A stretch of DNA of 39,569 bases from a bacterium (lineage in GTDB: Bacteria > SZUA-79 > Acidulodesulfobacterales > Acidulodesulfobacteraceae), in contig JAJZYP010000006.1 of the NCBI GenBank assembly GCA_021798015.1, positions 1 through 39,569 on the forward strand, written 5' to 3'. A model generated the notes under the pieces. It did no database searches and had not been told where the DNA came from. It was given only the letters and a program-made list of their open reading frames with translations. The position numbers and the translations under genes were made by a program. The first letter of the stretch is position 1. The number at the start of each line of letters is the position of its first letter. Shown piece after piece: positions 1-39,569 of this stretch.

Positions 1-2
1 TT

Positions 3-413
3 TTTGTATTTTTGGGCGTTGTGGTAGAGCTGGCAAATTTAAATTGGGAGTTTTTTGATAGATTTTTTATAATAATTGTCCTGATTATTTTATCCCGCTA
101 TATTGCGGTATGGATAGCTTTTAAATTGGGGAACAATAAAAAGATAAAAGATGCGCCGCTCACCTCGAAAGAGGAACGGTTCTTTATGCTCTCGATGATT
201 GGAAGGGCTTTGGCAACCGCTATTATGGCTTATATGCCTTTAAACGCCGGAATCCCAGGAACATCTACATTTCCCGAATATGCTTTTTTGGTAATCATAA
301 CCACTAATATATTACTTACAATCGGAGTTTTTATATACAGTAAAAAGGTTAAAAACATTGCTCCACAAACAATTGACACAAACTTGAATAAAACCGCCGA
401 AACAAATCAGTAA
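3..413 (+). CDS. Na+/H+ antiporter, CPA1/NhaP-like, C-terminal part (cut by window edge)
   Basis: The reading frame is open to the left edge, so only the C-terminal part is visible, about 136 residues. It reads FVFLGVVVELANL, then a hydrophobic helix (FFIIIVLIILSRYIAVW), a conserved-looking MIGRALATAIMAYMPL segment followed by GIPGT, and a last helix (FLVIITTNILLTIGVFIYS) before a polar tail. The G-R-x-L-A-T-A segment, a proline-glycine turn and a final membrane helix resemble the end of CPA1 cation/proton antiporters. Family assignment is from recalled pattern only. The TTG at 12 is an internal codon rather than the real start. A hairpin terminator follows directly. It converges on hppA and is not part of the sulfur operon. 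Confidence 0.55.
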   Translation, partial: FVFLGVVVELANLNWEFFDRFFIIIVLIILSRYIAVWIAFKLGNNKKIKDAPLTSKEERFFMLSMIGRALATAIMAYMPLNAGIPGTSTFPEYAFLVIITTNILLTIGVFIYSKKVKNIAPQTIDTNLNKTAETNQ

Positions 414-418
414 AAATA

Positions 419-448
419 AAAAGGGTGGTGATTTGAACCCACCCTTTT
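419..448. terminator. Bidirectional hairpin terminator between antiporter and hppA
   Basis: Arms AAAAGGGTGG (419-428) and CCACCCTTTT (439-448) are perfectly complementary with a 10-nt loop, and they give an A-tract on one side and a T-tract on the other. It lies 5 bases after the antiporter stop and could end transcription from both directions. Confidence 0.7.
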
Positions 449-456
449 GACAAACT

Positions 457-528
457 GGAGTCATGTTTTAATATTTAACACTCGTTTCAACATTCTCTCC
501 ACCCCGTTAAATGTTGAGACCTGACTCC
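457..528. other. Nested inverted repeats downstream of hppA
   Basis: An outer pair GGAGTCA (457-463) / TGACTCC (522-528) encloses an inner pair GTTTCAACATT (484-494) / AATGTTGAGAC (510-520, one G-T wobble) with a 15-nt loop. It lies just past the hppA stop, so the hppA transcript would end in a folded structure. It could be a 3'-protective or terminator-like element. No coding sense is apparent. Confidence 0.4.
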
Positions 529-552
529 TTAAATCCGTAATCCCTGTTTAGA

Positions 553-2625
553 TTAATGCCATAATATTAAAACTATCGGGATTATTAAGATAGTAAAAAT
601 GTTTACAACTTTTATCATAGGGTTTATAGCAGGTCCAGCTGTATCTTTAGAAGGATCACCCACCGTATCGCCTGTTACGGCTGCTTTATGAGCCTCGCTG
701 CCTTTCCCGCCATATAAACCTTTTTCTATAAGTTTTTTTGCATTATCCCATGCCGCTCCGCCGCTTGTCATAGAGATAGCAACAAAAAGCCCCGATATGA
801 TAGTTCCTAATAATAATCCGCCTAATACCTGCGGACCAAGCGTTAAACCAAAAACTATAGGGGCTGCAATTGGTATAAATGCGGGTAAAATCATCTGCCT
901 AAGCGAGGATTTCGTAACTATATCGACACATTTGCCATACTCGGGTTTTCCTGTCCCCTCCATAATTCCGGGAATTTCTTTAAACTGTCTTCTAACCTCG
1001 ACGACTATGTCGCCGGCAGCCTTTCCCACCGCTTTCATAGCAAGCGATGCAAAAAGATATGGGAGCATGGCGCCTAAGAAAAGCCCTACCAGAACCCCAG
1101 GCTGTGAAATCGAAAATGAAAAATGTACAGCACCTTTTTCTATTAATCTCGCATATTCGCTAAAAAGCACGATTGCGGCAAGGGCAGCCGAACCGATTGC
1201 ATAACCCTTGGTTACCGCTTTTGTAGTATTGCCCACGGCATCAAGAGCATCGGTGGTTTCTCTCACATCGCCGGGAAGTTCGCTCATTTCAGCAATGCCG
1301 CCCGCATTATCGGTAATGGGACCAAACGAATCTACCGCTATTACCATCCCAGCCATAGAAAGCATACTGGAGGCGGCAATCGCAACTCCGTAAAAACCGG
1401 CAAAATGATAGGAAAGAAGAATAGCAAAGACAATTGCAATAACAGGAAGCGCCGTGGATATTTGACCGACGGCAAGCCCCGCTATAATATTTGTTGCATG
1501 TCCTGTGGTTGATGCCTTAGCAATCGTCTTGACAGGAGAAAAACTTGTGGATGTAAAATAATCGGTAATAACTATTATCAGTGCCGTTAAAACAAGTCCT
1601 ACAATTGCCGAATAAAAATAGTCAAGGGGTGAATATTGACCCACGCCTTTCATAAAATTCACAGTAAAAAAGTAATAAAATATTGCGGAAATTATACCTG
1701 TCGCAAACAATCCCTTATATAGACCCTGCATAATCTTTTCTTTTGTAGGAGCACTTACGAAAAAAACACCTATTATTGAGGTAAATACGGCAATGCCACC
1801 AAGTAAGAGAGGATATAAAATAGCCTTCATTAATTCGTGACTGCCATAATTTTGAAAAATTGAAAAAGCTAAAAGCATTGATGCGATTATTGTCACGGCA
1901 AAAGTTTCGAAAACATCTGCTGCCATACCTGCGCAATCCCCTACATTATCTCCAACCTGGTCAGCTATAACCGCGGGATTTCTAGGGTCGTCTTCGGGTA
2001 TTCCCGCCTCAACCTTACCGACAAGGTCTGCGCCGACATCCGCCGCTTTAGTATAAATACCGCCGCCTAACCTTGCGAACACACTTATAAGACTGCATCC
2101 AAAAGCAAAACCTATTAACGAATTTACAACCCCGCCAATAGTGCCTGTTATAGAATATGTTATAAGCGAAAAGAGTGATATTCCTAAAACTCCAAGACCC
2201 AAGACCATGAGTCCTGTAACTGAACCACCTTTAAAGGCAAACTGTAACGCAGGCTTAAGACCTTTGTGGGCTATTTGTGCTGTCCTTACATTTGCCCTTA
2301 CCGCATTAAACATTCCTAAATAACCTGCAAGGGCAGATAAGATAGCTCCCAACAAAAAACCCGATGCCGTTAAGATTCCGAACTGCGGTATCCATATTCC
2401 TCCTATAAGTATCAACGCGAAAATAATTATCCCGACAATAGCCACAGTTCTATACTGCCTGTTAAGAAAAGCCGTTGCCCCTTCTTGAATTGCTTTGGCA
2501 ATTTGCTTCATCCTTTCTGAACCTTCTTCATGTTTTAACGCCCATATAGTAATAGATATGCTGTATATAACCGCTACTATACCAGCAATAATCCCGAAAA
2601 TCATAGCGCCATAGAAGACATTCAT
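553..2625 (-). CDS. hppA: Membrane proton-translocating pyrophosphatase (K+-independent type)
   Basis: It hydrolyses PPi and exports H+ across the inner membrane. It is a polytopic protein of about 690 aa, the normal family length. The substrate-binding signature [16 protein letters not shown] followed by [19 protein letters not shown] is present, as is the second acidic motif near the C-terminus ([18 protein letters not shown]). The coupling-site segment reads [10 protein letters not shown]. Lys at this site, where K+-dependent enzymes have Ala, marks the K+-independent H+-pumping class. The ATG at 2625 was chosen over an upstream TTG because an AGGGGG Shine-Dalgarno lies 7 nt before it. It is the last gene of the sat-apr-qmo transcript, 57 bases after qmoC. 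That makes biochemical sense: Sat releases PPi, whose removal pulls sulfate activation forward. Confidence 0.97.
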
Positions 2626-2682
2626 AACCAACCCCCTAATTAAAATTTAATGAGTTTAAAATTAAACAAATGGCTATATAAA

Positions 2683-3855
2683 TTAATCAATTCCCGCGCT
2701 TTCCATGTTTTTAGCCTTCTCTTTTAAATTTGCAAAATAAATTCCCATAGGCCTGTATGCTAAATGCGACCATTTAGAAAATGGCACCTCTATTACTAAC
2801 ATCGGGAATAAAATTAACAAATGAATCAAATATAAATAAAACATCCATGGAACAGGATACTTATATACTATGGCAACACGCAATATAATTCCGGTAAGAC
2901 CTGTTAAAAATAGCAGTATTATAAACATCCAGTCGGTGTGATGGGAAAACTTGCTTCTTTCTATCTTTTTGGTAAGCCTTTTAATCACAAAATAAATAGT
3001 GCCAAACATAAGCCCTATGCTGGCAAAATAATCAAATAAGACTATATGAAGGACAGGAAGGCTGTTTTCTTTTTGAAACCAATCTAAAAAGAAGACGATT
3101 CCCACAAATAAAGCAACATAACTTATCATAAGAAAAAGATGCGTTAGCCAGAAATTATACTTTCCGTCCATAAGTTTTTTATAGAAAGGTTCCTTGCCGT
3201 CATCGCATTTTGCATACCTATACTGCGTAAAAAAATTAAAAATGAGCGACCATGCTTCCGTGAAATAAAGTTTTATAGGAATTTTCACACTCTTATCGCT
3301 TAAAACGGTTTTATTATACATATTGTATATAAAGGATGTAAGAATAACCGCAAGAAATACGGTCATCGGCCAATCAAAGAAATAGTCTATTTTTTCGGGG
3401 GATACTAACTGATTTAACGAAACCCCGCTCGCCGGGGATAAACCAAAAAGTATGGTCCATTCAATAAATACGATGAGCGCTACGATAAATAAGGCAATAT
3501 ATTCGGCATATTTGGACTTATATAAAAGTTTAGAAATTCCGGTCCAGTCATAAGCGCTTATTAGAAAGCGGCGAAGCGACATCATCAATTCCCCCGGCTC
3601 TGCTTTTCTTGGACAATTTTTGGAACACTCACCGCAGTAATAACATAGCCAAGGGTTCAAATCGCCGACTAATTGTTCCTTTAATCCCCAACCTGATAAT
3701 ATCATCTCCTTTCTGGGAAATGGTCTGTCTTCCGTTGATAATGGACAGACAGCGGAACAGGTACCGCACTGGAAACATTTCTTAAAATTGCTTTCACCTA
3801 TATTTTTTATATAGCTTACCAGTTCATTGTCGGTCTTTATTTTAGTATTTTCCAA
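2683..3855 (-). CDS. qmoC: QmoC, quinone-interacting membrane oxidoreductase subunit C
   Basis: This is a fusion of an HdrC-like ferredoxin domain and an HdrE/NarI-like cytochrome b membrane domain. Residues 27-37 (CFQCGTCSAVC) and 71-81 (CYYCGECSKNC) are two [4Fe-4S] motifs. The rest has about six hydrophobic segments with histidines suitable for haem b. The Qmo complex passes electrons from menaquinol to AprBA. The start is a TTG (3855) with an AGGAGG Shine-Dalgarno 7 nt upstream, giving MENTK. qmoB ends 12 bases upstream, so the two are transcriptionally and probably translationally linked. Length of 390 aa is typical. Confidence 0.95.
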   Translation of the reverse strand: MENTKIKTDNELVSYIKNIGESNFKKCFQCGTCSAVCPLSTEDRPFPRKEMILSGWGLKEQLVGDLNPWLCYYCGECSKNCPRKAEPGELMMSLRRFLISAYDWTGISKLLYKSKYAEYIALFIVALIVFIEWTILFGLSPASGVSLNQLVSPEKIDYFFDWPMTVFLAVILTSFIYNMYNKTVLSDKSVKIPIKLYFTEAWSLIFNFFTQYRYAKCDDGKEPFYKKLMDGKYNFWLTHLFLMISYVALFVGIVFFLDWFQKENSLPVLHIVLFDYFASIGLMFGTIYFVIKRLTKKIERSKFSHHTDWMFIILLFLTGLTGIILRVAIVYKYPVPWMFYLYLIHLLILFPMLVIEVPFSKWSHLAYRPMGIYFANLKEKAKNMESAGID

Positions 3856-3867
3856 TTTAACCTCCTA

Positions 3868-6171
3868 TTAAAAACCTTTATATGGATTAGGCCCAAGTGA
3901 TTTTATCTTATCAACAAAATCGCTCACAATTTCGGGCAGTTTCATATAGTCCGAAAATTCAAGCTGAATCTGTCTAACTCTTTCAGCCTCTAAAACAAGC
4001 CTTGTCAGAGTTTCCTGAAGATTTACCAGTCTATAAGATGCAAGTTCGGAGCCCTTTACGAAATGGCACTGATAATCGTCTCCATATTTACAACCTAATA
4101 ACAATATTCCGTCTATACCCTTCGAGAGCGCATCGGCATACCAAACATTATTAATGGAGCCAAGACACCTGACAGGTATAACCCGAATGTTTGACGATAA
4201 ATTTATCTTATTAATGCCCAATATATCAAGTGCCGGATATGCATCGTTTTCACAGGCGAATACCAATATTCTATAATTTTCATCGGTCGGGTCTTCCGGA
4301 ACATAAATACTTTTTATCATAGAACCTATAATATCGGGAGAATAATTCTTAAAAGATATAATTCTGACAGGGCATGCGCCCATACAGACGCCGCATCTTC
4401 TACACCTTTCCGGATTGGGCTTTGGGGTGCCTTTTTCATCCTCGTCTATTGCCCCAAATGGACACTCTTCGGTGCATCTTTTACACTGCGTACACCTGGG
4501 TAGGTCAAAAAACGGGTAAGTCATGTCGTTTGAGCGAGGGTGAACTGCCCTGCCCCTTGAAGTCTGTTCGATACATTGAATTGCTTTTAGAGTCGCCCCT
4601 TTTGCATCGTCAACGGAAAAAACGGCATCCATCGGCGCTCTCACGGAACCTGCAGGGTATATTCCCGTTCTTCTCGATTCATAAGGAAAACAGATAAAAT
4701 TAGAATCGGGGAATCCGTAAATCAGGTCAGGCATTTCTTTACCCTGTCTATATGTAAGATTAAGTATTCCGCTTTTATTTGGTGAAATCGATGCGCTCGT
4801 GGCTGTTGCCGCGCATGATGCGCCATTAGCCGTGCTATCGTTATTTAACTCCAATTTTATTTCCGGATCGGTTATAAAGTCGCCTGAATTTGGAACCATC
4901 CCTGATGCTAAAACTAACATATCGACATCTAAATCGATATCTCCGCCAAAAAGGGTATCTTTTACCTTAAGGTTGATAATATTATTGCCTTTATCAAAAG
5001 ATACATCCGAAATAACACCCTTTATCATAAACAAACCTTCATCATTCTGCATCTTCCTGTAAAAATTCTCATATTCACCCGGTGTTCTAATATCTTTATA
5101 AATTATATATACATTTGCATCAGGATTATTTTTTCTAAATAAGGCAGCCTCCTTAAGCGATGACATACAGCAAACGGTTGAACAATAAGGCAAATGATTT
5201 TCATCTCTGGAACCGGCGCATTGTATAAAGGCAATAGACTTAACACTTTCACCGTTAGATTTTCTCTTTATGATAAAATTTTCATTTTTACCGTCCTGAT
5301 ATAAATCCGAGTAAAGTTCTTCAAGCTCCACATTGGTCAAAATATCAGGGGTTAAACCATAACCTAAATAGTCTAAATTTTTTGCATCGTACGGTTTCCA
5401 TCCTGTTGCAACTATAATGGCACCGATGTTCTCATTTATAATACCTATTTTATTGCTTTCGTCTGCGGATTCTATTTCTGCGTTAAATCTTCCCGGAGCA
5501 CCGGAAATAGATCTTATTTTTGAATTCTTATAAATTTTGATATTTTTAGAATTTTCAACCCCATCTATGAGTTCATCCAAGCCATTTTTTATATAAATAT
5601 TTTTATCAAAAGGGGGATTGGTCTCCCATTTTTTATATTTTGAATAAGGAAAACCGCCCAGGTTAGATTTTTTTTCAACCAAAACAACATTATAACCCGC
5701 TTTTGCAGAATTTATTGCAGAATTAAGCCCTGTAACACCCCCTCCAACAACTAAAACGGTTTTATTTAAATTTTGAATAAGAGGCTCGGGAAAAGATGCC
5801 TTCTTAGCTCTGGCAATACCCATTCCAATATAGTCTTCGGCAAGAAGCTGCGTATTATTATCATTTGGGGGACTTACCCAGATAACATGTTCTCGAAGAT
5901 TAACTCTTTCGGTATGGATTGTTAACGGGTCAAAATTAAACACATCCTGCTTTGCCCTCATAGAACATGCCGCTATAACTATCTTATTAATTGACTTTTC
6001 GTTTATATCTTTTTTTATAAGGTTAATACCCTCTTCTCCGCAAAGAAATTCGCTGCCCATACAAACTTGAGGTTTATAAGAATCTTTAGCGGTATTTATT
6101 AGCCTTTCGATATTAAGACTTTTTCCTATATCGCATCCCGAACAGATATAAACCCCTACATTGTTATCCAT
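3868..6171 (-). CDS. qmoB: QmoB, HdrA-like flavoprotein with MvhD-like C-terminus
   Basis: It is a 767-aa soluble subunit of the Qmo complex. The N-terminus has the QmoB/HdrA signature VYICSGCDIGKSLNIE. A dinucleotide fold (VVGGGVTGLNSAINSAKAG, about residue 140) binds FAD. A ferredoxin domain near residues 560-610 has CTQCKRCTEECP and CRRCGVCMGACP. The C-terminal part, with cysteines in FACEND, PVRCLGS and LLGCKYGDDYQC, is MvhD/HdrD-like and would carry a [2Fe-2S] cluster. Such subunits in Hdr-type complexes can take part in flavin-based electron bifurcation. A short Ser/Ala/Thr/Asn-rich stretch around residues 445-470 looks like a lineage-specific loop. Confidence 0.95.
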   Translation of the reverse strand: MDNNVGVYICSGCDIGKSLNIERLINTAKDSYKPQVCMGSEFLCGEEGINLIKKDINEKSINKIVIAACSMRAKQDVFNFDPLTIHTERVNLREHVIWVSPPNDNNTQLLAEDYIGMGIARAKKASFPEPLIQNLNKTVLVVGGGVTGLNSAINSAKAGYNVVLVEKKSNLGGFPYSKYKKWETNPPFDKNIYIKNGLDELIDGVENSKNIKIYKNSKIRSISGAPGRFNAEIESADESNKIGIINENIGAIIVATGWKPYDAKNLDYLGYGLTPDILTNVELEELYSDLYQDGKNENFIIKRKSNGESVKSIAFIQCAGSRDENHLPYCSTVCCMSSLKEAALFRKNNPDANVYIIYKDIRTPGEYENFYRKMQNDEGLFMIKGVISDVSFDKGNNIINLKVKDTLFGGDIDLDVDMLVLASGMVPNSGDFITDPEIKLELNNDSTANGASCAATATSASISPNKSGILNLTYRQGKEMPDLIYGFPDSNFICFPYESRRTGIYPAGSVRAPMDAVFSVDDAKGATLKAIQCIEQTSRGRAVHPRSNDMTYPFFDLPRCTQCKRCTEECPFGAIDEDEKGTPKPNPERCRRCGVCMGACPVRIISFKNYSPDIIGSMIKSIYVPEDPTDENYRILVFACENDAYPALDILGINKINLSSNIRVIPVRCLGSINNVWYADALSKGIDGILLLGCKYGDDYQCHFVKGSELASYRLVNLQETLTRLVLEAERVRQIQLEFSDYMKLPEIVSDFVDKIKSLGPNPYKGF

Positions 6172-6286
6172 TATTATGTTACCCCTCTTTACAAATAAAT
6201 CTTTTCGCTCTTTTTAGCCGAACAGGCCAAAATATATATCTACATAGCCCTAAATGCCCTAACCCTTAAAATAATCGTAAACAAGC

Positions 6287-7600
6287 CTATCCATTGCCCT
6301 TTCTATAACTGTATTGAAGAACGGAAAGTGCCGAGGATGTTGCGGATTGACCGGACGCATAAACATCTAAAGGAAATTTTGAAACGCCTGCCGAAAAAAT
6401 GCCGTTTAACCCGTCCTGCTTAAATATAAAGCCGTTTTCATCAATATCTATATTTAAACCTTCGCTTATTTTTATGTCCTGTAAATCATCTTTAATATTT
6501 GGGACCATTCCAACTGCCAAAACAACCATTTCAGCCTTAACTTTCATTTTTTTTCCTGAAAGCATATCTTCAACATCAAATATAAGATCATTTGATGATG
6601 TTTCTTCCGAAATTTTTCCTACCACACCTTTGTTAAACTTAATATTTTTATCGCAAGTAGCTTTATTAAGAAAATTTTCGTATCTTCCTGGTGTTCTTAA
6701 ATCGATGTAAAAAATCGTTGGGCTTGAAGAAGGATTCTTTTCCCGTAAGTAAAGAGCCTGTTTTAAGGATGCCATGCAACAGACGGCAGAGCAATAAGGA
6801 AGATGATTTTCGTTCCTGGAGCCTGCACACTGGATAAAGGCAACATTATTAACCTCCTTATTATCGGACGGTCTTAATATTTTGCCCTTTGTTGGACCGT
6901 TATCGGATGCCAGCCTTTCCATCATAACATTTGTAATAACATTTTTAAATTTACCAAAGCCCAAATTTTCCAATTTTTCAATGTTATATGGCTTCCAGCC
7001 GGAAGCAAAAACTATTGTAGAAACTTTAAGTTCAAAAACATTTTCACTTGCATTAAGATTAATTGCATTATATTTGCAAGCCTCTTCACATTTTTTGCAA
7101 GATGAAAATTGACAATACTTTTCGTCCACCGTAAATTTTAACGGAAATGCAGATATGTTGGAAAGATATATGGCTTTTGTCGTATCCATATCATAATTAA
7201 ACTCGTTTGGTCTATCCTCGGGACAAACACGAGCGCATTCTCCGCATATCGTACAATTATCATTTATAAACTGCGGTTTTTGCCTTATTTTAACTATATA
7301 TCCTGTTCCATTTTTTTCCTTATCAATTTCTTCAACGGTGGAAGAAACAAAAAAATTTATATTTCCCTCCGCAGATGACTTAATGCGCTTAGTATTTATC
7401 TCGAATCCGCAAAATGGCGGACACAACTTCGGAAAATACTTATACATCTGCAAAACCCTTCCACCCAAATAAGGTCTCTTCTCGATAATATATACTTTTT
7501 TATCGGATGCCTCGGTAATTTCAAGTGCGGCTGAAACACCGCTATGGCCTCCGCCTATTATAAGAACCGGATTTTCATTATCATTATTTGACTCGTTCAA
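6287..7600 (-). CDS. qmoA: QmoA, HdrA-like FAD subunit
   Basis: It is a 437-aa flavoprotein partner of QmoB. The N-terminal Rossmann motif LIIGGGHSGVSAALEITEA is followed by a PYLGGRVLQMYKYFPKLCPP segment conserved in QmoA. Ferredoxin-type cysteines sit at CTICGECARVCP and CQFSSCKKCEEAC. A CAGSRNENHLPYCSAVCC segment, also present in QmoB, is typical of HdrA-like proteins. The start is TTG at 7600 with GGAGA 9 nt upstream. A further 115-base gap without features separates it from qmoB. The order qmoA-qmoB-qmoC behind aprBA is the usual one in sulfate reducers. Confidence 0.95.
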   Translation of the reverse strand: MNESNNDNENPVLIIGGGHSGVSAALEITEASDKKVYIIEKRPYLGGRVLQMYKYFPKLCPPFCGFEINTKRIKSSAEGNINFFVSSTVEEIDKEKNGTGYIVKIRQKPQFINDNCTICGECARVCPEDRPNEFNYDMDTTKAIYLSNISAFPLKFTVDEKYCQFSSCKKCEEACKYNAINLNASENVFELKVSTIVFASGWKPYNIEKLENLGFGKFKNVITNVMMERLASDNGPTKGKILRPSDNKEVNNVAFIQCAGSRNENHLPYCSAVCCMASLKQALYLREKNPSSSPTIFYIDLRTPGRYENFLNKATCDKNIKFNKGVVGKISEETSSNDLIFDVEDMLSGKKMKVKAEMVVLAVGMVPNIKDDLQDIKISEGLNIDIDENGFIFKQDGLNGIFSAGVSKFPLDVYASGQSATSSALSVLQYSYRKGNG

Positions 7601-7758
7601 CTTTAAATCTCCATTGCTATTTGATTAATTACCATAAGATTTAATTATATTCCCCTCCCCTTAAATGTTTCCAGGGAACTTCGTCCCACGCATGCATCTT
7701 GACTTCGCACGCCTAAGGCACAGGCGGGGGGAGTACCCTCAGGCATATCAGATGCGCT

Positions 7759-7789
7759 AAGTTCCCCTCCCGCAAGGAGAGGGGAACTT
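7759..7789. terminator. GC-rich hairpin between aprA and qmoA
   Basis: Arms AAGTTCCCCTC (7759-7769) and GAGGGGAACTT (7779-7789) pair perfectly with a 9-nt loop. On the minus strand it follows the aprA stop by about 35 bases and could attenuate transcription into qmo or protect the upstream mRNA end. It shares the CCCCTCCC/GGGAGGGG core with the hairpin at 10316-10336. The surrounding 7601-7824 interval holds no gene. Confidence 0.5.
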
Positions 7790-7824
7790 TTAGAGTATTA
7801 TAGCAATCAAATTACCTTAAATTC

Positions 7825-9750
7825 TTAATTTTTTGGAACTAATTCCACATAAGGCTTTTTGAATACGTCAGGTTGTCCCGTTGCCTTATTAAGTTTAGAA
7901 TTAACAAAGACCTTCCAGTTTTGTTCGTCCAATTTAGGATAGTCCATTCTGTAATAGAAACCTGGGTATCTTGTTTCCTGTCTAAATAAAACATGTCTTA
8001 AATGAAGTTCTCCGACAACAGACCTGTGATAGTTTTCCCATGCCCTCATCAACTCATGTAAATTGGCTGCTGCAAGTTTTGGAGCATCTGCTTTAAGCCT
8101 GTTTAAAAGGTCTAATCCTCTTAAAAGGCTTGCCTCGCTTGTTCTGTAAAATGTTGAAGTGCCTGCAACATATTCATCCATAAGTTTATTTAATCTAAAC
8201 AAATAAAGTCTTGGCTTAATATAGTTTGGATTAACATTTGGCTCGGTAGAATAATCCTTAAATTTTTCAAATGTAATCATCGGACCGTAAATTTCTTCGG
8301 CAAGGGTTTTATTGTCAGTGTGAACAGTCGGTGTATAACCTGAATCGTCTAATATAAACCTCACTGCAGATTTTGCGGCCATTCTTCCCTCGGTATAAGA
8401 ACCGGATGAGAATTTATGACCCGAAGCTCCGACACCGTCTCCAGCGGTAAAAAGCCCGTTAACGGTTGTCATACGGTTATAACCCCAGTGCCACTCTTTA
8501 GGCGATACATCGGCTGGACCGCTAACCCACATTCCGCAAGCCCCCGCATGCGAACCAAGGAAATACGGTTCTGTCGGCATAACTTCGGAATTTGTCTCTT
8601 GAGGATCTATATCCATTGCAGCCCAGAGTCCCGCCTGAGCAACCGTCATGTCAAGAAAATCTTCCCATGCGTCCGCCTCAAGCGATTTCTTCCTTTTTTC
8701 GGGAAGGGTTTCAAAAAGGGCCTTCATTGCCCCCGAGGTGTTCATATAAAATGGGCCATTACCCTCCAGCCAATCCTTAAGCATAACATGGTTCCAAAGA
8801 CAAGTCGCAGGAACATGGGCAAGCCCGTAAGGCGGATAATCCTTAAGCATTTCTCCCCACTTTTGCATATAATCTTCACCGTGGGCATTTAAAACCCTGG
8901 ATTTGAACAGAGTAAACCAGGCTCCGACAGGACCGTAACCGTCTTTAAACCGGTTAGGAACGAACCTGTTTTCCATTGTTGTCATTTCTGCTCCGGCCTC
9001 ATATCCCATAGCATACGTAGAACCGGCATTCCATATCGCATACCATGTTCTTCCCATACCCTCTGCCTGAGATCTTGGTCTGAAGACGTTAACAGTACCT
9101 CCGCATGCCATTATTACGGCTTTTGCCTTGAATATGTAAATCTTTGCATCCCTTAAGCTAAAGCCTATTGCGCCTGCAACCCTGTTTTCATGCTTTTCGT
9201 CCATAAGAAGCCTTGTTATAAAAACCCTTTCGTAAATATTTTCATCGCCAAGGGCCTTTCTTGCCGCTTCGGCAACCAAAACCTTGTAAGATTCGCCATG
9301 AATCATAATTTGCCATTTTCCTGCCCTGAGCGGTCTGGCCCCTTCTTCGATAGTTCTGGTATCTTCTTCGTCTTCTTTAAATATTGGAAGACCGAATTTC
9401 TCAAATAGTTTAACGGAAGAATCAACATGTCTGCCTACATCATAAATAAGGTCTTCTCTAACTATACCCATAAGGTCGTTTGCAACCATTTTTACATAAT
9501 CTTCCGGCGTATTATCTCCAAGGTATGTATTGATTGCCGAAAGTCCCATTGCAACCGCTCCGCTTCTTTCGATTGCAGCCTTTTCGACTAAGGTTATTTT
9601 CATATCTTTCGGAGCCCATTTTTTTACTTCAAATGCAGCGCCGCATCCTGCCATACCGCCGCCCACTAATAAAAGGTCGGTATTTACTTCTTCTATTGTA
9701 TAATTATTTAAAACATCAGTGCTTGTCATTGAACCTTTTTGTTCAGCCAT
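7825..9750 (-). CDS. aprA: Adenylylsulfate reductase alpha subunit
   Basis: It is the FAD-containing catalytic subunit that converts APS plus two electrons to sulfite and AMP in the cytoplasm, and it can run in reverse. The length of 641 aa is normal. The FAD-binding motif LLLVGGGMAGCGAAFE is near residue 28, followed by EKAAIERSGAVAMGLSAIN, which is typical of AprA. The RPRSQAEGMGRTWYAIWNAG and FTAGDGVGASGHKFSSGSY segments are other hallmark regions. The start follows GGGGAT. It lies 65 bases after aprB and forms the AprBA heterodimer with it. Whether it belongs to the reducer or oxidizer lineage cannot be told by eye. Confidence 0.97.
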   Translation of the reverse strand: MAEQKGSMTSTDVLNNYTIEEVNTDLLLVGGGMAGCGAAFEVKKWAPKDMKITLVEKAAIERSGAVAMGLSAINTYLGDNTPEDYVKMVANDLMGIVREDLIYDVGRHVDSSVKLFEKFGLPIFKEDEEDTRTIEEGARPLRAGKWQIMIHGESYKVLVAEAARKALGDENIYERVFITRLLMDEKHENRVAGAIGFSLRDAKIYIFKAKAVIMACGGTVNVFRPRSQAEGMGRTWYAIWNAGSTYAMGYEAGAEMTTMENRFVPNRFKDGYGPVGAWFTLFKSRVLNAHGEDYMQKWGEMLKDYPPYGLAHVPATCLWNHVMLKDWLEGNGPFYMNTSGAMKALFETLPEKRKKSLEADAWEDFLDMTVAQAGLWAAMDIDPQETNSEVMPTEPYFLGSHAGACGMWVSGPADVSPKEWHWGYNRMTTVNGLFTAGDGVGASGHKFSSGSYTEGRMAAKSAVRFILDDSGYTPTVHTDNKTLAEEIYGPMITFEKFKDYSTEPNVNPNYIKPRLYLFRLNKLMDEYVAGTSTFYRTSEASLLRGLDLLNRLKADAPKLAAANLHELMRAWENYHRSVVGELHLRHVLFRQETRYPGFYYRMDYPKLDEQNWKVFVNSKLNKATGQPDVFKKPYVELVPKN

Positions 9751-9815
9751 AACAAATCATCCCCTTATTTTATAAATTTAGTTTTAATTGCAAAAAAATT
9801 TAATTAATTTTTATA

Positions 9816-10256
9816 TTATTTTTTTGGGACGGCAAGCGTCTTACCTGCCTCAGTGCATAGCAGTTCACTTTTTAAATCTCCCTCATTTACTTCGGGCATT
9901 CCATGATAAGGGTCAATACCTCCTTCAGGTGTGGTTCTAATCGGAAATTTAAATCTTTTAATCTTGCCGTTCCGATATTTTATCGTCCACATTATCGAAT
10001 CGGAACCGCGCATCGGAATAACCGATGAACCCAGCGGGGCAAAATCCTGATAGGCTCTCACCTCGATAGCAGACTGAGGACATATTTTTACACAGCTGTA
10101 ACACTCCCAGCATTGGTCAGGCTCTTGATTATAAGCCTTCATAATATCCTTGTTAAGAACCATAAGATCATTAGGACAGATATACTGACACGCAGTCTTA
10201 TCTCTCCCTTTACAACCATCGCATTTTTCCGTAATTACAAAACTTGGCATTTTCAT
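9816..10256 (-). CDS. aprB: Adenylylsulfate reductase beta subunit
   Basis: It is a ferredoxin-like electron-transfer subunit of 146 aa. Cluster ligands are in CDGCKGRDKTACQYICP (about residues 13-29) and CWECYSCVKICP (about 49-60). The C-terminal part, after the ferredoxin fold, wraps AprA in known structures. An AGGAGG-type ribosome site precedes the ATG. It transfers electrons, probably from QmoABC, to the AprA flavin. It is the second gene of the sat-aprB-aprA-qmoABC-hppA transcript. Confidence 0.97.
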   Translation of the reverse strand: MKMPSFVITEKCDGCKGRDKTACQYICPNDLMVLNKDIMKAYNQEPDQCWECYSCVKICPQSAIEVRAYQDFAPLGSSVIPMRGSDSIMWTIKYRNGKIKRFKFPIRTTPEGGIDPYHGMPEVNEGDLKSELLCTEAGKTLAVPKK

Positions 10257-10315
10257 ACCTCCTCAATTAATATATTATTTATTAAATAAAACAATGTGGT
10301 ATTTACCCTCCCCAA

Positions 10316-10336
10316 CCCCTCCCTTAAAGGGAGGGG
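10316..10336. repeat. Perfect CCCCTCCCTT hairpin between sat and aprB
   Basis: CCCCTCCCTT (10316-10325) and AAGGGAGGGG (10327-10336) form an almost loopless perfect palindrome that lies about 20 bases after the sat stop. It has the same GC-rich core as sequences at 7652-7665 and 7761-7786. It may be an mRNA processing or stabilising hairpin, or a dispersed palindromic repeat family of this genome. Confidence 0.5.
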
Positions 10337-10357
10337 AATGAAGGGATATTATTATTT

Positions 10358-11581
10358 TTATATTTCACCCTTTGCTGCTTTGTGCAGTTTAACCTCAATC
10401 TTATCTTCTTTTGCAAGGGACGCATAATACTCCTTTAATATTTCCAAAACCTCGGGTCTTGAAAAATGCTCAGGCACCTCTTTCCCTTCGGATAAAAGTT
10501 TTCTAAGCATAGTCCCGCTTAAAGTAAGCCTGTCTTCCTTCGAGTGGGGACAGGTTCTGGTGGATGCCATGCCGTCGCACTTGTGGCAATAAAATGTCCA
10601 GTCCATTTTAAATGGTTTTAATTCAAGCGCATTTTTTGGAATTTCATCGAATATTTTATGCGCATCGAATGGTCCATAATAGTCTCCCACGCCTGCATGA
10701 TCCCTTCCGACAATCAAGTGTGAACATCCGTAGTTTTGCCTAAAAACAGCATGAAGAAGCGCCTCTCTCGGACCCGCATATCTCATTTCCATCGGATAAC
10801 CCGCCTGAACAATCGTGTTTTTAACGAAATATTTATCAATTAAAGTATTAATGGCAACGGCTCTAACCTGCGCCGGTATATCGCCCGGTTTTAATTTACC
10901 TACAAGCTGATGGATTAAAACACCGTCCGTAGTTTCTATTGCAACTTTTGCAAGATATTCATGCGAGCGGTGCATAGGATTTCTTGTCTGAAAAGCGGCA
11001 ATGGTATTCCAGCCCTTTTCTTCGAATAATTTTCTTACCTCTGCTGGACGCATATATATTTCTTTAAACTCGACGGGATAAGAACCTTCGCTTAAAACTT
11101 TAACTTTTCCCGCAATATTAATATCTCCCTGAGCCATAACCTTTTGAACACCTGGATGTTCCGTATCGGTTGTTTTGAATATCTTTTGGCATTCATATGT
11201 TTTATCTATCGAATATTTTTCGTTTACTTTAATCATCCCCATAATTTCCAAGGTTTCTGAGTCCACAAGCGCCGCATCCTCACCTATTTTAATTTCATCG
11301 GCTATTTCCTTGGTAGCCGAAAGAGTAATAGGAATAGGCCAGAATGTCCCGTCTTCCATAGTAAAATTATCGCAAACACCTTTCCAGTCGTTTTTCCCCA
11401 TAAATCCCTCCAATGGGGTAAACGCGCCAATGCCCATCATTATTAAGTCCGATGTTTCTCTTGAAGTCATAGGCAGTTTTTTAAGTGTTTTAGCCTTTTC
11501 TTTTGCTTCTTTAAGTTCTGGTCCGGATAAAAGTAACGGTTTTAATCTTTTTTCTTTTCCATGTGGATTTACTAATGCCAT
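10358..11581 (-). CDS. sat: Sulfate adenylyltransferase (ATP sulfurylase)
   Basis: It forms APS and PPi from sulfate and ATP, or makes ATP in the reverse direction. It is a 407-aa homooligomeric type. The nucleotide/sulfate site motifs [11 protein letters not shown] and [13 protein letters not shown] are intact. [16 protein letters not shown] segment provides a probable zinc-binding knuckle seen in many bacterial and archaeal Sat proteins. There is no APS-kinase fusion. It has an AGGAAA-type ribosome site and is the first gene of its transcript, with a good promoter at 11678-11706. Confidence 0.97.
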
Positions 11582-11677
11582 ATTTTCCTCCGCATATAAT
11601 AAAAACAGGCATAAAAATAAGGTAGTTTATGGATATTTTGCTTAACCTTTGCCCCTTGCAATTAATTTAGTCTATTA

Positions 11678-11706
11678 TTATTAATATTATTTACTTAAAA
11701 TGTCAA
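11678..11706 (-). promoter_or_regulatory. Sigma70-like promoter for sat-apr-qmo-hppA
   Basis: On the minus strand there is a perfect -35 TTGACA (11701-11706), a 17-nt spacer and TAATAA (11678-11683) as -10. It lies about 100 bases upstream of the sat start, in the 277-base gap after dsrH. The -10 box matches consensus only partly. The dsrA promoter has the same perfect -35. Confidence 0.55.
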
Positions 11707-11858
11707 TAATTTTTTTATTAAAATTTTTTTATTAACTAATATCTTATGCCAGAGGCGGGTTATAATCATAATATTATGAAAAAGAGAGAAACAAAAAGAA
11801 GAAATGCGGAATGTTATTTACCATTATACATGACATTAAGACTTAACTAAAAATATCG

Positions 11859-12164
11859 CTACCATGTAATAGATTTAGAAGAATTAGCTACAAGAGCCAC
11901 AAAACCCTGGTAATCTACCGGCTTAGCAATAGAAATTATCTCATCGCTTTTAATGCCTCTTGCTTCGGTATCTGGAAATAGATAGTATATGGAGCAGGTT
12001 TGTGAAACATCGGAAACAAACTTTTCAAACATCCCGCCCTTTTTTGCGGCATAAATCCCGTCTTCGGTAAAAAGAATTACATCTCCTGTTTTTATATATT
12101 TAAGACAATTACTTAAAGAAGATGTTTCGTAAGGAGATTTTTTTATTATATTAAGCATTTGCAT
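11859..12164 (-). CDS. dsrH: DsrH/TusB-family sulfur-relay subunit
   Basis: It is a 101-aa protein starting MQMLNIIKKSPYETSSLSNC. The pattern, with KSP near the start, a Cys at residue 20, and GDVILFTEDGIYAAKKG, matches DsrH/TusB. In Allochromatium the DsrEFH hexamer passes persulfide sulfur between TusA-type carriers and DsrC, and DsrH Cys20 is conserved there. The start at 12164 fits a GAGG site about 10 nt upstream better than the second Met. It follows dsrF by 96 bases. Together with dsrE and dsrF it makes a complete hexamer set. It is not an abundant marker in sulfate reducers. Confidence 0.88.
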   Translation of the reverse strand: MQMLNIIKKSPYETSSLSNCLKYIKTGDVILFTEDGIYAAKKGGMFEKFVSDVSQTCSIYYLFPDTEARGIKSDEIISIAKPVDYQGFVALVANSSKSITW

Positions 12165-12260
12165 TTGTAATTCACCTCATATTTATTTATAATTATAACT
12201 TATTTGGCTACGTGTAATTTAAAATTTAAAAAGTATTATATTATATATAAATGATATATG

Positions 12261-12638
12261 TCAGAACGGCAATACGACCTTCATCTCGTCTATTTTGCTT
12301 ATTAGGTCGGCTCTTTGCAACACCTCAACCTCTGTGAGAAGATCTTCTTCTTTCATACCTCTTTCGTCAAGCGATTCTTTTTCGACATATAAATGAGATA
12401 CCTCAAAGTCGTCTATAAGAACAAGATATGTCTGGGCAAAATTTTTGATATTTATTAAAGAGGGATTCTGTCCTTTTTTTAAAGAAAACACACCGTCCCC
12501 GATAAAAGCAACCCTGATGTCTTGTTCATACGAACTGAACATAATCATAGCTTCTATGACTTCCTGCTCATAAATAGTTCCGTAAGGAGCGGTCTTGCAT
12601 AAAAACATAATTTTAGCTTTTGACTTTTGGTCCTCCAT
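12261..12638 (-). CDS. dsrF: DsrF/TusC-family sulfur-relay subunit
   Basis: It is a 125-aa DsrE/F-fold protein. The segment KIMFLCKTAPYGTIYEQEVIE, then QDIRVAFIGDGVFSLKKGQ, is the DsrF/TusC signature (APYG near the N-terminus, DGV..L..GQ after the second strand). Its role is structural within the DsrEFH hexamer; the active cysteine is on DsrE. A strong AGGAGG site lies before the ATG. It sits between dsrE and dsrH in the canonical E-F-H order. Confidence 0.9.
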   Translation of the reverse strand: MEDQKSKAKIMFLCKTAPYGTIYEQEVIEAMIMFSSYEQDIRVAFIGDGVFSLKKGQNPSLINIKNFAQTYLVLIDDFEVSHLYVEKESLDERGMKEEDLLTEVEVLQRADLISKIDEMKVVLPF

Positions 12639-12715
12639 TGAATTTCCTCCTTATTTTAAAGTAAACTTTAGAAAGCAAACCGAGATAGTTCTTAGAAATG
12701 TAAATGGAATAAAAA

Positions 12716-13066
12716 TTAGAATGTGACCAGTCTATCGGATTCTATCGATAATTCAAGGAGCTGTCCCAATCCCGATATTTCCGCAGATTCGCTCACGGTA
12801 TCCTGCGTCAGCCCTCTCCTTTTTCCGGCTGCAACGCAAACCACTAATCTAACCCCCCTTGATTTTAGATCGTCCATATACGATTTTATGTTTCTGTCGC
12901 CCTGAGGCGGCTCTAAATACTTATTCCCCGCATATACGGCATCATCGTAAAAGAATATGCCTATGATCTCATGCCCCATTTCTATTGCGGCTTTGACAAA
13001 ATTATAAGCAGTATCGAAAGCTTGAAAGTTATAAGGGCTTTCTTTTATTAATATACCAAATTTCAT
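12716..13066 (-). CDS. dsrE: DsrE/TusD-family persulfide-carrying subunit
   Basis: It is a 116-aa protein with the active-site segment RLVVCVAAGKRRGL; the cysteine is residue 77, matching the catalytic Cys78 of DsrE/TusD. In known systems this Cys carries a persulfide that is passed to or from the C-terminal Cys of DsrC or TusE. The AGGAGG site precedes the ATG. It is encoded right after dsrK, so it is probably co-transcribed with dsrMK and the dsrC-like gene. Confidence 0.92.
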   Translation of the reverse strand: MKFGILIKESPYNFQAFDTAYNFVKAAIEMGHEIIGIFFYDDAVYAGNKYLEPPQGDRNIKSYMDDLKSRGVRLVVCVAAGKRRGLTQDTVSESAEISGLGQLLELSIESDRLVTF

Positions 13067-13134
13067 TTACCCTCCTTATTTACTAGTTACATTTATATTT
13101 ATTATTATTAAATTAAATTTATTAAACAAAAAAT

Positions 13135-14625
13135 TTAAAGAACTATAGCCGAGCTTACAAGCTGATGTACGCCCCCCACCATTTCCGCATCAAAACCATA
13201 TAACGGATACATTTTCGTAAATTGGGTCTTGCAAATTGCGCATATTAATGCAAGGAAGTTCACGCCATTATTATCCATTACTTCCTTAATAACCTGCATT
13301 TTGGGCATTGAACCTGCAATCCTTACATTCATTACTTCATCGGTTAGTATTCCGCCGCCGCCGCCGCAACAGTAAGTCTGTGCCCTGTTAGCCCCATCCC
13401 TCAATTCAAAAAAATGATTGGCGCATGCTTTTATTAGTTCTCTCGGTACAGTAAATTGACCTCCCGGCATTTCGCCTATCCTCGACGCCCGCGCAACATT
13501 GCAGGAATCATGATATGTAACTATCTTGTCGTCGTTTGCCGACGGATCCATTTTAATGACCCCGTCTTTAATAAGACCGAGCGTAAAATCGCAGATATGC
13601 GCAGGCTGTCTATATTTGTTATCAAGAAAATCAAACGGTCCGTTCATTGTATTACTGTAATTGTATAAGGCCCTCCATGCATGTCCGCATTCACCAACTA
13701 TAACCCTTTTAACTTTCAGTCTTCTTGCCTCATCCCATACCCTTTTATTTATTTCCTTTGTATTCTTGTAATTCCCGATAAACATACCAAAATTAGCGGC
13801 TTCCGATGCATAAGAAGATACCGTCCAGCTTATGCCTGCTTTATAAAATACCTTTGCATAACCCGCTAAAGATTCCATATGAGGCATAGCAAAAAAATCT
13901 GCGGATGGCGGAACAAGAAGAACTTCAGCGCCTTCCTCATCCATAGGGATCTTAACATCCTTCCCCGTGGCGTCTTTCATCTCCTCTTCGAGATCATCAA
14001 GGGTATTTCGGAGCGCAGCCGGAGGAATGCCCAGATTGTTTCCTATTTTGAAAACTTTATTAATTATTTGGGTAGAGTATTTTTGCCCGAGACCTATGCC
14101 GTCCATAATATCCCTTGCAGCCATTGTTATTACCGCAGTGTCTATTCCATACGGACAGTAATAAGAACACCTTCTGCATTCGGAACACTGGTAGTAGTAT
14201 GTAAACCATTTTTTAATCATCCGCTCGCTAAAAGGCTCGGCATCTGCCAAACTTTTAAAAAGACCCCCTGCAGGCGTAAAATAATATCTGTAAACCTTTC
14301 TCATTAATTCGGCTCTGCCGACAGGCATGTTGTTCGAATCGCCGGTACCCAAAAAAAACTGGCATTTATCGGTACATGCGCCACACCTCACGCAGATATC
14401 CATATAATCCTTTAGAGCTTTATTATGAGTTAAAAGTTGCTTAAAAATTCCTACTGCTTTAGTTTCCCAACCATCTTCCAGCGATGCAGGAAAACCGAGC
14501 GCGGTCATATCGTCATTTTCACCATGATACATCTTTTCGTAAGCGCTTGCGCCCGGAACAACCTTAGGAACCTTGATTTCGCCTGTCAATACAGGAACTT
14601 TATAAGCTGTTTTTGTTTTAGCCAT
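13135..14625 (-). CDS. dsrK: DsrK, HdrD-like Fe-S subunit of DsrMK
   Basis: It is a 496-aa cytoplasmic catalytic subunit related to heterodisulfide reductase HdrD. Two ferredoxin motifs are present (CVRCGACTDKC near residue 77 and CSECRRCSYYC near 146). They are followed by CCG-type cysteine regions: GECGHAW, YHDSCNVARASR, and YCCGGGGGILTDE, then LICAICKTQF. These would hold the special [4Fe-4S] cluster thought to reduce the DsrC trisulfide or disulfide. The gene follows dsrM by 35 bases. No dsrJ, dsrO or dsrP is nearby, so this appears to be a two-subunit DsrMK complex. Confidence 0.95.
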   Translation of the reverse strand: MAKTKTAYKVPVLTGEIKVPKVVPGASAYEKMYHGENDDMTALGFPASLEDGWETKAVGIFKQLLTHNKALKDYMDICVRCGACTDKCQFFLGTGDSNNMPVGRAELMRKVYRYYFTPAGGLFKSLADAEPFSERMIKKWFTYYYQCSECRRCSYYCPYGIDTAVITMAARDIMDGIGLGQKYSTQIINKVFKIGNNLGIPPAALRNTLDDLEEEMKDATGKDVKIPMDEEGAEVLLVPPSADFFAMPHMESLAGYAKVFYKAGISWTVSSYASEAANFGMFIGNYKNTKEINKRVWDEARRLKVKRVIVGECGHAWRALYNYSNTMNGPFDFLDNKYRQPAHICDFTLGLIKDGVIKMDPSANDDKIVTYHDSCNVARASRIGEMPGGQFTVPRELIKACANHFFELRDGANRAQTYCCGGGGGILTDEVMNVRIAGSMPKMQVIKEVMDNNGVNFLALICAICKTQFTKMYPLYGFDAEMVGGVHQLVSSAIVL

Positions 14626-14660
14626 TGCCTTGCCTCCTGTTTATCTTTATTATTTTTTAC

Positions 14661-15422
14661 TCAAAGGCTTAAATCTTCTGCATCGGGCTTATAATATCTT
14701 TCTTCCTCTGGGTTATCCGTCATATAACGAGTAGGACTGAAAAATATGCCGACAAAATGCATCACTTTGCTAAAGGGTATATATATGACAAGTAAAAGGA
14801 TTAATGAATAATGGACAAGAAAATATGGATTAGCTGGAATATTTATAGGATGAAATGTGGCAATGCCGTTAATAAACGGATCTAGCCTGTTATCTATTTT
14901 GGTAAGAGCATGGGCAGAGATTAAAAAATTCATTGATAATCCTGCAATGGCAATCATCATTAAAATAATAAGTATTAAATAATCCGAAAAAAGAGAGATA
15001 ATTCTCACCCTGTCAACGATCATTCTGCGAAGAAGCAGATAAAACAATGAAAGAAACATCAAAATACCAAAAAAGATGCCTGCATCGACAAAGACCGGAT
15101 ACCATTGCGGCAATGGATGATGGTAAACAAAATGACGGGCAAAATGAAGTAATATAAGCAAAATGAACGAAACATGAAAAATATATCCGGCAACCCATGT
15201 AGGCTTATTTGCTCTAAATAAACTCTTAAATAATAAAACCTCGCTTGCAACCCTTCCGACCGAACCGGCTTTTGTCAGAGGAGCAGGTGTAAGGGGGATT
15301 TTTACAGGCATCGGCGTATTGGCATACACGATTATTCTAATCAAAACGCCAATTATAAAAATAGCACCGGCAAAATATGTTAACAAAACATACACGCCGC
15401 TTAAGAAGTTTAAATCAACCAT
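14661..15422 (-). CDS. dsrM: DsrM, NarI-like cytochrome b membrane subunit
   Basis: It is a 253-aa integral membrane protein with about five or six hydrophobic helices and histidines (HVSFILLILLHFARHFVYHH; PYFLVHYSLILLL) suited to two b-type haems. It would oxidise menaquinol and pass electrons to DsrK. The ATG at 15422 was chosen because AGGAGG lies 7 nt upstream; a longer frame reading from 15455 has no such site. It is compact compared with DsrM of Desulfovibrio. It lies 54 bases after the dsrC-like gene. Confidence 0.92.
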   Translation of the reverse strand: MVDLNFLSGVYVLLTYFAGAIFIIGVLIRIIVYANTPMPVKIPLTPAPLTKAGSVGRVASEVLLFKSLFRANKPTWVAGYIFHVSFILLILLHFARHFVYHHPLPQWYPVFVDAGIFFGILMFLSLFYLLLRRMIVDRVRIISLFSDYLILIILMMIAIAGLSMNFLISAHALTKIDNRLDPFINGIATFHPINIPANPYFLVHYSLILLLVIYIPFSKVMHFVGIFFSPTRYMTDNPEEERYYKPDAEDLSL

Positions 15423-15476
15423 AATTGAACCTCCTTTAATCCTCCATTGAGGCACATATTTTTATTATACGCAACA

Positions 15477-15818
15477 TTATACGCAACCCGTAGGTTTTGG
15501 AAGACCCGCTATCTTGGCAAGCTGTTTAGCGGGACCCTCGGGAAAAAGCTCATAAACGAACTTATTTGCCTCTTTTTTGTCCTCAATATTTTCAAGCTTT
15601 CCCACCTCTTTTACAAGAGACTTAATCGCAGGAGCAACCTGAAATTTCATAAAATAGTCCCTTACCCAATTAATTAACTCCCAGTGCCTTTCAGTAAGCT
15701 CGATATTTTCTTCATTAGCAAGATATACGGCTATCTCCTTATTCCAGTTGTCAAGGTTCTGTAAGTATCCTTCATCATCAGTTTCGATTACCTTACCGCT
15801 AAACTCAAAAGACGGCAT
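15477..15818 (-). CDS. dsrC: DsrC/TusE-family protein with only one cysteine (CysB missing)
   Basis: It is a 113-aa small sulfur carrier. It has the DsrC fold signatures (EGYLQNLDNW; ELTERHWELINWVRDYF; YELFPEGPAKQ) and ends IAGLPKPTGCV, so the penultimate CysA is present. The position eleven residues earlier, where DsrC has CysB (QACRFAGLP in Allochromatium), here reads QLAKIAGLP. The codon is GCC for Ala, checked on the DNA, and there is no other Cys in the protein. By family rules this makes it TusE-like: able to carry a persulfide on CysA but not to form the DsrC trisulfide or internal disulfide. It nevertheless sits between dsrL and dsrM. The name is by position; tusE would be equally valid. 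Confidence 0.9.
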   Translation of the reverse strand: MPSFEFSGKVIETDDEGYLQNLDNWNKEIAVYLANEENIELTERHWELINWVRDYFMKFQVAPAIKSLVKEVGKLENIEDKKEANKFVYELFPEGPAKQLAKIAGLPKPTGCV

Positions 15819-15856
15819 AGTTCATATCCTCCTTTTCTATAATTAATGTAATTAAT

Positions 15857-15880
15857 ATTAAGATTAAGATTAAGATTAAG
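15857..15880. repeat. Four tandem ATTAAG hexamers between dsrL and dsrC
   Basis: Exactly four copies of ATTAAG run in tandem between the dsrL stop and the dsrC start. Slippage would change only the intergenic spacing. No coding effect is expected. Confidence 0.8.
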
Positions 15881-15888
15881 TTTTGATT

Positions 15889-17577
15889 TTAACTCATTTC
15901 AATATAGCCGCAGGGGCAAGTTTCAAAGCATTTAGCGCAGCCGTTGCATGTCTCCAAATGGAATTCATAATGCTGACCTTTTTGAAGCATTTTTATGCAC
16001 CCTTTAGAACAATACATAAAACAGTTCCCGCAATCGTAGCATAAGCCGCAGCTCAGGCATCTTTTGGCTTCCTGCACAAATTCTTCCTTATATAATCCAT
16101 AAACAATCGTCTGAAAGTCGCCATTAACTTCAGCTATCTCTCTTTCCCGCCTTTCATGTCTCTCACTCGGCTCATAATATTCCAAGTGCATATCCTTAGA
16201 ATTTACTATCAGTCTTTTATCCACTGGAACAGGCTCGCCGCTCAATCTTTCATGTATTGAAAAGGCGGCGGAATTTCCGGAACCGATCGCCTGAGTTACA
16301 AGCCAGAATCCTATTGCATCCCCTCCGGCAAACACATTTGATTCCCCTTCTATCAAGCCTTTATCGTCAATATTTAGATAACCTCTTTTTAAAACTTTAC
16401 TGATATCTTCAAAACCGGCAAAATTTGGCTTCTGGCCGCAGGAGGCTATCAGCGCCGAGCATTCGAGAGTAAACGTCGGATCGCCCTCTGCCATAATAAA
16501 CTGCGCCCTACCTGAGGCATCCTTTTCACCTAATTTTGTCGGCTGAAAAGCAACGGATAGAGTCCTATCGCCTTTTTCATCGATATTAATCGGAGCAGCC
16601 ATAAACTTAAAATCAATACCTTCCTTCATAGCAGCACTAACTTCCTCAGGATTTGCAGGCATCTGTTCCCTGCCCCTTCTATAGACAACAGTCACTTTTT
16701 TCGTCGTTGGCAACCTGCGAGCGGTCCTTGCACAATCCATTGCTGAATCCCCACCTCCGACAACTATAACATGAGAACCGAGATCCGACATCTCACCGCT
16801 ATTGACACGCTTTAAAAACTCAAGACCGCTGAAAACATTCGAAATTCCTGATTCATTTATGCCAAGAGAGATATTATTATATGCCCCTATACCGATAAAC
16901 ACCGCATCAAACTCTTTTTTAAGGCGGTCAAGCGATATATCTTTTCCGATAGGGGAATTAAATACGAACTCAACTCCAAGATCTTTTATCCTCTCAATTT
17001 CTGCATCAAGAACATTTTTAGGGAGACGAAAACGCGGTATCCCGTAACGAAGCATTCCTCCAGCCTTTTCGAATATTTCAAAAACGGTAACATTATAACC
17101 TCTTCTTGCAAGCTGATAGGCGCAGCTTAAACCTGCCGGTCCGCTACCTACAATCGCAACCTTTTCTTTTCTTTTTTCATCTGTAAGCTTTCTTAACGGC
17201 AGCTTATTTTCGATTCCGAAATCACCGATAAACATTTCAACGGCATTTATTGCAACAGCGGCGTCTTTTGCCGTCCTGTTGCACGCCGTTTCGCACGGAT
17301 GCGGACAGACCCGTCCCGTAACCGCCGGAAGAGGATTTGTATCGGTAAGTATATAAAACCCCTCCCTTATCGAATCATCTATCTCTCTGCCGTATGCTTC
17401 GCTCTGCGCAATGAACTGCAAATACTCCCGTATCTTTTCACTGTTAGGGCAGTTGTCCATACATGGAGGTTTTTTTTGAACATAGCTCGGACGCAAGGAA
17501 GACTGCTCCATAACGCTGGATGCCCCGAATTGCCTGCCGCCAATTGCTCTTTTTATCTTTTTAATCTCAACAGCCAT
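15889..17577 (-). CDS. dsrL: DsrL, NAD(P)H-dependent iron-sulfur flavoprotein
   Basis: It is a 562-aa protein of the GltD-like family. The N-terminal Fe-S region has CMDNCPNSEKI and CPHPCETACNRT. An FAD fold (AIVGSGPAGLSCAYQLA, about residue 140) and a NAD(P)H fold (VVGGGDSAMDCARTARRL) follow, with YRRGREQMPA. A C-terminal ferredoxin domain has CLSCGLCYDCGNCFMYC and CNGCAKCFETCPCGYIEM. This C-terminal ferredoxin separates DsrL from plain glutamate-synthase small subunits. DsrL links NAD(H) or NADP(H) with DsrAB. It is essential in Allochromatium sulfur oxidation and also occurs in some sulfur reducers and disproportionators. The operon position between dsrD and dsrC supports the call. Subtype (DsrL-1 or DsrL-2) needs a tree. 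Confidence 0.9.
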   Translation of the reverse strand: MAVEIKKIKRAIGGRQFGASSVMEQSSLRPSYVQKKPPCMDNCPNSEKIREYLQFIAQSEAYGREIDDSIREGFYILTDTNPLPAVTGRVCPHPCETACNRTAKDAAVAINAVEMFIGDFGIENKLPLRKLTDEKRKEKVAIVGSGPAGLSCAYQLARRGYNVTVFEIFEKAGGMLRYGIPRFRLPKNVLDAEIERIKDLGVEFVFNSPIGKDISLDRLKKEFDAVFIGIGAYNNISLGINESGISNVFSGLEFLKRVNSGEMSDLGSHVIVVGGGDSAMDCARTARRLPTTKKVTVVYRRGREQMPANPEEVSAAMKEGIDFKFMAAPINIDEKGDRTLSVAFQPTKLGEKDASGRAQFIMAEGDPTFTLECSALIASCGQKPNFAGFEDISKVLKRGYLNIDDKGLIEGESNVFAGGDAIGFWLVTQAIGSGNSAAFSIHERLSGEPVPVDKRLIVNSKDMHLEYYEPSERHERREREIAEVNGDFQTIVYGLYKEEFVQEAKRCLSCGLCYDCGNCFMYCSKGCIKMLQKGQHYEFHLETCNGCAKCFETCPCGYIEMS

Positions 17578-17662
17578 ATTTTTTACTCACCTATAGTCTT
17601 TATTTTATTTATTATTTAATAGTTTTTGGTCTCTTTATTTACTTTACTTTATTTTATTTACT

Positions 17663-17893
17663 TTACTCAGGGAGCGATAGGAAACTTCCCCCCGCATAAC
17701 CGTATATCAAGCGACCTGAATCGGCAAGATCCCTGATGGCAGCTTTAACATCATCCTTTGTAACGCCTTTTGCCGAAAACTTAGCCTCCATCTCCTTAAC
17801 TATGTCGCCTGGCTTAAATCTTTTTTTATTTGTGAACTCCTTAATAAGGTTAACAATGGCTTCTTCTAGTTGAGTCTTAGTTTCATCTGTCAT
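17663..17893 (-). CDS. dsrD: DsrD, allosteric activator of sulfite reductase
   Basis: It is a 76-aa winged-helix-like protein, matching the usual 75-80 aa. The sequence TKDDVKAAIRDLADSGRLIY and the GSFLSLPE end match DsrD. DsrD is known to bind DsrAB and stimulate sulfite reduction rather than to act as a DNA regulator. It has been used as a marker for the reductive direction. A GGAGG site precedes the ATG. It is the third gene in the dsrABD order seen in sulfate reducers, which is informative beside dsrL and dsrEFH. Confidence 0.93.
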   Translation of the reverse strand: MTDETKTQLEEAIVNLIKEFTNKKRFKPGDIVKEMEAKFSAKGVTKDDVKAAIRDLADSGRLIYGYAGGSFLSLPE

Positions 17894-17996
17894 TTCAAAC
17901 CTCCGTTTGGTAGTTATATAAAGCTCTGCATCACTATCGTTATAAATAAAGCTAAAATATTATTGTTTAATACTATTCTATAACATTACTGTAACA

Positions 17997-19082
17997 TTAC
18001 TGTCTAACTTGAGCAGAATAGTTCATCGTCGTTTCACCCAGCCTGAAATCGTCAATATGATATTTTGTAAATTTAAATCCAGTAATGTTAAAGAATTTAG
18101 GCCAACCTATTCTTTCAATCCATTCACCGACTCTTTCACCTTTCTCTGCGCCGTTTTTATAAGCATCAAGTATTGTTTTAACAGCCTCTACAACCTTAGG
18201 CCAGCGAGGTGGGTCATTTTCTAAAAACGGTACTGCAAGCTTTGAAAACGAAGGTTTGGTTCTGGCATTGGATACCTTACCACCCACCCAAATGGATACC
18301 CCATCGTTCAAAGGATCGGCAATAGGCATGCCCGGGCAGACCGTAAAACAGTTACCGCAGAAAACGCATGCCTCTTCAATAAGCTTCACACTTGGCTTTC
18401 CGTTATATGAATCCGGTCTGATTGCATTGGTAGGACACGATGCTATGGTACTTGGAACTTCACAGAGATTTACTATCTTATCGGGGAGCAGCTTCGGCGG
18501 TCTTCTGTGTATTCCCAGCACTGCAATATCGGAACAGTGGACAGCTCCGCACATGTTAAGACAGCATGCAAAAGCTATTCTTACTTTTGCGGGCAGCTTG
18601 GCATCGACATAATACTCATAAAGATCGTCCATCAGAGATTTGGTTACGCCGGATGCATCCGAAGCCGCTGTGTGGCAGTGTATCCACCCCTGCGTATGGA
18701 CAATGTTTGCAACAACATTTCCTATGCCTCCTAAAGGAAGATTTAACTTTTTAATATCATTCATCAGCGGTTCTATATTTTCCTCCTTATCAAGCAAAAA
18801 CTCCACATTATTTCTTGTCGTAAATCTTAAGTATCCGCCGCAATATTTATCGGCAAGGTCGCACAGATTTCTTATAAACGATCCACTGACAAGCCTTGGA
18901 GAACCAACCCTAACGGAGTAAATCTTATCCCCTGTCTCAGAAACATGAACCATGTGACCTGCGCTCAATAATTCATGATATTTCCACTTTCCGTAATTAT
19001 TCTTAATAACAGGATGCAAGAAATCATGATAATCATGAGGACCGACATCCGTAATCCTTTTTGTTCCAGAAACATCAGGCAT
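17997..19082 (-). CDS. dsrB: Dissimilatory sulfite reductase beta subunit
   Basis: It is a 361-aa subunit of siroheme-containing DsrAB. The siroheme/cluster region has Cys136 in [12 protein letters not shown] and Cys173, 174 and 178 in [15 protein letters not shown]. The inserted ferredoxin domain has Cys216 in SCPTNA and Cys239, 242, 245 and 249 in [11 protein letters not shown]. These are all normal for DsrB. The C-terminal part after about residue 320 wraps into the partner. GGAGG lies before the ATG. It follows dsrA by 90 bases. Confidence 0.97.
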
Positions 19083-19172
19083 AATAAAACCTCCTACGAA
19101 TTTAAGATATGATATTTATTCACAAAATTCACAAAAATAGAGATAGAAAATAGCTATTATTTATTATTGTCG

Positions 19173-20387
19173 TTAAACAGATTCACCCTGCCCTTCATCT
19201 GCTTCCACATATTCTTCGTATAATACAAACGGGTTTCCCCTTGGACTGGAAACCATTTCCGGAAGCGGTTCAAGCCCTATGGCTTCAATAAAGTTGCCTA
19301 TCCCAACCCTCTGGATTAACTCCCCAATTCTTTCCCTACTGACACCATATTCATCCCAGAATTCCCATATTTTTTCTATAAGATCCCTAAACCACTGGTA
19401 ATCGTTTTTGGCATCTTCGGCGACATCGTAAAATGGCACCAAAACCATTGAAAGACGGGGACCTGAAACCATAGGCGCTTTTGAGCCGAGAAGTATCGTC
19501 GCCCCACCCTTGATCCCTGGACGCAGGGCTTTAGGCATTACATTTATACAGTGCATACACTTCGTACAGTTTGAATCGTCAATCTTAAGGCCGTTTTCGT
19601 CATAGCTCATACATTTCGTCGGGCATTTACTTAAAACATATTTATGCAGATTCATCTTTTTGGCGTATTCTTTGACCATATCCTGATCTATCCTTATATT
19701 GTCCTTCCATGTGCCTATAACAGACATATCTGCCCTTGCAATAGATGCAGTGCAATCGTTTCCGCAGCCGGAAAATTTGAACTTAAACTTGTAATTAAAT
19801 ATCGGACGGTGCATCTCGTCTTGAAAAGCTTGGGTAATATTATAACATATATGCATGGTATCATAATTTGCTTTTGCACACCTTGCCATGCCGACACAAC
19901 ATGAAGGCGTTCTTAATGCCGAACCGCTGCCTCCAAGATCAAACCCGTGCGCCACGCATTGCTGAAAGATGGTCTCAAGCTCGGATGTTTTTGCACCCAG
20001 TATCTGGATATCGCCGGTCGATCCATGAAAGTTAAAAAGGCCGGAGGCATGCTTTTCCCCTATATCTACTATCTTCCTCAGAATATCGGACGTGTAAAAA
20101 AAACCAGACGGTTGGTTTATACGAATCGTATGAAATTCTTTCACCCCAGGGTATTTCTCCGGAAGGTCCGAAAACCTTCCTACAATACCTGATCCGTAAC
20201 CTTTAACGCCTACCATTCCTCCATGCTTCCAGTGGCCGGCTTTTTCATTATAGGACTGCTCAACCTGCCCCAGAAGATCTTCGGTCATTTCGCTCTTTTC
20301 CGCTGCTTTTTCGATTTCGTTGACAAAACTTGGCCATTTACCATTTTTTAGCTCGTCTAAAAGGGGGGTTTGATATTTCTTGCTCAT
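19173..20387 (-). CDS. dsrA: Dissimilatory sulfite reductase alpha subunit
   Basis: It is a 404-aa subunit. Siroheme-[4Fe-4S] ligands follow the CX5C-CX3C rule: Cys164 and Cys170 (CVGMARC) and Cys208 and Cys212 (CGNDC). A ferredoxin domain carries Cys255, 259, 274, 277 and 280 (CPTKC, CTKCMHC). It reduces sulfite in the cytoplasm, or acts in reverse on reduced sulfur. A GGAGG site precedes the ATG. It is the first gene of the dsr transcript, with a 168-base leader after a sigma70-like promoter. Phylogenetic type cannot be judged without alignment. Confidence 0.98.
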   Translation of the reverse strand: MSKKYQTPLLDELKNGKWPSFVNEIEKAAEKSEMTEDLLGQVEQSYNEKAGHWKHGGMVGVKGYGSGIVGRFSDLPEKYPGVKEFHTIRINQPSGFFYTSDILRKIVDIGEKHASGLFNFHGSTGDIQILGAKTSELETIFQQCVAHGFDLGGSGSALRTPSCCVGMARCAKANYDTMHICYNITQAFQDEMHRPIFNYKFKFKFSGCGNDCTASIARADMSVIGTWKDNIRIDQDMVKEYAKKMNLHKYVLSKCPTKCMSYDENGLKIDDSNCTKCMHCINVMPKALRPGIKGGATILLGSKAPMVSGPRLSMVLVPFYDVAEDAKNDYQWFRDLIEKIWEFWDEYGVSRERIGELIQRVGIGNFIEAIGLEPLPEMVSSPRGNPFVLYEEYVEADEGQGESV

Positions 20388-20750
20388 TTTAAGGGACCTC
20401 CATAATTAATAATCAACTTGGTTAAAAAGACACACAAAAATACACAAAATATTATGCGCTTAAAATAAAATCACTAGTAGACATATACAAGCATATAATA
20501 ATTATTATTACTTAATTTTTATTATTGATAATATAAATATTTTTTATTAACCTATGTTCTCCTTATACATCTTTTAACTACGTATTGTCAAGAAAAAAAA
20601 TTAAAAAAATAAAAAATTAATTTAGTTTTTATTCATTTGCATTTTATTTGATTGAAAACCACATAATGTAGTATTTAAGCGGCTTGAGGGTAGGAGAATT
20701 AATCCAATTGCAAAAAATAATATTTAATATGCCGATAAAAGTTATCATTT
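20388..20750. other. 363-base gap between dsrN and dsrA
   Basis: It is AT-rich and has no gene. It contains the dsrA promoter at 20562-20591 and its long AU-rich leader. The dsrN end carries no GC-rich terminator, so some read-through from dsrN into dsrA is possible. Confidence 0.7.
20562..20591 (-). promoter_or_regulatory. Sigma70-like promoter for dsrA operon
   Basis: On the minus strand there is TTGACA (20586-20591, perfect), an 18-nt spacer and TATAAG (20562-20567, five of six). Transcription would start near 20555, leaving a leader of about 168 bases before the dsrA ATG. It is one of the best consensus promoters in the window. Confidence 0.65.
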
Positions 20751-22286
20751 TCAAAATGGAGTATTAAAAAAAAGCTTATTGTGGTCTTTTATAAAAGAAA
20801 CCCATTTTTTAAACCATGAAGGAGAAGCTTTAGAATAAACATGGGTAAAACTTGCCAGCACATTTTTGTATATAATTCCATCATTTGAGCCGTTGACGCC
20901 GTAACCTCTTATAATATTAAAGCCAAAACAGGCATCGGGCATGTTATCCAAAAACGAGTGGTGAAATTCATGTCCTTTTAACGTTCTGACTTTCTGATGC
21001 CATTGCCATGAATCACGGGAGTAATTTAAGGGCTTAAGCATAGTATATCCATGGCCCTTGGGTTTTTTAGTTAATTTAACGTCCGCATCGATAATGCCGA
21101 CCATTGCGCTTTCTGTTTCGTTATGTGTAATGCTCCTGCACAAATACATAAGACCGCCGCATTCGGCATACACGGGTAAGCCTTCTTCTACCTTTTCTTT
21201 TATGTCTATCCTTATGCTATGATTAGCCTCAAGCGCCTGAGCAAACACTTCGGGAAAACCGCCGCCTATGTAAACTGCGTCAACATCAGGCAAAACCTGA
21301 TCGTTTAATGGAGAGAAAAAAACAAGCTCGGAGCCAAGAGCCTCTAGCTCCTCAAGATTTTCATTATAATAAAAATTAAAAGCGTTATCTAAGGCAATGC
21401 CGATTTTTAATCGTTTTTTGCGATTAGGAATGTTATTAATGATGTTATTAATATTGTTAATATTATGATTGCCATTATCGGTATGGAGCGGCGCCGCATT
21501 AGACGCGCTTATATTTATATGTTCACCTGCGGCGTTTGAATTATCCGAATCAAAAAACGGATTGACCGGGCTGCCTATTTTTTTAGCCATTTTACCGGCA
21601 GTAACATTTGACATTTTAAGAATAGCCGAAATATCGATATAACCGGAAACCATCCCGGTTATTTTTTCTATCAACTCATTAAGCTCTCCTTTGGCAAGAG
21701 TGGATACGAGTCCGAGATGACGCTGTTTGATTGAAACTTCGGCTATATTAGGAACAGCGCCTACAACATTTACATCGGTATAATATTTTATAGCTCTTAT
21801 CAGATTCTTTTCATGCCTTTTACTGTGAACTTTATTTAATAATAAACCGCTTAATTTTAAATTCTTATCAAAATCTTTAAATCCAAGAATCATCGGAACG
21901 ATGCTGCGATTAATCTCGCTGACATCGACAACAAGTATTACCGGCAAACATAAAAGTTTTGCCAAAGAGGCGTTGGATGTCCTGCCGTAAAGGTCTGTCG
22001 AATCATATAAGCCGTGATTACCCTCGACAATGCTTATATCTGACTCTGCCGAGCGTTCCATAAAATGTTTGACGATCTTTTTTTTGGAAAGAAAATAAAA
22101 ATCAAGATTATAGCAGTTTTTTTGTGAAGCAATACCAAGCCACATAGGATCTATAAAATCTGGACCCTTTTTAAAGGGCTGGACTGTGAAGTTTTTTTGC
22201 TTTAACAAACGACAGATGGCAATGGATAAAGTAGTTTTCCCGGAATTTCTCTTTGCCGCAGATATATAAAACCCGTTTGGAGACAT
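20751..22286 (-). CDS. dsrN: DsrN, CobB/CbiA-like siroheme amidase
   Basis: It is a 511-aa cobyrinic acid a,c-diamide synthase-family protein. The N-terminal ATP domain has a P-loop-like AAKRNSGKTT and the GPDFIDPMW substrate segment. The C-terminal class-I glutamine amidotransferase domain has the nucleophile Cys in YAECGGLMYLC and a late His region (HEFHHSFL). In dsr loci this family is thought to amidate siroheme for DsrAB. No cobalamin genes are near, which favours DsrN over CbiA. Between the two domains (roughly residues 225-290) lies a low-complexity, Asn-rich linker (NHNINNINNIINN) not usual for the family. The start follows GGGGAG about 12 nt upstream. Confidence 0.88.
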   Translation of the reverse strand: MSPNGFYISAAKRNSGKTTLSIAICRLLKQKNFTVQPFKKGPDFIDPMWLGIASQKNCYNLDFYFLSKKKIVKHFMERSAESDISIVEGNHGLYDSTDLYGRTSNASLAKLLCLPVILVVDVSEINRSIVPMILGFKDFDKNLKLSGLLLNKVHSKRHEKNLIRAIKYYTDVNVVGAVPNIAEVSIKQRHLGLVSTLAKGELNELIEKITGMVSGYIDISAILKMSNVTAGKMAKKIGSPVNPFFDSDNSNAAGEHINISASNAAPLHTDNGNHNINNINNIINNIPNRKKRLKIGIALDNAFNFYYNENLEELEALGSELVFFSPLNDQVLPDVDAVYIGGGFPEVFAQALEANHSIRIDIKEKVEEGLPVYAECGGLMYLCRSITHNETESAMVGIIDADVKLTKKPKGHGYTMLKPLNYSRDSWQWHQKVRTLKGHEFHHSFLDNMPDACFGFNIIRGYGVNGSNDGIIYKNVLASFTHVYSKASPSWFKKWVSFIKDHNKLFFNTPF

Positions 22287-22454
22287 AATATGCTAAGCTC
22301 CCCGATTACTAAAGCCGGCTAAAAATTTATTTTTAAATAATTATCTGTTTTATTTTTTGTTTTATTTTTAATATATTACATTTTTTACACTTTTACAAAA
22401 TTTATTCATAAAAGTCCATCTGTGAATTTTAAAACATTTTTATAATTCTTATTT

Positions 22455-22802
22455 TCAGAAATCTTTTCCATTTTCTGAATTCCTAAGCGATTTTATCATA
22501 GAAATTTTTTTAAGTTTATATGAAGAAAGGTTTTTGTTTTCGGTATCTTTATTTTCTAATAAAAATAATCTGTCAATGGAAAGAAGAAACAAAGCAAATC
22601 CATATTCTGCCGTTTTTTGTTTGTCAAAGTAGTGTTGCAAAAAAGCAAACTCATCTTCTTCTTCTATAAGTTTGCTTGTATAAAACACCTCGAGTTTTGC
22701 CATTAAAGGAAGTTCGGCAAAATATTTCAGCAATTCACCCACCTTGTCTTTATCTAATTTTGTAATCTTTAAAATATACTCTAAATCATATTTAAATTTC
22801 AT
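22455..22802 (-). CDS. Uncharacterised small helical protein
   Basis: It is a 115-aa protein that I do not recognise. It is predicted largely alpha-helical, with many Leu, Lys, Glu and Phe. A central acidic stretch (KLIEEEDEFAFLQHYFDKQ) and a hydrophobic patch (YGFALFLLSIDRLFLLEN) are followed by a Lys/Ser-rich tail. There is no signal peptide, cysteine motif or known catalytic motif. An AGAG-type site lies about 12 nt before the ATG. It lies between dsrN and tRNA-Ser on the same strand. It is probably real because of its length and clean context. Confidence 0.6.
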   Translation of the reverse strand: MKFKYDLEYILKITKLDKDKVGELLKYFAELPLMAKLEVFYTSKLIEEEDEFAFLQHYFDKQKTAEYGFALFLLSIDRLFLLENKDTENKNLSSYKLKKISMIKSLRNSENGKDF

Positions 22803-22846
22803 AAAAACCAGCTTAAGAGAGGAGCATACTTATATAGCATTTTAAC

Positions 22847-22938
22847 TGGCGGAGAGAGAGGGATTCGAACCCCCGGTAAGCTTACGCCTACAATTGATTT
22901 CGAGTCAATCGCCTTAAACCGGACTCGGCCATCTCTCC
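22847..22938 (-). tRNA. tRNA-Ser(CGA), intact
   Basis: It is a 92-nt gene on the minus strand. Acceptor strands GGAGAGA and TCTCTCC pair fully, followed by discriminator G and an encoded CCA. The D-arm, the anticodon stem ATTGA/TCAAT with loop CTCGAAA (anticodon CGA), the long variable arm typical of serine tRNAs, and a TTCGAAT T-loop are all present. It decodes UCG. Confidence 0.95.
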
Positions 22939-23004
22939 GTTAAAAAATAATGCTTTATATATATTTATGTAATCGTAAATTAAAAATTCCATATCCCATA
23001 TTGA

Positions 23005-23137
23005 TGGCGGAGAGGGAGGGATGAGCTACGCTGAACTCCGTTTCCGAACCCCCGGTAAGCTTACGCCTACAATGAGCTTCGCTGAACTCCGTTTGATTTC
23101 GAGTCAATCGCCTTCAACCGGACTCGGCCATCTCTCC
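23005..23137 (-). pseudogene. Second tRNA-Ser(CGA) copy with two 20-nt hairpin insertions
   Basis: It matches the intact tRNA-Ser 66 bases away almost base for base from acceptor to CCA. However, it carries a 20-nt insertion at the 3' end of the anticodon stem (23073-23092) and another in the T-loop (23022-23041), the latter with one extra base. The last pair of the acceptor stem is also mismatched. The anticodon loop CTCGAAA is unchanged. Total length is 133 nt. It is unlikely to fold as a normal tRNA unless the inserts are removed. Confidence 0.8.
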
Positions 23138-23160
23138 GTATTGAACTTTATTTAATTTAT

Positions 23161-23721
23161 CTAACTTTTCTTGTTTATTTTATTGAATTCGTAACTCAAA
23201 TAACCCGGCGGTAATTCCCCCGTAAAATGGGCAACGACATGCCCCTTTTTATTTATAAAAAATGATTGAGGAATTTCGTATATATTCCCATATGCTGTTT
23301 CAATAGAATGATTTGCCATGCCGATTGGATAGGTTATTATGCCGCCTTTAAAGGTTTTTACAAAATGCATCACATATTTTTCCCCCTGATTGTTGACGGA
23401 AAGACCGATAATAACGAAACCGTCTTTTTTATGCAATTTATAAAATTTTTCAAGCCTTGGTATTTCATGTCTGCAAGGGGGGCACCATGTAGCCCAAAAA
23501 TTTAAAAGAACAATCTTGCCTCTATAATTTTTAAGAGACAGGGTCTTGCCGGGATAATTTAAACTCGAAACAGAAAATTGGGGAGACATAGCTTCGTTCC
23601 CAGATTTTTTAACACCGTTTTTCCACAACAAAGAAGGAATTTTAACTATTAAAATTGAGACGATAACAACCGCTGCCACAAAAATTAAAGCCTTAAAAAC
23701 CTGAGAATATCTTTTATCCAT
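23161..23721 (-). CDS. TlpA/ResA-like membrane-anchored thioredoxin
   Basis: It is a 186-aa protein. An N-terminal hydrophobic anchor (LIFVAAVVIVSILIVKIPSLL, about residues 12-32) leads to a periplasmic thioredoxin fold. The active site is WATWCPPCRHEIPRLEKFY and the cis-Pro region is YEIPQSFFINKKG. The WCPPC motif is typical of thiol reductants that serve cytochrome c maturation or periplasmic disulfide reduction. It is divergent from galU. Which partner it reduces cannot be told. Confidence 0.85.
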   Translation of the reverse strand: MDKRYSQVFKALIFVAAVVIVSILIVKIPSLLWKNGVKKSGNEAMSPQFSVSSLNYPGKTLSLKNYRGKIVLLNFWATWCPPCRHEIPRLEKFYKLHKKDGFVIIGLSVNNQGEKYVMHFVKTFKGGIITYPIGMANHSIETAYGNIYEIPQSFFINKKGHVVAHFTGELPPGYLSYEFNKINKKS

Positions 23722-23802
23722 TTTTTTTTATTAATCCTCCTCACGCCTTATTATAAATGTGCTTAATAAATTTAATAAATAGTTTTACTTTTAAATTTTA
23801 AC

Positions 23803-23817
23803 ATAATCTAAGATTAT
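23803..23817. repeat. Palindrome ATAATCTAAGATTAT in tlpA-galU divergent gap
   Basis: It is a 15-bp near-perfect palindrome between the divergent tlpA-like gene and galU. Its reverse complement occurs at 25367-25381 upstream of lon. It could be an operator. AT-rich sequence makes chance possible. Confidence 0.35.
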
Positions 23818-23931
23818 TATCAAAAAAAAATAAAAAATCATGGGTTAATTAATTTTTAAAAATTTAATTTTTATGATATATTAAATTTTAAACTAAAGTT
23901 AATCGACAAAAGAAACGGAGGTATCAATTTG

Positions 23932-24798
23932 ATGAAGGTAAACAAGGCAATCTTTCCGGCCGCAGGTCTTGGAACAAGACTTTTGCCTATCACAAAATCT
24001 ATCCCCAAAGAAATGTTAGTGTTAGTTGATAAGCCATTAATACAATACGGCGTCGAAGAATGTATAAACGCAAAAATCAATGACATAATCATTGTAACAG
24101 GCAGAGGAAAAACCGCCATAGAGGATTACTTCGATAGATCAATCGAACATGAAATTATGTTAAAGGAAAAGGGGAAACACAATTTGTTGAAATCCGTCAA
24201 TGATATCTCCGATCGTATCAACCTCACATATACCAGACAAAAAGAGGCATTAGGTTTGGGACATGCAATTTTATGCGCTCAAAATATGGTTGGAGAAGAA
24301 CCGTTTGCGGTAGTTCTGAGCGATGATATAATAGATTCCAATGTTCCTGTAATGAAACAAATGATAGATATATATAAAAATTACAGGTATTCTATTTTAG
24401 CCGTTCAGAAGGTTCAGGACGAGGATGTTTCAAAATATGGAATAATACAGGGAAAGGAAATAGAAAAAGGGCTATTTAAAGTCGAAGACCTTGTTGAAAA
24501 ACCTGAAATCAACGAAGCCCCTTCTAACCTCGCTATAATAGGCAGGTACATTTTAATGCCCGATATTTTTAATTTTATCAGTAAAACAAAACCGGGTAAG
24601 GGCGGAGAAATTCAACTTACCGATGCCATTAAATCCCTTCTTTCCATCCAGCCGGTTTACGCCCTTGAATTCGAGGGAGTAAGATACGACGGCGGAAATA
24701 AACTCGACTTGCTTAAAGCCCAAATAGTATATGGGCTAAAAAATACTGAAATAAGGAGTGGACTTATCGATTTTATTAAAAAACTAGATTTTGTTTAA
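23932..24798 (+). CDS. galU: UTP--glucose-1-phosphate uridylyltransferase
   Basis: It makes UDP-glucose from UTP and glucose-1-phosphate for envelope polysaccharides. The 288-aa protein has the nucleotide-binding N-terminus AIFPAAGLGTRLLPITKSIP followed by KEM, then VLSDDIID for metal and nucleotide contact, and VEKPEINEAPSNLAIIGRY. Length is normal. The ATG at 23932 was preferred over a TTG one codon earlier; GGAGG lies 10 nt upstream. It is a single-gene unit with an AT-rich promoter region shared with the divergent tlpA-like gene. Confidence 0.95.
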   Translation: MKVNKAIFPAAGLGTRLLPITKSIPKEMLVLVDKPLIQYGVEECINAKINDIIIVTGRGKTAIEDYFDRSIEHEIMLKEKGKHNLLKSVNDISDRINLTYTRQKEALGLGHAILCAQNMVGEEPFAVVLSDDIIDSNVPVMKQMIDIYKNYRYSILAVQKVQDEDVSKYGIIQGKEIEKGLFKVEDLVEKPEINEAPSNLAIIGRYILMPDIFNFISKTKPGKGGEIQLTDAIKSLLSIQPVYALEFEGVRYDGGNKLDLLKAQIVYGLKNTEIRSGLIDFIKKLDFV

Positions 24799-24898
24799 TT
24801 CGTTTTGATATTTATTTATTTTGATATTTAGCAGTTTGATATATAATTATGATTATGATATTTTTTGATATTAGCCTATCATTAGAAGGAACAATGAT

Positions 24899-25363
24899 AT
24901 GAATTTTTTTGATGAGAATGAAAATTTTAATAAAAAGATAACAAAATTCAAAAAAGAGGTCGAAAGATTATTTAATTATCTTTTTGGATCTTTCTCACTC
25001 GAGGAATTAGCTTACTCTTTTAAAACAAACGGACCGCCCATAGACACCTATATAAATCGCAGTAAATTAGTGGTGGAAATAGAACTTCCCGGAGTTTCCA
25101 AGGAAAACATTGCCATTGGTGTTCGTGATAACATTCTGGCAATAATGTGGAAACTTGAACCTAAAACAAACTCTAATATTAATTTTTTTTGTATGGAAAG
25201 AAGATTTGGCAAGTTTGAAAAATTTATACTTCTACCGATAAGCCCTGCCAAACATTTCGTTAAGGCTGTTTTATCCAACGGGGTTTTAAAAATAAGTTTC
25301 GAATTAAGTGATATCTTTCTCCATTCGGAGATTGGAATACCCATTCATTATGATGAATCTTAA
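24899..25363 (+). CDS. Small heat-shock protein (Hsp20/alpha-crystallin)
   Basis: It is a 154-aa ATP-independent holdase. The alpha-crystallin domain spans roughly residues 50-145: PIDTYINRSKLVVEIELPGV, ENIAIGVRDNILAI, FGKFEKFILLP and the SNGVLKISFE strand (family consensus GVL). The end, IGIPIHY, contains a short I-x-I-like tail motif. The N-terminal region is short and polar. It lies about 200 bases before lon on the same strand, forming a proteostasis pair. No sigma32 consensus was seen; repeats of TTTGATAT lie in the upstream 100 bases. Confidence 0.88.
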   Translation: MNFFDENENFNKKITKFKKEVERLFNYLFGSFSLEELAYSFKTNGPPIDTYINRSKLVVEIELPGVSKENIAIGVRDNILAIMWKLEPKTNSNINFFCMERRFGKFEKFILLPISPAKHFVKAVLSNGVLKISFELSDIFLHSEIGIPIHYDES

Positions 25364-25366
25364 ATT

Positions 25367-25381
25367 ATAATCTTAGATTAT
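25367..25381. repeat. Palindrome ATAATCTTAGATTAT before lon
   Basis: It is the reverse complement of the 15-mer at 23803-23817, directly after the hsp20 stop. The flanks extend the pairing by one more base. The rest of the 25364-25564 gap is AT-rich with no gene. Confidence 0.35.
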
Positions 25382-25564
25382 ATTAGATTATAATAAATAT
25401 ATAACATAATATATAAAATAAAAACATAAACTTTAATTACAATAATTATTATAATTTATAATCATAAATAAACAAATAAAACAAAATAGAGGAATATTAT
25501 AGTATAATAATAACGTATAGTTATAGATTCTATTAATACATCTTTTATACAGGAGTTAGTGAAT

Positions 25565-28066
25565 ATGGATAACACAAATCAAAAAGATTTTGAAAATTTA
25601 TCAGACAATACAAGTAAAACAGAGTTAAATGCCAGTTCAATCGTGATTGGCAAAGGTGAAGATGAAGGTGTTGACCAGCCCAATTTAGCCGAAGAAATCC
25701 AAATACCCGATGTTATCCCATTACTCCCTATCAGAGATCTTGTTCTTTTCCCTTTTATGATAATCCCTCTTTTTGTCGGAAGAGAGGCATCCATTAAAGC
25801 GGTTGACGAATCTATTGCCAAAGATAGGTTAATACTTTTATCCGCACAAAAAGATATTATCGTAGAAGAACCGTCACAGAACGATATCTATGATGTCGGG
25901 GTTGTCGCGATGATAATGAAAATGCTTAAGCTCCCCGATGGAAGAGTTAAGATATTGGTTCAGGGTATATCAAAAGCTAAAATAGAGACATTTGTTCAAA
26001 TAAAGCCGTTTTATCTTGTGAAAGTATCAAAGATAAAAGAAGAAAATATTGTTGACATAACACCGACCATTGACGCTTTAATGCGAAATGTAAAAGAACA
26101 ACTCGAAAAATATGTTTCTTTGGGAAGACTTCCGTCTCAAGATATTTTAATAATACTGGAAAATGTCAACAATCCCGGGAGGCTCGCCGATATAGTGGCA
26201 TCCAATTTAGGATTAAAGGTAGAAGAATCTCAAAAAATACTGGAAAATCCAGATCAAATAGAAAGGCTTAAAAAAGTCAACGATATATTGGCGAGGGAAA
26301 TAGAAATTCTTTCTATGCAGGCAAAAATACAATCTCAGGCAAAAGAGGAAATGACAAAAACTCAAAGAAATTATTTTCTCAGAGAACAGCTCAGGCAAAT
26401 AAAGCAGGAATTAGGAGAAACGGATGAAAAAACTCAAGAAATAACAGAATTAAGAGAAAAGATACTCGCTGCTAAGATGCCTCCGGATGTTTTAAAAGAA
26501 GCCGAAAAGCAGCTTTCAAGATTGGAAACAATGCATCAGGATGCCGCCGAAGCGTCAACTGTCAGGACATACTTAGAATGGCTCACGGATGTTCCATGGT
26601 CAAAGAAGACAAAGGATAATTTGAATATAGAAACGGCAAAAAAGATACTGGACGAGGACCACTATGATTTAGAAAAAATTAAAGAAAGAATACTTGAATA
26701 TCTCAGTGTTAGAAAACTTAATAAAAAAATGAAAGGACCTATACTTTGTTTCATCGGACCTCCTGGCGTAGGCAAAACCTCTCTTGGAAAATCTATTGCA
26801 AAGGCTATGAATAGAAAATTTATCCGTGTTTCCTTGGGCGGCGTTCATGATGAAGCCGAAATTAGAGGACATAGAAGAACTTATGTGGGCGCTCTTCCGG
26901 GAAGAGTTATTCAGGGCATTAAACAAGGCGGAACAAATAATCCAGTTTTTATGATAGACGAAATCGATAAAATCGGCACCGATTTCAGAGGCGATCCATC
27001 CTCCGCCCTTTTGGAAGTATTGGATCCTGAACAAAACTTTTCATTTTCCGACCATTACTTAAATGTCCCGTTTGATTTATCAAATGTTATGTTTATTGCC
27101 ACGGCTAATGTCGCCGATACAATACCGTCCCCGCTTAGAGACAGAATGGAGATTATAAATCTATCGGGGTACACTATAGAAGAAAAAGAAAAAATAGCGG
27201 AAAAATATCTTATTTCAAGACAAATAAAAGAAAACGGACTAAAAAAGGATTACATCGAATTTAAACCAAACGCTATCAGAACAATTATCGCCGGATATAC
27301 CAGAGAAGCTGGCTTAAGAAACTTAGAGCGTGAAATTGGAACCGTATGCAGAAAAGTGGCAAAGTTAATTGCCGAAAATAAAATCAAAAAATATACTATA
27401 ACCAATAAAAATATTCATAAATATCTCGGCACCATAAAAATCCTTCCCGAAGAGGAAAGACAAAAGGACGAAATAGGTGTTTCCACGGGACTTGCATGGA
27501 CCCCGTTTGGAGGAGAAGTTTTGTACATAGAAACCGTACTTGTCAAGGGAAAGGGTGGGTTATCGCTAACGGGTCAGCTTGGGGATGTAATGAAAGAATC
27601 GGCACAAGCCGCCCTTAGCTATGCAAGGTCAAAAACTGACGAACTTGGCATAAAGCCTGATACATTCGAGAAAAATGATATTCATATTCATATACCGGAA
27701 GGGGCAATACCGAAAGACGGACCATCGGCAGGAATCACTATGGCAACATCCTTAATTTCAGCCTTATTAAAGAAACCTGTTAAAAAGGATATTGCTATGA
27801 CAGGCGAAATTACTTTAAGAGGCAATGTGCTTCCGATAGGGGGGTTAAAGGAAAAGTCTTTAGCTGCTTTAAGAGCGGGAATAAAAACTATTTTGATACC
27901 GGAACGAAACAAAAAGGACCTTGATGAAATTTCCCAATTGGTTAAGAAAAATTTGAAATTTATACCGGTTAAACATATGGACGAAGTCATAAAACATGCA
28001 ATAGTCGGAACCTTTAACTCAAAACCAAAGTCTGACAACAAGGCAAAATCTAAATCGGTAAAATAA
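25565..28066 (+). CDS. lon: ATP-dependent protease Lon (La)
   Basis: It is an 833-aa cytoplasmic AAA+ serine protease. It has an N-terminal substrate domain ([15 protein letters not shown]-like, here [20 protein letters not shown]), a coiled-coil middle, Walker [10 protein letters not shown] near residue 400, Walker [12 protein letters not shown], and a C-terminal protease domain. The catalytic Ser is in [10 protein letters not shown] and the Lys in [14 protein letters not shown]. The ATG at 25565 fits AGGAG at 25551; the GTG at 25559 is too close. It degrades misfolded proteins along with the upstream Hsp20. Confidence 0.97.
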
Positions 28067-28074
28067 ATCAAAAA

Positions 28075-29115
28075 TTGAGGGTGAAAAAAAAAGAAAAACT
28101 TAACGAAACTAAGTTAATAGGTGAGATTGAAAAAATAAGCCTTATAACTCAAAAATTTAATAAATCTCTAATTATTAAATCCATAGGTGATGATTGTGCT
28201 ATTTTTAGAGATAAAAATAGCATGCTTATCAGCGCCGACAACATAACGGAAAATGTTCATTTTACACTTGATTTTTATAGTTTTTACGAAATAGGGTCAA
28301 AGTCTTTGCTGGTAAATTTAAGCGATATAGCCGCAATGGGAGGCGTTCCTCGTTTATTTACCTTATCACTATTCATACCCGAATATATAAATGAAGAAAA
28401 TATCAAAGAAACTCTTTACGGCATTGTTGATATTGCAAAGAAATACAGGGTTTCACTTATAGGGGGTAATATATCTCGGGCATCAGAATTTTCTGTATCT
28501 ATAACTATTATCGGGGATTATAAGGATAATAATGTTATAAAAAGGGGTAATTCAAAAATAGGCGATGCGGTTTTTATTTCAGGAGAGATTGGAAATTCAT
28601 GGATGTCGTATTATCTACAAAAACAGAAGAAACGTAACGATAAAAATTATACTAATCTTACAAATTTTAAAAAAAAATATATTGAAAATTTTATAAACAA
28701 ATTTAAACTTCCCATTCCAAGAATTAAATTAGCCGAAGAACTGGCTGCAAAAAAACTTGCAAATTCCCTAACTGATATTAGCGACGGCTTATACAAAGAT
28801 ATCTCTAACATTCTTAGTTTTCCACACGGGGCTGAAATTTGGATAGATGAACTGCCTATCAACGAAAATTTAAAACGCATTGCAGGGTTATTAAAAATTA
28901 AAAAATATATGGATAATATTATATCTTTTGGCGAAGATTATGAACTTTTATGGACAACCGACGATAAAAACGAAGGGGAACTTTTAAATTTATCGAACAG
29001 GCTTGGGATTAGGATTAAAAAAATAGGGCGTGTCGTAAAAGAGATTAACTGGACCAAGTTTATGAAAAACGGCATTGAATATCCCATTAAAGATGCAACT
29101 TTTAGACACTTATGA
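28075..29115 (+). CDS. thiL: Thiamine-monophosphate kinase
   Basis: It phosphorylates thiamine monophosphate to the active cofactor TPP. The AIR-synthase-like N-terminal half has SIGDDCAIF, SADNITENVHF, GSKSLLVNLSDIAAMGGVPR and GGNISRA. The C-terminal half has ISDGLYKDI and FGEDYELLW. Length of 346 aa is slightly longer than usual. The start is unsure: TTG at 28075 or GTG at 28081, neither with a well-spaced ribosome site. It follows lon by 8 bases and may depend on translational coupling. Confidence 0.92.
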   Translation: MRVKKKEKLNETKLIGEIEKISLITQKFNKSLIIKSIGDDCAIFRDKNSMLISADNITENVHFTLDFYSFYEIGSKSLLVNLSDIAAMGGVPRLFTLSLFIPEYINEENIKETLYGIVDIAKKYRVSLIGGNISRASEFSVSITIIGDYKDNNVIKRGNSKIGDAVFISGEIGNSWMSYYLQKQKKRNDKNYTNLTNFKKKYIENFINKFKLPIPRIKLAEELAAKKLANSLTDISDGLYKDISNILSFPHGAEIWIDELPINENLKRIAGLLKIKKYMDNIISFGEDYELLWTTDDKNEGELLNLSNRLGIRIKKIGRVVKEINWTKFMKNGIEYPIKDATFRHL

Positions 29116-29199
29116 TTATCATTGTATCTTTACATAAAAAAATAAAAATCAACCGGAACAATTCTAATTTATAATAAAATTAATATATATATTTAGCTA

Positions 29200-30171
29200 A
29201 TGTATCTAATCTCTTATTTCCTATTTTTTATCTTATTTATCGCAATATCATCTATTTTTTCCATCTCGGAGTCCTCTATTTTCTCATTAACTCAGGGAGA
29301 CATAGATGAACTAATCCTTAAAAAAAAGAATAAGGTAATATTTCTGATAAGAAAATCATCCATATTTCTTGTAATAATTTTAATCGGAAATATGGCAGCC
29401 AATGTTATAGCCGCAAGTTTCGGAGCGATAATCTTAACCGGATATTTCCACAAACTATCTGTAATTTATATCATTATATTAATCTCCCTTACCCTTATTA
29501 TTTTAGCCGAAATTATTCCAAAAATAATCGCTCTGAAAAAACCAATAGAATTATCTTTAATCGTTTCGCATATATTTTATCCTGTTATATCTTACACGGA
29601 ATTATTAATCGAGAAAATTGGAATCAAAGGAAAACAGTTTCAGCTAAAAAAGGATGAAGCTATTTCTAACGAAGAACTAAGAATGATAATAGAGATTGGT
29701 AAAACCGAAGGTGAAATAAAAGAAAAAGAATATGAGTTTATTAAAAATTTTTTAAAACTTTCATATTTAAAAGCAGGCAATATTATGACAAAGAGGGATA
29801 AGGTTTTCGGATTAGATGTGAATACCCCTGTCTTAACGGCAATTAAACTTATTGAGGAGAATCATTTTTCCCGTATACCGGTATATTTTAGAGAGAAAGA
29901 CAATATCATTGGAATACTCCTTGCTAAAAATATACTCTCAAAAGTCTATAACCTTGGAGAGGAAAAAAGAACTCTTAACTCTTTTTTAATAAAACCTTAT
30001 TTTATACCGTCGTCAAAGAATGCGCTGGAGCTTTTCAGGGAACTTCAAAGAAAAAAGATTCATATTGCAATTGTAATAAATGAATATGGAAAAATGGCAG
30101 GCATAGTTACTATGGAAGACTTACTTGAGGAAATATTCGGAGAAATAGAGGATGAATACGATGTTCAATAA
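29200..30171 (+). CDS. CNNM/CorC-type protein (DUF21 + CBS pair), first copy
   Basis: It is a 323-aa membrane protein. The N-terminal DUF21 domain has three or four membrane helices (FLFFILFIAISSIFSISES; FLVIILIGNMAANVIAASFG; LIILAEIIPKI). Two CBS motifs follow (MTKRDKVFGLDVNTPVL; HIAIVINEYGKMAGIVTMED). It ends about where the CBS pair ends and lacks the C-terminal CorC_HlyC domain. The family is linked to Mg2+/Co2+ efflux or resistance. The next gene overlaps it, so the two are coupled. Confidence 0.87.
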   Translation: MYLISYFLFFILFIAISSIFSISESSIFSLTQGDIDELILKKKNKVIFLIRKSSIFLVIILIGNMAANVIAASFGAIILTGYFHKLSVIYIIILISLTLIILAEIIPKIIALKKPIELSLIVSHIFYPVISYTELLIEKIGIKGKQFQLKKDEAISNEELRMIIEIGKTEGEIKEKEYEFIKNFLKLSYLKAGNIMTKRDKVFGLDVNTPVLTAIKLIEENHFSRIPVYFREKDNIIGILLAKNILSKVYNLGEEKRTLNSFLIKPYFIPSSKNALELFRELQRKKIHIAIVINEYGKMAGIVTMEDLLEEIFGEIEDEYDVQ

Positions 30172-31405
30172 TACTTATCTTATTTATATAATTATAATTA
30201 TTGCCTCGATATTCTTCGAGGGATTTTTTGCCGGCTCGGAAATTGGCATCATAAGTTTTGACAAAATTAAAGTAAAACATATGGAAACCCAGGGAAATAA
30301 ACTTGCCGGATTTTTGATTAAAATGACAAAAAGACCCGAAAGCACATTTTCTACATCCCTTATCGGCAATAATGTTGCCTATACGACAGCTTCTATTCTG
30401 GCAACAACCATTATATATCAATATGCTCGCTCTTATACTCCATTTATTGTGGCAATTATTCTTACGCCTGTTATGGTGATTTTTGGTGAAATTATCCCGA
30501 AAATGGTATATAGAAGACATGCAAACAATTTAATGTTAAAAAGTATTCCATTGATAGCAGTTTTTTCAATTATATTCTTTCCGATTAATGTTATTTTTAT
30601 AGCTTTATCTAAATTTTTAAATATACTTTTTAAAAGTAAGTCTAAAAATGTATTTTTAACCAAAGATGAACTCATAAAGGTCCTCACAATAAGCGGCAAT
30701 ATAGAAGAACTTAAAGAATATGACAAAAAGATTATAAAACGAATATTCGGTTTTAGGGATAAAACTGTCAAAGATATTATGATTCCCCTTATTAATGTGA
30801 TAGCGGTGGATGAAAACGAAAGCGTAAAGGCCGCAAGGCAAATCTTAATAGAATCAAATTATTCAAGATTACCTGTTTATAAAGACCGTGTAGATAACAT
30901 ATCAGGTATTTCATTTGCTTTTGATATTTATAATTTGGAAAATGTAGATAAAGTAATAAGCGATATAGCTAAGCCTGCCCTTTTTATCCCCGAAACGCTA
31001 AAAATATCGACACTAATGATTAAGATGCAAAAAAGCCATCAGCAAATGGTTATAGTTGTGGATGAATATGGCGGGGCATCAGGGATAATAACGTTTGAAG
31101 ACATACTTGAAGAAATAGTCGGAGAAATTAGGGACGAAACCGATGAAGAAGAACCTATGTATAAAAAGATAGGGAAAAATACTTATATAATAAATTCAAG
31201 ATTAACATTAAATGAATTATCGGAGCTTTTTAACTTAAAAATAGAAAGGCACCCGGAAGCCGATTATGAAACCGTTTCAGGTTTTATAATGGATAAACTT
31301 GGAAGAATACCTGTTCCGGGCGAAAAATTTACAATAGATAATCTTAATTTTACAGTAACAGAATCAACAAGCAAGTCATTAAAAGAGGTAATTTTAAGCT
31401 ATTAA
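30161..31405 (+). CDS. CNNM/CorC-type protein with C-terminal CorC_HlyC domain, second copy
   Basis: It is a 414-aa protein with a DUF21 domain (EGFFAGSEIGIISFDKIK; IFGEIIPKMVYRRHA), two CBS motifs (DIMIPLINVIAVDENESV; MVIVVDEYGGASGIITFED) and a C-terminal CorC_HlyC domain (about residue 325 on: YETVSGFIMDKLGRIPVPGE). The ATG at 30161 fits GAGG at 30148 and overlaps the first gene by 11 bases. A pair of paralogues, one without and one with the last domain, may form a heteromer in divalent-metal handling. Confidence 0.9.
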   Translation: MFNNTYLIYIIIIIASIFFEGFFAGSEIGIISFDKIKVKHMETQGNKLAGFLIKMTKRPESTFSTSLIGNNVAYTTASILATTIIYQYARSYTPFIVAIILTPVMVIFGEIIPKMVYRRHANNLMLKSIPLIAVFSIIFFPINVIFIALSKFLNILFKSKSKNVFLTKDELIKVLTISGNIEELKEYDKKIIKRIFGFRDKTVKDIMIPLINVIAVDENESVKAARQILIESNYSRLPVYKDRVDNISGISFAFDIYNLENVDKVISDIAKPALFIPETLKISTLMIKMQKSHQQMVIVVDEYGGASGIITFEDILEEIVGEIRDETDEEEPMYKKIGKNTYIINSRLTLNELSELFNLKIERHPEADYETVSGFIMDKLGRIPVPGEKFTIDNLNFTVTESTSKSLKEVILSY

Positions 31406-31483
31406 TAAATCTATTAATAAATATTGGAATTTTACTTATCTATGTTGCATTAGATCAATCTTTTCCGTTTAACATTGAACTTC

Positions 31484-31819
31484 TTAATGAGCAACAGCCC
31501 TATCTATCATCTGTTTAAATGCGGTTTTAGGCGCCGCACCGACTATTTGGTCCACAACTTTTCCGTTATTAAATAAAATAACGGTTGGTATCCCCCGTAT
31601 CCCGTACTTACTCGGTATAACCTGATTTTCGTCAACATTTACTTTGCCCACTTTTATGGTGCCGTTATAATCAGACGCCATCTCATCTATGATGGGAGCA
31701 ACGGCTCTGCATGGAGCACACCAAACAGCCCAAAAATCCACAAGAACCGGTTTATCGGATTTTAAAACCTCGTTTTCAAAATTAGCATCCGTAAAAGCTA
31801 AAACAAATTCATTCGCCAT
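31484..31819 (-). CDS. trxA: Thioredoxin (WCAPC variant)
   Basis: It is a 111-aa cytoplasmic thioredoxin. The active site is FWAVWCAPCRAVAP, with WCAPC in place of the usual WCGPC. The cis-Pro segment is IRGIPTVILFNNG and the ending GAAPKTAFKQMID is typical. The Gly-to-Ala change in the CXXC loop may shift redox potential. There is a GGGGG-type ribosome site upstream. It lies 71 bases downstream of mrp and might be co-transcribed. Confidence 0.95.
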   Translation of the reverse strand: MANEFVLAFTDANFENEVLKSDKPVLVDFWAVWCAPCRAVAPIIDEMASDYNGTIKVGKVNVDENQVIPSKYGIRGIPTVILFNNGKVVDQIVGAAPKTAFKQMIDRAVAH

Positions 31820-31890
31820 AATTAATAAATCCCCCTTAAATTTTAATTTTATTTGAAATACCCTTTTGTTTTATTTTATAAAATAGGTTT

Positions 31891-32865
31891 TTATAAACTA
31901 ACTCTCTGTTCCGATCTTAAAATTAAAGAATCCGCTATCTTATTAAACACGGCTTTTACTTCCGGATGAATATCCTTTGTCATAATGGGTTCGCCTTTAT
32001 CCGAGAGTTCGCATATTTCTTCAACTATGGGCACTTCACCCAGAAAATTAACGCCTAATGTTTCAGAGGCTTGTTTGGCGCCGCCATGTTTGAATATATC
32101 AGAGCGCTTATTGCAGTGAGGACATATAAAATAACTCATATTTTCAACTATGCCAAAAACAGGAACATTAACCTTATCAAACATGCCCAATGCCTTTTTC
32201 GCATCTATAAGAGAAATATCCTGAGGCGTGGAAACTACTATGGCAAAATTTATCGGAACGGTTTGAACTAATGTAAGTTGAATATCCCCTGTTCCTGGAG
32301 GAAGATCGATAACAAGAAAGTCAAGCTCGCCCCATTCCACATCTCTTAAAAACTGTGTTGTAACCTGCATAACTATCGGACCTCTCCAGATGGCAGGGGC
32401 ATCCTCCGGGATTAAAAATCCTAAAGACATAAGCTTAATCCCAAATTTTTCTATAGGTATTATTTTATTGTGAGGAGTTAAATCCGGTCTTTTATTTATG
32501 CCCATCATAGTGGGGACACTTGGACCATATAAATCTGCATCCATAAGACCGACTTTTTTACCTTGCTGTGCTAAACTAATGGCTAAGTTGACGCTGAATG
32601 TGGATTTTCCTACGCCGCCTTTTCCGCTTGCAACGGCAATAATATTTTTTACACCTGAAATCGGGGTTTGTGCATCAAACGGATTTTTATTATTATGTCC
32701 TCCGTCATTGCCCGAAGCACATCCGCAAGAAGATTCTTCTTCGCCGCCGCTGCCGCAACCGCAACCATTGCCCTCTTCAAAATCGTCAGCCTCATCTTCA
32801 AAATTGTCAGCCTCATCTTTGCCATTCCAGTTAGATTTATTTAATTCTTTTTCATCATTATGCAT
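31891..32865 (-). CDS. Mrp/NBP35-type Fe-S cluster carrier ATPase with Cys-rich N-terminal tail
   Basis: It is a 324-aa P-loop ATPase that assembles or carries [4Fe-4S] clusters to client proteins. The deviant Walker A is SGKGGVGKSTFSVNLA (about residue 80), with MDADLYGPSVPTMMG and DLPPGTGDIQL. The C-terminal CXXC (FICPHCNKRSDIF) binds the cluster at a dimer interface. The first 60 residues are an acidic, partly repeated tail (DEADNFEDEADDFEE) with two CGC clusters (GNGCGCGSGG and SSCGCASG). Many Fe-S enzymes of the sulfur operon could be clients; this is inference. Confidence 0.9.
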   Translation of the reverse strand: MHNDEKELNKSNWNGKDEADNFEDEADDFEEGNGCGCGSGGEEESSCGCASGNDGGHNNKNPFDAQTPISGVKNIIAVASGKGGVGKSTFSVNLAISLAQQGKKVGLMDADLYGPSVPTMMGINKRPDLTPHNKIIPIEKFGIKLMSLGFLIPEDAPAIWRGPIVMQVTTQFLRDVEWGELDFLVIDLPPGTGDIQLTLVQTVPINFAIVVSTPQDISLIDAKKALGMFDKVNVPVFGIVENMSYFICPHCNKRSDIFKHGGAKQASETLGVNFLGEVPIVEEICELSDKGEPIMTKDIHPEVKAVFNKIADSLILRSEQRVSL

Positions 32866-33005
32866 AAGTACCTCTTTAATTTTAATATTATTGTTATTAA
32901 TTTTATGATTTAGTATTATTATTTTAATTTGAAGCTTTTAGAATTATATATAAATATATGAATATTTATATTATCATAGCTTTTTAGTTATTTCAACATA
33001 AAAAT

Positions 33006-34316
33006 TTAATTATGCGCCCGTCGTTCTATTTTAAATGCATCCATAAATGCGCTAACAGAAAACTCTGCTTTACCGGCGCCAGCCTCGCCATACCCTTCCG
33101 GAATAGGCAAATTATACTTGTAATGAAGTTCATGCCATTTAAGAAGGAGTTTAATATAATACTCCAGAGGAGCCGGCGAATTTCCCAATCTTCCAAGTTT
33201 GCTTGTCTTTTCGGGACACCATGTGGTGTACCGCGGTATAACATTATTGGACATAAAAAATTCAAGACCCTCTGTTGTTGAATTAATAGCATCATCTATG
33301 TTATCAAATCCATAGGGATGGGAAAGTTCGACTCCTGCAACAAAATTGGGGATAACCTTGTATTCTCCAAATATAGACACGGCATCTACTATTCTTTTTA
33401 TCCATTCATCTCTTCCGATAAATTTAGACTTTCCCGGACAAATATTGTCAAAAAGCTTTTTATCCCAAACCTCAAAATTTGTATGATAAATGTAGGCTCC
33501 TGCATCTTTAAGTCTTTTAAGGCTTTTTGTATTATGAGCCTGAACGACAACCTTACTTATCCATCTCCCTTTGTATTTATCTTCGATGGCTTCCAAAAAC
33601 CTGACATAAAAATCTATCTCCGTATCTCCATTAAATTTGACTTCGTCTATAATGCTTCCTCCCGTTAATGTATAAGCCTTGGCCTCAGAATCTTCAGATG
33701 AAGCTATTATACCGAGAACATCTATGACATCATTTATAGATTTTACGGCTGAATAGCTTTTATTTGTCTTTTTTTGATTTACATAATTTGAGTTTATATC
33801 ACAAAATGCACATTCACTCTTATTTTCAAAATACTGGCACATTCTAAAAACCGCAAGATATATTAAATACCCCCATTCGATGGTCGGAGCAATGTCCTTG
33901 ACTGATTTTCCAGAGGAGGTTTTTTGAAGCATATAGGATTTTTCGGAAGAAAAAATAACATCTCCTATAAAATTATCATCAAGAAATAGAACATATTTAT
34001 TTGCAACTGTATCAAGCTTGATCCTGTAAGGGGAAGATTTATTAATCCTGACGGAAATAATAGTTCTTTTTAAGTTATATATCCCATTTTGAAGGGCAAC
34101 TTCTTCAGGATATTTTTTTGCTAGTATGTCATTATCGTTATCTATGTTAAATGAAAAGATAAAATAAGATTTGCTTGAAAAATTTTCAACATCCGTCAAA
34201 GGTTCAAAGAAAATCCCCTGCCTTAATATATCTTCTTTTATGATGGCTTCAGGATTTAACAAATGTCCGTATTCTTTAATGAAAAATTCCAGATCGCCAA
34301 AATTTTTATTTACCAT
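33006..34316 (-). CDS. Radical-SAM-like protein with CX8CX2C motif
   Basis: It is a 436-aa protein. The probable cluster motif is RMCQYFENKSECAFCDINSN, with spacing C-X8-C-X2-C, ending in the aromatic CxFC seen in radical SAM enzymes, where CX3CX2C is usual. It is followed by TLTGGSIIDE (a GGE-like strand), KVVVQAHNTKSLKRLKDAG and YHTNFEVWDKKLFDNICPG, which fits a TIM-barrel radical SAM core. The N-terminal about 150 residues are unlike common accessory domains. No substrate can be named. It lies 140 bases upstream of mrp on the same strand and is divergent from the winged-helix gene. Confidence 0.65.
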   Translation of the reverse strand: MVNKNFGDLEFFIKEYGHLLNPEAIIKEDILRQGIFFEPLTDVENFSSKSYFIFSFNIDNDNDILAKKYPEEVALQNGIYNLKRTIISVRINKSSPYRIKLDTVANKYVLFLDDNFIGDVIFSSEKSYMLQKTSSGKSVKDIAPTIEWGYLIYLAVFRMCQYFENKSECAFCDINSNYVNQKKTNKSYSAVKSINDVIDVLGIIASSEDSEAKAYTLTGGSIIDEVKFNGDTEIDFYVRFLEAIEDKYKGRWISKVVVQAHNTKSLKRLKDAGAYIYHTNFEVWDKKLFDNICPGKSKFIGRDEWIKRIVDAVSIFGEYKVIPNFVAGVELSHPYGFDNIDDAINSTTEGLEFFMSNNVIPRYTTWCPEKTSKLGRLGNSPAPLEYYIKLLLKWHELHYKYNLPIPEGYGEAGAGKAEFSVSAFMDAFKIERRAHN

Positions 34317-34551
34317 GTGGTTTATTTTACTACTTTAATAAAAAAAATTCAATAAATAAAATATTTCTTTACATATGTAGTAAAAAATATTATAATTTAA
34401 AATACATATATAAATATATTATTATAAATTATATATAAAATAATTTAATCGATTACTTCTAAGATGTTCCAATTTTTGATTTTAATAATAAATTTTATGT
34501 TAATCTTTATTACTAATTTAAATTTATTTTACTTAATTGAGGTTTTATATT

Positions 34552-35613
34552 ATGAAAACATTGCAAGCTAAGCTATATATTCTTTTTAGCTTATTTTTCC
34601 TTAGCAGAGAGAAATTAATCAAAGACACGATATCAATCATACCGCAGGAATATAAAAACATCGCACACTTAAGCGACATAGAATTCACCATTTTCGCATA
34701 CTTTGCCTATAAATATACTCACTCTTCCGCAAAAGAAAAAAAGAATTATGAGAAAAACGGCGTAACAGTTTCATATAAAGAATTAAACAGATTGTATATT
34801 TCAACGCCGCATCTCGCAACCGTGCTTAAAAGCTTACAAGACGATAAGCTTATCAATAAATCTACTTTAAGCGAGGATAAACGCAAAACAAATTACATTC
34901 TGCCATACAAAGAACTTAAAAAATTTAACGAGATAAATATAAAGGCTCTTCAGTTTTGCAATTTTAATGAATCCGACACCTATATTATCAATAATTTAAT
35001 AAAGGGAACAATAGCCCTTCTTAAAAGCAATAAGATAATTAATGATGAACAAGAAAAAAACCTTGGTGATTTTTTAAATAAATCCGACAATTATTTTAAA
35101 TTTTATTATGTGGCGCTTGCTTTATGGACAAGCAGATATCTCATAACCAATTTTCAAATTAAATTAATGGGGCCATCAGAATTTATGGTGTATGCGATGA
35201 TAATAAAATTTTACATCAAAAATGATAAAAAGCCAATTACAACTAAAAAAGTGAAAGAGGAAACGGGTCTTGCCCCGTCTATTATAAGCCAAAGTTTTAA
35301 GAAATTTATCGACGAGGATATTATAACGAGAAAAGAAATAAATAAGTTTAAGGTATATTTTTATGTAAATAGAAAAAACCTTGAAAAAAGACTTATGAGC
35401 GATACCGTCGTAATCGATGAAATCACCAAAGACTTCAAAAATGAGGATGAAAAAAGTTTTGAAAAATTTGTTGATAAATTAAGTACCGCCATAACAGATA
35501 AATTAAATAGTCTAGAAGTAAACAAAGTATGCCTAAATAAAAAATGCGGGATGGAAATTCCATTAATTCCCGGACTTAAATATTGCCCTTATTGCGGGGA
35601 AAAGGTTGCTTAA
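34552..35613 (+). CDS. Tandem winged-helix-like protein with C-terminal zinc ribbon
   Basis: It is a 353-aa protein that I do not recognise as a named family. Residues about 35-115 look like a MarR/winged-helix unit (DIEFTIFAYFAYKYTH; SYKELNRLYISTPHLATVLK; wing-like SEDKRKTNYIL). Residues about 205-275 look like a second one (EFMVYAMIIKFYI; TTKKVKEETGLAPSIISQSF). The C-terminus has a CX4C...CX2C zinc ribbon (CLNKKCGMEI; YCPYCGEKV). The ATG at 34552 fits GAGG 9 nt upstream. It could be a DNA-binding regulator of the divergent radical SAM gene. The 34317-34551 gap is AT-rich. Confidence 0.55.
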   Translation: MKTLQAKLYILFSLFFLSREKLIKDTISIIPQEYKNIAHLSDIEFTIFAYFAYKYTHSSAKEKKNYEKNGVTVSYKELNRLYISTPHLATVLKSLQDDKLINKSTLSEDKRKTNYILPYKELKKFNEINIKALQFCNFNESDTYIINNLIKGTIALLKSNKIINDEQEKNLGDFLNKSDNYFKFYYVALALWTSRYLITNFQIKLMGPSEFMVYAMIIKFYIKNDKKPITTKKVKEETGLAPSIISQSFKKFIDEDIITRKEINKFKVYFYVNRKNLEKRLMSDTVVIDEITKDFKNEDEKSFEKFVDKLSTAITDKLNSLEVNKVCLNKKCGMEIPLIPGLKYCPYCGEKVA

Positions 35614-35625
35614 AGAGGTTCCGCC

Positions 35626-36225
35626 ATTTTAACAGAAATAATTTATATATTGGCATCATATTTAGTAGGGAGCATTCCTACTTCTGCTATAATCGCAAAA
35701 TTAAAGGGTAAAATAGATCTTACTAAAGAGGGAAGCGGTAATCTTGGCGCAACAAATGTTTCTCGAGTTATAGGGAAGAAATTTGGTTTTATCACGCTGG
35801 TAATTGATGCTGCCAAAGGGTTTATACCCGTATTTTTAGCAATAAAATTATTCCCTGTGCCTGTAATTTTTTTACCTTTATTACCCTTAATAATTATAGC
35901 TCCTGTAGTAGGCCATTGTTATTCAATATTTATAAAATTCAAGGGAGGTAAAGGAGTAGCTACCGCGCTGGGAGTATTTCTTGCTGTCTCCCCCAAGGCG
36001 GTTTTAATGGCTTTTTTAATATTCATAATAATATTATTTTTTACCAGATACGTCTCTCTTTCTTCTATGGTAAGCGCTTTTTTCATGCCTTTTTTAATAT
36101 TCTATACTATTAAAAATATTTATCTATTCGATGCATCTGCATTTATAGCAATTTTGATAATATATAAACACTCCCCAAATATAAAAAGGCTTTTAAACGG
36201 AACAGAACATAGAATAAAAAGGTAA
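35626..36225 (+). CDS. plsY: Acyl-phosphate glycerol-3-phosphate acyltransferase, probable ATT start
   Basis: It transfers acyl from acyl-phosphate to glycerol-3-phosphate at the inner membrane as the first step of phospholipid synthesis. It has the motifs GSIPTS, GSGNLGATNVSR and GHCYSIFIKFKGGKGVATALG, and about five hydrophobic segments. Starting at the first common start codon (TTG, 35650) would remove part of the first membrane helix and has no ribosome site. An in-frame ATT at 35626 has AGAGG 7 nt upstream and yields the expected N-terminus (LTEIIYILASYLVGSIPT). It follows the zinc-ribbon gene by 12 bases. Confidence 0.9.
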   Translation: MLTEIIYILASYLVGSIPTSAIIAKLKGKIDLTKEGSGNLGATNVSRVIGKKFGFITLVIDAAKGFIPVFLAIKLFPVPVIFLPLLPLIIIAPVVGHCYSIFIKFKGGKGVATALGVFLAVSPKAVLMAFLIFIIILFFTRYVSLSSMVSAFFMPFLIFYTIKNIYLFDASAFIAILIIYKHSPNIKRLLNGTEHRIKR

Positions 36226-36234
36226 ATGCCTTTT
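36217..36234. terminator. Weak hairpin in plsY/lipoprotein convergent junction
   Basis: AAAAGG and CCTTTT pair around a 6-nt loop, followed by a T-rich stretch. It lies across the 17-base gap between convergent genes. Stem strength is low. Confidence 0.3.
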
Positions 36235-36242
36235 ATCTTATT

Positions 36243-36965
36243 TTACTTTACCGTAACCAATCTGGAACTTAATGCCGTGATTGCATTGTTAACTTTAATG
36301 ATTGCCTCATATATGTAAATCTTTGGAGTTTTTTTGGGAATTGTAAGGGATAGTTCGGTTTTATAGTAACCTTCCTTTTCGATATTAGTAGTCGTGGCGT
36401 GATTATAAAAAATCTTTCCATTTAATCCTTCCAATATTCTCGTTTCTTGAATAGAGGAATTTTTAATATTTTTGGATGTTCCAATAACATTATATTTCAT
36501 AATTAACTTAAGCTTTTTACCAACTATTGCTAATTTAGGAACGGTGTATATTTTAAGATTGGATATTAACACACCTTTAACTTTTTTAAAGTTAATTTTT
36601 GGGATGCTGCTACTGGCAGGGTCATAAATAAACTCATTACTTGCCAATTTATAAGGGGCATTGAGCATAGATATTCCTCTAATCTTACCTTCCCTCGTAA
36701 CAACATACTTTCCTGTCACATAACCCACACCATAACCGATAGATAATCCGGCAGCAGTTCCTATTATTGCGCCAATCGGACCGCCTGTTAATGCCCCTAT
36801 AACAAAACCCGTGCCTGCTCCAAATAATGCTCCTGTGGTTCCGCTTGCCGCCGTTGCTCTTGAAGTTGCGCATCCGCTAAGAGAATATGAAGCAATAAAA
36901 ATTGAAAGCAAAAGTACTATTATTATACCAAATCTTTTTTTGATATTAATTTTTTTAATTTTCAT
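36243..36965 (-). CDS. Lipoprotein with glycine-zipper domain
   Basis: It is a 240-aa exported lipoprotein. The signal sequence GIIIVLLLSIFIASYSLSGC ends in a lipobox with the lipidated Cys at 32. Residues about 43-85 form a glycine-zipper (GALFGAGTGFVIGALTGGPI, then GAIIGTAAGLSIGYGVGYVTG) like that of SlyB or 17-kDa antigens, which can insert in or across a membrane. The remaining about 140 residues form a beta-rich domain with no motif that I recognise. AGGAGG lies 8 nt or so before the ATG. It is a single-gene unit. Confidence 0.8.
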   Translation of the reverse strand: MKIKKINIKKRFGIIIVLLLSIFIASYSLSGCATSRATAASGTTGALFGAGTGFVIGALTGGPIGAIIGTAAGLSIGYGVGYVTGKYVVTREGKIRGISMLNAPYKLASNEFIYDPASSSIPKINFKKVKGVLISNLKIYTVPKLAIVGKKLKLIMKYNVIGTSKNIKNSSIQETRILEGLNGKIFYNHATTTNIEKEGYYKTELSLTIPKKTPKIYIYEAIIKVNNAITALSSRLVTVK

Positions 36966-37086
36966 GTCCTTAAAACCTCCTTATTTTGTTTTATGGCTAT
37001 ATTATAAAGATAATAGAAACATATAACCGCAAATTAGCTTAATGATATAATAAAATTATGTATGTTGCAACAAAAATCGTACCCTT

Positions 37087-37143
37087 ATCCTGCGTTAGAA
37101 AATATTTAAATGTTTCTATTATTCGGTAATTCTAACGCAGGAT
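37087..37143. repeat. 14-bp inverted repeat downstream of doxX-like gene
   Basis: ATCCTGCGTTAGAA (37087-37100) and TTCTAACGCAGGAT (37130-37143) are perfect inverse copies around a 29-nt AT-rich loop. It lies just after the doxX-like stop. There is no T-run, so it is more like a stabiliser, recombination remnant or MITE-like end than an intrinsic terminator. Confidence 0.6.
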
Positions 37144-37151
37144 TGAGGCTA

Positions 37152-37565
37152 TTACTGTAAAATGAAGGGCGCGTTTTTCGTTACGAAGGCCGTCAGCGTA
37201 TATTCGCCGGGACCCATTATAAAAATGCTCAATGCTACGGTAAATTCCGTTAAAGCATATTCGTAACCGCCGTTCATAATATTAAACCCGTGAGGCAAAT
37301 GAAGTATAAATATCGCGCCGAGCATTACAAGCATTATGTTTAGCGCCCCTATTCTTGTCAATATTCCGCTGACCATTGCAAGGCTTCCCGTTGTTTCGGC
37401 TATGCCAACCAATGCCGCTATAATGATTGGGAAATGCATATACCCTGCAAAACCGGCTATACCTGGTCCGTCAAACCAATCAAATAAAATTCCCGTCCCA
37501 TGGTAAAAAAAACTGAGAAACAGCACAAACCTTAAGAAAAATAAACTTATGGATTCTTTTTTCAT
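37152..37565 (-). CDS. DoxX family membrane protein
   Basis: It is a 137-aa protein with four membrane helices. The N-terminal LRFVLFLSFFYHGTGIL, the GIAETTGSLAMVSGILTRIG segment and the HLPHGFNIMNGGYEYAL loop are typical of DoxX. Members range from the terminal oxidase or thiosulfate:quinone oxidoreductase partner DoxD to redox-stress membrane proteins, and the exact role is open. It is downstream of the CDGSH gene on the same strand, 115 bases away, and likely in the regulon of the divergent HxlR protein. Confidence 0.85.
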   Translation of the reverse strand: MKKESISLFFLRFVLFLSFFYHGTGILFDWFDGPGIAGFAGYMHFPIIIAALVGIAETTGSLAMVSGILTRIGALNIMLVMLGAIFILHLPHGFNIMNGGYEYALTEFTVALSIFIMGPGEYTLTAFVTKNAPFILQ

Positions 37566-37626
37566 TTTTGACCTCTTTAATTAATTTAATGTTTTTAAAT
37601 TATAATTTTACTCTTCTTTCTTTCAC

Positions 37627-37655
37627 CCGGCCGCCGGTCATATGTCCGCGGCCGG
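37627..37655. repeat. GC-rich hairpin between CDGSH gene and doxX
   Basis: CCGGCCGC (37627-37634) and GCGGCCGG (37648-37655) pair around a 13-nt loop. It stands out in a very AT-rich surrounding. It is not followed by a T-run on the minus strand, so it may be an mRNA stabiliser or partial attenuator. Confidence 0.5.
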
Positions 37656-37680
37656 AGAAATTAAAATTAACATGCTTTAC

Positions 37681-37872
37681 TTATAGCTTTATCCTCTTAT
37701 CCCCTTCATAAACATATAAAGCATTTAGTCCTTCTTCATCCTTTATGCATTGATGCGTTCCGTCGCAATAAGGTAAGTTCTTAGATAACTGGCACCTGCA
37801 AATATAAATTGGAAACTTGCCTTCCTTAATTTCTAACGGTGAGTTTTCGGTAATTTTTTTTAAATGAGCCAT
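37681..37872 (-). CDS. CDGSH-type [2Fe-2S] protein
   Basis: It is a 63-aa single-domain protein with YICRCQLSKNLPYCDGTH, matching the CXCX2SX3PXCDGTH rule; three Cys and one His bind a labile [2Fe-2S] cluster. The ATG at 37872 was chosen because AGGAGG lies 8 nt upstream; the longer frame up to 37941 is Lys/Leu-rich and overlaps the promoter leader. It has a perfect sigma70 promoter (37952-37980). It is probably a redox or Fe-S sensor or carrier co-regulated with DoxX. Confidence 0.88.
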   Translation of the reverse strand: MAHLKKITENSPLEIKEGKFPIYICRCQLSKNLPYCDGTHQCIKDEEGLNALYVYEGDKRIKL

Positions 37873-37951
37873 TCGATTTACCTCCTTAATAATTTTTAAT
37901 TTAAGTTTTAATTTGCTTTGCTTTAAAGCAACCCGCCCCATGGATACGATA

Positions 37952-37980
37952 ATTATAAGTTGTTAGGTATATTATGTCAA
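37952..37980 (-). promoter_or_regulatory. Perfect-consensus sigma70 promoter of the CDGSH gene
   Basis: On the minus strand there is TTGACA (37975-37980), exactly 17 nt, and TATAAT (37952-37957): all twelve consensus positions match. The expected transcript start is near 37945, with a leader of about 73 bases. Confidence 0.75.
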
Positions 37981-37997
37981 TTAGGGATTTTATTATT

Positions 37998-38023
37998 ATT
38001 AAGTATATAAAAATATACTTAAT
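37998..38023. promoter_or_regulatory. Palindromic operator between CDGSH and hxlR promoters
   Basis: Arms ATTAAGTATAT (37998-38008) and ATATACTTAAT (38013-38023) flank four A bases. It touches the -35 of the plus-strand promoter and lies 17 bases from the -35 of the minus-strand promoter. Placement between divergent promoters next to an HxlR gene suggests the site bound by that regulator. Confidence 0.6.
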
Positions 38024-38052
38024 TGACAATGTATATTAAAATGTGGTAATCT
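38023..38052 (+). promoter_or_regulatory. Promoter of hxlR-like gene
   Basis: TTGACA (38023-38028), an 18-nt spacer and TAATCT (38047-38052). The -35 overlaps the last base of the palindrome, which would permit autoregulation. Confidence 0.5.
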
Positions 38053-38168
38053 ATTTATATAATTATTATTAAAGACTGATAATGATTGCAAATTTTGTAA
38101 TTCATTATTGTTTACTACGCGTTATGGTTATGATAGGATTATTAATATTTTGATAAATTTAAACAGTT

Positions 38169-38498
38169 ATGGAAAATAACAAAAAAGAAGCTTTCTGCCC
38201 CGCGCAGGAAGCCTTTAAAATACTTGCCAATAAATGGTCATTAATTATAATTAAAGAACTTTCCGCTTCCAAATTAAGATTTAATCAGATCAAGAAAAAA
38301 ATGGAAGGAATCTCTGCCAGAGAATTGTCTAAAAGGCTTGAAGTTTTGGAAAAGATAGGATCGGTTGATAGAAAAATTATTTCGATTAAACCGATAAGGG
38401 TCGAATACAGTCTTACTAAAGCGGGCAACGAGCTTGTCCAAGCCATAGAAATAATTCACAACTGGACAATTAAAAATAAGAAAAATATAAAAATATAG
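38169..38498 (+). CDS. HxlR-family winged-helix transcription regulator
   Basis: It is a 109-aa dimeric DNA-binding protein. FCPAQEAFKILANKWSLIII is the HxlR start, with Cys10 in the conserved N-terminal position that can act as a redox or electrophile sensor. LRFNQIKKKMEGISARELSKRL is the recognition region and PIRVEYSLTKAG the wing. No strong ribosome site was seen before the ATG. It is divergent from the CDGSH-DoxX pair and likely controls it through the palindrome between them. Confidence 0.92.
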   Translation: MENNKKEAFCPAQEAFKILANKWSLIIIKELSASKLRFNQIKKKMEGISARELSKRLEVLEKIGSVDRKIISIKPIRVEYSLTKAGNELVQAIEIIHNWTIKNKKNIKI

Positions 38499-38600
38499 GG
38501 CAAATCGTTTTAAAAATTTATGCGATATAATTTAGTATAGTTGAATATGCGAAACGAAATAACATAAAATAAATCAATTTCTTTAAATTGGAGGCTCGAA

Positions 38601-39230
38601 ATGTTTAAAAAGATTTTATTATTTTCGATTATGCTCTTAATGGCGGCCGTTTTCACTTTTACCGTTAAATCCGAGGCTAAAATGATGAATGGAAAAGGGA
38701 TGACGAAAATTGAGAAAATGAGAAAATTTAGAAAAATGGTAATGTTTTTTAAGCGTCATTCGCTGGGTTTTATTCCCATTTTTTACAAATACCACCCGGG
38801 ACCGATGTGGGTAGTGAAGCATGCAAAAGATTTGGATTTAACCCCGGCTCAGATAAAAGAAGGCAAAGTTTTACAAAAAGAGATGTTTCAGAAAACCAAG
38901 GTTGGAATAATGGCATTAAAGAATGCGATAAGGCAATACAGGACGGCAGCCAAACAGGAAAATCCCAGCATTAAGGGGCTGATAACGGACGTTCAGGCCG
39001 TGGGGAACGCCGAAACCTATCTGGGCTACGAAATGATCCCGTTCCACATAAAAGCATACCGCTTATTAAACGCTTCGCAGAAAATAAAATACGCAAGCTT
39101 AAGAAAAATGATGCTAAAAGCATACAATATGAAAATGAGGCATAAAATGATGATGATGCGCGGAATGATGAAAATGCTTCGCGAAAAAATGATGATGCTC
39201 CATGAAAAAATGATGATGATGAATAGATAG
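38601..39230 (+). CDS. Met-rich periplasmic protein, Spy/CpxP-like
   Basis: It is a 209-aa secreted protein. A signal peptide (ILLFSIMLLMAAVFTFTVKSEA) is cleaved after about residue 27. The body is alpha-helical, with LTPAQIKEGKVLQKEM and LNASQKIKYASL, which resemble the LTxxQ motifs of Spy/CpxP. The last about 35 residues are extremely rich in Met, Lys and His (HKMMMMRGMM, EKMMMLHEKMMMM), suited to Cu(I) or Ag(I) binding. GGAGG precedes the ATG and a TATAAT at 38526 is a possible -10. It is a stand-alone gene with a strong terminator. Confidence 0.75.
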   Translation: MFKKILLFSIMLLMAAVFTFTVKSEAKMMNGKGMTKIEKMRKFRKMVMFFKRHSLGFIPIFYKYHPGPMWVVKHAKDLDLTPAQIKEGKVLQKEMFQKTKVGIMALKNAIRQYRTAAKQENPSIKGLITDVQAVGNAETYLGYEMIPFHIKAYRLLNASQKIKYASLRKMMLKAYNMKMRHKMMMMRGMMKMLREKMMMLHEKMMMMNR

Positions 39231-39245
39231 ATAGATAGATAGATA
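39223..39245. repeat. ATAG tetranucleotide microsatellite at the stop of the Met-rich gene
   Basis: Five ATAG units plus ATA overlap the stop codon (TAG at 39228). Because the stop lies in the first units, gain or loss of units would not normally alter the protein. Confidence 0.85.
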
Positions 39246-39289
39246 AAAATTAACGCCCCGCCTAAATTTGCGGCGGGGCGTTAATTTTT
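39245..39289. terminator. Very strong bidirectional terminator
   Basis: An 18-bp perfect stem (39245-39262 with 39272-39289), with a core AACGCCCCGCC, a 9-nt loop and A/T tracts on both sides. It ends the Met-rich gene transcript and would stop transcription from the right as well. Confidence 0.9.
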
Positions 39290-39569
39290 AAGAACCGCCG
39301 TGAACCCGTGTATTTCTTGCTCTTTTAATCATTTTTTCTATTTCTGGATTTACAACGATTTAGAGTGGTGCGCCCAGAGGGATTCGAACCCCCGGCCTGC
39401 AGATTCGTAGTCTGAATATGTGGGGCTGGAAATGCCGGTATTTACTGGGAAAAATGAGGCATCAAAAAACGAGTGTGGGGGTTTTTGTAGTAAAGTAACT
39501 ATTTTTAATTATTTAAAGTTATTCCCTGAAAAAAGGGCAATGCACTTCTATTGCAAAAGCTCCATTTCA
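39290..39569. other. Right-edge gap with no complete gene
   Basis: After the terminator there is a 76-base stretch with no gene, then the tRNA-Arg 3' half, then about 155 bases of AT-rich sequence with no frame that I can support. It is probably the end of an integrated element. The window ends before any integrase would be seen. Confidence 0.5.
39366..39414 (-). pseudogene. 3' half of tRNA-Arg(ACG), probable att site
   Basis: On the minus strand the sequence from the anticodon 5' stem (CAGA), loop CTACGAA (anticodon ACG), variable loop, T-arm (GGGGGTTCGAATCCCTC), acceptor 3' strand TGGGCGC, discriminator A and CCA is intact. The 5' half (D-arm and acceptor 5' strand) is absent; the sequence to the right does not match. 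This is the usual picture of the partial copy left when an integrative element enters a tRNA gene. Confidence 0.75.

Follow-up and report, generated by a model that had tools for sequence, protein, structure and literature searches.

The DsrC protein encoded in the dsr cluster analysed here carries a single cysteine, and it is a genuine, lineage-fixed exception to the two-cysteine rule. The textbook mechanism of sulfite reduction needs both DsrC cysteines (CysA and CysB), and in this protein the CysB position is occupied by alanine. Taken together, our results suggest that this DsrC, the only one of its phylum and maintained by selection, is the partner of DsrAB, DsrL and DsrMK, and that it probably acts through CysA alone, with an outside thiol resolving the bound sulfur. 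The host phylum is SZUA-79 (Ca. Acidulodesulfobacterota), a group of acid-mine bacteria.

The dsrC gene and its cluster

The window, that is, the whole stretch of 39,569 nucleotides that was analysed, carries a dsr cluster with the transcription order dsrN-dsrA-dsrB-dsrD-dsrL-dsrC-dsrM-dsrK-dsrE-dsrF-dsrH-sat-aprB-aprA-qmoA-qmoB-qmoC-hppA. Its features are as follows.

20751-22286, minus strand: dsrN-like CbiA/GATase_3 protein; position upstream of dsrA conserved in relatives
19173-20387, minus strand: dsrA (NIR_SIR; PDB 3mm5_A, E=2e-134)
17997-19082, minus strand: dsrB (TIGR02066, 481.7 bits)
17663-17893, minus strand: dsrD, 76 aa (59% identity to the L230 ORF between dsrB and dsrL)
15889-17577, minus strand: dsrL, type DsrL-2 by context, with a YRR motif (NF009410, 579.7 bits; located between dsrD and dsrC in relatives)
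15477-15818, minus strand: dsrC, one-cysteine DsrC of 113 aa (PF04358, TIGR03342, AlphaFold2 model)
15516-15518, minus strand: Ala101 at the CysB position, codon GCC (alignment to solved DsrC chains)
15483-15485, minus strand: Cys112, the CysA and sole cysteine of DsrC, codon TGC
14661-15455, minus strand: dsrM-like membrane cytochrome b (NF038037, 110 bits, under the cut-off of 300)
13135-14625, minus strand: dsrK, catalytic subunit (NF045796, 506.7 bits)
12716-13066, minus strand: dsrE, catalytic Cys77 present (TIGR03012, 102.1 bits)
12261-12638, minus strand: dsrF (TIGR03010, 110 bits)
11859-12164, minus strand: dsrH (TIGR03011, 86 bits)
10358-11581, minus strand: sat, sulfate adenylyltransferase (profile matches)
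9816-10256, minus strand: aprB (TIGR02060, 221.5 bits)
7825-9750, minus strand: aprA (position and FAD_binding_2)
2683-7600, minus strand: qmoA, qmoB and qmoC (domain content and order)

The first-pass annotation had described a full dsr operon, and dsrABDLCMK-EFH plus sat, aprAB and qmoABC are indeed present; the description has to be narrowed in one respect, as dsrJOP was not found in the window's dsr cluster. Absence of dsrJOP in Ca. Acidulodesulfobacterales was already reported in PMC10504309. The 76-aa dsrD ORF gave no match in the Pfam search, and dsrD homologues are present in 11 two-cysteine dsr loci. The NADP motif of dsrL is YRR both in the window and in the relatives nearest to it (L033, L034, L037-L039), and YNK in the other SZUA-79 loci; YNK is what PMC7596348 reports for DsrL of this group. 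Elsewhere in the window, a 115-aa ORF without a Pfam match (22455-22802) precedes dsrN, as a conserved ORF, in most of the SZUA-79 dsr loci long enough to include this region, and a 436-aa protein (33006-34316) with the cysteine-rich motif CQYFENKSECAFCDI, also without a Pfam match, appears radical-SAM-like by eye.

In profile searches, the DsrC protein matched PF04358 with 136.6 bits, which places it in the DsrC/TusE/DsvC superfamily, and TIGR03342 with 140.4 bits, above the cut-off of 53.5. Its AlphaFold2 model (pLDDT 90.6) found 1yx3, 1sau and 2v4j_C, the last being D. vulgaris DsrC, as structural matches by Foldseek, and the predicted fold compares with 1yx3 and 1sau at a TM of about 0.83. 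The CysA and CysB columns were set by aligning the solved DsrC chains (A. vinosum 1yx3, A. fulgidus 1sau and 2v4j). The minus-strand translation of 15477-15818 ends in ...FPEGPAKQLAKIAGLPKPTGCV, and the final residues of the 113-residue protein are GPAKQLAKIAGLPKPTGCV. The penultimate residue is the CysA of canonical dissimilatory DsrC (Cys112, invariant in the phylum), and the CysB column, 11 residues ahead of it, holds Ala101 instead of the canonical cysteine. The GCC codon and the lone penultimate cysteine noted in the first-pass annotation were thus confirmed, with Ala101 at 15516-15518 and Cys112 as the only cysteine.

Fixation and sole copy in phylum SZUA-79

This DsrC has its relatives in MAGs with names such as SZUA-79 and Ca. 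Acididesulfobacter diazotrophicus, which places the window in phylum SZUA-79. When 30 genomes of phylum SZUA-79 were searched, all 23 DsrC-positive genomes had Ala at CysB, and a two-cysteine DsrC was found in none of the 30. Two of the genomes carry two full DsrC copies, with Ala in both. The alanine is encoded by GCC, GCT and GCA in 9, 8 and 5 of 22 phylum sequences, respectively, and pN/pS of dsrC in the phylum is 0.12-0.23. Since the codon varies and pN/pS is this low, Ala at CysB appears to be kept by selection.

Two simpler accounts had been left open at the outset, namely a canonical two-cysteine DsrC elsewhere in the genome and a sequencing error at the Ala codon, and both are now hardly credible. 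The window's own MAG is 78.85% complete, which leaves some room for a missed gene. It has one PF04358 match, and because of its incompleteness the lack of a second DsrC rests mainly on the relatives. Among these, only the Ala version occurs in the 14 DsrC-positive phylum members with completeness of at least 90% and contamination of at most 5%. A sequencing error is excluded because the phylum-wide alanine is written with three different synonymous codons. Because no canonical DsrC is present elsewhere, the single-cysteine DsrC is the partner of DsrAB, DsrMK and DsrL.

The distribution of dsrC also follows that of dsrB. Of the 30 phylum genomes, 23 have full-length dsrB, and these 23 are also the ones with DsrC; in one further genome (G025) dsrB is truncated and DsrC is missing, and six members without dsrB and DsrC still have MnmA. 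Given this identical distribution, DsrC serves the Dsr pathway, and because MnmA remains in members without DsrC, tRNA 2-thiolation in the phylum does not need DsrC. The order dsrN-A-B-D-L-C-M-K-E-F-H is conserved in relatives as far as contigs reach, and sat-aprBA-qmoAB also follow in those whose contigs carry that region there. The available parts of Tan et al., PMC10504309, PMC7596348 and PMC10591310 make no mention of the missing CysB.

DsrC outside the phylum

In a 386-genome sample, DsrC was found by profile search and each C-terminal arm was then read. There are 25 dsrB-positive genomes outside the phylum, and 23 of them have at least one two-cysteine DsrC. No DsrC was found in one of the other two (G283, 83% complete), and the other, G262 (1.8 Mb, 2 contigs, 100% complete), has one-cysteine versions only. 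A degenerate DNA pattern (non-Cys CysB before GLPKPTGC) occurred only in the window's phylum among the 386 genomes, the Desulfurella arm reading GLSKPTGC and so lying outside the pattern.

The order dsrA-B-D-L-C-M-K of G262 is that of the window, and identity to the window proteins is 72% for DsrK, 70% for DsrB, 67% for DsrA and 51% for DsrC. Its dsr-operon DsrC reads GPARQLVRYAGLSKPTGCV. Within its order, dsrB occurs in 4 of 19 genomes (G262, G386, G387 and G400), and the dsr-operon DsrC of all four has Val at CysB. A second DsrC, in G262, G386 and G387, has Ala there; this apparent Desulfurella second one-cysteine DsrC (L231, G262) is located far from the dsr operon. No match to DsrE of the TusD/DsrE equivalog was obtained in this Desulfurella-like order, and no dsrEFH lies near the dsr operon of these genomes.

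G262 is almost certainly Desulfurella, and we also take G386 and G387 as such, because the dsr gene arrangement matches that published for D. amilsii (PMC5317093), in which two genes separate dsrB from dsrC, DsrC is encoded twice, and the genes listed include dsrM and dsrK but not JOP. The report that D. acetivorans lacks DsrC, DsrM and DsrK (Florentino 2017) is at odds with this assignment. As a side observation, two Spirochaetia MAGs (L055 and L056) have a two-cysteine DsrC near dsrM-like and dsrK-like genes, and no dsrAB match was found in the fetched stretch. The abstract of the Desulfurella proteomics study of Florentino 2019 reportedly refers to a modified sulfite-reduction mechanism, and its authors may have noticed the missing cysteine already.

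Phylogeny of DsrC

In a DsrC tree from which the arm was excluded by removing the last 14 residues, SZUA-79 and the Desulfurella operon DsrC formed one clade (100/100), separate from a TusE clade (100/98) and from a second one-cysteine clade (100/95). With the arm included, the SZUA-79/Desulfurella clade lay among two-cysteine DsrC, the deeper forks being weakly supported. The DsrA and DsrK trees also unite SZUA-79 with Desulfurella (100 and 99, respectively). The two groups therefore share a dsrABDLCMK lineage by gene order, by the DsrA, DsrC and DsrK clades and by the absence of CysB in both, and the simplest reading is that CysB was lost once, in an operon later passed between the two phyla.

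The first-pass annotation had likened the protein to TusE, and its single CysA with Ala at CysB does resemble the DsrC/TusE of DsrAB-less organisms (PMC3397948). DsrEFH is, in addition, homologous to TusDCB, so that a tRNA 2-thiolation relay merely located in a dsr operon could be envisaged. This account is very improbable and the likeness did not hold up: the protein is missing from all phylum members without dsrB even though MnmA is present there, the trees put it with DsrC and away from the TusE clade, its PTGCV tail is retained, and its match to the TusE equivalog NF008562 (115.8 bits) is below the cut-off of 191.

Cysteines of the partner proteins

Of the DsrK cysteines, the 13 that two-cysteine relatives conserve are all retained, and the catalytic Cys77 of DsrE is conserved. 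We searched DsrA, DsrB, DsrD, DsrL, DsrM and DsrK for a compensating cysteine that both CysB-less groups had gained and the others lacked; there was none, and there is therefore no sign of one of these partners supplying CysB. Two DsrA cysteines (19173-20387; aligned ORF positions 113 and 180) that are frequent in organisms with two-cysteine DsrC are absent in all CysB-less lineages, which may be a lineage signal only. In DsrH (11859-12164), Cys24 is present in the window, in 18% of the CysB-less set and in all four two-cysteine loci compared; it is apparently the counterpart of A. vinosum Cys20, which is essential in vivo.

Proposed mechanism and its rivals

An intramolecular CysA-S-CysB trisulfide is impossible because CysB is absent, so on this point of chemistry the first-pass annotation was right, and CysB-less lineages must use either another mechanism or another sulfur intermediate. 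HdrDE, a relative of DsrMK, acts on an intermolecular disulfide. We infer the chemical steps of the following scheme, including persulfide loading of the window's DsrC. DsrL would feed NAD(P)H electrons to DsrAB, where sulfite would be reduced to the S(0) level, and DsrAB would load the S(0) onto Cys112 as a persulfide. As the protein lacks CysB, an outside thiol, on a second DsrC molecule, another protein or a small molecule, would be needed to resolve this persulfide; resolution would free sulfide and leave an intermolecular disulfide, which DsrMK, a heterodisulfide-reductase homologue, would reduce. DsrEFH, where present, could also load Cys112 in the oxidative direction.

Several published observations are relevant here. 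In A. vinosum, all sulfur binding to DsrC is at Cys111, the CysA equivalent, and the Cys100Ser variant can still be persulfurated and take up sulfur from DsrEFH (PMC3397948). DsrL-2 of D. amilsii is an active NADP(H) oxidoreductase (PMC7596348), and for the SZUA-79 pathway both directions have been proposed (PMC6776010). The first-pass annotation had suggested a one-cysteine carrier working with DsrEFH. The carrier part stands, with the single-cysteine DsrC as the partner of DsrAB, DsrMK and DsrL, but DsrEFH is not required, because the Desulfurella relatives with the same operon and a Val DsrC lack it.

The main rival is that DsrAB itself carries out the full six-electron reduction of sulfite to free sulfide, the electrons coming from DsrL and NAD(P)H; DsrC would be a helper that gates or accelerates the reaction, and DsrMK would serve another thiol/disulfide couple. 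The adjacency of dsrL and dsrC in every locus whose contig reaches it would fit such a role, as would the NADP(H) activity of D. amilsii DsrL-2 (PMC7596348), and DsrC-free reduction to H2S by DsrAB was discussed for D. vulgaris (PMC6470260). However, neither CysA nor the PTGCV tail varies within the phylum, and dsrC, dsrM and dsrK remain neighbours; both observations suggest that sulfur is loaded on DsrC and that DsrC is linked to DsrMK. We regard full reduction at DsrAB as unlikely, although worth serious consideration.

Somewhat less likely still is an oxidative operon, in which DsrEFH would give sulfane sulfur to CysA and DsrAB would oxidise the CysA persulfide straight to sulfite without a trisulfide. 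In its favour, dsrEFH is in the operon with the catalytic Cys77 of DsrE conserved, DsrMK and DsrC group with oxidative types (PMC10504309), and transfer from DsrEFH to DsrC is unidirectional, back-transfer not having been seen in A. vinosum (PMC3397948). However, dsrD is present and DsrAB of the group is reductive-type (PMC6776010), the sister Desulfurella-like operon has a CysB-less DsrC without DsrEFH, published descriptions have D. amilsii reducing thiosulfate and sulfur, and current oxidative models use the DsrC trisulfide too.

Returning to the persulfide scheme, we tentatively propose its extension to both groups, which we hold to be quite possible though short of an even chance: Dsr sulfite reduction, or its reversal, would proceed in SZUA-79 and Desulfurellales without a DsrC trisulfide, through a CysA persulfide, with DsrMK conserving energy on an intermolecular disulfide as HdrDE does, and CysB would be non-essential. 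If true, CysB and the intramolecular trisulfide would be dispensable for Dsr energy metabolism. A phylum whose sole DsrC lacks CysB, and beside it a sister group that is apparently in culture, provide a natural experiment on the essentiality of the trisulfide, and since Desulfurella can be grown, the question is directly testable.

Comparison with known systems

Compared with the canonical two-cysteine DsrC (DsvC) of sulfate/sulfite reducers and sulfur oxidisers, the window's DsrC has the same fold, the same arm (GPAK...GLPKPTGCV), the same CysA and a similar operon context with dsrAB and dsrMK. The canonical protein has CysB, whereas the window has Ala and its Desulfurella-like sister Val. 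The residue directly before the CysB site also differs (Leu in the window, Ala in canonical DsrC; listed as A101L in ORF numbering), and the window's DsrC has a 2-residue insertion ahead of the last helices relative to the aligned two-cysteine DsrC and TusE rows.

TusE, the E. coli-type tRNA thiolation relay, belongs to the same fold family and likewise has the penultimate cysteine only. However, most TusE examined have Thr at CysB and a PVKC/PAKC-type tail, in contrast to Ala and the PTGCV tail here, and TusE is not tied to dsrAB as the window's DsrC is. Most phage single-cysteine DsrC-type proteins were thought likely to be TusE (PMC8190135); calling every single-cysteine DsrC a TusE is unsafe. 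The second one-cysteine DsrC-like clade (G252b, G035b and the Desulfurella-like second copies) has Ala at CysB as in the window, but is separate from the window's DsrC and coexists with a two-cysteine DsrC in G252 and G035.

The dsr-operon DsrC of Desulfurellales (G262, G386, G387, G400 and presumably D. amilsii DESAMIL20_1431) also lacks CysB, has the dsrABDLCMK order and falls in the same clade as the window's DsrC. The two differ in that Desulfurellales have Val at CysB and no DsrEFH, whereas the window has Ala and DsrEFH, and in that Desulfurellaceae have no APS reductase according to the literature, whereas the window has aprAB.
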